From Branchiostoma floridae (Eukaryota; Chordata; Leptocardii; Amphioxiformes; Branchiostomatidae): a DNA stretch of 64,000 nt. The notes under the pieces are model-generated. The model ran no database searches and was not told where the DNA came from. It saw only the letters and a list, made by a program, of their open reading frames with translations. Both the position numbers and the translations under genes were made by a program. Numbering within the stretch: position 1 is the stretch's first letter; each line of letters begins with the position of its first letter. Shown here one piece after another: positions 1 to 64,000 of this stretch. Location of the stretch: NCBI RefSeq assembly GCF_000003815.2, contig NC_049992.1:17099780-17163779 (forward strand), in the 5' to 3' direction.

Positions 1-389
1 TGTAGTAAAACTAGTGTTGACTGCCCGTGCACGCTATTGTGACTTCATGAAAGAAAAGTAGTTCTGTTTGCGATATGAATTATTTGTTAGAAGTCTGAGT
101 ACATGGTATAGTTCCCCAATATTTACGGCCCTATAAATAGAGTGAATAGAAAATGGAAATCCAAAATGAACGCATTCGTATGTCACAATAGGGTGCCTTT
201 CTTGGCAACGCCACAGTAGGTATTGGTTCAATTACATCATTTACGAGAACACTCCAAGCAGAGGTTCGGCCCTGACTGTTTTTGATGTGTTCTTAGGCGT
301 TTTTGTCGAGGTTTCCATTTTGTACCATTTTGCACTATTTCTTCCATGTCCACCGGAATCTCCAGCTAGCGCCGTGTGCGGTGATAATA

Positions 390-482
390 CATGAAGACCT
401 TTATTGCACATTTTTGCCACACCAGGCTAAGTAAAGGCCACAACAAGACATGTTGAAGAAATACATTTTATCAGACACAAAA
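390..482 (-). mobile_element. 3' tail of a non-LTR retrotransposon, fragment
   Basis: The sequence around CCTTTATTGCACATTTTTGC, then CACCAGGCTAAGTAAAGG and CAACAAGACATG, recurs almost exactly at 19513-19605, where it is preceded by a (TGAATGAA)n run. Read on the minus strand it ends in a short tandem repeat, as the 3' ends of CR1/L2-like elements do. Confidence 0.55.
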
Positions 483-2226
483 CCAAAAGTTCCACTGCAG
501 TACCTAAGACGCTACTAGGGTGACCATTATCACTTATTATAACTTGGCCGTCGTTTTCCCGACTCTTACCCACCTACCAAGTATCTTTGAGACCCATCCA
601 CAGCTTTTCGAGTTATGCTGTTCACTACAACACACACATCAACGGCGCCTAAAACATAACATACTTGGCGAAGATAATAAAAGCAAATGTGTCCCATAAA
701 AAAACACACCCGGGGAAACACTAGTAAACATGGGGAGTGACTTTATATCTCGGGTATTGGGTTGAGACCCCCGAGTGGCCGGCTGTTGCCCTCCGTCTCG
801 TTTGGTACGTTCCCCGGGGGCCCGTAAACAGAGGTAATTTCCTAGGAGTGTCTTATCTCATAACGCCACCGTGCTTGCTATGGACTGCCGGAGGGCATGG
901 GATGGAGAAATAGATTTCTGTAGAAGGGGTAATATGAGAGGTAGTCCGTTGCAACTATTGGGAGTGGACTGCACCGAATTGAAGTCACTGGAATATAAGA
1001 ATTAAAAGAGAGTTTTAAACAAAAGAAATACCGTCGAAATTTCATTCCTATCATCGGTTTCGGTTTGTTTATCCATCTATTCATTTATTTGGTTTGTTTT
1101 CTTGAAGCGTATTCGAGTTTCTTTCCAATGTTTACATTGTTGGTTGGTTGTGTCGTTGCGTATTCAAGAGTCTTTCCACTGGCCAAGGTCCCAGTTTGTT
1201 CTCTGGCTGAGTTCTAACCGGAAACTGTCAAAGGATGAGCTAGGCCGTGTCCACAATTTTTCGACAGGCAGGTTTACCTCTTGTATTACTTCTGAAGGCT
1301 TCTATTGCACTTGGTTCATCTTCGATGATTTTGTTGAGCGCTATAAACTTCCTGGCACCTTTGACCAATTGCTGACGTCACGAATCCACAAGATCACGTG
1401 TTTATGAGATCACGTGCCTGTAACTCTCGCGAGTTTACGTTCTGAAGTGATTGGTCATCAGTATTGATCCTGAAGAAGGTGACAGTGCCGGTTGAAAATT
1501 CGATCGGTGTATACCTTTGTTTTGGAAGAAAGCTTAGCACTACTATAATTTTTGAACTGGCGTACGAACCTATGAATAAAACGCATGCATGCGCCGCCTG
1601 GGGAAAACTGAACTCGGGCCAATTCCAACTCCATTTCCTGTTACCTTTCTGGGACCTTTCTGTCACCTTTAATCCCGAGCTTCCTCTTAGTGTCTCCGAC
1701 GTGGCTATCATTCAAATGCGAGTGCCGAAAGTGAGCACAGAGAAAAGCAGGTACAAACACACTGACTACAATACCTCCGTTTCACGGAGGTAAATAAACA
1801 AATGAACACCTGATACCTCGATGCCTTAAAGCTCACAATATATATTTGCACATTATTCAAAACTCCCGATTTAGCCTTAGTCTCATAAGCCACCTTCCAA
1901 CCTCTCTTAATGAAGACACTTTCTCTTTCTCCAGGGTAAACCCATTTCTTCGACCTTCGATGCACCCGTAGGTACCCAATTCCCTTGGACTCTCCCCGCT
2001 AGGCCCAAGCTATCCTGTGGTAGGAAGATAACATGCCCCCACTAACGTCTAATACCACCGAGACGACATAACGCTTCATACCCCCGTTCCTAGGGAGAGA
2101 ATTCTGGATAATGCGACTTTAAGGTCGATCTTTGGAATTGCTATTAGAGAAATAAATCAATCTTTCTTCTCTCCTGTTGATTTGTTTCTTAGAAGAGCCT
2201 GGAGGATCCTGACCAAGTTCGGTGAG

Positions 2227-2470
2227 CTATTGATAACCTTTGTGTAATTCTAAGTAAGGCCGTGTTGGTTCGATATTATGGATGGTATCCCCGCACGCAT
2301 CAAGTTTCGTCGGTTTCCAAAACAGAAAGAATTGAACTACACTGTAGAATAGATCGTGCAAAGCAGCTGGAAAGTGACAAATATTCAATGCAAAAATGCA
2401 CAAAAATTTAACCACACTGTAGATCGTTCAAAGCAGCTTGAAAATTGACTAATGTCCAATGCTAAAATAC
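2227..2470. repeat. Dispersed repeat with internal tandem near-duplication
   Basis: The pattern CACTGTAGATCGTTCAAAGC occurs twice about 75 bases apart. The unit resembles 31190-31330 and part of 37845-37885 (GGCCA-x-GGCATGTTGATTTG and related motifs), so it is a dispersed family. The element type was not identified. Confidence 0.45.
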
Positions 2471-3096
2471 AAACAAGAAAAAGAATTCACCCTGGATATA
2501 ACTAAACATCTATCTATTTGAATAATAGATATGGAATCATGCATGGTCCCAAAATGAAACAATTCTTTTTGTATCATCAGGAGGGATGAGGAAATGAGCC
2601 ACGTGTCAAACTTATATATCAGAATCATTGACTTATCGGTCCACAACTTCGTCCTTGGCGAAAACAATATTTTGTTATTACGGACAAATCGACGTATTCG
2701 TAATGTCTAAATATCTGTTGAAGCAGAAATACGGAATCGTGCACGATCCCGAGAAAGGTGAGTAATTTGGTTGCCTTGTTGAACCACGGGCTGCCGCATG
2801 TAATCACGGTCCCGGCACGATACCGGTCGTGATTGTCTGCGATACAGACTCGGACACAGCAGGGGCCTCTGCCTTATCACGCCACGGTTGCCAAGGGAAC
2901 GGTGGGGGTCACGTGATAGATGGTACCCCTCCCCCCTTCCCGTGTATATAATCTAGATACATCGGTTGACCCGGTTGGGTGCACTTGAAGTTGCACTTTG
3001 TCTCGCAGGCTTTGATTTTAAGTATTTAAGTTGCGCTTTGGTCTTTATGGCAGTCTTGGCTATCTTAAGGTCGGGAGACCATCCTTTCTTCCTCAC

Positions 3097-3244
3097 CTTC
3101 TCTCTCTCTTTCTCTATCTCTGTCACTCTCTCTCTGAATCAGTATGCCTCTTTCTCTGTTCCTGTGTATGTGTTGCTATTTTTAAGACAGGGCCTCTCTT
3201 TTTCTTTCTCACATTCTGTCTCTCTATATGAATCGACGCATTTC

Positions 3245-3289
<45 letters not shown>

Positions 3290-3298
3290 GTGTTCCCT
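3097..3298. repeat. CT-rich and (CTGT)n microsatellite
   Basis: Long runs of TCTC and a clean (CTGT)n block near 3247-3270. Open frames through it on both strands are products of the repeat. Confidence 0.9.
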
Positions 3299-3941
3299 GA
3301 TCTGTCTCTATATTTCAATGCTTTCACTAATTCTTGGTATGTTTTCATTATCAGAATGACCACGAATGTAAAACAGTATTGAAACAAGAAGCTCAAACCT
3401 GTATTCTTCAATCGACGACACAGAAACTTTAATCTACTACCAATCAGCAGCAACTTTTAGTTGATAGCTTTATAATTACGTACACACAAAACATGATTGT
3501 AGCTGCAAATATTTCCGAGTGACAAAATAGCAGCAACTCTTAAAATAGCACAACAATCAACACAACGGCAGTAATGCACACTGTACACAACATTTCTAGT
3601 CATACATGTAAGATTAAGCCGCACGCTTTACTCTGAGAATAACGCACTTTGGTTTGAGTTCAGTGCTTAAAAACGTTGTCTCATAGCCTTTGAGACCATA
3701 TATGACAGTAGTTGTTATCCGCTGTGTCTACTGCACAGTATTGGCAAGTGGAGTCCATATACCCGTTTCTACACTTGCTCGGTGAGTTACGAGAAAGTCG
3801 TGTAAAGTGCCTTTCCCAAAAGCACAATATAGGTGGCATGTTGGATGATTTGACTATATGTTCTGGACCAAAGACCCTAACCGCTACGCTAATAACAGGA
3901 CGCCACAGTTCAATGCGTAGAATTCTTATAATTTCCGCTTA

Positions 3942-4160
3942 GGGCGCGGTCACATAGATCGTGCGATCGTCGTTGGTGCATATGGCTAATTTCTGGCGTT
4001 TTGGAGGACAAAAATGTACGTCTCCTGCAAAGTTCAGCTGTCTTGGTACACAAAAGGCTGTCTTGGATCCATGTCGGTCGTTGGTTCTGTCTCGTCCTGC
4101 TTGAATCATTCTATGGCATCAAAGTCGTACGACGATCGCACGACCTATGTGACCACGCCC
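3942..4160. mobile_element. Hairpin MITE with TTA target-site duplication
   Basis: The left end GGGCGCGGTCACATAG, then ATCGTGCGATCGTCGT, mirrors the right end GTACGACGATCGCACGAC, then CTATGTGACCACGCCC. The element is flanked on both sides by TTA (3939-3941 and 4161-4163). A 3-bp TTA/TAA duplication is the mark of PIF/Harbinger-type elements. There is no coding capacity. Confidence 0.8.
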
Positions 4161-4858
4161 TTAGACGGAACTTTACCATACTACAATATACTGTACACTG
4201 TACAGGCGGTACGTCATATTTTCTTTCTATTTAACACTGCAAGAAAATGTTTTCCTGTAAGGTACGATGAAACATAATATCAAATATGACAGCGTCAGCG
4301 TTAAACACATATACAAGTAACATTAGATGTGTTTATAACACATTGCCAAGTAACGTACTAGTCTTATACAAGAGTTGGTAGAAATAGTTAGCACTGTACA
4401 CGTTATATTCTCTTGACACGCAATACACGCACTCCTATAACGCTGTCATCATTGGGTATTCACATAAAGGATTCGCCCAACCGTTCACACGCTAGCGTGC
4501 ACGTGCTTAAGACCAATACTTGTTCTCATGACTATGCTGATCTCAAGAGACGTATATATATTCTTATATGAAATTCGTGGCATCATTTATGTCAGCTTGT
4601 ATCAATTCCGGTCATGAACTTGGGGCTTGAAATGTATGAAACCGATTCACAGTGACAATAGACGTCTATTGTGTGTTAACTTTCATATGCCCTCAACATT
4701 ACTTCCTGTACATCGTCGCCCGTTGGCCGTTGCCAAAAATGAGACATACTAGTATGTTCTCGGTGCACATGGTTCGCCAGGAGCACTACGGATCTTTAGT
4801 GTCTGTCCCCGAAACCTTTGGAAAGTGAAGCTCTCTTCTTTCTTATCTTGGATCAGGT

Positions 4859-4932
4859 CTAGATACTTCCTTTAGTGGGAAGTTTCACGGCGTCTTTCCC
4901 CTCGTGAAGGTCCTTCAGCTTCGCAGCAGATG
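4859..4932 (-). CDS. Gene A exon 10: C-terminal tail and stop
   Basis: The acceptor GTTTTTCCAG ends at 4933. The exon reads CA then 23 codons, SAAKLKDLHEGKDAVKLPTK then GSI, with stop TAG at 4861-4859. The split codon G|CA restores Ala after TAKE. The tail is short, charged and lacks an obvious PDZ ligand. No polyadenylation signal close to the stop was recognised. Confidence 0.75.
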
Positions 4933-7900
4933 CTGGAAAAACACATAGACATGTATGTTACAAATGGAAAATGATGTAAGGAAAGAAAAGTGATCTCGAT
5001 CCAGTTTTAGCTGACTGAAGAGCTAGTCTTTCACTGATTGTGACAGAGAGGACAGACGCTACCTACAGTATTTACAGGTTCATTGTACCGGGGAAATTTC
5101 CCTAGCTCTTTTCGACAAGCACAATGAACATTCAATTTGGACAACGGCTAAACGCCCTGCTGCTACACGTTGAGCTATAGGAACACCTCCCCTCCTATTA
5201 CAGTAACTCAGAATGATACTGTAGACGCTTTCAAACCTTTTAACGACTTAGACTCTCATTGTACAACATTTCGTTTGTGAGCTCAATGTTTCTCCAGATT
5301 CCTTCATCAAAAACCCACTTTCTTGTCTTCCAGATACATTTATATCTGGTTAGACTAGATGGAACGGCAATGTAGTGATTTTGCAGGCTTCATGACCAGC
5401 ACTAAATGATGATAAAAACTAGCTTTTAGCGTTTTCATGTTATGTTACCTTTTGAAAATATTCATAGCTCTTAGATTACAAGCTTCAATAGCATCAAGTT
5501 CATTGATGATTCATAAACGCATGCCATAAAGTAACTCTTAGAACGACCTTGCGTGAAGTGCATTCGTGATCAACAGTCAAAAGACATCGCAGAAAGAAAA
5601 TGTTAAGGTGGGGTCACACCCGTGCATATATTTAAGTCCGTATGAGGCGCGCATAGGAGTATTTGCCTCCACCAGGCTCCACAGGTCGTTTTAAAGTAAT
5701 AGAAATTGGACAAACGTAAACAGGTAACATGTCAGACGAGTTAGCTGGGTCGCTGACCATACTTCTCGGTCAGCTAACTCATCTGGCATGTTATGTATCT
5801 ATATTTTCCAATTTGTACTATTTTACCCGTGACCTGTGGAGCCTGGTAGAGATTAAGAGCTTCATGCGCACCTCAAACGGACTTAAGTATGTGTGACCCC
5901 ACCTTAACTTTTGTTTGTTTGAAACAGTTCTATTGTTTTGTACATAACCAATTAAAAAAAATCCAGACATTGTCAAGTCTTTTAATCCAGTTTTAGTGAT
6001 CGTCTGTCACCTTCTTCAGGGCAATTCTGACTGGTTCTATTACGCACTGCAGCATAGGTGTCGCTGCTAACAGATGTGGTCCCAAACGTAAAGTACATTT
6101 ATCTACATACATTAATAGACAGGGTGCTCATACGGCACTCATTTATTTGCAATTTACCTTCCTTTGCAGTAAGAAACTTGACGTAGTTAGAGGGGAACAG
6201 GCCTATCCTGCCCCTCAGGTAACCCAGGCACCAGCCGCCATCTTCCCCCTCCAGCACCTCGATGACGTCATCTATCTCCAGGCACAGCTCGTTGTCGTCT
6301 TGTGGGTAGTACGGGTACATGGCCTTGGCGTATCTTCTCTCTATAGGACCCATCATAACATTCATTAACTCCATCAAAAATGGATGTTTTGGAACGTTTT
6401 GGAGCATCTCTGTGTGTGTGTATCTGTGTTCCAGATATTTGTGGTCAACACAACTTAAAAAAAAAACCTTTGGATGTATAATTATATTTGTACATGTGTA
6501 TGCGGGTAGGTTTTGGGAAGGGAAAGGTCAAGGTAGATTGTGGTCCCCCTAGTGTGTGACCATGGTATTAGAGAAGAACCTTCTGTCTTTTTGCCCTTTG
6601 TTCTTGATATGCTATGCATGATTTTTTTTGGTGGCAGTTTTTGATGTAAGGAAGAAGAAGTGTAGGTTTGGGCCCCCTAGCAGCTTATTTTATTGTTGCA
6701 GTTGACCATAAGTCAAACGATGATAAAGGTACCTTCTTCAGTTGTATAAATAAAAGATAAGCTCCATCATTTTTGATATTTGAAGAGCATCTTTCTTGAT
6801 CATTCACGTAAATTATGTGTCATAATCTCTATCTGTCCTGACATTTAAAGCTGTCGAAGTTGAACCTGTACATACCAGTATACATCAGTTATTATAGTAA
6901 GATACCACATTATTATATCTCTGTCATTGGACTTCTGTTTTACAACCATGACCTGATCTTGACTGTGAAGAGCAGAAACACACATGAAATTCTTCCATTC
7001 AAATTCATAAGAAACGCTGCCAATAACGGCGTTGATATCTGTTGAAAGTATAACTAAGTGATAAAAAAGTTTAATATTAAGAACATTCCATCCTCAATAT
7101 TACCTACATCAATGAAAAACCTTCAGACTGATATCCTATCGCCTTAGGCGCGCATTAGTGCAACTTAATGACAAGCTACGGCGTAATTACTGAAATTTTG
7201 TAACTCGGGGTTTAATTTCCTTAATTCGATTGAAGGAATAGGAGTCATACTGTGCCTAGTGGCGTCCTGTGGAGGCTTTGATCTGAAGTTGCCCGGGGAA
7301 GTAATATGGAGCTGCTACTATGGCAATCATTGACGTGCACGCCCAAAGCCACTCAACCACCTCGGGGGTTCGCGACAGGATGCAATTTTAGACTGTGATG
7401 AGCTACTTTATACTCAGCGGGCCTGGAGGGTTTCTTGGATGTGCGAAAGGCCAAATTTGATTCCACACGGACAATGACCTAACTGTTGGAATATTGAATC
7501 AGTTTAGGCTGAAAGGCCACTGTCGTATTTTAAAATGAGGAATGCTTTTCACGAATAAACATTCTTTGCGGACTGTCTTCATTACATCACATGGCAGGAC
7601 ACTTTGATAGCTACAACCTAATCAAGTACAGCAATTAACAAGAACTACTTAATGGTTTGCCAGGTGCAATGATAGATGTTACAGTCATTTTTGTCTAATT
7701 GCACAAATGTTTTGCGGATATAATTATGATAAAGAACAATGCAGTATATTTATGGTGAACTTTCACACACATACAGAGAGAGTTATGGTGATTACATGAA
7801 ACCCATTAAATATGATATTTGCAATGCCGATGATGAAAGTCATTGTTCTGTCTGTGATATAATTTCCCCATCACTTCTGTCTATCATTGTTTGGGGTCGT

Positions 7901-10900
7901 GCTGTGAACAGCTTGTTCTTGGCCTAACGTTATAACGCACCAAGTGTGAGTAAAGTTCTATGGCAATCGTTGCCCTTGTTTTTGGTGTGTTTGAATGTTT
8001 GTTGTCGTGTGTGTCCGTAGGTATGTGAACACAGCAGAGTGGCAGCAAATGAGTGTTAAGATGGTGCCACTTGCGGCATAATTACATTAACTACAGTTAC
8101 ACAAGGCATACAAGGAACTCTAAATATTCACGGGCCCGAACGATTGTCAAACACGATTATTAAATTCGGGCTGAACCTTTTCTCTCATACTGCAGTGTGG
8201 AATGCAGATCGCGCGCGCGAGCGCGTGTGTGTGCGTTTGTGTGTCCGTCGGTGAAAACGATAACACAAGGATGACTGAAAAATGCCTTGAAAAATAATTC
8301 TTTTGATATTTAATATGTCAGCAGGTACTGATGAGACCGAGACCTCAATATGATTAGATTCTGCCCCTAACCCCCCCCCCCCCCCGTCAGCATTTTTCAT
8401 AGTGCTACAGCAATTTCTCTTTAAAATCTCGTGGATAACTCAAGGGTGACTGAAAAATGCCTTGAAAAATGATTCTTTGGATATTTAATATGTGAGCAGG
8501 TATTGATGAGACCTCAAAATGATTAGATTGCGCCCCCCCCCCGTCATTTTTGGTTGGTAGAAAGCTCTAGCGATCGGGAAGAAATGACACAAGTTTTTGA
8601 TCTTTAGATCATTCATACATTCATTATGGCAACGAAAAACACTGTAATATGAAAGTCAGCATGTAACACCGCTGTACGATATTGCCTTGGTGATAATAAT
8701 TGTTGTATTTACCTCGTTGCTTCTTTGTACGCCTGAGAGTCTCTATACCAGCGTTGGGGGCCGTGGGCAGCATCGGCTTGGCTGTGTGCGGAGATAAAGT
8801 ATTAGTTTAACCTTTCCTCCACAAATGTCATGATTACACTACTGCATCAAGTGGAGACGGGCAGGACACGGAGCGATTACACGGCCAAACAGGAGGCTTT
8901 GTCTTAAAGCTAGACGGAACGTTCGATCAAAGAACTTCCGCTCTTGACATTTGAACGGGCTTTACCGGCCTTTGGTGCTGTGGAAACGTTATCCTCTAAA
9001 TTGGCAATTTTCGGAGGCGGGGGATCAGACCTGGTTTTATTTTAGATTTGAAGCCTATTTGTGTTTCCTGCCAGACGTGTATATTATTCAGCGACTGTGT
9101 TTCTAGCTTTACGTACTTTGGAACATCTACAGCGAGTTACCATAGTTGAACGTCGCAGCTGTGGGCTGCATCAAAACTGCTGTAACATCATGCTGGGATA
9201 ACACCTAGTTTGTCCACAAGATAGATGATGTTTTTAAGCGATAAGCCTTGGCTGCCAGATCCCATTCTTGCCAAAGGAGTCGCATTTGCAACTGAGCCTG
9301 AATAGAATTTGACCACCACTCTACACAGAAGGCCGGCGCTCTGTGTTACTTTTACAATGAGGACTATATTTGTTGATAATTGACCGACGAATAATGTCAA
9401 ATTATGTATTGTTTAACAGTTTATTTTTCTTAACAATTTGCTGCCAAAGCATCCAACCGTCAATTGTATTTTGTCTGATAAATATATTTGTATTTCTAGA
9501 CTAAGATTAGCCCCCATGACCATGGACGCGATGCCCAAAATAGCGTACGTTAAACGCGTTCCACAAGGAACCATCCTCGGCCCATCATAGATCCTGACCT
9601 GGTACTTGTGGGTCACCAAACCGTCAATTGTATTTTGTCTGATAAATATATTTGTATTTCTAGACTAAGATTATCCCCCATGACCATGGACGCGATGCCC
9701 AACATAGCGTACGTTAAACGCGTTCCACAAGGAACCATCCTCGGCCCATCATAGCTCCTGACCTGGTACTTGTGGGTTGGGATGCCGTCCGCTATCCAGT
9801 GTATCCTCCTGTAGCTTCTTGTTGATCGTCTCCTGTCCACGGCGACCCATGTTGTAGTAAAACGAGAACTTCTTCTTCTCTTCTCTCTCGCGGCGCCTTC
9901 TGAAGAAGTAGACGGCCAGAACCAGGCAGATGATCAACCACAGTCCACCGGCCAGGGCGCCAACCAAGATGGCGATCATACTGCTCTTCTCATCCATGGA
10001 GTACTCTTTGAGAGAGAGAACAGAGTGCGTGTCAGTGTAAGGTCAAGAGTCAATCATCAGCGTATCTCTAACGAGATATCAAAACTGGACGTTCTGCTGC
10101 AGTACCAAGGAAAGCTACCAGAAGATCACAGCAGAGGACCCAAAAAATAATCATTTCTTTAATAGGACATGACCTAACCACATACAAAGTTTAATGACTA
10201 TCCATCCATAGCTTAACCACATACGTACAAACATACGTCCAAATGCTACAGAAAAAATATGACCTTCTTGGCAAAGGTTAAAATCTAACTTGGAGACCAG
10301 GTATCGACTTCCTGGCACCTTTGACCCACTTGTGACGTCATGCTTCTGACGTCATCGGCATGAAGAAAGAAAATGGGTCAAACACCCTACAAAGGCCGAT
10401 GTAGATGTCATCTTTTTGTGTGTTGGATCGAGCTTAAAGCTTTCAATTTGTACGGCTATCTGCTTTACCTTCCACCACGAGTTGTAGTGACTTGACGTCG
10501 CTCTTCCCCACGCTGTTGCTGGCCGTGCACACGTACGTCCCGCTGGCGTTCAGCTGCACATTCGGGAGAACCACCGAGCTCAGGCGGACGTCTCGCGACA
10601 GGCTGCGGGTGGAGCTGCGGACCGGGAGGCCGTTCCGAGTCCAGGTGACGTTCGGCGGAGGATTCCCGTCCGCCGTGCACTGTAGGGTGACGGACTCCGA
10701 TATCACAGCAGTGCGGGAGTCGGAAACACTGATGACCGAGGCTGCATCTGTGTAGAAAACAAAGCTCGAGTTCTTAACAAATATGACTACCAAATGAATA
10801 GGTTTCTCCAACAAGACAGTACCTGTTCTGCTTGAAAAAACTATACTATATAGTTCTTTTGGAGCAATGTTCAAGAGTATTTTTATTGCCCGATAATTAT

Positions 10901-13900
10901 GGCACAGGCAATTATGAAAAACAAAATAACAAAAGATATAAAATATATATGCTACCACATTATCCTCATCGGATTTTGGCCATGGGGGACAGAATATGGA
11001 AATTTGTTAAAGTGAGGTTGATAGTTAACACGCTGTATAAAATGATAGATAATGATTGCTTTGGAGATATCAACTTTTTAAACAAGCGTTTGGAAACCCC
11101 CTAACTCCACGAAATATGTAGATGCTTTGTAAATTTGTAGTCTTATCTTTCTTATTGATCGTACTGTAAAAAAGGATACCTTTGTTTAAGCTAAGACTTA
11201 CAGAGAACTTGTAGGTTCAGGGCAGCACTGGCAGACTTGATCACGTGATCGACGATGCACCTGTACCGACCCGCGTCGCCCCTGGTGACGTGCCTGATCA
11301 CAAGGTTGGGGCTTTGTAGCGTTCCACCAGAGAACTTGGTGTCGAACCTGTTTTTTTTTTCATTGATCGACAAGAAGAAAAATTACAAGACACAGAGACA
11401 ATGCACAGCTCTGAAAAAATGAGAATACTGGTGTGATATCTGGACCAAGCAGTTTAAAATAGGGTCATTTGTAGAATTGTATGTTGCATGTTGAGGAGCT
11501 CACATCATGTGACGTTTAGGAAAGTTCAGTTGAATCTAGAGCGTTTGTTGTCAAACCTGTTACTGTCGATGATGGCGCTACCCTTCTCCCAGTGGAGTGA
11601 CGTAATGTTCGGCTTGGCGTCGCGCACTGCGCATGTCAGAGACACAGATCTGCCGGCTGTCGTGAGCTGGGGGTCTTTCGGCCCGACCTCCACCGTTGGC
11701 GGAACTAATCATGGACGGGTGATAACATGGGCAAACTGTCAAATCATGGTCATTGTAACTTAGACATATTGGTTATATTTGAAGAAATTGCCGTGTCATA
11801 GACACAATCTTGCCATTCTGATGTGATTTGAAGACATTCTAAATATTTGCGTCAGTGGGCTCGTACAAATCACACACGAAAAAGAAAAGCATAGAAAAAC
11901 ACACAACTTTACACATGTACTCTTGTATAGACGCAAGGCAAAGTTTCATTATACGGCAGCCCTGCACCAACTAACTTGTCAAAGAATATTTGGTCATGTT
12001 CAAAACTGACTATGGTTTGTGGACAGGAAATGAAATGACTGGCACAAGGAAAATACATAACTGCAAAAATGCAGACAAAAGCAATGACCAAAAATATTTT
12101 CTCCCTGTAAATAAGTAGTCTCTTCCATAATCTTGATTTTTATGTCTGGTCAATGACTAGTTCTACCACCTCTGACCGGTACTTCCTGCCACTCCATTGG
12201 CAAGCCTTCGCGGTAAATGTCACTCAAATAACGGCGCACATATAAAGTCCTCATGCACATAACCTCCGTACACAGAGTCAAACAGAAGATGTTTACCCAG
12301 TAGGTCCAGCTTGACGAATCTCTCCTGTGGTCCGAGCCCTTCCACGGCCACGACTAGCACGTAGGTTCCCTCGTCCTCGGCCCGGGTGTTCCTTAACTTC
12401 AGAGACGCCTCCCCAACCAGCTCCGCCCTTCCCACGTACCTGTAACATTTCTCTTCTTTAATTCTTATTCGTAGGTTCACAAAGTGTAAAATAAGTTCGC
12501 CTTGTGTGATTACCAAGAATGTTACGTTTTGGTAGCGCCTGTTTATTTTCATGTGCGTGGTTGAACAGCATAGCTCAAGAAGCTATGGATTGATTATCCC
12601 AAAATTTGGTATGTGGTAAGGTCTTGTCTTATCAAAGAAATAATTTGAAATCTTGAGAGATTTTGCCCTCTCCCCACCTGGCGGCTTTCCTGAGCACTGC
12701 AGAACTTCAAAACTTTTCATGTCGTTTTCGTCACACTATGGTCGCAGGTAGATAGCTCTTATGTTCGTTTCATAATGTTTTACTGAGGTTCTGTGTATTC
12801 CTATCAATATAGCAAAACGTGTATACTGTCATTAGTTATGTTAAGCTGAAATTGTATTGTATCTATGTATGTGTAACATTAAAAGAGAACTCCAGGAGGA
12901 TTAGTGGGTGCATGTTTATATTCTACTTATGTTAACTCTTTGTAAACAAACAAACGTACCCCGCATGGGCTTCGGTTGTGTCGGCTATGGGGTAGGACGA
13001 CATGACGGGCTGCCGAGCATTTTCCTTTCCGCTTTTGGACCAGAGGATGGACATGATACGGCGGGTTGTGCGGAATGTGGCGGGGATGGTCACCGGGTCT
13101 CCGACGATCGTGCTGACTTTCGTCGGGACGTCCAGACGGAGGTCCGACTGCGCTAAGCTTACTGTGGAAAAAAAAGAAGAACTCGTTATTTTGTATTGTT
13201 TGTGTGTTTCGTGTAGCCTCTACCAGTCTCCGTGGATCGTTGGTGAAATCATAGAAATTAGACTGATAGAGGGAATAGTCTGGTTGGGGAGTCGGTCGGC
13301 CAGAGGTACACGACACTACTCTCCAAGCAGAGGTTGAATCGCCCGTGTAATTTTCCCGGCTACTACTATATCTGCGCGATTCAATCTCTGCTTGGAGAGT
13401 AACACGACAGAGGCTATGTTTCATATACCCGGTAAACCACATTCAGGCATAGCCTCCATAGCAGGCTTTCTATGGCCTTTTTTTGCACTTTTGCTGGCCA
13501 TTTCGTTTTGTACTGGGTCGCTGATTGCTGTCCTTTTCTGACAGCCGGCCATTTTAGAATTCTGGAGGTTAATTCAGTCATATCACGCAGTAAATACAAG
13601 CTGGGAAAGACCCGACAGTAAGGCTAGCTCTACACACACTGGGATTGACCATACCATTTCAATAAGTGTTTTTTTTACGTGCTCGAAGTGTGGCCATCGG
13701 GCGTCTAGCTTTATTTCCTATCCGAGAGGACGTCTCTAAACTGAACAAGATGCTAGGACACACTTGAAGATTTTTCTCTTACACAACCAGTTTTTCCCAC
13801 CTGACATTTCAATGTCTGTTAGACATCTTCCTCAGATTGTTGTGTAAAAGAAAACTCTTGTTTCCTATGATCTACCAACCTGATGAAATTATTTTCGGAG

Positions 13901-16900
13901 GTGAACAAGATACTCATCTTCACCGGAGTCGAGTGATGAAATGGGGCATAAGATTGCTTGGATTCGAGACCAGAAGCGGTAGCCAACAACCCTAACCACA
14001 AGACCAGCTCACCACTACCATAGTTTTGAGCTAAAACGTCATACAGAGACCTTAGCAGCCGAAGACGGTTAGAGAGGCTGTTTCATGTAATTGATATCAG
14101 GGTATGTAAGATTTTCTCCAATCGACTTTTAGGTAATTCATTGAGAAATATACATTGATTTTGACACGAACAGCAAATTGGTTAGACTTCATGTACTATA
14201 CTATATACGTGGTGACGAACTCCTTCAATTTACGAACAGCACTCCCTCACCCCTATATCCAAATGACAAGAACCCGATTTTAACCAATTTCGAAGCCTAA
14301 TTGTCGTTCCCCCGCGTTTCAGCAATTTATCTGCCTTCCCGCTTTTGATGTCAATTCTAGCATGTGACTGTAAATCCGTGTTTCACTTTTTTTCACGTCC
14401 TGTTCATTTTATTGACTTTTCTAGCGTGTGAAGAAAGTCACCACTTCAGGTAGTATACTGTGTAAATGCAGAAATGTTCGCGGTGGATTAATGTTCGCGG
14501 TTTTCGCGGTTAAAACCACCGCGAACATTTTTCTGTCATGGTATTAGACTACAGTCTATGACTATGGTGTTACCGCGAACTTAAATCCACCGCGAAAGTC
14601 CTTTTTCCCGCTACCGCGAAATTAAATCCCCGCGAAATTAAATGCATTTAGTATTTCATATAAAGATATGTCCATCATTCAGTGCTTATACGTCCGGGGA
14701 TAACTCACTATTGATTTCTTACGGACAGTGCCATTACACACCCTCCCTGTGATGATACCAAACGAACGGTCCCTGAGTTCATCAAACACCTGACGTTTCA
14801 TTAACGCTGTTGGGGAAGGGTGAACCCGGTGTCACCCCGCACCCGTCACTTCTGCGGAGGTCAGGCGGGGGCGGGCGTCATCCGCACCGTGGCACGACCC
14901 CATTTGCAGACGGCAGATGGGCCAATCGTGCCGCCGAGATGGGAGCTGATGATAGGAACGGAACGCGTAACGGGCCGTATACGTAACTTCCCGGGCTAGT
15001 CTGTAAATAGGCTATAGGAGGGCATCTGGGTTTGACAAGGACTACATTAACTGGAACGTTACATGCGTAACAGTTACTTATCTCTATTTTTCGTTGTCAA
15101 GCTTTCTCTCAGTATGACAACCTGTCATACTTCCTTCCTTCCTTCCTTCCTTCCTTCCTTCCTTCCTTCCTTCCTTCCTTCCTTCCTTCCTTCCTTCCTT
15201 CCTTCCTTCCTTCCTTCCTTTATCCTTCCTTCCTTCCTTCCTTCCTTCCAACATTTCCTCCCTCCCTCCCTTCCTTCGTTCCCTCATTCTTCCCTCCCTT
15301 TCTTCTTTCTTTCCCCTCCCATCCCTTCCTCTCTCCATCCCCTCTTCTTTCCTTCATTCCTTTCTTCCTCCTCCCTTTCCTTTGTCAATCCCTCCCTTCT
15401 TCCCCCAAAAGTACAGCCATTCACACTAGATATACAGTAGACTGTATATCACACATCTCATACCACAATTTTAAATTTATTCTGTCCATAAATGGAGTAA
15501 TTTGTCATTGTGCCGTTGCTCTCTGTGCACTTGTCTATTCCAGAAGTCGAGGCTGTAAAGCTCACTGACATCGTTAAGTGTTCTTAAGTTAAAGGCAGAC
15601 TGCTCAATAAAATTTCATTTTACTCCTTTGAAGTGTCTGAAGTGTAAATTGTAAGACGGTATTAGGCCTCAAAACAGCCTTCTTGTGAGCCAAGAAAAGA
15701 ACTTGATGACAAATACTCGCCGTAGTTCACCCAACCTCTAGGACAGTGTTTTATCTAAAGGTGGTATCTCACTACACTTGGGGTACCGGTGCGGCACTGC
15801 GGGATTCGAAAGTGTACTCAACGAATCTCAGAGATAAAGAACGGATTTTCTTACGTTTTTTGTGTTATAAGTTAGATATTGCGTAATACGCAAAAGTGTG
15901 ACTTGGAAGACAGCAAAATACACAAAAAACGTAAGAAAATCCGTTCTTTATCTCTGAGATTCGTTGAGTACACTTTCGAATCCCGCAGTGCCGCACCGGT
16001 GCCCCACGTGCAGAGAGATACCACCTTTGGAAACACTGACCTATACATAGCTCTATAGAGAAATATATGGACATGGCCTAGTGCCAAAAAGGTACAGCTT
16101 AGAAAACGTCAGGCGGATCTGATGAGGAAGTGATGTGGACTATTTGATATAGTGGTTGAGTGGTTGTAATCATATCGTTCCGTCATGATAGGATCTTTGA
16201 TTATGGACCAGGGAGTAGTTATGATTCGATGACACATGAGCAGATGTAACAGGTCTGTTCGTTACAGTGGCACATAGCATAGGGCAGAATGTTTCCCTGC
16301 TGTTTCTGTATTCGGGTATATATTCACAAGGAGGGGTTGCTAGCTCTTCGTTGCACGAGGTGCCTCCTAAAAAAACGACCCCATTTTACGTCCCTTAGCT
16401 TCCTAAACCTAGATGCCCTTTCCAGGATTTGAACCAGGGTCTCCCAGTTACCATCTTCCTGTAACGAGGACCTCAACTGTGAGGCTGCTACCAGGGATAT
16501 CCAGATGTAATATGGGCCTTGATATATTCCATGATGGAAGTGTTATAACGTCCACTGACACTCTAACTAGCCTCCATAGCAGGCTCTCTTGGGCCTTTTT
16601 TTGGCTCACAATACAATTTTGCTGGCCATTTCTTTTTGTACTGGTTCGCTGATGCTTGCCTTTTCTGATTGCCAGGCCNNNNNNNNNNNNNNNNNNNNNN
16701 NNNNNNNNNNNNNNNNNNNNNNNNNNNNNNNNNNNNNNNNNNNNNNNNNNNNNNNNNNNNNNNNNNNNNNNNNNNNNNCCAAGAGAGCCTGCTATGGGGG
16801 CTACACTCTAACACCGTAAACATACACAAAACAGATTGGATGGAGAACGTGATGTAACAGTTTCTCGTCTACTTTCAAGTGAACGCATTAATTTTGCAGC

Positions 16901-19900
16901 GTGTTGTTACCACAGAAAAATATGACGAACTATCTGTCAAAACTCCTGGGAGAATTGTTTTAAACCACCTATTTATAACTATTCCTGGCAGCAGCATCCG
17001 GTGTTAACTGGTGGAAAATACATGGACGTGTCAGTCAGGTTTGTTAAAAGAATTTGAAACAGTCTATTGAGATTTCACTTGAAAGACTATGAAAGTGATC
17101 TCGGTCCAGTTTTAGCTCACTTATCTTCCACTGATCGTGACAGAGAGGACAGATGCTGATATACTGTATATATTGTATATATTTCACCAAGCTTTTGCCA
17201 CCTAAAGGCCCCCTCTCACTTGACGTGCGGCACGCTTGCGGCATTGCTGCGTTCGAAAACGCAGATGTACCGCCACGGAACCTAGAGGTGCCGCAAGCAA
17301 ACCTAGAGGTGCCGCAAGCAAACCTAGAAGTGCCGCAAGCAAGCGCGACGTTTTTTAAAAAGTTTAAAAATAACGCAAGTGGCAAGATGCCGCAACAGTG
17401 CCGCAGCAGTGCCGCAACGGTGCCGCAACAGTGCCGCCACCATGCCCCAAACAGTATCAATGATATATTTTGCCTATTTTACACCAAGAATCAAAAGTAA
17501 ACATCCTTTTATCACCGAAAAACTATTTTAGATGCATTTCTAATAATTTTACAGTGGTTTTCGATCCGGTAAAAACACTGCGAATTCCACAAAACTTACC
17601 TTGTATCCGTATTCAGAGTTAACTTAAAAATACATCTTTTGATTTATTTAATTGGAAGTAGGTCAGTATTTTATACTTGAAAACAAAAAATAAGTAACTG
17701 GTTTATCGATTAACCTACGGATGTAGAGATAAAGGTTATCGTACAACGTTCAAAAAGAAATTATTTATGTTGGATGATAACGAGTTTGCGTTTGCGTTAT
17801 AACGTTACAAGCTAATCATTGCTGGTAGCCTGCCACCGATAAAATACAAAATTGCAGTCATTCAGACCCATGGGCCATATTTTTCTCACTTTTTACAAAT
17901 ATGATAGACTTAAGGCCCCCTCTCACTTGACGTGCGGCACGCTTGCGGCATTGCTGCGTTCGAAAACGCAGATGTACCGCCACGGAACCTAGAGGTGCCG
18001 CAAGCAAACCTAGAGGTGCCGCAAGCAAACCTAGAAGTGCCGCAAGCAAGCGCGACGTTTTTTAAAAAGTTTAAAAATAACGCAAGTGACAAGATGCCGC
18101 AACAGTGCCGCAACAGTGCCGCAACAGTGCCGCAACTGTGCCCCAACGGTGCCCCAACAGTGCCTCCACCATGCCCCAAACAGTATCAAGGATATATTTT
18201 GCCTATTTTACACCAAGAATCAAAAGTAAACATCATTTTATCACCGAAAATCTATTTTAGATGCATTTCTAATAATTTTACAGCGGTTTTCGATCCAGTT
18301 AAAACACTGCGAATTCCAGAAAACTTACCTTGTATCCGTATTCAGAGTTAACTTAAAAATACATCTTTTTATTTATTTAATGGAAAGTAGGTCAGTATTT
18401 TATACTTGAAAACAAAAAATAAGTAACTGGTTTATCGATTAACCTACGGATGTAGAGATAAAGGTTATCGTACAACGTTCAAAAAGAAATTATTTATGTT
18501 GGATGATAACGAGTTTGCGTTTGCGTTATAACGTTACAAGCTAATCATTGCTGGTAGCCTGCCACCGATAAAATACAAAATTGCAGTCATTCAGACCCAT
18601 GGGCCATATTTTTCTCACTTTTTACAAATATGATAGACTTAGACATCAATAGGCTGGCAAGCCATCCGCCGACAATGAAAATACTCAGCGTCATACAAAA
18701 AAGTATGAAATATCAAACATTTTCATTTTAGAAATTTGCAAAATTGGTGAATAAACATATAAACATACATAATTACACATAACGTTACATGGTGCAAAAC
18801 GTACACATCGAGTGAAATCTGGTATATAGTTCGTGTCCGTTCATTTGGGTCATTTCCTTTACTGTAAAAGTCTTTCAAGGTTATTTATAGCATATGTACC
18901 ATATAATTCATTATCATAAGGGAAATCTTTTCATTATAAATCTCATTTTGGGGCATTCTCATCATGTTACGGTGATTTTTCATAAATTGACAACGCTGCA
19001 ATTGTCAATAACATGTTCATTTAGTCTAGAAACGCAACAGTGCCGCACGTCAGTGTGAGTGCAAGACAAAATCGGTGAAATTAACACAACAGTGCCGCAG
19101 TGAACGAACGCAGCAATGCCGCAAGCGTGCCGCACGTCAAGTGAGAGGGGGCCTTAAGTGATCACCAAAAGACTACATTTCTACTAAAAGCACAAAATCC
19201 CACCATCATACAGAACGTGGGACAGTTCATTAACCACTGCATTCAAAGAAGAAGTCAAACCCGACAATAGTATTCATAGCATCATGTAGTTGATTAGACA
19301 CTAGTTTTATGTATTTACCTCTCTTAGTTCTTGAGACTGTATATGCAATTAGCCCTTGGGAATGATTTTGCAAATAAACATCCTATATGTATATTCATTG
19401 TTCATTGTACCGAATACATACTCGTAGCTTTCTTCAACAAGCACAAAGCTGACATGGGACAACGGCTTAATGAATGAATGAATGAATGAATGAATGAATA
19501 AATGAATGAATGAAGACCATTATTGCACATTTTTGCCACACCGGGCTAAGTACAGGTCACAACAAGACATGTTGAAAAGATACAGTTTACAGATACAAAA
19601 TGAGGCTATTGCTGGATAAATTCATCTTCTCCTCGCTTTTCTATTATATTTTATGATCGATGGTTTGTCTAGTTGTATTAGGACTATGACTTTTTCTACA
19701 GAACTTAGGTGTATGAAATAAGGAAATTGGTTTATGCTTCTGTCACAAATTAAGACTTGAGCTCGGAAAATATGGTCGACGCTCGGATGATTTTGAAATT
19801 CAGTGAGCTATGGTCAGCAGCTTTTTTGATTAATAATAGCCTTTATTGCACATTCATGCCCTATCGGGCTAAGTACAGGCATATAGAAACAAAAGGTAGT

Positions 19901-22493
19901 AATGCAGTACACATGGTTTCTAAAACATGGATTCTAAAACTAGTCTAATACATTTGTTCGGCTTCTTCTCGTTTCTTAGTAATGTTAAATATGTAGCTTG
20001 AGATGTGTTTGTATAATGTCGTTCGATCAAACCTCATAAGAAAAATGAATTTTTCAACTATAGACAAAGATTCAAAGCTAGGGAACTTTCCTATAATATA
20101 GCTAAAAAGAATACTTCTATCATTACTATATAAACTACAATCTAATAAAATTTGATAGACACATGCAGAGTCAGTCGGGTAGCCCCAAACACAACCTTTT
20201 TTCGTGGGCCTTATCTAAATGCGGAGGAGGGACTTGAAGAAGACTCGAGGTGAACGAAGAATCCCCGATATCCGTTTTGTACTGATAGTGTACAGATAGA
20301 AGATGTCATCGTAATCCTCGCTCGGAATGCCCGGCGTAGGTGGACAAATCCCCCGACGAATAGCAGAGAATCTTCCGGACTAAAAGTTTGGTGGCGCTCT
20401 GCACATGAGTAAGTCCTCTCACGGCAAGAGCAATCTGAAGTAACGCATTTCATAGAGAGCACGATAAAAAGGTGCATTATGTCCAAATTGTATGGCGGGA
20501 GAAAGCCTTTTGGTTACAGAAAAGAAATGGGGAAGTTACGAGCGGATTTTGTGTGAATTTGAATGGATGTGTACAATGCACATGTGTTTTATGGGTGTGT
20601 GATGTATGCATTGAAAAGCGTAGCGTTCACCAAATGTATTACTGTCAAGTTACACTCGCAAAGGTCTTTTTAACGTCTGCGTTTTTGTTCCTACTCTGTT
20701 AGTGTCTATTATTTATATATATATAATCCATCTTCTTGCTTAAGTCGTCCAACCCCTTTATATATGAAAATGTTGGACAATTCATCTTCTACTGCATACG
20801 GAAAAGAAGTCAAACCCATCAATTAGCTTAAGTAGAAATTGATTTAGTTTAGACGTTATTCCCTTTTTATTTATCTATGATTATCATTTCCCTTCCTTGT
20901 TAAGTATGTTTATGTATACCACTACTACCTTACCCTGTATGCAATTAGCCCTCGGGCATGAATTTGCAATAAAGATTATTATTATTATTATAATTGCGCT
21001 TTATGAACATATCAGAAAAGAGTTCCCATATTTTAAACATTTTAATGCAACGGATAAATTTCTATTTTTGATGCGCCTAGATAAACCCTGTATATCACAC
21101 ATTATCTGTTCCTATATCTACACCTGTACAAAGAAGCGAGAAGATGTCGACCATCCTGTTAGCCTAGTACCTTCAATTAGTTAAATTGTATCTTGTTGTC
21201 TCTGCATATGTCTGTTATGTCTGTTTTCAGTGACCTGTACCTAGCCCATCGAGGCATGAATGTACAATAAAGGTCTTTCATTCATTCATTCATTTATACC
21301 CATAGTGGCAGGGCATTGGAAGAGCAACCCAATGGCATTGATCCCGAAGAAAATGGAGAAAAGGACCGTTAAAAATTACGTTGATGAGAAGATATGCTTT
21401 AATGATCGAGTTAAACGCTTTTAAGACAGCTACAGACATAGTTGAGCGTGAAAAATGTTACCTTATTATATGTTATATTTCATATATAGTCTTACCAAAT
21501 ATAACTTTTCATGAATATGTCACTCGAGTGACCCCCTCTCTTTCTTTCTCTCTCTCTTTCTCTCGCTCTCTCTACATTATTAATAAGTAAAAGACCTCCC
21601 CCTTATAAACATAGATTAGCAGCAAACGTTATGATTATAATGTGCACTTCTTCTAGTGGTAATTGAATATAGCTGGGGGATTTTAAAGAGAATAGTTTAA
21701 AATCTATGGTAATGTGCTATCTAACTGTTCACAATACTACAGAGTACTCTTTAAATACAGTAACCAAAAAACACAAGCGCCAAATATAGAGTATAATAGA
21801 CAGTAACTAAACCCTTCCGTAGCCAGAAGCTAACAGTGTTCGAGCGCTGAAAGCCCAGAGATTAACCACTTCCGAGCAAGTCGGAAGTTATTAGCTGTAT
21901 TATTAGCCCAGGAAACAAGGTCAATTCACGGGGGCCCCCTAGGGACTATTTGTCATTGTGAATGCCAATGAAAGTACAACAGGGTAATGTGCTACAGATC
22001 ATGGTAAAGGTCTTGTCATATTTTTCTATTCTTGCCATTCACCACTTTTTACGCTAGCAATCTCTCTCTCTCTCTTTCCCTCTTTGTCTGTCTGCCTGAG
22101 ATCACTTCCTCCATCCCTCCCTGTTTGTCTCCCTCTGCCCCCGTCCCCCCTCTCTCTCCAACGTTTATGATTATTGCCCGAGCATGTCCAACACAGCTCA
22201 AGCTTTTAAATTTTGTGGCAGGGGTAACATTTCTGGTAATGAAGTACTAGTAGCGAAAGTAACCATGTTCACAATTATAATGTTACAGTATATTGCACTT
22301 AAGAGCATGGAAACTTTGAAACTTTATAGAAGAGAGTGCTTTTTATGTAGCCATCTGTATCTGTTATCTGTACTTCCACCCGAGATTTGTGTTTGATGTT
22401 AAATGGTATAATTTACGATAGGATACATACTACACCTTTGGTTTCTGTGAACGTGCCCCCCCCCACACACACACGTACACACCCATACATACA

Positions 22494-22549
<56 letters not shown>

Positions 22550-25500
22550 TACACACGCACACATAGTGCACACACACAGAATACGCAAATGAGCAGTTAC
22601 AACATGTTTTGAAATTCCTTGCGAAGTCTATATAGTATATACAATCTGGCCAACTGAGGAGTGAAACCCTGTCCAATAGTACGAAAACATCAGGGGTTCG
22701 AACTCATGACCTCTAAGATTGTCCATGACCTCTAAGATTGTCCAGAAGCAGCGTCACTGGCCACTGAACTACGAACGGAACCAAAACGGACTATGCACGC
22801 CAACCAAAACGTTACTACGGCAACGCTACCCAAAACCGTACCTACGCCACGCTAACCAAAAACGGAAGTACGCCACGCTACCAAAACGTACAACGCNNNN
22901 NNNNNNNNNNNNNNNNNNNNNNNNNNNNNNNNNNNNNNNNNNNNNNNNNNNNNNNNNNNNNNNNNNNNNNNNNNNNNNNNNNNNNNNNNNNNNNNNCGTA
23001 GTCAGTCTGGTAGAGACGAGTAAAAAGCAGAGGACGGCTGAGCTGTTCTGTCCGACAATTATTATTCTGCTACATGGAATAGTTATTACCACTCTGTAAC
23101 AGGAGAGTCTCTGAAGTACACTTCGGGGTGATGAACTCTGTGTGCTTCAATATCACTGCAGATTGGATTACCTGCAACGTTTTATTACCTCAAACTAGGT
23201 TTCTTACACTTGCCCCCTCAGGCTGAAACAAATCAATAGGTTGGTTGGTAACGAAAAGGTAGCTAAAGGTAGTGTCCGATAGCCATAGGCCGTAGGGACA
23301 GTTTTAGTGGCCCGGGTTGTTATAGGTGGTATCTCACCACACTTGGGGCACCAATGCGGCACTCCGGGGTTCGAAAGATTATTCAACAAATTTCAGAGAT
23401 AAAGAACGAATCTAAGTAAGTTTTGCGTATTTTGTTGTCTTCTAAGTCACAATTTTGAGTGTTACGCAATATCTTAACTATTAAACATTTTGGCGAAAAT
23501 AACACAGCAGTGCCGCAGTGAACGAACCCCGCAGTGCCGCACCGGTGCCCCAAGTGCAGTGAGATACCACCGTATCCACTGTGTCTAGGCCCAACCCTCT
23601 CCGTCCATTCCCCCACTGACTTTTTGTAGCTCCCCTAACGAAATCAGGTACCCATTTTAACACCTGATGGATTGAGGAAAGCCGTGTTAAGTGTCTTTAC
23701 CAAGAACACAAAATTGGTGGCATGACAGAATTTGAACCCAGGGTCAGTCTTTCCTTTGGGCCAAACACGATCCCACTCTAAGGTTTTACAATTCAGCAGG
23801 GAAAAATATCATTTCTCTGAGTAATACCGAGACATCTATCCTAATTTTTAGAAAATTACTTTCTCAGACTATAATACATTGAACGATTCAATCACATGCT
23901 TTTAAGCCTTTCTTTCCCATAGAATGAACTCTACTCGGTCGAGCGTGGTTATAGGATAGCCATGTTTAAAAGCATTGTACATCTTGTATATAAAACCATC
24001 CCTTTGTCAGTTTTACTGGCTTCTCTTTCTATCCATTTCAAAAGCCGGACTGACCTCGCTTTTCTTATCTCAGTCCGCACAGCCCACGAAAGGTCGTAAA
24101 CGCAGAGTAGTCCGAGTTTTACGACAGTCTACACAACGTCCTCTTCTTACAAAGTCTCGTTACAACTTTAACCCTGGTGGGTTCAGAATTCGTCTTGTGA
24201 TTCAACCAGGGAATAAATCTTATTGCCCGGGTTCGTACTTCTTTGTAACTCCGCAAAAACTGGAAATCCGCTTCAAGATTTGATTTCCGACTCTTGGAAA
24301 GGAATGCAATTTCCTGAAAGGTCTTGTGAAGTCATAACATTAGGCATTAGGGGGTATTTTGTGGGAGACAGGGCTGTAATTCTTAGGTCTTAGATGTGCG
24401 TCTGTGACGTAAGGGGTGTCCTTATCGTTCGATTTGCCGAAGAAGATTGGTGAGGTGAACCCAAGTCTTTCGCCGGCGAAGGTCAGAGAGGTTAGGAAAC
24501 TTACAGATGTGAAGAATATCTTGCTCTTGTCGACGATATCAGCAAATCTGTTTCAGAAGCGGAAAATACTGGCTATGGCAGTCCAACCTAGGCCTATTCT
24601 CCAAGCAGAGGTTGAGTCGCGGAAATATAGTAGTGGTTGGGATTTTTACCGGCTAGGTTATCTGTACAAGAGCAGAAATCTACACCAGGAGGCAAAATAT
24701 TGTTGATTTGATTTACAATAATATTGTGGTTTGCAGTGTAGAAATAAGCCGATAGGGGGCTGTATACAATTCCTGCAGTTTTAATAAGGCTGGAAGGGGG
24801 CTACGTACATGTACATGCACCCATGCAGTTTGGAAGTAGGCTGCAAGGGGTTTGAGATGAAACCATGACATATGGGGACTGAGGGGCGATAATAGGATAT
24901 CAGGTACTCATATCTAAACGTTGGGTTGATTGTTAATTTTTGTTCAATGGTACAACGCTGTCTAGGAATTCAGTTTATTCCGGTTAAATATTACTTTAAT
25001 ATTATCAAAATGAAGTTATCTATTATTTTATTTTGTATATGAACATCGTTTGTGTTTTATAGTAAACCATTTGAGTCGTCAGTCCATGAAATATATAATG
25101 AGCTGGCCCAACGTCTTATTTCAAACACCTTGCCCCCACATAGCATTACGTGCATATAGACGTAAAAGGGGAAAATTGAACACTGAAGTAATACAATCCA
25201 ACAATAAAAAAGGGAATTATACGTGTAATTTTATCATTCATTCAATTTCAGAATTATCAAATTATTATTATCTGTAACATAATGCATGGTCTATTCGCCT
25301 TGTTATCAATGCAGTAATTCACTTGCTCCTTTTCATGCCATTGTGACAGAGCTAAGTGAGAGCATGATACAGTCGCGCTCATATTTAATTCATGCACCGT
25401 GGGAACACCAGGAAAAATAGGCTTTCGGACGGGAACAAGCAATTACCGATGTCCTGGGGGAGGCCGGAGTGTTCTCTCCCACTAATGACCACTGGTGCAC

Positions 25501-26356
25501 CTGTTGTGTCCAACCCTCGGGCAGGGCAGGAGAAATTGTGAGGCATGGTTCACGTCAATGTAGGTTCACGCTTGCGTATTTATAAACTCAAGTAGGTAGC
25601 GAAACACACTCCTAGGTTGGCTTCACTCCTCTGTCAGCTTTTGATACTTTCTTATGCTGCCGTAGGATCTGCTTTGATATCAAAATTCAAGTACGTATTA
25701 GGTCCGTATGGGGTTCTGAGCATCAACCAGGCTCCATAGGTCACTGAAAAAATAGCAGAATTTGGACAAATGTAGACAGATAATACTACTATGTCAGACT
25801 ACTAGGGTTATAGTTTTGCGACCCAGTTTTGAATGTTATCTGTCATATTTCTACTATTTTAGAGTGAATTGTGGAGCCTGGTAGAGGCTACGAATTCCAC
25901 ACGGACCTCATACTGACTTGAATATATACGCACGTGTGAACCCGTTCATGTATGATCTGCGGGCTGTACGTTGGGGAAGCTTGTGGAGTTTGCGTCGTCC
26001 GATTAGTGAAGGCAGCCTACCATTTTGATAAAGTCGACCTCGTAGGGTGTTAGGAGATTAATTTTGTTCAGGCACAAACAGACAGAGACAGACAGGCAGG
26101 CACAGACACAGACACAGACACACACAGACAGGTACAGGCACAGACACAGATATACACAGACACACACAGACAGACACACACACATGCACACTCACGCACG
26201 CACAGACGAACGCGCATACAGATGCGCGCGCACACTCACAAACACATAGAGAGAGACATTCACACACATACAATGACACACGCACATGTGCGCGCGCACA
26301 CAGACATACAATAATACACGCGCACACACACACACACATACACACACACACACACA

Positions 26357-26423
<67 letters not shown>

Positions 26424-28957
26424 ACACTATTTCTCTCTCTCTCTCCAACACACAGGTTTTGAAGCAAAAAAAAGCATGGTGTAGGTAAGTATTGCATTAT
26501 GCATTCTAACTCCAAGTGATGATGATTCATATGATTCCAGCAATGTGATTTTAGCCTTTGCATTTAGTACGGATGTGGCAATCTTTTCAAACCATAATAG
26601 GACACATTGAATGAGCCAAATGGTTACTTCCAGCTATAATGCCTCTTTTCATCAATGTTCAGTGTATCTCTCGTGCCTCTACAACCAGCAAACCGATGGT
26701 GAACGTAAAACTAAATGGACCCTGATCAATGGATTCTCTTATACGCTCACGCCAGGGAAAATGGATCATGTCTATTAGAGTTACCATGAAGTACGGTTTC
26801 TTCTGAAACTCGGCACCTCCTGTATAGCCCATCCACTTTTTACTATGCTCGAAAATTGAAGGGAACGTAAATATGACATTACGGCTGGCATGGTTCGGAC
26901 GACGAACAGCGAGGCAGAAGTGCAAGGCCACATAAAAGCGGGTGTAAATCAGATTTTCAACGGCGGCCTTACTACTAGTGATGTACGACGTAGAGGAATA
27001 CATGCGTGATATATGTGGTCCTACAGGGAAGTGAGGCAAGGACAGCGCCGGTAAGTCTGTTGGAAAGAGAGATCAACGCCAGGAAAACGCACAAAAAGAA
27101 TGTTTACATCACTCTAGTGCTTGAAGCGTGCGGGTATGGATACTACTAACATTACATGTCCATCAATTTTGTATTCAATGCTTTCAGCCCCCTTCTCTCT
27201 CCATCTCTCTCTCCTTCTCCCCCTCCCTTCTCTTCTCTTCTCTCTATGTTTCTTTTTGCATTGTCTAGTACATGTCTCGCTAACTATACATTCTTTCTGG
27301 CGTCGCCAATCCATTTCTACATCAATACTGAACCCTCCCCTCTGTCTCCTCTCTATACCCACATTGCACTATTGAGTTGATGCATAGATTCTCATCCCTT
27401 TTGGAACCAATACTGAACTTTCCCAATGCCCCCTTCTCTTCTCTCTCTCCCCCTTTGTCTCCAATTCTCCATATCTCTTACATATACATAGATACATATA
27501 GGATAACCCTTACTGAACCGTCCCATTCTCTGTCCGAGTCTGTCTCTGTCTGTCTCTGTCTCTCTCTGTCTCTCTCTCTCTCATTCGTTGTACAGCAGGT
27601 GTAACGTAATCATAGATCCTCATCCATACCTACACCAGTACTGAACCGTCCCTATGCTTGGCGATAACAGTATTGACTGGGGGCGGTGTGGGTCGGGTGG
27701 TGTGAGAGGTTTCCAAGTGTTAATCAACTCTGCCCACCCTAACACTACTCATTACAACAAGTTAACTCGTATCTACTACCATAGGGCTGCGGTAACCTGA
27801 TTAGTTTTATCTACGGCCGTATTTTACCTCAAATAAGTGTCAATGGACGAAACCTTAGACCAAACATCTTTGAAGATTTTCTGTGCGTTAAAGGGTTTAC
27901 GCTTAGCCATTAGGTGGAAGGGTCGTTGAAAACAAAAGCAGATAAGTCCAAATTTGATTAACTGAAATTATCCATACTGAGAAGCAGAGTTAAAGAGACC
28001 GTGAACAATTAGAGACTGGGTTTATTATATTCAATAGAATGTTTTAAACAATGTTGTCCCTGTGGCTCAATTGGTAATAGCCTCACAGTTGAACTGCTGG
28101 TTCCAACTAATAGTCGTTAGTAAGTGGAAGACCCCGGTTCAAATCCCAGGAAGGGCGAATCGGTTAGGGTTGCACCCGTCTTTCGGAAGGGACGTACATT
28201 GGGGTCCCGTGTTCTAGGAGGTGCCTAATTCAAGTCAGAATTTACCCCGCTACTAAACAGCAAGGAACTTGCTGACCTTTTTGCCAAAAGGCACTACAAG
28301 ATGAACAGTAATATTATACATGGTGGTAATTTTGAAAGATGCATGCGGTACAAATTTCTCAATGTGTCTATGTCGGGTATGTGAAAGACATTTTCACAGC
28401 ATGCCGTAGGGAAAATGCGTCCCGCAAAATGTCACTGACAAAATTGTCTAGATAATGAGACAACTGTTACATGACACTTACCCACGGGCATATTTTCTTC
28501 TCGTATAGACAATATATATAAACGTCAAGTTGAAGGATTGGAGGCTTATTCAGCCACTTGCCCATAATGTCTTTTTAAGAAGCTTGATTTCACTACCCGT
28601 GTGTAATTACGTTCAAAGAAACTGGCCATTCCGCTTTTCAAGGGCACAATGCATCAATTACAAGATGAAAGAAATCAGATAAATCTGGCCTATAACTAAA
28701 CTAGCTACAGTATACACCCACCTTTTCTCTCCTGATGGGCAACGTAAATGCTGCCTTGATAGTGCGGAATTCTTATACCGTATTAGAATGCTATCAGGAC
28801 TAAAACGGCACAATTTCAGCTGATTTGAACCGAAATAACATAGTTATCGAAACAGAATTCACCAAGGGTCGAGGCTTGCACACTTACCTTCTAGCCAAGC
28901 ACACAGTAGGATCACTCCTGTTGTTAGTACCATCCTCAGTGTGTCCAGGCCCATCAT
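4859..28957 (-). CDS. Gene A: Ig-superfamily transmembrane protein with cytoplasmic SH3 domain (10 exons, 518 aa)
   Basis: Exons on the minus strand: 28957-28888, 13161-12960, 12439-12297, 11704-11557, 11347-11202, 10747-10469, 10005-9763, 8781-8713, 6340-6158 and 4932-4859. Every junction is GT-AG and every split codon joins in frame. Residues 1-27 are a signal peptide, probably cut after SLA. Ig1 covers about 28-139, Ig2 140-237 and Ig3 238-330. A membrane helix lies at about 339-364, followed by a basic stop-transfer stretch (RRRRER). The SH3 domain covers about 437-491 and a short tail ends in LPTKGSI. Ig1 lacks both canonical cysteines, as in the N-terminal V domains of the CEACAM, SLAM and HEPACAM families. 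By family knowledge this is a cell-surface adhesion or recognition protein. A built-in SH3 domain is odd, since such receptors usually carry SH3-binding motifs instead. No orthologue is recognised, and extra exons inside the long first intron cannot be excluded. Confidence 0.85.
5606..5904. mobile_element. Hairpin MITE in gene A intron 9
   Basis: AGGTGGGGTCACAC at the left mirrors GTGTGACCCCACCT at the right, and inner parts also pair (CCAGGCTCCACAGGTC with GACCTGTGGAGCCTGG). TTAA borders both ends. A decayed relative lies at 25690-25960. The rest of this intron shows nothing else clear. Confidence 0.78.
6158..6340 (-). CDS. Gene A exon 9: SH3 domain
   Basis: The exon encodes a complete SH3 domain. 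The ALYDY-like motif is present as AMYPYYPQDDNELCLEIDD, the n-Src/distal region as VLEGEDGGWCLGYLRGR, and the 3-10 helix motif as IGLFPSNYV. The ligand-binding aromatics and the Pro of FPSNY are kept, so binding to proline-rich peptides is expected. The acceptor is CCTATAG at 6341 and the donor G|GTAAAT at 6157, phases 1 to 1, 60 whole codons. Confidence 0.92.
6341..8712 (-). other. Gene A intron 8
   Basis: Mostly unique-looking AT-rich sequence. It ends in a tandem duplication (8265-8560) and a short CG/GT alternating tract at about 8203-8250. No exon was found. Confidence 0.6.
8265..8560. repeat. Tandem duplication with poly-C tracts
   Basis: Two copies (about 8265-8400 and 8437-8560) of GGATGACTGAAAAATGCCTTG-like sequence, each ending in a long C run followed by CGTCA. 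Intronic. Confidence 0.75.
8713..8781 (-). CDS. Gene A exon 8: cytoplasmic linker
   Basis: A 69-bp exon with acceptor CGCACACAG and donor G|GTAAAT, phases 1 to 1. It encodes KPMLPTAPNAGIETLRRTKK then QR. This joins exon 7 (NPQVP-A) and exon 9 (E-RRYAKAMY) in frame. The KPMLPTAP segment is proline-containing and could be a ligand for an SH3 domain, in cis or trans; that is inference only. Confidence 0.78.
9455..9777. repeat. 164-bp tandem duplication covering gene A exon 7 splice donor
   Basis: Positions 9455-9613 and 9619-9777 are nearly identical, with offset 164 and only a few mismatches. The 9619-9777 copy contains the true end of exon 7 (donor at 9762-9761). The other copy carries the same coding end and GTCAGG donor at about 9599. 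Few differences mean a recent duplication. Confidence 0.9.
9763..10005 (-). CDS. Gene A exon 7: transmembrane helix and juxtamembrane region
   Basis: It encodes MIAILVGALAGGLWLIICLV and continues hydrophobic through LAVYFF. A basic RRRRER-EE-KKK cluster follows, marking the cytoplasmic face (positive-inside rule). The acceptor is CTCTCAAAG at 10006 and the donor CCAG|GTCAGG at 9762, phases 1 to 1, 80 whole codons. The last 15 coding bases and the donor lie inside a 164-bp tandem duplication, so a second donor-like copy sits at about 9599. Confidence 0.88.
10469..10747 (-). CDS. Gene A exon 6: third Ig domain (I-set)
   Basis: A whole Ig domain in one exon, flanked by phase-1 introns, which is the usual form of a shuffled Ig module. 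It shows VTLQCTADGNPPPNVTWTR (Cys 260, Trp 272) and LNASGTYVCTASNSVG (Cys 310), typical of I-set domains in adhesion molecules. NVT and NAS are possible N-glycosylation sites. The acceptor is TTCTACACAG and the donor is G|GTAAAG. Confidence 0.92.
11202..11347 (-). CDS. Gene A exon 5: second half of second Ig domain
   Basis: The exon encodes RHVTRGDAGRYRCIVDHV, the D-A-G-x-Y-x-C hallmark of the Ig F strand, with its Cys at residue 218. The acceptor is CAG at 11348-11350, preceded on the coding strand by a run of A rather than pyrimidines, which is unusual. The donor is T|GTAAGT. Phases are 2 to 1, with 48 whole codons. Confidence 0.82.
11557..11704 (-). CDS. Gene A exon 4: first half of second Ig domain
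   Basis: It begins PPTVEVGPKD and carries SVSLTCAV (B-strand Cys, residue 163) and the core Trp in LHWEK (residue 177). The acceptor GATTAG at 11705 has a weak pyrimidine tract. The donor is AACAG|GTTTGA, phases 1 to 2, 48 whole codons. The donor side (GTTTGAC) and the start of the next exon (GTTCGAC) are nearly the same sequence, so the exact splice point is inferred from phase. Confidence 0.8.
11705..12296 (-). other. Gene A intron between exons 3 and 4
   Basis: 592 bases of AT-rich sequence. No repeat or exon was recognised. Confidence 0.6.
12297..12439 (-). CDS. Gene A exon 3: second half of first Ig domain
   Basis: The acceptor is TGTTACAG and the donor is G|GTAAAC, phases 2 to 1, 47 whole codons. 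It contains LKLRNTRAEDEGTYVLVV. The D-x-G-x-Y signature of the Ig F strand is present as DEGTY, but the cysteine that should follow two residues later is Val. Together with exon 2 this makes an Ig domain with no intradomain disulfide. Confidence 0.82.
12440..12959 (-). other. Gene A intron between exons 2 and 3
   Basis: About 520 bases, AT-rich, without a recognised repeat or exon. It splits the first Ig domain in phase 2. Confidence 0.6.
12960..13161 (-). CDS. Gene A exon 2: first half of cysteine-less V-type Ig domain
   Basis: The acceptor is TTTTTTCCACAG at 13162 and the donor is GTACGT at 12959, phases 1 to 2, 66 whole codons. The B-strand reads GDPVTIPATF, with Pro-Ala where Cys would sit. 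It is followed by the core tryptophan in MSILWSKSG. This layout resembles the disulfide-free N domains of the CEACAM and HEPACAM families. Confidence 0.8.
13318..13400. mobile_element. Short hairpin repeat (CCAAGCAGAG family)
   Basis: ACTCTCCAAGCAGAGGTTGA and TCAATCTCTGCTTGGAGAGT form inverted arms around about 35 bases. Single-arm relatives occur at about 250 and at 24595-24660. Confidence 0.7.
14456..14653. mobile_element. MITE with GCGAACATT/CCGCGAA repeats, TA type
   Basis: The element is full of TTCGCGGT and ACCGCGAA motifs and bounded by TACTG-GTAAATGCA and AATGCATTTAGTA. A full relative in the opposite orientation is at 57674-57878, where the ends TACTGTAAATGCA and TGCATTTACAGTA are perfect inverted repeats. 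A TA target fits Tc1/mariner-like MITEs. Confidence 0.75.
14830..15000. other. GC-rich patch inside gene A intron 1
   Basis: A clearly CpG- and GC-rich block in AT-rich surroundings, including GGCGGGGGCGGGCGTC-like sequence and the E-box CAGATG. It could be a regulatory element or an inserted fragment. No repeat partner was seen in the window. Confidence 0.3.
15131..15405. repeat. (TTCC)n microsatellite with CT-rich extension
   Basis: An almost pure TTCC run from 15131 to 15249 with one break (TTTATCC), then degenerate CT-rich sequence to about 15405. Open frames here are artefacts. Confidence 0.95.
15759..16026. mobile_element. Near-perfect hairpin MITE (about 107-bp arms)
   Basis: AGGTGGTATCTCACTACACT at the left mirrors the right end closing with GAGATACCACCT. 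The arms pair almost completely through AAAATCCGTTCTTTATCTCT. Such long, well-preserved arms mean a young insertion. A relative is at 23324-23571. Confidence 0.85.
16320..16505 (-). mobile_element. tRNA-derived SINE fragment
   Basis: The reverse complement shares the B-box region (GGTTCAAATCCTGG-like), the A-box side (GGTAGCAGCCTCACAGTT) and the tail (GGAGGCACCT, GGGACGTAAAATGGGGTC) with the copy at 28055-28330. Confidence 0.65.
16569..16802. mobile_element. Hairpin element interrupted by an assembly gap
   Basis: AGCCTCCATAGCAGGCTCTC at the left and GAGAGCCTGCTATGGGGGCT at the right are inverted repeats around the 100-N gap. A single-arm relative is at 13446-13560 (same CCATAGCAGGC and TTGCTGGCCATTTC motifs). 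Confidence 0.7.
16679..16778. other. Assembly gap, exactly 100 N
   Basis: A run of exactly 100 N, the usual stand-in for a gap of unknown length. It lies in the loop of an inverted repeat. Confidence 0.99.
17206..19154. mobile_element. Harbinger-like non-autonomous DNA element with duplicated left end
   Basis: The left end AGGCCCCCTCTCACTTGACG, then TGCGGCACGCTTGCGGCATT, is exactly mirrored at the right end, closing with GGGGGCCT. TAA flanks both sides (17203-17205 and 19155-19157). The left 707 bp (17206-17912) is repeated from 17913. The second copy has two more units of an 11-bp repeat (GCCGCAACAGT). No transposase is present. The inner copy alone is bounded by TTAA, so a piggyBac-like origin is the alternative. 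Confidence 0.82.
17380..17452. repeat. 11-bp minisatellite (GCCGCAACAGT)n inside the element
   Basis: Several units of GCCGCAACAGT and variants lie here and again at about 18095-18175, where there are two units more. The same phrase appears in the right arm near 19028 and 19090, so it grew from the terminal repeat. Confidence 0.75.
19225..19390 (+). mobile_element. 3' tail of non-LTR retrotransposon
   Basis: The order AAGAAGTCAAACCCGAC, then GTATATGCAATTAGCCCTTG, then CAAATAAAC matches the better preserved tail at 20745-20992. Confidence 0.55.
19470..19605 (-). mobile_element. Retrotransposon tail with (TGAATGAA)n end
   Basis: (AATG)n at 19470-19515 is followed by a near copy of the tail at 390-482. 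The tandem tetranucleotide sits where a target-primed retrotransposon would end. Confidence 0.6.
19845..20165 (-). mobile_element. Retrotransposon ORF2 C-terminal fragment and tail
   Basis: On the minus strand a broken reading frame gives IIGKFPSFESLSIVEKFIFL and YIFNITKKREE. This parallels FPYFKHFNATDKFLFLMRLD and YIYTCTKKRED at 21000-21150. The 3' tail includes CTTAGCCCGATAGGGCATGA. Confidence 0.65.
20740..20992 (+). mobile_element. Retrotransposon 3' end with (ATT)n tail
   Basis: GTCGTCCAACCCCTTTATAT, then ATGAAAATGTTGGACAATTC, is the same sequence that ends the element at 37205-37590 in reverse. The fragment finishes GCAATAAAG(ATT)n. Confidence 0.65.
20993..21300 (+). mobile_element. Second retrotransposon 3' end with (CATT)n tail
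   Basis: A frame reading ALYEHIRKEFPYFKHFNATD and KREDVDHP is followed by CCCATCGAGGCATGAATGTA, CAATAAAGGTCTTTC and (ATTC)n. It is inserted directly behind the previous tail. Confidence 0.65.
22460..22566. repeat. (CA)n microsatellite
   Basis: A nearly pure CA run, interrupted by TA and CG steps. Confidence 0.95.
22680..22790. mobile_element. SINE-like tRNA-derived fragment
   Basis: GGGGTTCGAACTCATGACC resembles a reversed or degenerate B-box region, and CCTCTAAGATTGTCCATGAC is tandemly repeated. It is too broken to be a tRNA gene. Confidence 0.4.
22800..22896. repeat. Tandem ACGCTACC/AAAACG repeat beside gap
   Basis: ACGCTACCCAAAACCGTACC, ACGCTAACCAAAAACGG and ACGCTACCAAAACGTAC recur about every 30 bases up to the N run. 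The assembly probably broke in this array. Confidence 0.7.
22897..22996. other. Assembly gap, exactly 100 N
   Basis: A run of exactly 100 N next to a tandem array, so the real length is unknown. Confidence 0.99.
23324..23571. mobile_element. Relative of the 15.76-kb hairpin MITE
   Basis: The left end AGGTGGTATCTCACCACACT and right end GTGAGATACCACC match the element at 15759-16026. The inner half (CAGTGCCGCAGTGAACGAAC) instead matches the right arm of the 17.2-kb element, linking the two families. Confidence 0.75.
25690..25960. mobile_element. Decayed copy of the 5.6-kb hairpin MITE
   Basis: CAACCAGGCTCCATAGGTCA, GTGGAGCCTGGTAGAGGCTA and CACGTGTGAACCC follow the same order as at 5606-5904, with many substitutions and lost ends. 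Confidence 0.6.
26065..26445. repeat. Long (CA)n microsatellite
   Basis: About 380 bases of CA, CACAGA and CG-interrupted CA repeats followed by (CT)n. The long open frames on both strands come only from the repeat. Confidence 0.95.
26659..27039 (-). other. Unexplained open reading frame
   Basis: About 126 codons stay open without an ATG start (first codon TTG). The frame extends upstream to a plausible acceptor, CTTTCCAACAG. The product is not low-complexity (SKKWMGYTGGAEFQKKPYFM) but no family is recognised. It lies in gene A intron 1 on the same strand. It could be an alternative 3' exon, a transposon remnant or chance. Confidence 0.25.
27188..27600. repeat. CT-rich low-complexity tract
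   Basis: CTCTCTC and CCCTCTC runs interleaved with partly duplicated phrases (TACTGAACC-GTCCC, CCTCATCC). Open frames are not credible. Confidence 0.8.
28055..28330 (+). mobile_element. tRNA-derived SINE
   Basis: TGGCTCAATTGGTAATAGCC resembles a Pol III A box and GGTTCAAATCCC a B box, followed by a non-tRNA body (GGGTTGCACCCGTCTTTCGG, CTAGGAGGTGCCTAATTC). Relatives in reverse lie at 16320-16505 and 56340-56465. No mature tRNA cloverleaf can be drawn. Confidence 0.72.
28888..28957 (-). CDS. Gene A exon 1: start codon and signal peptide
   Basis: The exon opens with two adjacent ATGs (28957-28955 and 28954-28952). It encodes MMGLDTLRMVLTTGVILLCA followed by WLE, a classic hydrophobic signal core. 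The donor is G|GTAAGT at 28887-28886, phase 1. It joins exon 2 through GTA (Val) to give WLEVSLAQSD, where SLA|Q is a good signal-peptidase site. The first ATG was chosen because it is upstream and in frame. The junction spans a 15.7-kb intron, so it rests on phase and signal-peptide logic rather than proximity. Confidence 0.75.
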
Positions 28958-29124
28958 TGATGCAGAAAGAACGTGATTTTCCGGGTTTACGTTTAATCAA
29001 CGTTGTTGTTGATCGACTTGCTTGAACAGGCTTGAAGTCCACTTTTGATGCTACGAAGTATCCGTGGTTGTGGTGGGTGCATCCAAACGCGCCCTGCAAC
29101 GATTGACCATTATCGAACACACGC

Positions 29125-29157
<33 letters not shown>

Positions 29158-29770
29158 CTCAACTCTGAATTTCAGACGAGATTTCCAGCCACCCCAACCG
29201 ACCCGCTTAGCTCCAAAAGTGCGTCTTGTATTTTCCAACACTTCTCGGATGATGTGGTGTAAAACCGGCCTCTGTCGCAACTGATGACAACGTTCTTAAT
29301 CACACCTGCCGACTGATGACACTTGGATATCAGAGGGAAGATCTCACGGTAGCCCGTGCGTTCCGTCGACGTTCGTGTCTGTCTGCAGAACTGAGTGACG
29401 TGACGTTGCGTCCGTGGCGCATCCAAGAGACGGAAGCTGTCAGCCCCTCCTGGGAACGAGACCTCGGGCAGTGACCCTGCCCCTGGGAACGTCACTCATC
29501 TGTCAGACGACTCTTTTTTCTCGTGGCGGGAAAGAAAAAAACAACACACATCTGATGATCTCCTCTCCGCCAAGTGGAGCCTACAAGTGGTGGTATGACT
29601 CGCGCGCTCACCCAGCGACCCTTTGACTTTGCGGCTGCCACCGTGGACTGTCTCTTCCATCTCCGCGTAAATTTGCACTCGCTCCCGCCGGCCCCAGAGG
29701 GCGCGTGTTGCAGCATGGACAATCAGCGGGCCACGGAGTCGGAAGTCGCGATGGAAAGTTGGCGATAAGG
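28958..29770 (-). promoter_or_regulatory. Candidate promoter and 5' UTR region of gene A
   Basis: The bases just upstream of gene A's start codons include a (CT)n run at about 29126-29155. Beyond that lies about 600 bases richer in G+C and CpG than the AT-rich surroundings (29160-29770). A GC-rich, CpG-containing block beside a first exon fits a promoter. No TATA box or defined start site is called. Because gene B reads the other way from 31841, this could also be part of a shared divergent control region. Confidence 0.35.
29126..29155. repeat. (CT)n microsatellite
   Basis: A pure CT run just upstream of gene A's first exon. Confidence 0.95.
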
Positions 29771-31840
29771 GACGGGTACTGAATCGGGATGTTTTCACAA
29801 AATGTTGGACGTGACCATGTTTTTTTTTTGTTACGCGAGGGTCACAAATGTCATTTTCAGTTGGGATTAATGGAAAATATCACTTGTAGATCTAGTACAA
29901 CGACAACTTCAGAATCGGAATGTCACTAAAAAAAACTTGGACGTGACCATATTTTGTTCGTTGGCGAGAGAAACATAGGTGAAGACAATCAACTAAGAAA
30001 ATAATGTCAATTTTCTGTTGGATCATAGGAAATAAAGCAACGGCACAACTATAAATCAGGTAAGGAATCGAGATGGTACAAAAAAGGTTCAACGTGGCTT
30101 TTTCTTTCTTACGACAGAGCTTAAGATTATAAAGGTGCTGTCAGAATTAAGACAATAGAGAGAAGACGATGTATCACGACTATAAGACAAGAAGAATGAT
30201 TCGTAGTATTTTCGGTTTTTCTCATTCATTATCAAAGATACACCATCTGATGATAAGATAAAGTAAGATATCAACACGGCTGTCACAAAGTGTTGACATT
30301 TTATCACCAAATGTTGAAGGAACCGTCACGCAGGAAACGTAGCTAATCGATTCAAATATCGTAGAAAAAGCTAACATCCAAAATGATGCACTGGCTTGTT
30401 TTTCTTTTGTAGGCCTAAGAAACAAGAAATGCTGGTTACCCGAATTGTATTCTTGTAACGGCTTGTTTATTTGTCTCTGGATAAAGTATAAAATGGATGT
30501 CTGTTCTGAGAAGTATTGGACATTTGCAGCGATCCCCTCATAAGTAGCGTAATGAAACGCGACCTCTTTCAGCGAGAGTTGGAGCCCAGAGAGACCCCAA
30601 TTGCCCCCTGGTCTTGCCAGGCGTTATTGTGCCCTAGTCGCCCGGGAGTACAGGGTAGCAGCCCCGCCCACAGCGGTCTTATCACCCGCTCGCACCCTGC
30701 ATCGGGCTCAAGCAAAACGAACGCTGGTGCTTATAGGTTATAGCCAGAGAGACAAGCTTCATAAAGGGTAGATTCGCCGCATAAAATGACGCCTAGAATT
30801 CGTCCGTGTCAAAAGCTAGGAAGCTCAGCTTTGTAAAATGACTGAAAAAACATGGTTCTTTATTCACAGCTATGGAGTTACAACAGCTGACGTTTCGGTG
30901 ACAGTCTGTCACCTTCCACCGATTATTAGTAAGTTAATGTCAGGAAAATTTGAGGGTAGGGGCATGGACTAATTCACGTTATGGACCGCACTCCTCACAC
31001 TGCAGCAGCGACACCTAGCAGCTGGGTGAAGGTACTGCCCTAAGGGAGCTGACAGACGACCACCTGAACGTCGGCTATTGTATTGTTATGAATGTTGTTT
31101 ATTCAAATAGATTTGATTGTTTTTCTGATGTTGCCACGTCACTGATTGAATATGTGATATGCATATAGGCGATTTTGTCCACACAACGTCACAATAGGCC
31201 AGGGCCATGTTGATTCGGTTGTTTGGATGACGTCCACTCGCGCACCACTCCCCCTCCAATAAAATTCGACCACACTGTATATCATACAAAACAGCTGCGG
31301 CCACATTGATGTGATTTTATGAATGGCATCTGCCCGCGCATCACTTTTGGCCTGCACCCCCTCCCCCATATAATAGTGCCTTTGAACACAAACATCTCTT
31401 TGTATTTGCCTTTGCAACACGGTGCAACTGAACACCAATGCTTTCTTCGTGCGACCGTGAAACAAGAACTACCCTGTATTCAACCGGAATTTTTTGAGTG
31501 CTTATAGTGTGTGACGCGACGTTGGGTTTTCCGAAGTCCTTTTTTTTGCCAGCAAGCTTGTCATTCTAAAAGCTTGTGAAGAAACATCGCTTGGGTCGTT
31601 AAGAACTGGAACATTCCCAGTATTCTTCGGCATCTCTCAATAGAACTTCTTCAATTGAGTGTCGGTGATTGTAAAAATAACGAAGCGGGTCTATTGCTGT
31701 CGCCTGTACCCCACCCATCGGTATCGGGGGGTGGGGGCAGCTAGACAAGAACTGAGAGGAATTCACGTTTTGTCAGCTCAAATCAAAGAATTGCACAGTT
31801 GGACCGCTAACTGTGAATATTTCAAAGCCGAGTGATCAAA
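29771..31840. other. Intergenic sequence between divergent genes A and B
   Basis: No exon is supported. A pseudo-duplicated phrase (GGACGTGACCAT) occurs at about 29810 and 29940. A retrotransposon-like end with CGTTTCGGTGACAGTCTGTC is at about 30840-31080, and a dispersed repeat covers 31190-31620. Control elements of gene B should lie near 31.6-31.84 kb but none is recognised. Confidence 0.5.
31387..31620. repeat. Direct repeat copy 1, upstream of gene B
   Basis: About 230 bases (from TCTTTGTATTTGCCTTTGCA to AACTGGAACATTCCCAG) are repeated at 32825-33049 in the same orientation with moderate divergence. Confidence 0.7.
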
Positions 31841-31871
31841 ATGGCTGAAGGACAAAGTGTCAGTGACAGAG
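31841..31871 (+). CDS. Gene B exon 1: start codon
   Basis: ATGGCTGAAGGACAAAG opens a 31-base exon encoding MAEGQSVSDR. The context CAAAATGG is a good start context. The donor is G|GTAAGG, phase 1, and it joins exon 2 as GGA (Gly) before VRRIFYFT. Confidence 0.8.
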
Positions 31872-34800
31872 GTAAGGCTAGGGACAGGGTAGGTTAGTCC
31901 TTATATGTTACGTTTAACATTAAACCTTCACAATCATTCCAACAAATTGTTCGTATTCTTTCCTAAGAGGTAACGAGAACATCATCAGTGTACAACAGGC
32001 ATAGGACTTCCTTGAGTGAACGCAAGGTATTGTTAAATATAACTGCTGCTTGAGGAAATTGAATCAGATTGTATTTGCCATCTAAAAAGAGAGAGGGTGT
32101 TGTATTTTTAGCATGTTTTCTCAAACATCTGTTTTATGGTGCTTTGCAGGAGTTCGTAGGATCTTCTACTTCACCAAGGAAAAGGTCAGCTCGGATTGGA
32201 GGGACCTAGCCTTCCATCTTGGATTCGAGCAGGCAGATATCGACAACATCGAAGGGAAAAACCGAGATGACAAGTCCCGCTGTATGGACCTGTTGGAGGA
32301 ATGGCTGAAGTGCAACGGAGACAGAGCCACTATAGAGGTCCTGATGGAGGCTCTGTCTGAAGCAAACTTACAGAGCACTGTGGACGGGCTAAAAAGCAAA
32401 TATCCTGGTAAAAATACATTTTTCTTTCAAAAGTAAACTTGTAAATATTACGTACAATCCTGTGTTTCCAAAAAGATTTTAGAAATTTCGTTTTCATTGT
32501 GATAAGACAGAAATACTTCGAAGAAAATTAAATGAGAAACAAAGGTGCAATAGATAACTACATAAGATATGACATACATATGGCATTATTGCTATGATAT
32601 CAGTACATTTCTAATCATACATGAATATTGCCTGCCTTCTCCAGAGTTGAATGCACCACTATCGAGAAGTCAGCTGGAAAGGAAGGTGGATGGGGGTCAT
32701 TTGCCAGAAAAGAAAGGAGATAGAAATGAAGAGGATATGTCGATAGAAAGTAAGGGGTTGTTTTTTTCTTTATTTGCTGGTGTTACAACTTTAAACTCTT
32801 GAAGAAAATGGTGGCAGCAGCCAACAAAAATACGCCTTTGTATTTGCCAATACAATATAGTGCAACTCAACACCGGGGCTCTCTTTGTGCGACCGTGAAA
32901 CATGAACTACCCTGTATTCAACGGAATGTTTACTGTGCAGAGCGTGACGTGGGGCCTTTCAAAGTTCTTCATTTTTCGCCAACTAGCTTAGCGTTCTGAC
33001 AACTTGTGAAGTAAAATCGTTTTGGTCGCAAAAAACTGGAATATTTCCAGCCAGAAAAACTTAAATATATGGTGCATAGTTGCTTCTTTCTATCTCTTTT
33101 CATAAAACTCAATAAATTTGTCTCAGATTGTTTGGCATTTAATCTGACTATCATAGTTTTAAATTTTTTATATATCATGGGAATATCAGAAAAATAATTT
33201 ACAAATGAGTTTTGTTCGTCAGAAATACAGAAATTATGGCAATCAAACATTTAACTGTTATAATGTGTATTTTCAACAATGTTCTGCATTCCTAATTGTG
33301 AATTTCTGCTATCTTTTCCAGATGCGTTCCTTGGGTCCATGAGAAAGTACTACGAGTTGAGGTTAACAAAATTCAAGCCTCTGATTTGGAATGACAACTT
33401 CGCGCCCACCATCGACGATCTCTTCACAGAGTTAAATTTCTCATCGGGAAATATTAAGAGATTAGATGACCTTTTCAATTCAAATACCAGCGAGCAGTCT
33501 GTAGCACGAAGGTTCATTCTAATCGAAGCCGAACCAGGAGGGGGGAAGACAACATTTATGACCAAAGAAGCCCTAGACGCCGTCTCACAGAAAACAGAGC
33601 TGGGCAAACGGCACAACATCGTCCTGTTGATCAGACTACGGGAGGTGAGAGAGGGAGAGAGCATAGAGGAGATAGTGTGGGACCAGTGTGTTGATGAAAC
33701 AACAGAAGGTGTTGATGCACAGTCTATCAAAACGATCCTACAGAGAAACCCGTCTCGGGTGCTCTTTCTACTGGATGGGTTTGACGAGCTGCATCCAAAG
33801 GCCAAGGCAGACAGGCAGGCCATTCCCAAACTGCTGTCTGGCAAGGTGTACCCCAACAGCACGATCGTGATCACCTCCCGACCCGCAGCAGGAGTGCAGC
33901 AGTACGCCCAGCCAGACTACCGCGCAAGTATCATTGGCTTCTCCTTCAAGCATGTCATGGAATACATTGGACAATATTTCACAGTTGTTGGGAATCAAGA
34001 CCTGGCAAAGACACTTATTGGCCATCTCGAAGATGATGGTATTTTGAGAGATCTAGTCGAGAACCCGATGTTTCTGACGCTGGTATGTGTGCTGTGGGAA
34101 GAAGACCAAGCCATTGTGTCTGCCGGGACAATGACGGGACTGTATGACAACCTACAGACATGTCTGATAAAAAAGCACTGCAAGCGGGAAGGAGTGGACA
34201 TGCCAACCGACGGGATACCTTCAGACTTGGGTCGTGCATTGCTGCAGCTCGGCAAGCTAGCACTAGAGGCGCTGCTGAGGAAGGAGATCCAACTTGACAT
34301 TGCAGAAGTAGAACGAAAAAACGTGAACTGGGTGCTGCTATTGAAGCTCGGAGTGGTCTTCTCGGAGGCCACAGCGTCAAAGCTGCACCCTCGGAGACAG
34401 CTGACCTTTGCACACAAGACGATACAAGAGTACCTTGCCGGACGGTATGTCGCCTCAGTCGTGTTGAATCACGACATAATAGATCTTCTGAAGCTCACGA
34501 CCGTAAGCAATGTGCTTGAGCATAGTAACCTGCTTCAGTTCACATGTGGATCATCGGACTCACGAGCAGCACAAGCTGTGATGGAAGGGCTAGCAAATAT
34601 CAGCAGCAAGAAATACGAAGGTTTACAGGTAGAGAACGTCACAAAGTTAGACTGGCCATGGATACCAAGGCAAGAGGCTTGTAAGGGTTATAACGGTTTT
34701 GCTCGGCTATGCCTGGATATCCTGAATGAACGAATGGAGCCAGGCGTACTGCAGGCCGTCAGGAGAGCGCTGCCATTTATGGTCTCACACAACGCCATCA

Positions 34801-36885
34801 ACAGCAGGCAACATGCTGCTCTTAAATACTACATACAAAACATTCAGCCGTCGGCACAATACCTGCACAAAATGGCACTTGATATGGGTGGTCCTTCTCA
34901 GTTTGTGACGGCTCAAGTTCTCCAATTCCTGGAGCAGACTTTCCAATCCCCAACTCCAGGGCTGGTGTTAGACCTGTCTCTAAGTGGTCTATTTCTTGGC
35001 GCGCCTGAACTGACAGAAAGACTAGTCTCTGTTTTAAAACACGTTCCTGGACTGAGAAGACTGAACTTGTCACAAACGTACCAATATGCACCATCACTCC
35101 AGCCAATCATAGATGCCTTCAGCCATACGCCTATGTTAGAAGAGCTGGATTTAAGCTGGATGGATCTCGGCGATGATGAGATAGAAGTCGTGCAGGCTGG
35201 GCTGAAACGTCTTCCACATTTGGCTGTACTCCATTTCAAGGCAGATATCTACGAACAGGAGATCACCATAACAGCCGAAGGCATGTCACGCCTAGCTCAC
35301 TCCATGCGTAAGCTTACAGGACTGAGGGAACTGGATATAAGCAGTAATGCGATCGGCGACGATGGAATGGAACATCTCGCCGACGTCCTCCCCATCTTCA
35401 CCGCCATGCAGATATTGGTCCTGGCGCAAGTTGGCATGAGCATCAGAGGCTTGCGTAAACTGGTCCATGCTCTGCGATTCCTAACAGGACTGCTCAAACT
35501 GGACATTTCTGAGAATCACATAGGAGACATAGGACTGGAGTGTCTGGCAGATATCCTTCCCAGCCTCCCTGCAGTGAAGGTGTTGGAGCTCAGGAAGACA
35601 GGTATCGGCGACAAGGGGATGTCGGCTCTGGTCAGAGCTCTACCTTATCTGATGGAGTTACAGGTGTTGGACGTGAGCGAGAATCACATCGGGGACTCAG
35701 AGATTGTCGCATTGGTTCAGACACTCTGCCGGTCTAGCAGTTTGGATAAAGAACAAAACCCACTCGTAGGCTCACACGTAAAGGAACTGGACTTCAGGGA
35801 GAACATTGGGCTGACAGCAGCTGGGATTGAGAGAGTCTCACAGATCATCAGACTGCCAGCACTTACTACGCTGAGAATGTCCACATATCCGGAGGTACTC
35901 ACTCACTTGCCTGACACTGCTGCCATGGCCGTTGCCGATGCTCTACACAGACTTCCTGCATTGGAGCGGCTGCACCTGGGGTACATCTCCATGGAGCCTG
36001 CAGGGTTCCAGGCCGTGGTGCAGGCTGCTGAGGAACATCCGACACTGCGCAAGCTGTGGTGAGTACGTGTCAGGCAATAAGTAGTATGAATACTTAAAAA
36101 AAAACTGTTGCTTGTGATTCGTTGTATCTACTTTCTGTCAAGCTGTCAACAATTTATTGACTTTCAGCTATATTCTCTAAGAGGACAAAGCAGTGGAAAT
36201 GTTTACAAGTCCCGTTTCTCCAGCAAAAAGTGGTATCTAAGTGATTTTAGGCTTCCTCTATTACCATATGATATCTACAGGTACACAAAGGAGGGAGTTC
36301 CTGAGGGAGTGGACACCACCGCCAGCTGCTTGACATGGTCCAGGACACTGAAAAGGTAAATAGACTTTATGTATTTATCCATAAAGAGGATTATTACACT
36401 TGAATGCCTGTTTTCCTACGGATTACTACATGTTAGTTCTTTTTATTTGAAAATCAGGCAATGGGAAATGATTAATGATGCCGCAAGTGAAAAACTGCAT
36501 GTGGGAAAATATTATTTGAACATGAATCTATACATCTAGAATCAGGTAATCCACATTTGTGGTGTATGTTTGTTTCGACAAATTATCGCTTCTTAGTGGT
36601 TTAACTCTGAAGCATTCGACATGTTTATTGGGAACTTCATTGTTAGGAATGATATATGATATACACATGTATTTCTACACATGACGGTATGTCTGTTGAA
36701 TCTGACTTTAAAGACAGGCTCTACATGTGGATGTGTGTTCTACCATATACAGGTACAGCTGGCAGAAGGTTCCAGAATGGATGAACGACCCAAAGGCCAT
36801 ATTCCAAATGATAGCAGGGGCTGCGACGACCTTAATGTCTGCCGACTTTCACGTTTTTGGAACGAATGTGTTTCGTCCCAAATAA
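31841..36885 (+). CDS. Gene B: NLR-type receptor with DEATH, NACHT and LRR domains (6 exons, 1112 aa)
   Basis: Exons are 31841-31871, 32150-32407, 32645-32749, 33322-36058, 36281-36355 and 36753-36885, all GT-AG with consistent phases. A DEATH domain (about residues 12-96) is followed by a charged linker. The NACHT NTPase has Walker A AEPGGGKTT (about 201-209) and Walker B VLFLLDGFDEL (about 278-288). Ribonuclease-inhibitor-like leucine-rich repeats cover about 690-1045, with LDISSNAIGDDGMEHLADVL as a clear unit. A short C-terminal tail comes from two small exons. By family knowledge NLRs are cytosolic sensors that oligomerise through NACHT and signal through the N-terminal death-fold domain. 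DEATH-NACHT-LRR receptors are expanded in amphioxus and sea urchin. All key NTPase motifs look intact, so the gene is probably functional. The ligand is unknown. Confidence 0.92.
32150..32407 (+). CDS. Gene B exon 2: DEATH domain
   Basis: The acceptor is GCTTTGCAG. The exon encodes KEKVSSDWRDLAFHLGFEQA, DIDNIEGKN, LLEEWLKCNGDRATIEVLME and ALSEANLQSTVDGL. This is the six-helix DEATH pattern (W-x-x-LA-x-x-LG, then a W in helix 5). The donor is CCTG|GTAAAA, phases 1 to 1, 85 whole codons. Confidence 0.92.
32645..32749 (+). CDS. Gene B exon 3: charged linker
   Basis: The acceptor CTTCTCCAG ends at 32644 and the donor A|GTAAGG starts at 32750, phases 1 to 1, 34 whole codons. The product is charged and low in hydrophobics (SQLERKVDGGHLPEKKGDRN), a flexible linker between the DEATH and NACHT domains. 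Confidence 0.8.
32825..33049. repeat. Direct repeat copy 2, in gene B intron 3
   Basis: It matches 31387-31620 along its length, including CGACCGTGAAACATGAACTA and CCCTGTATTCAAC. The rest of this intron (32750-33321) shows nothing notable. Confidence 0.7.
33322..36058 (+). CDS. Gene B exon 4: NACHT NTPase and leucine-rich repeats
   Basis: A 2.7-kb exon with acceptor TCTTTTCCAG at 33321 and donor TG|GTGAGT at 36059, 911 whole codons. It holds the NACHT domain, with P-loop EPGGGKTT, DGFDEL and the downstream TSRPAAG sensor-like motif. A winged-helix region contains FAHKTIQEYLAGRYV, the conserved NACHT-associated motif. At least eight LRR units follow, spaced about 28-29 residues. Without splicing the frame stops at a TGA directly after the donor, which is why an unspliced reading looks complete. 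Confidence 0.95.
36281..36355 (+). CDS. Gene B exon 5: C-terminal segment
   Basis: The acceptor ATATCTACAG ends at 36280 and the donor AG|GTAAAT starts at 36356, phases 2 to 2, 24 whole codons. It encodes YTKEGVPEGVDTTASCLTWS then RTLK. No domain is recognised. Confidence 0.78.
36356..36752 (+). other. Gene B intron 5
   Basis: 397 bases, AT-rich. No repeat or exon was recognised. Confidence 0.6.
36753..36885 (+). CDS. Gene B exon 6: C terminus and stop
   Basis: The acceptor CATATACAG is followed by 44 codons, including YSWQKVPEWMNDPKAIFQMI, ending GTNVFRPK with TAA at 36883-36885. The tail has an amphipathic stretch (AIFQMIAGAATTLMSADF), but no known domain is recognised. Confidence 0.78.
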
Positions 36886-37063
36886 GGGATGATTATATCC
36901 TTTTTGTATCGTCACCATGAATTGCAAAATCATACCCGACGGCCATTGTATTTACAGTAATGTAACCAAAAGTTCATACCAACCACTAATTTCTGATCAA
37001 CCATAATATACTACGTTTACTATTGTTGGTTTTGAATCTTCTTTGAATGTATATGTAGTAGAT

Positions 37064-37069
37064 AATAAA
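37064..37069 (+). promoter_or_regulatory. Likely poly(A) signal of gene B
   Basis: AATAAA lies 179 bases past the gene B stop codon. A second AATAAA is at 37191-37196. Either could set the 3' end, and the first is the better placed. Retrotransposon-derived sequence starts just after the second one. Confidence 0.5.
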
Positions 37070-37204
37070 TTGTCTAACGTTCTGCATAATGAGTGGAATC
37101 TGTCATGTCAGCGCATACGTAGCGTTTTGCTGATCCCCTGAATATTCAAAGCTCAAAAATTGTGGCAATTGTTTGAAATAACTGAAGAATAATAAACGAC
37201 TAAT

Positions 37205-37590
37205 CTAAATCTATTTCTACTTAAGCTGTTTGATGGGTTTTACTTCTTTTCCGTATGCAGTAGGAGATGAATTGTCCAACATTTTCATATATAAAGGGGT
37301 TGGACGACTTACTAGTAAGCAAGAAGATTGATTTTTGTTGGTCGGTAAGGTGATAAAAGCTTGGGAAAGTTTTGCAGATTTTTTGCAGATTTTTAAGGAA
37401 AAGTTTGTTTCTTTCGGAACTGTAATGTGAACATTGACAAATGAAATGTAGTTCATCTTCTACTGCTTTACCTGAACAATATTTACATGTTCTCTCGTCA
37501 ACGGACAGTTTTAAAATGAAAACTATCTATTCACAAACACTTCGAAACGTTGTACGGCAAAAATGCAACTCCTGTTACGCATCAAACAAC
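37205..37590 (-). mobile_element. Non-LTR retrotransposon ORF2 C terminus
   Basis: On the minus strand the frame encodes RTCKYCSGKAVEDELHFICQ then CSHYSSERNKLF. This is the C-x-x-C-x(8)-H-x(4)-C type motif at the end of CR1/jockey-like ORF2 proteins. It continues to FISYCIRKRSKTHQ and stop. The same end is seen at 20740-20830. Only the last part remains. Confidence 0.75.
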
Positions 37591-38689
37591 CAATGGTTTT
37601 CACATGCAAATCAAAAATATATACATACCAATATGTTTAGGGATCAATACATGGTACATGTAGTAGCTAAATTACTAGCCACCTGAATAATGACAGACTA
37701 TCTCCACCTCTTACACTACTGTAGATGCCAGCCTTAGGCTTGACAATTCCAAAATAAATAAATGCTTTTGAAGTTGTTGCTGATGGGGTTACTAGCCCCT
37801 ATCAGTGTTAACTATTGTTTTATGCAACCATAAAATAAGGCCAAGGGCATGTTGATTTGATTGTATTTGGGGCCTTTTTGGTGGTCATCTTTTACCACCC
37901 TTATTGGTAGATAAATAAGCTCAACGCTTTTCCTGTATTACAAACTAGGCTTGACGTCTAAATTTGGCAACCATTCAAGGTGATTATGACAATTAACAGG
38001 AAACCACTATTAATCACAAATTTTCAAGGAAACATTGACATAATGACAACTTGTTTTGTTGGTAAGATAGCTTGTATATCATGTTTCATGCTTGTGAATG
38101 GTCTCAGTTAAGTAAATCAAAGTAAAGTAGTTTCGAAAATTCAAAACCCTTTGCGAGCCTTTCTCGATCTCCCCATTCTAAAAAAGACCGAAATTTGGCA
38201 ATTTGACGGTCGTCTTTGCCACTTTCTAGTCGCGGCCGGGAGCGGTACTGCAGGTGAGGCTCTAGAAGGCCCTTCCGACTTATAAAATTGCACAAATGCA
38301 CACGATACTAAACTTAAAGCTATTGAACACTTTCCCAAACAGGTCTAGACGTCTTCACATAAATTAAGACAGACATTCATGACTTTTAAAGACACAAATT
38401 GACGCAAAAAGACCGCTTGTTAGGCACCGTATAAGGAACCAATATGAGACCTTGTCTACCTGTTGAAGCTCCTACATTCATACGTTCTGAGGCAATTAAG
38501 GATATGTGTGATCTCCATATACTTTCCTTTGTCAACTTTGGCCTTTTACTATCTATATGACAAACTTCTCATGACATTAGACGACAAAACGATATAAGTA
38601 GTACAACCTGTAACGCTTCTTCTGGCATTCATCCACATAGCCACTATAGCAAAGGTCCATCCACAGCTTCTTGATTGATGCTTTCCACA

Positions 38690-38730
38690 AACAAACAAAC
38701 AAACAAACAAACAAACAAACAAACAAACAA
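38690..38730. repeat. (CAAA)n microsatellite
   Basis: About ten pure units of CAAA. Confidence 0.95.
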
Positions 38731-40122
38731 CACTCACACATGGGTGCCTACAGACAGACGGACATAGAAATATAATCACATTCACAATTAACAAACCCAA
38801 AACGACACGAAAAATATAACCTACTTGGGAAAGGTAATAATAGAATTTGATTTGATATGAATAAAAGATAGATTAAGGAAATCTGAGAACCGTTATCATA
38901 TCGAAGTGCTATTTTAAGCTACAGGATTCTGTCCTTATATGTTAAATCTCCAAGCAACAGTTCCGATTTTCCCTCCCGTCATCTGCTTGGCTATTTACCG
39001 CTGTACGGTGCGGCGATACTTTTAGCCGTTAGGCGGCGCTTCTAAGCCGTGTGCAGGATGCACCCATGGAATCTCCATGATGCACCTGGCCGTCTTAGCA
39101 ACCTTAACGTTGATTGGTCCAGATCGTGGTGACGAAATGACTTGTCCAAATAAGTAAAACGTCCGTATGCAATATTTTATGTATGCAATGTGATACCTAC
39201 ATGTTCGTAATTGCTTGATTATCCGATAACTTTTTGTAGTAAAATTCATCTAAAATATCACTATTAAACACAGAGATGAACTTTTAAAAACAAAATCATA
39301 CAAATCTCTCTTCAATTCTCTCCATTTTTATTCCATTTTATCCCATGACAGTTAAAGTTACCTGCAACACCATGTACATCTTAGTCACAATCACACTCAA
39401 AATTGAGTCAAATAACATTATAAAGTATACTAACGAATTGATGAAGTTTCACCAAATTATAAGTTAGCATGAATGTTTATCCCAATGAAAACCAGGCTTA
39501 TTCTAGTAACAGAAAATCAACATTACAAACATATGTACATATATTTGATATCGAATCTCTTTCAATGTTCCATCAAATATTTCACAATTCATAATCTTTT
39601 ATATTACTCCAAGGCACTTTCAAGGCATCATTTTGCTTTTAACATATTCACCAATTAAAGCAACAAACCAATATACTTATACTTCAACCTCCATAGTATA
39701 GTAGAAAACTAGTAAAGCTCTCCCTAGGAACCATTGTCTGATGCAACTTTCCAAATCTTCTTTCTACTTAAAACTCACCTATGCAGACCAAAGAGTTAGA
39801 TGGGCAATAAACTAACACAGATGTAAATGATAAAGATGCAAAATAAGTGTTTAGGGGAAAGAATGGCAAATGCAGTCTTTGGAAATTGTTTTCAATACAA
39901 GCTTTGTATCTATTGAAAAACATATACCTGTTAAAAAAAGTTGAAATGGTGGTAGATGAAGCTGATTTTGTTACGATATATTTCAGCAACAAATCTAGAA
40001 CTAACATCAACTGTCATAATTCCACAAGGTGCCATGATAGTGTCACTACATCACAGAAAAATGTTGTTAAAGAGGTCTTTTCAAGATTGTCTTGAACACC
40101 TAAATATCTTAAAGTGTATACA

Positions 40123-40341
40123 TAACGCTGGTTCACCTTTATCCGTGGGGTAATCTTTATCCGTTGTTTTTCAAAACAGCGCATTTAGGGATATCAAGTC
40201 GACAGACGGTTGTTTCAAATTGGAATATTTAAAAAACATAGCAGCTTGAACTCACATTTCGTCGACATTATAGCCCTAAATACCCTGCTTTTGAAAACAA
40301 CGAATATAGGTTACCCCGCGAATAAAGGTGAACTAGCGTTA
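40123..40341. mobile_element. Hairpin element, copy 1 (TAACGCTGGTTCACC family)
   Basis: TAACGCTGGTTCACCTTTAT at the left mirrors GGTGAACTAGCGTTA at the right. Inner GGGATATCAAGTCGACAGAC is loosely mirrored too. Copies lie at 40512-40739 and 60985-61202. Confidence 0.78.
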
Positions 40342-40511
40342 CCTCAGGATTACTGATGCTGCATTTGTACATCTCTTCAAATTCACTTATTTTTCTCATG
40401 TGGTAGAATCATGGCACCCAGTGGAAATATGAGAGTTGATGTTAGTAGTAGGGTTATAAATGATGAATAAAAAACAAACTATGATTCAAAAGACTGAGAT
40501 GATTTGGAGGG

Positions 40512-40739
40512 TAACGCTGGTTCTCCTTTACCTGAGGGTGACCTATATCTGTTGTTTGTAAAAAAAAAAGCGTATTTAGGGATATGAAGTCGACGGACGG
40601 TGGTTTCAAATCGGAACATTTTGAAAGTAGTGCAAATTTGAAATCGCAGACCGCAGATTTGATACTCCTAAATTTGCTGTAACAGTTTTAAAAAACAACA
40701 GATAAAGGTCACCCTGCGGATAAAGGTGAACTAGCGTTA
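40512..40739. mobile_element. Hairpin element, copy 2 (TAACGCTGGTTCACC family)
   Basis: The ends TAACGCTGGTTCTCC and GGTGAACTAGCGTTA match copy 1, with the same internal GGGATATGAAGTCGACGGAC motif, about 170 bases downstream of copy 1. Confidence 0.78.
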
Positions 40740-41946
40740 TACCAATATGCAACAAAATAGGTAAAAGACTACGGAAAAATAAAGTCTGGATGAGGCAACA
40801 AGGATATCAGCCACTCTATCTCTCATGCTTGTACAGAAATGTACCAAATAACTGGCAGTGGTAAACTTCCGCATAGGGCAACCACAAAGTCACAATTTGC
40901 AGGAAATGCAGGCACTGATACATGTATAAATGTAATTCCTGACATTAGAAGAATCTTGTAAAACAATAACACACTACTGTCTTGACAAGAAGATTAAACA
41001 ATGTTTACAGAATCAACCTTCAATATGAACATGATTGAAATTCATTTTCATGTACTAGACAATATCCAAAATATCTGATGTTTGCATCATCTAATTCGTT
41101 ACTATGTCAACTATGCACTATTCAAATACACCTATATAGAAAAGAAGGAATATACCGATAATCTCTATATATGAACAATCATGTACACCCAAGAATATAT
41201 CTTCTCATTTGTTAGTATGCACTTAATAATACTGCATAGTACCGAAGTCCTTTAGTATTAACCCATGACTTATGTATTACTTCAAAAGTCAATATGATCA
41301 AATAAAAGGCTCATCGGTACTGTGTTACCACAACAAAGAACCAGCATTCATTAGTCTTTTATTATATGGATTAGGCCACACTGACTAATGTGCAAGGGAA
41401 AAAATCAGCAAAAAATGCTTCTAAACCACAAACATCCAGTCCATAATTTCTTTCACAGGGCTGGTTTGTCTTATGTTCAGCTCTAGTATGATCTCTAGTA
41501 AGATGCAATTGTCGCTTTTTCAACAGTGCTTTTTATCCTCAGTTTTGTTTAAAGAGGAGAACAAGGTCCTGTGGTCCATTCTGACTGACTAGTGATGCTA
41601 CTGGGTCACATGTGGCCACTGTTTGTTTTGGAGCGTGCGCGCGGATGTCATTTATAAAACTAAGTCAGTGTGGCCTATTGTATGTGCAAAAACCTGACAG
41701 TCAGACATTATTGAAGGCACTCAATGGTATAAGAGAAGAGGTACTAGCTAATTGTAGGAAATACCTTGATCAAGTTTCTTTGCAACATGAGGTTCCCTTC
41801 AACATTACAGCTGGGTACAGCATTCTGTTTTGGAAGAAGTTAATCCTCTTTTATATTCTGTTTTTCAATTTCTGTATTTGAGGTTCAGTGAGAATCTGTG
41901 ATCAATTTGGTTCAAAATTCATTATGATAATGTATGACATGAGTTA

Positions 41947-42490
41947 CACCCCTATATTCCAATGAGTAAACCCATATGTTCTGACACCCTCTGACCCTAA
42001 CAGTAACTGCTAAACCTAACCTAACTCTAACCCTAATCCTAACTTAACCGCTAAACCCTTACCAAAACATACTGTAGAGGTGTCAGAATGTATGGGTTAA
42101 AGCTGTGTACCTAAATAAAGTTTAGGTACAGGTACACGGGGTTAGGTACAGGTCCGGATCTGATAATGTGCGTTAACTAGTTTGACCAATTATCTGTAAG
42201 TTATAAATGTAACCAACTAACTTTTATAGTAATAAATTGCCATCTTTGAATGAAGAATTACATTTTGAGCCTGAAAACAAAGTTTCCTTAATTTTCAACT
42301 GCAAGATTGTCACAATTGTCATCGTTGATTCTGGATTTACCTATGTAGTCTTTACTAGTGCTTTCGACAGTTTAGGTACAGGTACACAGATGTTTAGGTC
42401 CGGATCTGTACCTAAACAATTTTACAGGTACCGTACAGGTACAGGTATTTAGGTACACAGCCCTAGTATGGGTGTTGGAATATAGGGGCT
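41947..42490. mobile_element. Nested inverted repeat holding telomere-like repeats
   Basis: The outer arms are ACCCCTATATTCCAA and TTGGAATATAGGGG. The inner arms are AACCCATATGTTCTGACACC and GGTGTCAGAATGTATGGGTT. Between the inner arms lies degenerate CCTAAC/CCCTAA-type sequence (about 41995-42060), such as CTAACTCTAACCCTAATCCT. Confidence 0.65.
42110..42460. repeat. GGTACA-type short repeats
   Basis: TAGGTACAGGTACACGGGG, GGTACAGGTCCGGATCTG and CAGGTACCGTACAGGTACAG occur at both ends of this stretch in similar order, flanking about 200 unique bases. Confidence 0.6.
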
Positions 42491-42544
42491 TTGGAACATG
42501 GCGTACGGGAACAAAGGGGTGTCATCACGTAGAATGTTGTCCAT

Positions 42545-42789
42545 TTACAGCTCATCCTTGGTCTTTGCGTCTTGTCCGTAGTCGTAAACGTACTGGTGTT
42601 CCGCCGTGATCCGAGGCGTGGCCACGACTGGCCCCTTGGTCTCGTACGTCCACACCACGCGGCCGGTCTCACGGTCCACGCAGAAGACGGGACCGCTGAT
42701 GGAGCCGATGTACACGCGGCCGTGTTTGTCCAACCTCGGGCTGGACCAGACCTCCTCGCCCGCGGGAAACTTCCACACAATGGCGCCGT
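42545..42789 (-). CDS. Gene C exon m: last propeller blades, KDEL and stop
   Basis: The exon contains IVWKFPAGEEVWSSPRLDKH, GRVYIGSISGPVFCVDRETG and RVVWTYETKGPVVATP, then YDYGQDAKTKDEL and TAA. The acceptor is TTGTTTCCAG. It is much more GC-rich than the flanking introns. A 4.9-kb repeat-rich intron separates it from exon l. Confidence 0.93.
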
Positions 42790-45700
42790 CTGGAAACAAA
42801 AAAGGTCACATTTAAAAACATTTTAAAGTAATTTTTGTAGAATTTTTTTTAGAAATTTTTTCCAAACTTTTTTAGAAATTTTTTCTTTCAAAAATTTTTA
42901 TATTTCAGCCATACATAGTATGGTGAAATATATTGTATTCGTAATGTTTCTTTCTTCTTTCTTTCTTTCTTTCTCCTGTCAAATCTTCAAAGTGATTCAT
43001 CTCCGCCGTTCCTGGACCGAATGACCTGAAATTTGGCACAGGGGTAGAATGGGCCAATCCTTGATGCCTTTTTCTCAGTTTTTTCATATCTGCCTCTAAA
43101 ATGATTTTATTGAGATTTTTTGGTCAATTTTAGACCAAAACTGTATATTTTGGCCCCTGTACCCTGGTATTACAACCAAATGAGCTGAAATTTGACAGAG
43201 ATGTGCCTTGATAATGCCCCCATATAAATTCGATAACACTTTTGGTGTACAGTACAACAAAATGCTTATTTTTGCGATTTTTTGACCAATTTTTGACCAA
43301 AAAAGGACACTTTTGGCCCCTGTACCCTGGTATTACAACCAAATGAGCTGAAATTTGACAGAGATGTGCCTTGATAATGCCCCCATATAAATTCAATAAC
43401 ACTTTTGGTGTACAGTACAACAAAATGCTTATTTTTGCGATTTTTTGACCAATTTTTGACCAAAAAAGGACACTTTTGGCCCCTGTACCCTGGTATTACA
43501 ACCAAATGAGCTGAAATTTGACAGAGATGTGCCTTGATAATGCCCCCATATAAATTCAATAACACTTTTGGTGTACAGTACAACAAAATGCTTATTTTTG
43601 CGATTTTTTTACCAATTTTTGACCAAAAAAGGACACTTTTGGCTCCTGTACCTTGGTATTGCAACCGAATGAGCTGAAATTTGACACAGATGTGCCTTGA
43701 TAATCCCTTCATATAAATTCAATAACACTTTTGGTGTACAGTGCAACAAAATGCTTATTTTTGCGATTTTTGGCCAATTTTTGACCAAAAAAAGGACACT
43801 TTTGGCTCCTGTACCCTGGTATTACAATTAAATGACCTGAAATTTGGTATAGATAGGCATTAGATACTTAGTAACAAGATTCAAGTAAAATTTTTGACAT
43901 AAACAACTTTAAGATGATTAATTTTGGCACTTTTCTGAGGGGAAATTTGTTTTCTTTTGGCCTCCTGACGTGACCTTCCGTGACCCCGCACAGAGCCACA
44001 CCTGTGCGCGTCAGCCGGAGAGTTAATTGAATCAAAGACCTAGCCAATCAGCGAAGAGGAATTTGGCAAATGATCAACGCATCATCTTCTCCAGTTACAT
44101 GTTGCTGTTACAGCTTACCTTTGCCACTTCTTCTGTGTAAATTATTTTGTCTCTCTGGTCCTGCTAAAAACATAATATCGTAATTGGAACACACCGCGGA
44201 ATTGCACGGAGAACGGGCGAGTGGTTGGAAGGGGGTGCACTATACCGGCCGAACGAAACACGGCACAATTAACTGCCGCTGTGTACCTTTATACATCCTC
44301 TGTTGTTCCTTTCTTTCCTGTTAGTAGTTGCACAAAACAAAAATCTGCATGAGCATACAAAAAGTCATGAGAAAATGGGCGTATACTGACAAGAATTTTC
44401 ATTTAATTTTGGTCCGTCATAACCGCTATGACGTAAAACTTTACTGCTGGCCGTAGCATTAAAAATGGCGGGAAAATGGCGGCGTACGTTCAATTTGACC
44501 CATTCAGTCATAGATCCGGGCTATAATGCAACGGTTCCTCACACTTTTGCACGAGTTGTAGGTCACCAAAAGAAATTCAAGATTGCTGTTGAATCATGCT
44601 CGTCTTGTGCCGTGAGCACATGTGATTATTATCTACAAATCTGGCAATGAACGTGACAGTGTGTTTGTCCCACGACGAGCTCGCCTGCCCCGAAAATGAC
44701 CTGAAAACTTTTGGCCTTGTTGTCTTCGAATGCATTGTTATCGATGCTTTGTAAATTATGTATTGGACACCTAGATGTCTGAAGTGTGCATACCTCAGAA
44801 ATAACTATTGTTGCATGTGTAGATCTCTTTAAGTTCCACTATTTTTAATCGACCGGTATAAGGCTTATGACCGGTATTATGCCAATGCATGTTATCAGTT
44901 CTTTGGGGCATATCTATGATAATCCCAGCAGTCACTTAACTTCTCTTCAGGAGTTTAGCGTAACACTATTTCAGGTCAAACCGTCAAAGGCAACTAAAAA
45001 CAAACTTTAACGTTACTGAGTTCAACAGTACTTATAACTTGTTATCCGAAGTTGAAACGCTAGCGATGGTATTTTCGCTGCGCTGTTAGCTCCGTGCGAC
45101 TGTTGTTGACGGTCTTATAACGGTATATTTTGCACCCCTGTACCCTGGTATGAGTAACATTTGGTATAGATAGGCATAAGATAGTTGGTAAAATGATCCA
45201 AGTAAAATTTTTGGCATAAAGTACTGTAAAAGGCTTAATTACAGCACTTTTTTTAGGGGAAATTGGTTTTCTTTCGTTCTCCATGCCATGACCTTTCGGA
45301 CGTTCACCCCACAGAGCCGACATCTGCACCTGCGTCTAGCCGGCAGGAAGAGTTAATTCAATTAATGGTTCCGCCAATCAGCGAAGAGGAAAGCGAAGGC
45401 TAATTAATATTCATAAGCGGGACCACACAATACGTTAACTTGAAGACTCAGGCCGTACAGACTTCTTGCCAGGATTTTTTCAAAGCGTCGGACAGGGGTC
45501 CGGGGGCCGCCTGGCGGGGTCCAAGGGCAGGGCCACTGTGGGGGGGACCCAGGTGGGCGAAGCCCCCCCGGAAGCTCTTGCATTTTAGACTATTGAGAAG
45601 GCTTCTTTTATCAGTTTTTTTAGGGCCATATCTACGATAATCGTAGCAGTCACTTACTTCTCTTCAGCAGTTTGACTTTAAAATATTTCGGGTCAAAGCT

Positions 45701-48700
45701 TCAAAGACAACTAAAACCTCATAAACAACAAACTTTACTTAGCTCAACAGTATACAAAAATATTGTACGGGTTGCCATCCTTAGTTGAAGCGCTTATTTA
45801 TAGCGCTAGTATCTTCGCTGCGCCGTTAGCCGCCGTGCGACTTTTGTTGACGGTCTGATATCCCTACGTCGCCGCCTCGCTGATATTCCCACGGACATGT
45901 TTCAAGAAAAATACCCAGCAAAAAAACGCTGTTCTGCGTCAAATTCTATTCTATAAAACATGTGGGACTCAGTGTTACAGTCTAAATATTTTGTAGAAGC
46001 ACCGCTGTAGGAAAGAAGGTCCAAGCAATGTAAAACATCACGTAGCATGAAGTTCGCTGTCAACTGGCACACAGCACATGACTGTTTGAAACTCTAAGTC
46101 TAATCAACAGCCGTGTTTGATTGATAGCCGGCGGTCCTTTGATGAAGTCGGCGAAAGGTGCGTTAGTTAGAAAATCTGCGTTTAGTTTTGATACGTAATT
46201 ATAAGTTAGACAGTGGCGAGAATGATTATTTTCTCATCAATATTTCTCTTCAGAATTATTTGAACTTAATTGTACATCTAAACAATTGGCTTACCTGTGC
46301 AATGTTTATATGATTAATGATCAGTGTACTGAAATCATGTGTAACGTATGGCTCCTAGTCAATAGATCAGCATTTTCTCTATAGTGACCACCTGTCTATA
46401 GTGGCCACATTTCCTAGTGCTGTTGTTGTTTGACATAAACTTTGAACATTTAAATTGTAAGTAACTTTAAACTGCCAGAGTTTCAGCCCAATAAAACACT
46501 CTCAGCGCCAGGGTATGAACAGACTGACCAGACAGACGAAAATAAATCCTCGAACAAGGTTCAATCGTATCTTCCGGGTCTGGCAGGAAGTTGTTAAACT
46601 AAAATAAGAATAGGCTCGATGGCTGATTGCATACAAAGTAAAACAGTTTAACAGTTTTACAGCTTGAAGAAAACAAACGCTCCTACAGTACCTGCACCTG
46701 CTTGATAATTATTAAATCGTATGCCCTACTTGAATAAAAAAAGTTCACTGCAATAATAAATGTACCCACATCACAAGGAGCTTATACTTTTTTAAACTTA
46801 CACCTAGTTATCGTACTGAAAATTGTTAATGACATTACATGAAGTCATTCAACAATTTTCAGTCATGATGAAAATTTTCTGAATGGAAGGTGTGATTATT
46901 GTCATTTTCTGAAAAATAGAAGCAAGCTCTGTTTTTACCTGGAATCAATTCACAATACCAGTCCACTTTGGGGGATAATGTACTGTTAAGAGGATGTTCC
47001 ATTTTTGCGCAGGGGTGATTTGGAACAGTCCAATGTTGCGTGGGAAGGGGTATGGCTGAAATATGCTGTATTTGCTCTTAAGCAAATGTCGGCCTTTCTA
47101 GTTTTAGAAATTTTTTTATAGAAATTTTTTCCAAACTTTTTAAGAACCTTTTTTTAGAAATTTTTTACAAATTTTTTTAGAAATCTAAAGAAAAGAAAAA
47201 TTTTAGAAATCTTTTTTTAATCATTTTCACAGAGTGCAGTGCATTTTACAGATAAATTACAAGGCGCCATTCATCACTGTAATGCGCCCAACATCAGAAC
47301 ATTATTCTACAACGAACCTGATTGTAACTATCAAATTGAATGTAACATTGCTGGCAAATGGAGACCAGTACTGTAACATGCGTTTGTACATTTTGGATTC
47401 TTGCTTTGTGCTTACACAACATGTTTGAATACTAGCAAATGTATTTCAAGACTGCATTGAATGAATGTAGGGAGGGCAGTCATTATTTCAAATTTATTGA
47501 CTATGGACGAACCTGACCAATGAGTCCCAAACGCTTGTGATTATGTGAAGTTTTGATTTGCAAACCAAGTTCATATATTTCCAATTGCAACACACTGATA
47601 TTGCTTTGGGCTACTTAAACGTCCTGTCAAGTGTTCTAACCTACCCCAATCAGTAATTTTACACCACAATGTGTGTAGTTGCATGATAAATGTTGGCATT
47701 CAAAAAAGAGTAGAATAACTGTATGATGGCTGACCTTTCTGTTTCAGTTTGAGCAGCTGACCATCACCAGACCCGATGTACAGGAACCCATCGTTGTCCA
47801 GGGCTGGGGAAGACTGCATTTCCCCTCCCAGTACCTTCTCCCATTTCAGTTTCCCTCGTCTGATGTCCACAGCAAGCACTGACCCTCCAACCGTGGCTGT
47901 GCATGGGGAAAAGCAGTACACCAATTAAGAATAAATACTAGTAGTTTCATCAGGTTGATGACACAAAGCAGTGCCACAGAGTAGCAAGAAGCTAGTTTGT
48001 CCCTGACAGTGATAATAATCACTAACCAATAACGAAGTATGGCTACTTCTCCAAAGGTTGAAGGTTCAGCACTTTTCATTATGAACCTTGAGGAAGGTAC
48101 AATATGGACAACCAAAGCAGGGCTCAAAAAGTATTTTGGGAATACAGTCATAGGTACACTGGTGATTCTGACCATAAATTTATGAGCACAGAAAACATTA
48201 TTGTGTCCACCTTAAGCTTAAGATTATGTGTTAAGCACCAAGGACAGGTGTGCTTTCCTGTGTTTGGATGGCATTCTGCACAAAGGACAGGTGTGTCTGC
48301 CTGTGTCTGGATGGTGTTCAGCACCAAGGACAGGTGTGTTTGCCTGTGCTTGGATGGTGTTCAGCACCAAGGACAGGTGTGCTTTCCTGTGTTTGGATGG
48401 CATTCTGCACAAAGGACAGGTGTGTTTGCCTGTGTCTGGATGGTGTTCAGCACCAAGGACAGGTGTGTTTGCCTGTGTCTGGATGGTGTTCAGCACCAAG
48501 GACAGGTGTGCTTTCCTGTGTTTGGATGGCATTCCGCACAAAGGACAGGTGTGTTTGCCTGTGTCTGGATGGTGTTCAGCACCAAGGACAGGTGTGTTTG
48601 CCTGTGCTTGGATGGTGTTCAGCACCAAGGACAGGTGTGTTTGCCTGTGCTTGGATGGTGTTCAGCACCAAGGACAGGTGTGTTTGCCTGTGCTTGGATG

Positions 48701-51700
48701 GTGTTCAGCACCAAGGACAGGTGTGTTTGCCTGAGCTTGGAAGGAGTTCAGCAACCCAAAGCAACTTACAGTTTTGAAAAATATATGAATATCTACATGT
48801 ACCAGTGCACTTACTTCACAGTATTTCAAGGCAAGTTAAGTGGCAAGTCATTGTCTCTTATTTTTTTTCACATAACCTAATGTATGTTTCTGAAAATGAG
48901 GGATAAAATGATGGAATGCGCTTAGAAGTAATCATTTCCCCAACTATACTCCTTTATTTATAGCCCTGTAGTACACTGGTTCCAATAGACGTCATGCTGT
49001 ATTTCCTAGTTGTATAGTGGCATTAAAGAATGGTCGGGACAAACAGTACACCAGCTAGAAACCTTGGCCAAAGATAGACGAAGATGGAAGACTTATGTGC
49101 TTACTTGTGTGTGGATGGTGCTCATTACCAAGGACAGGTGTGTTCACCTGTGTGTGGACCATTTTCAACATTAGGGACAGAGTTGTTTATATATGTGTAT
49201 GTGAATGGTGTTCAAAACCAAGGAAAACATGTTTGCTTGTGTGGCTAGTGTTTAGCACTAGGAACAGCTGTTTGTGTGTGTTTGTGTGTGTATGGATGGT
49301 GTTCAGCACCAATGACAGGTGTGTTTGCCTGTGTATTGACTTTGTTCAACACCAAGTCATTGTCTCTTATTTTTTTTCACATAACCTAATGTATGTTTCT
49401 GAAAATGAGGGATAAAATGATGGAATGCGCTTAGAAGTAATCATTTCCCCAACTATACTGCTTTATTTATAGCCCTGTAGTACACTGGTTCCAATAGACG
49501 TCATGCTGTATTTCCTAGTTGTATAGTGGCATTAAAGAATGGTCGGGACAAACAGTACACCAGCTAGAAACCTTGGCCAAAGATAGACGAAGATGGAAGA
49601 CTTATGTTGATGGCATTGCTGCCCCTACGGCCGATGAGGCTATGGGACCGGTGAGGTGATAGTGGCAAGCAGTACGAAAAAAAATACAGGAACCTTTCAA
49701 TAAACCCACCTACAAACAGCGTTCCGTCCTTGTTGATGACTGGAGTAGAGTCGATCCCGTCGTGGTCCTCTCCGACGTCAAACTTCCTGACAAGACTGCC
49801 ACTGTCGGCGCGCAGGGTGTAGATGTGGGAGTCCCGCGAACTGAAGTACACGTACCGGCCGTCCCGGCTCAGGACTGGGGCGGCCCAGATCGGACCAGCT
49901 GCTTTGAAGGACCAGGCAGGAGTCCCTGTGTAACAGATGTGGAAAAGATGTTACCCTTGCAAAAACTGTTCCATATTGACACTATATTTAGACATCATCA
50001 TCTTCTGGGTGGACCAGATTGGACTGGGTGCTTTGAAGGACAAGACTTAGCGAAACAGGAAAAGAAAGGGAACAAAGAATATGTATATGTCTGCAACAAT
50101 GGAAGGGAGTAGCCTCTTTTGCAGCCTTCTAGGAGCACTGGCTGGGCTGGGGTGGGGGGCGCTGCTTTGCAATCTTAAAATGTGGGCAAGGTTCTTCTAT
50201 AGAAACTCTCATATGTTGACTCAGTGGATCAGCACTCCCAAAAAACATATGCCAGTGCTCCTACAGAAGACTGTGAAGAAGGCTAAGGAGGGCTATGGCA
50301 CATAGACTATCTGCTGCCTACCTCAGGGCAGTAATGTGCCTTATGTCATACCTGTGACGCAGAAACGTTCGAAACGGGTGTTCCGGACTGGGCCATAACT
50401 TCCGTATCAGACCAGTTCGAAAGGCGTATCACACAGGCTCCATTCGAATAAATCAAACTGTTTCGAGCGGGCCGAGTGCGGCGCCATCGAATGTTCAAAT
50501 ACCTGATTCAGACGTTGGAACATTACTGTTGCAACACTTTTTGTTCGAGGGCACCAAATTTGATCAACTTCTGGCGCATTTCGCATCAAAACAGGGGTTT
50601 TCTTACTAGGTGGGTATGACATAAATAAAATACAACACGGTGTATTCTGCATCACCCCTCGTTCCCAGCCCTCCCGCGGGTCGGATTACCCTCCGGCCTT
50701 CAGCCGTCTGGCGATCTGACCCGCGGTCGGGCTGATACCTCGGGTGATACAGAATACACCGTGTTGTATTCTATATTTACCAGTCTGTGTATCCAGCGCA
50801 AAGGCGTTAAAGTTGGTCTCCGCCAAAACTCCAACGTACACCAGCCGACCGTCATGTCCGATGGCAAGGCCTATCCAGATCTCTCCACCCAGATCGCGTG
50901 ACCACTTCACCGCCCCGTCCGGCGTGAAGGCGTACATCATGCTATCCAGGGTGCCGATGTAGACCGTGCCATCAGCGCCGACCAAGGGGGAACATGTAAC
51001 GGAGACACCTACAACAGACACAGTAGAAGGCATAGGTCAGTATCACACTTTTACATGAACAGGCCTTTTTTAGCTATAAGAAATATTGTACTTGGATCCA
51101 CAAGAAATAACATCAACTCACGCAATTCCACCCAGTGCTATAATACTGCAAAATGGAAAAATTATGTGCATTTGAAAGAATTTGGAAAGATGTACAAAAT
51201 GTAATGCAGCATCAGTTATCTTGACGTTATTTCACACACTTCAGACATTTTGGTGTTCAAGACAATCTTGAGAAGGCCTCTATAACAATGCCTTTATGTG
51301 GCGGTATTATGGCACCTGGAGGAATCATGAGAGTTGATGTTAACTATAAAGTGAAAAAATCTCAATTTCAGCAGTTCTTGCAACCATAAGAGATAGCTTT
51401 GTCCCTACTTTAGACCTACCAAAGTAAAGTAAGCATTACATTTAGTAGTGTGAATTCCAATGATTCTGCAAAAAGTGCACAAGTAGTGGACAGTTTTTTC
51501 AGCCTAATCACAAACCTGTTTTGTATCTCCATACAACGTGACCATCTTTCACACGTAAGGCATTGACATGACCGTCCTCCGTTCCAAAGTACACCACAGA
51601 CTGATCAGGGCTGAAGGCAGGAGACGACCCGAGATCTTCCTCTGGAAGGGATAGGAGAAATGTAAGAAATGTCATTTCTTTGTGCTATCGCTTTTATCAA

Positions 51701-54700
51701 TTTGTATCATCAATTATTGCTGCTGACTTCAGTACCAAGGACAGGTCCATTTGCGTCAGCATTGCATTCAGGACCAGCTGCAGATTTATTTTCTTGTGTC
51801 TGTATGTCATTAAGTAGGATTTTTATCCGTGGATGGTTTTCAGCACCAAGGACAGGTGCGCTTACCTGTGAGTGGATGGTGTCCAGCACCATGGATAAAT
51901 TTGTTTATCTATGTGTATGGATGGTGTTCAGGACCAATGACAGATTTGTTTACCTATGTGTATGGATGGTGTTCAGCACCAAGGACAGGTGTGTTTGCCT
52001 GTGTATTGACCTTGTTCAACACCAAGGACATGTACTTGTGTGTTGATGGTGTGCAGCACCAGGGACAGGTGTGTTTACTTGTGTGTGGATGGTGTTCATT
52101 ACCAAGGATAGGTATGTTCACCTGTGATTGGACAATTTTCAACATTAGGGACAGAGTTGTTTATATATGTGTATGTGGATGGTGTTCAAAACCAAGGAAA
52201 ACACGTTTGCTTGTGTGGCTAGTGTTTAGCACTAGGAACAGCTGTTTGTGTGTGTTTGTGTGTGTAGTGTATTGCTGGTGTTCAACACCAATGACAGGTG
52301 TGTTTGCCTGTGTATTGACTTTGTTCAACAATTTTACTCATGTGTTGATGGTGTTCAAGGAAAATATGTTTGCTTGTGTGGCTAGTGTTCAGCACTAGGA
52401 ACAGCTGTTTGTGTGTGTTTGGTATTCATTCTGTTTGTCCATGTACATGTATGTAAAAGGGCATTGAGTACCACTGCCATCAACATTGTCTTTAATTCAT
52501 TTTCACTAACCTGTAGTAAATGTCCACTTGACTTTTCCTGTCTCCCCATCCAAGGCATACATCTTGCCATCATCAGAACCAATGAAAATTGTCTCATCTT
52601 CCAAATTCACCGGCTCGAATAACTTTGTCCTCTTCTGATCTTCATTGTCCTTTTGCACTTGGACATCTTCTTGTTGGTCGTCATCAGCACTTCCTACGAT
52701 CCTGTTCCACTCTTCGTCATCTGTATATATTGAAGGTACTCCATCCTCGTCAATCTTGGCCGGTTTGATCTTTTCGTCTATGACACGGACACTGAGCTCG
52801 TTCAGTTCCATTTGGAGCACCTTAAGGTTGCTCAGAAGATGCTTCTCTTTAACCGACTTTGGGATGATGACGACACCCTTTTGCATGGCCCATCGCAGGA
52901 CAATGTTGGCCACAGGGATGTCCAAGATTTTGGAAAGTTTCGCCAAAATGGGACTTGTCAAGACAGGGTTCTTCGCCCGTTCCACGATCTTCTTCCTAAA
53001 CATCCAGTCCGTCCACATGCCACCCAGTGTGCTGTATCCCTGGTACACCATGCCGTGCTTTTCGCAGAACTCTCTCGTGGCCTCGTCGCGATAGAAAGGG
53101 TCAAACCAGTTCTGTACGACGGACACGGGTACCTCCGCCGTTGCCAGCAGCTTCTCCAAGTGTTTGGGGTAGAAGTTGCTGACTCCGAGGCTGCGAACTT
53201 TGCCCTCGTTGTGGAGCTCCTCCATGGCCTTCCAGGTCTCTTCCCATGATGCTTTGGGTTCATCCGGGGCACACTTAAAGTGGGGATCGCTGCAGTCTTG
53301 ATCGTGGATCAAGAGTAGGTCGATGTAGTCCATACCAAGTTTCTCAAGGGACTCCTGGACCGAGTCGAGCGTCAGGTCGTGGCCAAAAAACCTTGGGGAG
53401 ACCTTAGTGACGAGGAAGATGTCTTCTCGTGGGATGCCCGAGTCCTTAACGGCCCGACCAACCTCTTCTTCTGAGTGATAGCGATAGTACGACTGTGCTG
53501 TGTCAATCATTCTACAAAATAGGAAAAACAATAAAAAAAGTTAACGAAGGAACCTTGATTTAATCCAAAGGATAAAATTTTGAGTTACAGGCATAAAAAG
53601 TCATCATGTGATGCTTGTAACGTCGACTCTCATAGTTCTGACGGATAACTGATTAAAACATCATTAAAAAAGTTGGTTTTCTTAAAAAAACCTGAAACAC
53701 CTGCCACAGATATCTGCAGTGCCCATACCTTGGGAATTACTGAAGCCACACGAGTAAGGTCTTTGTAATTCACCGTTTTCACAAACTTGTCCTAGCTTTT
53801 AGAGTACCTAGCAAGGTCAACATCACATGTAGCAGATGTTAATGACCTATTGAGACTCATCTAAGCATCCTATAGGAATATTTCTGATACAGCACATCAT
53901 TAATAATTACATTCATGTCATACCTGTGACGCGAAAACGTTCGATACGGGTGTTCCGGACCGGCTGATAACTTTCCGTACGGCCTGGGTTTATCACACGG
54001 GCTCCATTCGAATAAATCGACCTGTTTCGAGTGGGCCGAGTACGGCACCATTGAAAGTTCGAATACCTGATTCGGACGTTGGAACATTACTGTTGCAACG
54101 CTTTTTTTTCGAGGGCAACAAATTTGTTCAACTTCTGGCGCATTTCGCATCAAAACAGTGGTTTTCTCAGGTGGGTATGACATAAATAAAATACAACACG
54201 GTGTATTCCGTATCACTCGAGGTACCAGCCCGACCGCGGGTCGGATCGCACGACGGCCAAGGTACATTCTATATGTATCTTGCCAATATATAAAGGATAT
54301 ACTGTTACAACCTGACTCCATGGTAGCAAGATTTTAGATGATTTTTAGATGACAACTTAACCCTTCAATCATACACCAGCCCCTCCTCCTCTTATGGTTT
54401 TGATTGACAGCTTACCTATATCCAGCTTTCAGTGCAAACAGCACCAGATCATATGTCTTATCCATCATCCCAGCTGTTCCGAGGCCAAAGACTGGAACTG
54501 CAAGAAAATTGATAGTACAATGTATCAATATTTTCTTTTATTCCATTCATCATTTTGTACTTCTGGTGATATCAGAAATTTGCCAAAAGCAATTCCTTAA
54601 ACTAACAATAAACATGTAAAATAGAAACAGATACAATCATAAAGGAAAATGACTTTCTCTGAATGCTGTACAGAATTTAGTATTTTGCATCTACTGCAAT

Positions 54701-57700
54701 GAACTTGAAAGAAACTTACATTGAATCTATTAATTGTTTAAAATTTAACTTAAATTTACAGATAAAGGAGACTCTTCTTTTTCTACAATATTTGAACAAG
54801 GCCAAAGATGATATTTTTGTACAGTTTTGTACCAATTATATTTTTGCACATGCAACATACTTGTGTGTCCACTTGGCATCCTGAAATCTGGGATATGAAC
54901 TTCAGGTTGTTGCTCTACATTTCCCATGAGTCTGTTCACCGTAGCATCGTCTAAGATTGGCTCCCCGTCTTCGTCAATCTCCACGGGAACGGCGTCTTCA
55001 TCGATCCAATCCATGAGGTGGTCGCTCAGGTCCATCTCCAGAATATTCAAGTTGTTCATGATGTGTTTTTCATTCACAGCCTTGGGGATCACCACCACGT
55101 CCTTCTGTATGGCCCAGCGTAGAACAATATTGGGTATTGAAAAATCCAACGGCACTGCAATTCTATGGAACACGTAATGCGAAAGAACGGGGTTGACCAT
55201 GGAAGGGTCGTCAATCATTTCCGCCCACCGCGTTCCCAGCGTACTGTACCCCTGGTAGACGATGCCACGCTGACGACAGAAATCCCTCGTTGCCTCGTCG
55301 CGGTAGAACGGGTCGAACCAGTTCTGTACCAGCGAGACAGGCACCTCCGCCATGGACATCAGCTTGTTCAGATGTTTGGGGTAGAAGTTGCTGACTCCAA
55401 GGCTCCGTATCTTCCCCTCTCTGTGGAGCTCTTCCATGGCCTTCCAGCTCTCTTCCCAAGACGCCGTCGGATTATCCTTGGGGCATTCGAAGGAATCGTC
55501 ATCACCATCTTCATCAGCCTCCTCCATACAGTCTGGCGAGTGGATCAGAAAAAGGTCGATGTACTCGGTGCCGAGTTTGTCAAGAGACACGTCGACGGAC
55601 TTCTTGGTCGAACTGAAGCCGAAGAACTTTGGAGCCAGTTTGGTGATGATGAAGATGTCTTCCCGGGGGACGCCCGAATCCTTGATGGCTCGGCCGATAG
55701 ATTCCTCGGAGTAACGGTAGGACTGCGCTGTGTCGATCATCCTGTACAGATGGAAAACGTAAATGTCAAGGAAAGATTTCTCCTCATCCCTCCTTCGAGC
55801 CAAGCAACATTAAATCAAATGACCCACCCATCAATCAATCAATGAACAAATCCATGGATCAATCAATCAATCATGTGGCAGCACATTGCCAAGTTTCTGT
55901 TTTATTTAATAGACCAGAACCTAGAGGTCTAGGGTTCAAATTCCCTGACAAGACCCAGTGTTGAGCTCTTGGGAAAGGCACTTCACACAAATTTCCACAC
56001 GTCACTCACGGAACGGTGAAAATGGCCAACCCAACTTTGTTTAGAGATGTTTCTCAGATAGGACATCAAATGGAGGACCTTGTTTGAGGAGAGCCACACC
56101 TCCAGCACATAAAAGAAGCCAAACTTGATAGTCTCTTCATCATTAATTTTCTTGAGTGTTATTTCTTAGAAACATTTGTCCAATCAAGGAGGTCTTTATC
56201 AAACCTGCTTGGTGCCATGGTATACAGTAGTTTGAATGAAGAAAAGTAATTGATCAAAGTTATCTTAGCATAATCTGTCAAAGAAAGGTAATTTTGGAAT
56301 CAGATAATATACAACAACATATATAGCAAGTCAGTTCCCATGCTGTTTCTGCAGCAGGCCTTTCTTTAATGGAGGTGTTGCTAGCCCTTCCTTTAACTTG
56401 ATTGCCTTGAGGCACCTTCTTAAATATGAAACACCCATTTTACATCCCGCCCAAAAGACCCAAGATTAAATCTTAGTCTATATTAAGTCAATAGACGAAG
56501 TTTGACTTAAGTTTAGAGACTTGATAAAAATGACTATCAACTTTTCTCTACGTCGCTCTTGCTATTTTCTTGGACAAAAAAGCCTCAAAACATGTGAAGG
56601 TCTGCTGCCATAGTGTTGGTATAATCTACTCATTTTCTAATCGGTCCAACTCCAATCCACTAGATTTCTTATTAATAATCTTAAGGTCCAATTTTTCCAG
56701 ATCGGTCCAACAAGAAAAAAATGGTTTTGTACCGGTACACCGTACCCAACTCTATTAGTAATCACTAATAAATGTGATAACCTCACCTGTAGCCAGACTT
56801 AAGTGCGAATAACACAGCATCGTATGTCTTCTGGTACATCTGTGCTGTGCCTAAACCGAGTACAGGAACTGAAAATGGAAAAAAAGAAGAAATGAATACA
56901 AAAGATATTTTGCATCATTTTAAAAATTGGACTAGTGTACAATTACACGTACAGTCAAAACTGCTCAACTGCTCAAGTGTCACAGTACAAAATCAAATTT
57001 GTGACAATCTCTGCATTAAAAAAACATGGTGTGATGTACAGAATGCATGCAGAATACACTGTATTGTGTTCTTTTCATGTCATACAAGGCCTTTATAAAC
57101 ACAGATGTGAAGTGTCCCAGAAGTGGAGAAAATTTGGCTTATCAAATGAAAATTATCTTAGACAGTGACATCAAATAGAATGTACGAATCTGGTATTCAA
57201 ATTTCTGACAATGGGGCATGTAAGGTGCGTTTCAATTATTTGATGGAAGCCAAATGGCAATTGTAATACAATTGGAAGCCCAAGCAATATGTTATTATAA
57301 TGACTGATCCAGAATGCTATCACAACCAAAGTATGGCATGAATTATGACTCTTACTAGTATATCCGCTAGGCATCTTCTTGTCCGCAATTGGTTCAACTT
57401 CCTTCATTTCACCTGTTTGGTAGCCATTAATCCAGTTTTCCTGTATTTCTTGAGGCAATGACTTTATTATCTAAAGCACAAAAAGGTAACATCATTTTTA
57501 GTACATCAAGTTTAGAATCATCATCATCATCTTTCGTCCCTGCCAGGCAGGGTTTTATAGATACAGGAAGATACAATGTACATGTTTCCCCTGACCAAAG
57601 GTGTTGCCTATTACGACCAAAAAAAGCAACTTTGACATGGAATGTTGTAAATATGATGTTTTACAAAATGAGCTACTGTAAATGCATTTAAGTTCGTGGG

Positions 57701-60700
57701 GATTTAATTTTGCGGTAGCGGGAAAAAAGGATTTCTTGCAGTTGTTTTAAGTTCGTGGCAACACCATAGACTGCAGTCTCATACCATTATAGAAAAATTG
57801 TTCGCGGTGGTTTTAAGTTCACTTCACCGCGAAAACCGCGAACATTAATCCACCACGAACATTTCTGCATTTACAGTATTCCCATTTCTTTGTTTATATA
57901 ATATTAAGACTTAGTTCATTGTAAATGTATAATAGATATCAAGAGAGTCAATACCACAGGCAGATTTGACTATAAATGAAAAATGTATCTTTAGATGAGA
58001 TTATTCTTTTAATGTAAGGCCATACCAATTTAATTTGTTGGTTCTCGGAATCGCCGCTTCTATTTTTCCCAATTTCAAAAAAAAAAAAAAAATCCATGAG
58101 GTTATTTGCATGTTCATGAGAACTCATTTGCATGTTCGTGAGAGTTACATGGCCCCATTACCTGGTACCTACAAGTTGCTGGACAAACTTCGGCTCAGTT
58201 AAACAAAACTTCTGAAACAAGTACTGGACATGCAAAAACAACTATCACCTGCTTATGTTTTCCTTTGTGTTGTAAATCATCGAAAACCACCAATAGATCG
58301 TGAAATTTGTGCTGAAAAATGACGATTCGGCAAACCAAAATGGCCGCCATGTAGCCAGTCACAAGTATGTAAATGAGATGCAATTTCATGCAAATGAGCA
58401 CGCCTCTAGCGTTTTTTGCTTAAACTGCAGCTTTCACAAAGAGAACAATGAATCAGATGTTTCAGGCACTCTTATTTTTTGGGTGAAATGAAGTCATTTT
58501 CTTGTTGCTAACATACATTAGACATTATACTATGCTAAAAAAGTTTTTCAACCTTTTTAAAAGTTTTTTAATGTTATTAATGATTTACTATGATGATTTA
58601 TTACAACTGTTAAGCTTTATTACTGTGTGTACTTCTGTAATACTGCACATTATTTTGCATTTGTATTGTTGAAATTAAATATAAAATGTATGCTTACATG
58701 CAAATTTTTCATGTAATTGTAACTGGATAAGTATTCTGCCACACATATACCATGGTTTCAGGTCTGGAATTACCAACCTGAAACTCTGGACCTGAATCCA
58801 GACTTGTTGCAGGTTTTTTTTTTTTTTTTTTTTCGCCCTGTCGCTCCAACTTTTTTCTGAAAAAATCCGAGAACCAACAAATTAAATTGGTATGGCCTAA
58901 GCATAAAAAGCAATAAAACCTATATTGTATTTTGTTAGTTGTATTGCTTGTCTGAAAATTTTGAATTTATTGCACAATTAATTGTACAATTATGACATTG
59001 TGCTGAATTATGTACTCACTGTTTAGGATTTTGTAGATAGCTAGAGAATTTTAGATTAGTTCTGAACAGAGACAGATACTTTTTTTCTGTATCTTTCCTT
59101 CAACGTAGAATAAATGGAAAGTTTTGAGTTATTTTGGATAGAAGAATGCCATTCTTGTATGTACAGTCAAACCTGTCTATAGCGGCCACTCAAGGGACTG
59201 GAGAAATATGGCCACTATAGAAAGGTGGCTACTACTAATAGAGAAAATGTTGATCAATTGACCATGAGCAAGCTACACATGATTTCAGTTCCCACCAATC
59301 TTTCTCACCAAGTAACATTGTCTCGATCGGTAAATTCACCGACAAAGACTTGCACTTTAATGCTCAAGGCATGCATACCTTCTGCTACCGCCAAAATGAC
59401 CCTGCGGGGAACTCCAAATCCTCGCAAACTACAATTTCAAACTCGGTGCAGGGTGACATAAGGCTGCAGTTAATGGTTGCAATAGGCAGTGTTTCTGTAT
59501 CTACGGGACCGGAAATCGTGAATCCGTGGCCGCGTTGGACAGGCTAAGCCTATTTCTTAATCATTACAAATGTGTTAGGGACCGACAAAAAGTGGCCACT
59601 ATGGCCAGGTGGCTGCTATGCAATTTAGGTGGCCGCTAATACAGGTGTGACTGTATATCCTGTAAATGCAGTCATAAATGGTCGGTTAGCATATATTACA
59701 TGTACCTCACTCAATGTCTCAGGAAGACCTTGTGAACAGTGGATCTCTTCTGGTTCCTCCTTCACACACCGTAAGAATACCTCCGTGCTCTCGGCAATCA
59801 TCAGATCGGGGTCGACCTCTTCCTCAACTCTATCATTACATTCGCTAAATTGTTGAAACCAAATGCTGAAGGCAATGTTGGGGTCTCCCTCTGACCGTAC
59901 CTTAAAAAAAAGAATAGAACCTGAAGTGAATTTCAAAGTGATCTCAAGTCAGCTCACTCAAAAGCTACTCAGGTCGTGACAGAGAAAACAGATGCTACAG
60001 TTTTGTTTTAATAGCCAGATTTACATAATATTAACTCTTTTTGACCTAAGGACATTATGAAGAGTGGGCCTAAATGGCTTAACGTCCTGGCCAAAGGACT
60101 GCGACCCTTGCCTGGCTGACAGTACCGCAAGTGAGAACAGCCTTGATTCAAACTCATGGCTTCATAGTCCAGAGGCACTGACCACCGGACTAGACACGCT
60201 ACCTTCAAACAATGTGATCACGTTATCATCATCATAGAGAAATCAGCTAAGTAGACCAATTACAAGACTATATGATATAATTTATTAGCTAAGGGCACAA
60301 CCCACCGTACATGCAAATACGTGCTGCCTACATGCCAAAATGTGGGCAGTCTTTTGGGATCCGTAAGTAGTAAGTACCGCCTCCGTACGAACTCGTAGGG
60401 AATCCGATGGATTTTGGAGCACACAGACATGCCGTAGAACTTAACGTGCAGGCAAAACTTTATGTGCCATCGGGCTGCGGATTCGCCTCCCCCCCCCCCG
60501 TACGTGTCAGTACCGGCAACGCGCCTGCCCTGTACAGTCTGAAGGTTTTCAGAAATACGTGGTGGACGTAGCCTCTCAAAAAAATGTACGGACAAATTGC
60601 ACGTACGGCGGGTTGTGCCCTTAGCTTGATTGGGTTAAATCTCATGGTGCTCTTTGGTGTGACAAATTAGCAGTGGGTTTTGATGTTATATGTACAGGAA

Positions 60701-63038
60701 TCAGGCCTCCCAAATAGCTAAGATATAATGCTACAATGTAAGAGTCCTTTCAGAATCTGTGATGTCATGACCCCTTCTACGTTTTTCCCACCGAAGTGTA
60801 CACAGCAGACATTTGATATAAAGAAATTTAAGATGTTTTCAAAAAAAGAGACAAACTTTTTACATGGACGATTGTCCACGGGGTAACCTACATCCATTGT
60901 TAAGTCGATGGACGTTGGTTTTAAACTGCAGCATATTGAAAATATTGCATTAGTGAAAACCTGACTGTCCATTGGCTTGATAATTAACGTTAGTTCACCT
61001 TTATCCGCCTTTAACCTATATCCGTTGTGTTGCTAAACAGGATATCCAGGGATATTAAATCGATGGACAGTAGTTTCAAATTGTACTATTTTCAAGATAT
61101 TGCCATTCGGAACCATCATCTGTCGACTTGATATCCCTGGATACATTGTGCTTAAAAAGAATGGATAAAGGTTACCCTGCGGATAAAGGTGAACTAGCGT
61201 TACCTAAACACACCCGTTTTAAAAATAACATCTGATATACAATTGTAGGTTACCCCACAAATAAAGTTGTACTAGGGTGAGAGGAAGTTTTATTTCATTA
61301 CCTGGTGATACCAAAATTGTGGAACAAATAACATGTCCCCTGCTTCCAGCTCAGCAATGGTATAGTCCACCTCAGCGACAAGTGGGAACCTGACCAGGTC
61401 AATCTCTTCTGGGTCCAGCGGTGCTAAACCTGATGTCATAGAACATTGAAGGAACTTTGTGACGAAAATCTTATCTGGCGCTCTCGCGAAGCTCTGTCGT
61501 ACAGTAGACACCAATGCTTTTTCTTGTTTATCTTGTTTTGCTTCCTCACAGAAAATTTATCGTAGAAAAATGTGCTTGTCCATGGGTTTTAAAGAAAAAA
61601 TGAGATTTGTTTTCTTGTATTTCCAAAAATGCTTTTCTTGTTTATCTTGTTTGGCTTCCTCACAGAAAATTTATCTTCCAGGAAGAAAAAAAATCTTGTA
61701 TTTCTTATGAGTTGAATCTGGTTAGAAAAAAAACAAGATTTTCTAGAATTTTTTTCTATAAGAAAAAATAAGAAGATTTTGCTTAACTGTCTAGAAGATT
61801 TTTGAAGTTTCTCGTTTTGCTTGAATTTTATTCTCAATTTTCTTCCTGCAAGAATATTTGTCTTCATACAAGAATTGACCATGGGGTAAGCAAAATAAGA
61901 AAAAATCATTTTTGGTAGTGTACTGGAACACTTTTCTAGTGTGCTTTGGTGTTTTTGCCTTTCCTTAATTGTGCTTTAATTAAGATTACCCAAGGAAAAT
62001 AAAATAAATGTATGTTCCAATGAGTAGTTACACTGCAAAATTTTACTTTCCATTGCTATCCTCTCTAGAGCCACTGAAATGCGTGACCATAAGAAATAGG
62101 ACACCTGACAAAACATGATTTACTTTTCTGTCTAAGATAATGTTACAATAATTTGAAATGGATCAATGACGTTGAAAAGGTTAGGGAAGGGTGCCCTTAA
62201 TAGAATATACTTTGTGACACTCGTGACAATTTGTTTTTAAATTACCCTTGCCAATCGCAAAGTTTGTTAGCAGTAAAATGTTTTAACGCCCTTCACTACC
62301 AAAAATGATTTTTTTTTGTGTATCTTGTTTTTCTTCCTCACAGAAAATTTATCTTCCAAGAAGAAAATTATTCTGTCCCCAAGAAATCTTAGCAAATGGT
62401 GCTTATCCATGGGGCAAGCAAATTTTTGCTTGAATTTTGTAGACATTTTTGAGATTAATATTCTTACACGAAGAATACTTTTCTTACATCAAGAGCAGAA
62501 ATTCTTGTATTTCTTAAGAGTTATAAAAAAGCAAGCATTTCTAGAATCTTTTTCTTGCATCATAAGAAAAAACAAGAAGATTTTGCTTAAAGTTCTTAGG
62601 TGTGAGAAACATTTTCTTTACCAAAGAAGAATAAGAAAATTGTTCTTTGCGTGAGAATTAAGATTTTTTGGTAGATTCTTGTTTTGCTTAGAATTTTATT
62701 CTACATTTTCTTCTTGCAAGAACATTTTTTTCATATAAGAATTGTCCATTGGGTAAGCAAAACAAGCAAAAATCATTTATGGTAGTGTTCATAAAATAAT
62801 CTCACTGATAGCCCTTGTAAGCGTTTCCCTACTGGCACCTCAGTGAATAGCACCAGAGCCTCATGAACATACCTGGCAGCACGGTGAAGTCGTTCATATA
62901 CAGATGGTTGGAGAACTTGGGGTCGATGACCAGGACGGTTTTCTTCCCGGACACCAACGTCAGGATGTTGTCTACTCCGTCATGGTGGATCACGTAACTG
63001 GTGTTCCCTGAACTGTACAGCATGTTTATACCTGTCAG
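42545..63038 (-). CDS. Gene C (5' end outside window): JmjC/cupin_8 + two aldo/keto reductase domains + PQQ-type propeller, ending KDEL
   Basis: Exons on the minus strand: 63038-62873, 61429-61302, 59900-59706, 57470-57356, 56868-56787, 55741-54861, 54497-54416, 53511-52511, 51641-51516, 51008-50781, 49925-49710, 47896-47735 and 42789-42545. All junctions are GT-AG and in phase, giving 1208 visible residues. Visible residues 1 to about 120 are a JmjC/cupin_8 fold with HxD (HHD, 18-20) and distal His 97, the Fe(II) triad of 2-oxoglutarate oxygenases. Two aldo/keto reductase domains follow (about 200-480 and 523-800), each with an Asp-Tyr-Lys-His tetrad. A PQQ-like beta-propeller runs from about 855 to 1195. 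The C terminus is KDEL, so the protein should sit in the ER lumen. The signal peptide must lie upstream of the window. I know no named protein with this layout. Substrate and role are unknown. Confidence 0.92.
42548..42559 (-). other. C-terminal KDEL ER-retention signal of gene C
   Basis: The last four codons before TAA are AAG GAT GAG CTG, Lys-Asp-Glu-Leu. By established knowledge this tetrapeptide binds the KDEL receptor and returns soluble lumenal proteins to the ER. It has meaning only at an exact C terminus, which is where it lies here. Confidence 0.93.
43128..43830. repeat. 163-bp tandem repeat in gene C intron 12
   Basis: About four units of 163 bp (GACCAATTTTTGACCAAAAA, then GGACACTTTTGGCCCCTGTA, and so on). 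The middle units are nearly identical and the outer ones more diverged. Open frames across units are products of the array, since 163 is not a multiple of 3. Confidence 0.9.
43843..45860. repeat. Dispersed duplicated blocks in gene C intron 12
   Basis: Block 43843-44060 resembles 45150-45395 (ATTTGGTATAGATAGGCAT, CCAATCAGCGAAGAGGAA). Block 44860-45120 resembles 45600-45860 (CAGTCACTTA-CTTCTCTTCA, GTGCGACT-TTGTTGACGGTC). No element ends were defined. The rest of the intron to 47734 is AT-rich and unremarkable. Confidence 0.6.
47735..47896 (-). CDS. Gene C exon l: propeller blades
   Basis: The exon contains GGSVLAVDIRRGKLKWEKVL and SSPALDNDGFLYIGSGDGQL. Phase 1 at both ends, with 53 whole codons. 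The acceptor is CATGCACAG and the donor AAAG|GTCAGC. Confidence 0.9.
48234..48755. repeat. 43-bp minisatellite in gene C intron 11
   Basis: About 12 units of 43 bp, consensus containing GGTGTTCAGCACCAAGGACA and GGTGTGTTTGCCTGTGCTTG. 43 is not a multiple of 3, so all three frames carry rotating repeats and stay open for more than 130 codons on both strands. Looser relatives occur at 49100-49350 and 51730-52420. Confidence 0.93.
48844..49098. repeat. 255-bp direct repeat, copy 1
   Basis: Nearly identical to 49353-49607 at a constant offset of 509 bases, with essentially one difference seen. A very recent tandem duplication in gene C intron 11. Confidence 0.92.
49353..49607. repeat. 255-bp direct repeat, copy 2
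   Basis: The partner of 48844-49098. It ends about 100 bases from exon k (49710). Between the copies are minisatellite-like units that also resemble 52080-52330. Confidence 0.92.
49710..49925 (-). CDS. Gene C exon k: propeller blades
   Basis: The exon contains AAPVLSRDGRYVYFSSRDSH, IYTLRADSGSLVRKF and DSTPVINKDGTLFV. Phase 1 at both ends, with 71 whole codons. The acceptor is GTTACACAG and the donor GTAG|GTGGGT. Confidence 0.9.
50345..50770. mobile_element. Inverted-repeat element with terminal hairpin, copy 1
   Basis: GTCATACC at 50345 mirrors GGTATGAC at 50613-50620. The following AATACAACACGGTGTATTCT (from 50629) mirrors AGAATACACCGTGTTGTATT ending at 50770. A second copy is at 53927-54260. 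This copy ends 10 bases from exon j's donor. Confidence 0.75.
50781..51008 (-). CDS. Gene C exon j: two propeller blades
   Basis: The exon contains SPLVGADGTVYIGTLDSMMY, AFTPDGAVKW and LAIGHDGRLVYVGVLAETNF, about two blades. Phase 1 at both ends, with 75 whole codons. The donor G|GTAAAT is only about 10 bases from a 142-bp hairpin repeat (50629-50770). Confidence 0.9.
51009..51515 (-). other. Gene C intron between exons i and j
   Basis: AT-rich. TGTTCAAGACAATCTTGA at about 51250 resembles the reverse complement of 40060-40110, so a small dispersed repeat is present. Nothing else is seen. Confidence 0.5.
51516..51641 (-). CDS. Gene C exon i: PQQ-type propeller blade
   Basis: It encodes LGSSPAFSPDQSVVYFGTED and GHVNALRVKDGHVVWRYKT, a typical PQQ-like repeat (x-x-SP-x-x, VYFGT, G-x-V-x-AL, W). 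The acceptor is CCTTCCAG and the donor ACAG|GTTTGT. Phase 1 at both ends, with 41 whole codons. Confidence 0.9.
51730..52420. repeat. Degenerate 43-bp minisatellite relatives
   Basis: Repeated phrases GATGGTGTTCAGCACCAAGG and GACAGGTGTGTTTGCCTGTG occur with variable spacing. A stretch at 52080-52330 also resembles 49117-49330, showing exchange between two introns of the same gene. Confidence 0.8.
52511..53511 (-). CDS. Gene C exon h: aldo/keto reductase 2, linker and first propeller blade
   Basis: 333 whole codons. MIDTAQSYYRY, FLVTKVSPRFF and YIDLLLIHDQD give a second intact Asp-Tyr-Lys-His tetrad. The cofactor loop is VVIIPKSVKEKH. After a charged linker (SADDDQQEDVQVQKDNEDQK), the exon ends in a propeller blade, TIFIGSDDGKMYALDGETGK then VKWTFTT. 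The reductase-propeller join lies inside one exon, so the fusion is not a splicing guess. Confidence 0.95.
53927..54260. mobile_element. Inverted-repeat element, copy 2
   Basis: It runs from GTCATACCTGTGACGCG to GGTGGGTATGAC (54181) and on through AATACAACACGGTGTATTCC, matching 50345-50690. The far half of the terminal hairpin is lost. Confidence 0.75.
54416..54497 (-). CDS. Gene C exon g: start of aldo/keto reductase 2
   Basis: An 82-bp exon encoding PVFGLGTAGMMDKTYDLVLF then ALKAGY, a clear paralogue of exon e with the same length and phases. The acceptor is TCTTGCAG and the donor AG|GTAAGC. Confidence 0.9.
54861..55741 (-). CDS. Gene C exon f: body of aldo/keto reductase 1
   Basis: 293 whole codons starting RMIDTAQSYRY. 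The AKR tetrad is visible: Asp and Tyr in MIDTAQSY, Lys in FIITKLAPKFF and His in YIDLFLIHSPD. LGVSNFYPKHL, SLVQNWFDPF, YQGYSTLG and VVVIPKAVNEKH match substrate-loop and NADP(H)-binding segments of bacterial-type AKRs. An acidic tail leads to MPSGHT at the donor A|GTATGT. Confidence 0.93.
55742..56786 (-). other. Gene C intron between exons e and f
   Basis: It contains (ATCA)n at about 55835-55872, a SINE-like fragment around 55910-56010 (GGGTTCAAATTCCC) and a reverse SINE fragment at 56340-56465. The remainder is AT-rich. Confidence 0.55.
56340..56465 (-). mobile_element. SINE fragment
   Basis: GGAGGTGTTGCTAGCCCTTC, GAGGCACCTTCTTAAA and CCCATTTTACATCCC parallel 16320-16400 and, in reverse, the body of 28055-28330. 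Confidence 0.6.
56787..56868 (-). CDS. Gene C exon e: start of aldo/keto reductase 1
   Basis: An 82-bp exon encoding PVLGLGTAQMYQKTYDAVLF then ALKSGY, the first strand and helix of the AKR barrel. The acceptor is TTTTCAG and the donor AG|GTGAGG, phases 1 to 2. Length and phases are identical to exon g. Confidence 0.88.
57356..57470 (-). CDS. Gene C exon d: linker before first reductase
   Basis: It encodes IIKSLPQEIQENWINGYQTG and ADKKMPSGYT, ending at donor A|GTAAGA, phases 0 to 1, 38 whole codons. MPSGYT leads straight into IPVLGLGT of the reductase. The same junction recurs as MPSGHT before the second reductase, evidence of an internal duplication. Confidence 0.82.
57674..57878. mobile_element. 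TA-type MITE, relative of 14456-14653
   Basis: TACTGTAAATGCA and TGCATTTACAGTA are perfect terminal inverted repeats. The interior has TTCGCGGTGGTTTTAAGTTC and ACCGCGAAAACCGCGAAC. Opposite orientation to the 14.5-kb copy. Confidence 0.82.
58018..58897. mobile_element. Non-autonomous DNA element with TAA target duplication
   Basis: GGCCATACCAATTTAATTTG, then TTGGTTCTCGGA, is exactly mirrored at the right end. TAA flanks both ends (58015-58017 and 58898-58900), as in PIF/Harbinger elements. The interior of about 810 bp has poly-A and poly-T tracts near the arms and no transposase frame. Confidence 0.85.
59162..59655. mobile_element. MITE with TACAGTCA ends
   Basis: TACAGTCAAACCTGT, then TAGCGGCCAC, mirrors GTGGCCGCTAATACAGGTGT, then GACTGTA. 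Internal (G)TGGCCACTAT motifs repeat. A TA target fits a Tc1/mariner-like MITE. It ends 50 bases from exon c. Confidence 0.75.
59706..59900 (-). CDS. Gene C exon c: end of JmjC domain and acidic linker
   Basis: It continues from WYHQ into VRSEGDPNIAFSIWFQQF, the usual N-I-A/S-x-x-x-W strand after the distal histidine. An acidic region follows (CNDRVEEEVDPDLMIAESTE). The acceptor TTTTTTTTAAG ends at 59901 and the donor is GAG|GTACAT. Phase 0 at both ends, with 65 codons. Confidence 0.9.
60060..60200 (-). mobile_element. tRNA-derived fragment
   Basis: The reverse complement has GTGTCTAGTCCGGTGGTCAG, then ATGAGTTTGAATC, similar to A- and B-box order. It is degenerate and is not called a tRNA gene. 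Other parts of this intron (59901-61301) hold hairpin elements. Confidence 0.4.
60985..61202. mobile_element. Hairpin element, copy 3 (TAACGCTGGTTCACC family)
   Basis: The left end TAACGTTAGTTCACC and right end GGTGAACTAGCGTTA match 40123-40341 and 40512-40739. Broken fragments flank it (60885-60980 and 61235-61275). Confidence 0.75.
61302..61429 (-). CDS. Gene C exon b: JmjC/cupin_8 with distal histidine
   Basis: The exon encodes LAPLDPEEIDLVRFP and AGDMLFVPQFWYHQ, the typical GD-x-LF-x-P-x-x-W-x-H strand of JmjC enzymes, with the third iron ligand as the His of WYHQ. The acceptor is GACATCAG and the donor is CAG|GTAATG. Phases are 1 to 0, with 42 whole codons. Confidence 0.92.
61519..61921. 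mobile_element. Long-arm AT-rich inverted repeat, copy 1
   Basis: CTTGTTTATCTTGTTTTGCT at the left and AGCAAAATAAGAAAAAATCA, then TTTTTGGTAGTG, at the right. The sequence is dominated by TTCTTG and AAGAAA words. It is the same family as 62294-62787. Confidence 0.6.
62294..62787. mobile_element. Long-arm AT-rich inverted repeat, copy 2
   Basis: CACTACCAAAAATGATTTTT at the left mirrors AAAATCATTTATGGTAGTG at the right. It lies in the same gene C intron as copy 1, just 85 bases from exon a. Confidence 0.7.
62873..63038 (-). CDS. Gene C exon a: JmjC/cupin_8 core with HxD iron-binding motif
   Basis: The acceptor CCTCTCCCAG ends at 63039. The exon is 55 codons, starting LTGINMLYSS, with TSYVIHHDGVDNILTLVSGK and VLVIDPKF. 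HHD matches the HxD metal motif, and the Lys of SGKK is where 2-oxoglutarate is usually held. The donor is CCAG|GTATGT, phase 1. Its acceptor region is repeated many times in the array just upstream (63060-63720). This is the first exon visible, and the gene continues past the right edge. Confidence 0.9.
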
Positions 63039-63059
63039 CTGGGAGAGGGAACAGCACAT

Positions 63060-63720
63060 TTTTAATTAATCACCTTCAAACCTTGGAGATGATAGCTGTA
63101 CAGCATGTTTATACCTGTTAGCTGGGAGAGGAAACAGCACATTATCACTTTAACCCTGTCTGCTGGGAGAGGGAACAGCACATTATCACTTTAACCCTGT
63201 CTGCTGGGAGAGGGAACAGCACATTATCACTTTAACCCTGTCTGCTGGGAGAGGGAACAGCACATTATCACTTTAACCCTGTCTGCTGGGAGAGGGAACA
63301 GCACATTATCACTTTAACCCTGTCTGCTGGGAGAGGAAACAGCACATTATCACTTTAACCCTGTCAGCTGGGATAGGGAACAGCACATTATCACTTTAAC
63401 CCTGTCTGCTGGGAGAGGGAACAGCACATTATCACTTTAACCTTAGACATGTTACCTGTACAGTATGTTTATACCTGTCAGCTGGGAGAGGGAACAGCAC
63501 ATTATCACTTTAACCCTGTCTGCTGGGATAGGGAACAGCACATTATCACTTTAACCCTGCACATGTTACCTGTACAGCATGTTTATACCTGTAAGCTGAG
63601 AGAGGGAACAGCACATTATCACTTTAACCCTGTCAGCTGGGATAGGGAACAGCACATTATCACTTTAACCCTGGACATGATAGCTGTATAGCATATAACT
63701 GTTAGCTGGGAGAGGGAACA
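63060..63720. repeat. 41-bp minisatellite made of copies of gene C exon a's 3' splice site
   Basis: About 13 units of 41 bp, GCTGGGAGAGGGAACAGCAC then ATTATCACTTTAACCCTGTC. On the minus strand each reads TGTGCTGTTCCCTCTCCCAG, the same pyrimidine tract and AG used at 63039. Four longer units (near 63095, 63450, 63570 and 63680) also copy the first 26 bases of the exon. Confidence 0.93.
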
Positions 63721-64000
63721 GCACATTTACCATTATCACTTTAACCCTGCTCTAATCACTTTAAATTGTGCATATTCAACATACTATTGGCCTTCCTCAA
63801 AGCTATTGTCAGATAGAAAATTCTGACTTGACTTTTCCTGTGTCAAAGTCCGCAACTGGAATGACCACAGTGATTGTATTTCAAAAGAAATCTGCCAGAG
63901 GGCCAAAACTTACAAACAAACATTAACAAACAAACACACATGTACCTGAAATCATATTACTTGGCAAAGGTGCAAAATAAATACAAAATACAAACAAATC
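63721..64000. other. Right edge, no exon seen
   Basis: AT-rich sequence inside gene C upstream of exon a. No exon with a fitting phase-0 donor was found, so the next upstream exon, and the signal peptide, lie beyond the window. Confidence 0.6.

Follow-up and report, generated by a model that had tools for sequence, protein, structure and literature searches.

The locus studied lies on the minus strand at 42545-63038 of a 64-kb stretch of the Branchiostoma floridae genome (C14:17099780-17163779), here called the window. Thirteen exons, a to m, run from 63038 to 42545, and all of their introns lie between GT and AG. Spliced together they make 3627 bases, in which the only stop is the terminal one, and they encode 1208 residues. 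The first-pass annotation of this DNA had proposed thirteen phase-matched exons; all were found where it had placed them and the phases agree at all 12 junctions. The splice sites were, however, picked to fit the frame, and phase match alone is weak evidence. The exons are:

62873..63038, minus strand: exon a, Cupin_8/JmjC with the Fe ligands H199-x-D201 and the 2OG-site Lys (full-length numbering); phase 0 in, 1 out
61302..61429, minus strand: exon b, JmjC with the distal Fe ligand H278; phase 1 in, 0 out
59706..59900, minus strand: exon c, end of the JmjC domain and start of the linker; phase 0 in, 0 out
57356..57470, minus strand: exon d, hydrophilic linker and first strand of the first aldo/keto reductase (AKR1; KKMPSGYT), ending as does exon 1 of the paralogue described below
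56787..56868, minus strand: exon e, AKR1 beta1-alpha1; 82 bases, like exon g and an exon of the paralogue
54861..55741, minus strand: exon f, AKR1 body (D413, Y418, K444, H477), the last part being the first strand of the second reductase (AKR2)
54416..54497, minus strand: exon g, AKR2 beta1-alpha1
52511..53511, minus strand: exon h, AKR2 body (D734, Y739, K767, H800), acidic linker and propeller blade 1
51516..51641, minus strand: exon i, propeller; phase 1-1
50781..51008, minus strand: exon j, propeller; phase 1-1
49710..49925, minus strand: exon k, propeller; phase 1-1
47735..47896, minus strand: exon l, propeller; phase 1-1
42545..42789, minus strand: exon m, final propeller blades, KDEL and stop

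The Pfam Cupin_8 match of exons a to m starts only at position 134 of the 252 in the profile, so the end of the window cuts the gene. A first exon, exon 0, is present at C14:17164330-17163788, starting 9 bases past the window end and approximately 970 bases upstream of exon a. It is an open frame of 181 codons, with its start Met behind an in-frame stop and a GTAAGG donor in phase 0, the phase in which it joins exon a, and it encodes a hydrophobic signal-like segment and the N-terminal half of the JmjC/Cupin_8 domain. With exon 0 the protein has 1389 residues from at least 14 coding exons, all in order on one contig of 21.8 Mb. The earlier reading of exons a to m as one protein held for the phases and the domain order, but these exons are not the whole gene: exon a opens in the middle of the JmjC domain and exon 0 is outside the window.

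Several introns contain repeats. A minisatellite at 63114-63673, with 14 copies of a 41-base unit, ends 76 bases from exon a. Several of its units repeat the acceptor site of exon a together with the opening bases of that exon, which makes alternative acceptors, or errors, possible there. Minisatellites of similar 43-base units lie at 48228-48753 (intron k-l) and 51829-52198 (intron h-i), and a 163-base array is at 43098-43846 in intron l-m. Short N runs occur at about 16.5 kb and 22.8 kb in the window, which also carries:

32086-36059, plus strand: an NLR-like gene, with a Death-domain ORF and a 930-residue NACHT-LRR open frame
6102-11006, minus strand: an Ig-domain ORF (10446-11006), a transmembrane-like ORF (9752-10042, by eye) and an SH3 ORF (6102-6527) in line, perhaps parts of an Ig receptor whose cytoplasmic side carries an SH3 domain

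Every domain named by the annotation was matched when the spliced a to m protein was searched with Pfam: Cupin_8 (E 6.7e-26), Aldo_ket_red in two stretches (E 5.6e-107) and PQQ_2 (E 2e-41). Beta-prop_ACSF4 was matched as well (E 7.1e-66), and eight propeller blade motifs follow in succession. Addition of exon 0 brings Cupin_8 to 121.9 bits against a Pfam cut-off of 27.4, covering profile positions 2-250 of 252; over the whole protein the two Aldo_ket_red stretches score 357.6 bits against a cut-off of 24. No second copy of any module was found inside the 64-kb window at E 0.01. The join between AKR2 and blade 1 falls within exon h (53511-52511), a single exon as annotated, and is conserved in a paralogue on C2.

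The catalytic residues of the three enzyme domains, previously described as intact, are so. In alignment with JMJD5, H199, D201 and H278 (HxD...H), K214 and N205 all have their counterparts. In JmjC/Cupin_8 oxygenases HxD...H is the iron triad and the Lys binds 2OG; the domain is a predicted Fe(II)/2-oxoglutarate hydroxylase. The Asp-Tyr-Lys-His catalytic tetrad of AKRs is complete in both reductases (D413/Y418/K444/H477 in AKR1 and D734/Y739/K767/H800 in AKR2). At the cofactor site both keep the PK, and both, like the paralogue, have His at a position that in many AKRs is an Arg contacting the 2'-phosphate of NADPH. One of the four prokaryote AKRs aligned also has His there. In the PDB the nearest structures are TYW5 and JMJD5 for the JmjC part and the bacterial MGS-M4 and YvgN-type enzymes for the AKRs.

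The description of the propeller as PQQ-type survives as the name of a fold only. The active site of PQQ-dependent dehydrogenases has adjacent Cys-Cys, while the two Cys of this propeller, 1112 and 1345, are not adjacent, and the best PF01011 stretch spans only 39-103 of 595. A PQQ-dependent redox propeller was thus rejected, there being no quinoprotein site. By Pfam the propeller appears nearest to that of AASDH/ACSF4; the Pfam EMC1 propeller matched below its cut-off. The best PDB matches are designed, kinase-linked and BamB-like propellers, with a weak match to IRE1 (E 8.9e-7). A genome scan with PQQ_2, in which 12 candidates were scored, gave four loci: both AKR-propeller genes, and a further pair read by eye as AASDH-like and EMC1-like.

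The protein carries an address at each end. The KDEL-stop that starts at 42559 is the sole [KRHQ][DN]EL-stop in the six frames of the 64 kb, and a KDEL C-terminus is present in the paralogue too. The signal-like start, RYLVIIVSLFVAPQRCDVVA, is in exon 0 and was judged by eye. The ER location claimed at first from the KDEL has gained its other half outside the window. The ER address is well supported by sequence, and a soluble protein of the ER lumen is predicted. Sequons are not significantly depleted, with one seen against 3.9 expected both in this protein (P 0.09) and in the paralogue (P 0.08).

Relatives were sought in the B. floridae genome itself (513,431,437 bases in 431 contigs). Exon h has six matches there, three of them strong: exon h itself, exon f and C2:21480766-21481758, which is 63% identical across the whole of exon h, AKR-to-blade join included. 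The last belongs to the paralogue:

C2:21479995-21484133: eight exons, 717 residues; signal-like start, one AKR, eight blades and EDTKDEL

Module by module the paralogue is 64-67% identical to the window gene, with which it has in common the signal-like start, the AKR, the eight-bladed propeller and the KDEL; it differs in having one AKR and no JmjC domain, and no account of its characterisation was found. Its exon 1 joins the signal-like start to the first AKR strand, and the boundaries and phases of the shared exons are equal in the two genes. This agreement lends independent support to the joins d-e, e-f, g-h and h-i-j-k-l-m, and to the KDEL. Nothing convincing as a JmjC domain is present in the 49.5 kb around the C2 gene, where the best match is of 28 residues (E 0.39). 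Nei-Gojobori dN is 0.30, 0.28 and 0.26 for the AKR pairs and 0.22 for the propeller, while dS is 1.88-2.18 in three of the four comparisons and saturated in the fourth. That dN is far below dS indicates purifying selection.

The first AKR strand (M[PA]SG[YH]T) contains the ends of exons d and f and of paralogue exon 1; exon e, exon g and their paralogue counterpart each measure 82 bases. From these shared features, AKR2 most likely arose by internal duplication with break points in linkers. The duplication may have come before or after the split from the paralogue, the AKR tree having an ultrafast bootstrap of 57.

The JmjC domain has 19 matches in the genome, five of which are the exons of the window gene itself. 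The best of the others, at 31-32% identity (E 1.2e-31 to 1.2e-26), are in three proteins:

C4:28.99 Mb, C3:27.46 Mb and C1:7.91 Mb: ER-retained JmjC proteins, each a single ORF with a signal-like start and an RDEL or HDEL end

They share with the window protein the signal-like start, the Cupin_8 domain with HxD...H and an ER-retention tail, but their tails are RDEL or HDEL and their ORFs lie in one exon. The C4 protein, the only one covered by the Pfam EF-hand scan, has an EF-hand, slightly below the Pfam cut-offs, in place of the AKRs and propeller; the window protein has no EF-hand match in residues 8-376. Over residues 39-304, from just behind the signal-like segment, the window protein aligns to the profile of this family. 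It reaches up to 113 bits against these proteins and 71 bits, with a shorter query, against JMJD5 in the PDB. Among the sequences searched, then, the JmjC module appears closest to the RDEL/HDEL proteins of its own genome. Candidate further members are at C2:3.42 Mb and C14:9.05 Mb.

Both halves of the gene have free-standing relatives in the same genome that are addressed to the ER by signal-like starts and retention tails, and it seems to have arisen by fusion of two ER-resident kinds of enzyme. In the likely history, the ancestor would have been an ER-resident AKR-propeller-KDEL gene, of which the paralogue is today's representative. This would have gained its second AKR through the internal duplication and been attached, on its N-terminal side, to a signal peptide and JmjC domain from an ER-retained JmjC family.

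A prokaryote or viral source was sought in collections without eukaryotes, and no AKR-propeller fusion was found among the records examined in the viral, prokaryote contig, plasmid and one-phylum scans. For the AKR pair the viral scan gave 44 pattern matches, none of them relatives, and for the JmjC domain no pattern match. The genome contig scan gave two Streptomyces loci at 28% identity. Among the plasmids, none of 1783 matching records covers 80% of the 717-residue paralogue at a single locus; for a 370-residue stretch with the AKR2-propeller join in its middle, none of 957 reaches that coverage. A 360-residue AKR2-plus-blade query, which is mostly AKR and linker, reaches 80% in 21 of 1929 records. 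The match of one Arthrobacter record looked at first as if it continued from the AKR into blade 1; the record was rejected as a plain AKR whose frame ends ahead of the propeller part. At least 163 of the 296 genomes of one phylum matched a 408-residue AKR-plus-blades query, and among the matches listed none extends past residue 311.

Is this one gene or two? The splice from exon c to exon d, from JmjC to AKR, is the only join without independent support; we infer it from matching phases and from the complementary ER signals of the two halves. A signal-like start is present in exons 0 to c, which have no retention signal; the KDEL belongs to exons d to m, where exon d provides no signal peptide. 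Each half thus supplies what the other lacks. The two halves might instead be adjacent genes, one for a secreted JmjC protein (0 to c) and one for an AKR-AKR-propeller-KDEL protein (d to m) with its own start exon. The paralogue, which has its own signal-like exon right before the AKR, would be a precedent. The frame of exon c stays open for 26 codons beyond the donor before a stop, similarity to the tails of the ER JmjC proteins is absent across c-d (z 0.97, -0.09 and -1.45 for the three members compared), and the interval from c to d holds three ORFs that each open with a hydrophobic stretch and have a GT[AG] in phase. As alternative start exons these ORFs appear unconvincing. In exon d the frame meets a TAG at the acceptor and there is no hydrophobic stretch, which would leave exons d to m with a KDEL but no ER signal. 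Exons 0 to c alone would have no retention signal, unlike their relatives ending in RDEL or HDEL, and the phases of the c donor and the d acceptor agree. We consider two genes improbable. A pseudogene or assembly chimera, which introns rich in repeats, including the minisatellite near exon a, might suggest, is scarcely credible in the face of fourteen intact exons ordered along a single 21.8 Mb contig and a dN against the paralogue far under dS. One protein with the architecture JmjC-AKR-AKR-propeller-KDEL is highly probable; its domain layout is real, intact and unusual, and is built from known parts.

What might such a protein do? We would give about even chances to the account as a whole, that of a single ER-lumen protein running from signal peptide through JmjC, AKR1, AKR2 and eight-bladed propeller to KDEL, with the history given above and the following mechanism. 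The propeller would serve as a platform, without catalysis of its own, on which a protein or some other partner docks. Hydroxylation, with O2, 2OG and Fe, would fall to the JmjC domain, and the AKRs would use NAD(P)H to reduce carbonyls, plausibly carbonyls made by or alongside the oxygenase. Judged from sequence, such coupling of oxygenase and AKR chemistry is a tentative proposal, somewhat short of an even chance. Its most specific form is more speculative and rather unlikely: a relay in the ER lumen, in which secretory cargo held on the propeller would be hydroxylated by the JmjC domain and a carbonyl-prone product reduced by the two AKRs in turn. If true, secreted proteins, or a small molecule produced in the ER, would bear an as yet undescribed modification. 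The suggestion in the first-pass annotation that the enzymes act in series on one substrate bound to the propeller is likewise a hypothesis. Alternatively, one protein could house AKRs that do not act on the JmjC product and that help the oxygenase or the ER instead, either by removal of reactive carbonyls or by regeneration of a co-substrate, for example ascorbate. The closest AKRs in the PDB are bacterial YvgN-type enzymes and the paralogue AKR matches models of 2,5-diketogluconate reductase (DkgA/DkgB), though far under the NCBIfam cut-offs; moreover, the AKR-propeller unit must have a function of its own, since the paralogue combines the two without any JmjC domain. Tandem intact AKRs and an oxygenase kept in one chain under purifying selection suggest, weakly, a closer coupling, and we regard independent AKRs as possible but not likely. 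Very improbable is a folding factor or sensor whose propeller binds unfolded or secretory proteins, as the IRE1 luminal domain does, with the enzymes secondary. The ER address, the weak match to the IRE1 luminal domain and the EMC1 match under the Pfam cut-off would fit. Yet three enzyme domains retain their catalytic residues. IRE1 also matches far more weakly than the BamB-like, kinase-linked and designed propellers do, and its match may be due to nothing more than the repeats. If the chain is one protein, the gene-fusion argument further predicts joint action, in this animal, of the ER JmjC proteins and the AKR-propeller-KDEL protein that exist as separate chains.

In the one open-access library searched, nothing listed appeared relevant to a characterised protein with the JmjC-AKR-AKR-propeller-KDEL layout, consistent with the remark in the first-pass annotation that none was known, nor to ER NADPH in connection with AKRs. 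Each part can nevertheless be compared with known systems. JMJD5, TYW5 and JMJD7, the best PDB matches of the oxygenase, share the JmjC fold and HxD...H but have no AKR or propeller, and they are nuclear or cytosolic. YvgN, MGS-M4 and, through the paralogue, DkgA/DkgB have the AKR domain and tetrad in common with the window protein; they are single-domain enzymes, and the Arg of the cofactor site is His in the window protein. AASDH/ACSF4 and BamB have a PQQ-like propeller, and the Beta-prop_ACSF4 match is stronger still in the paralogue (E 3.2e-75). In AASDH, unlike the window protein, the propeller is joined to an adenylating enzyme and not to AKRs. In the ER lumen the comparison is with JMJD8, which has a signal peptide and a JmjC domain only, with His instead of the Fe-binding Asp that the window protein keeps, and an activity that its authors doubt (PMC5684140). 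If it is indeed one protein, the window gene would set an O2/2OG oxygenase and two NAD(P)H reductases on one scaffold in a compartment whose described JmjC protein is without the usual iron ligand (PMC5684140).
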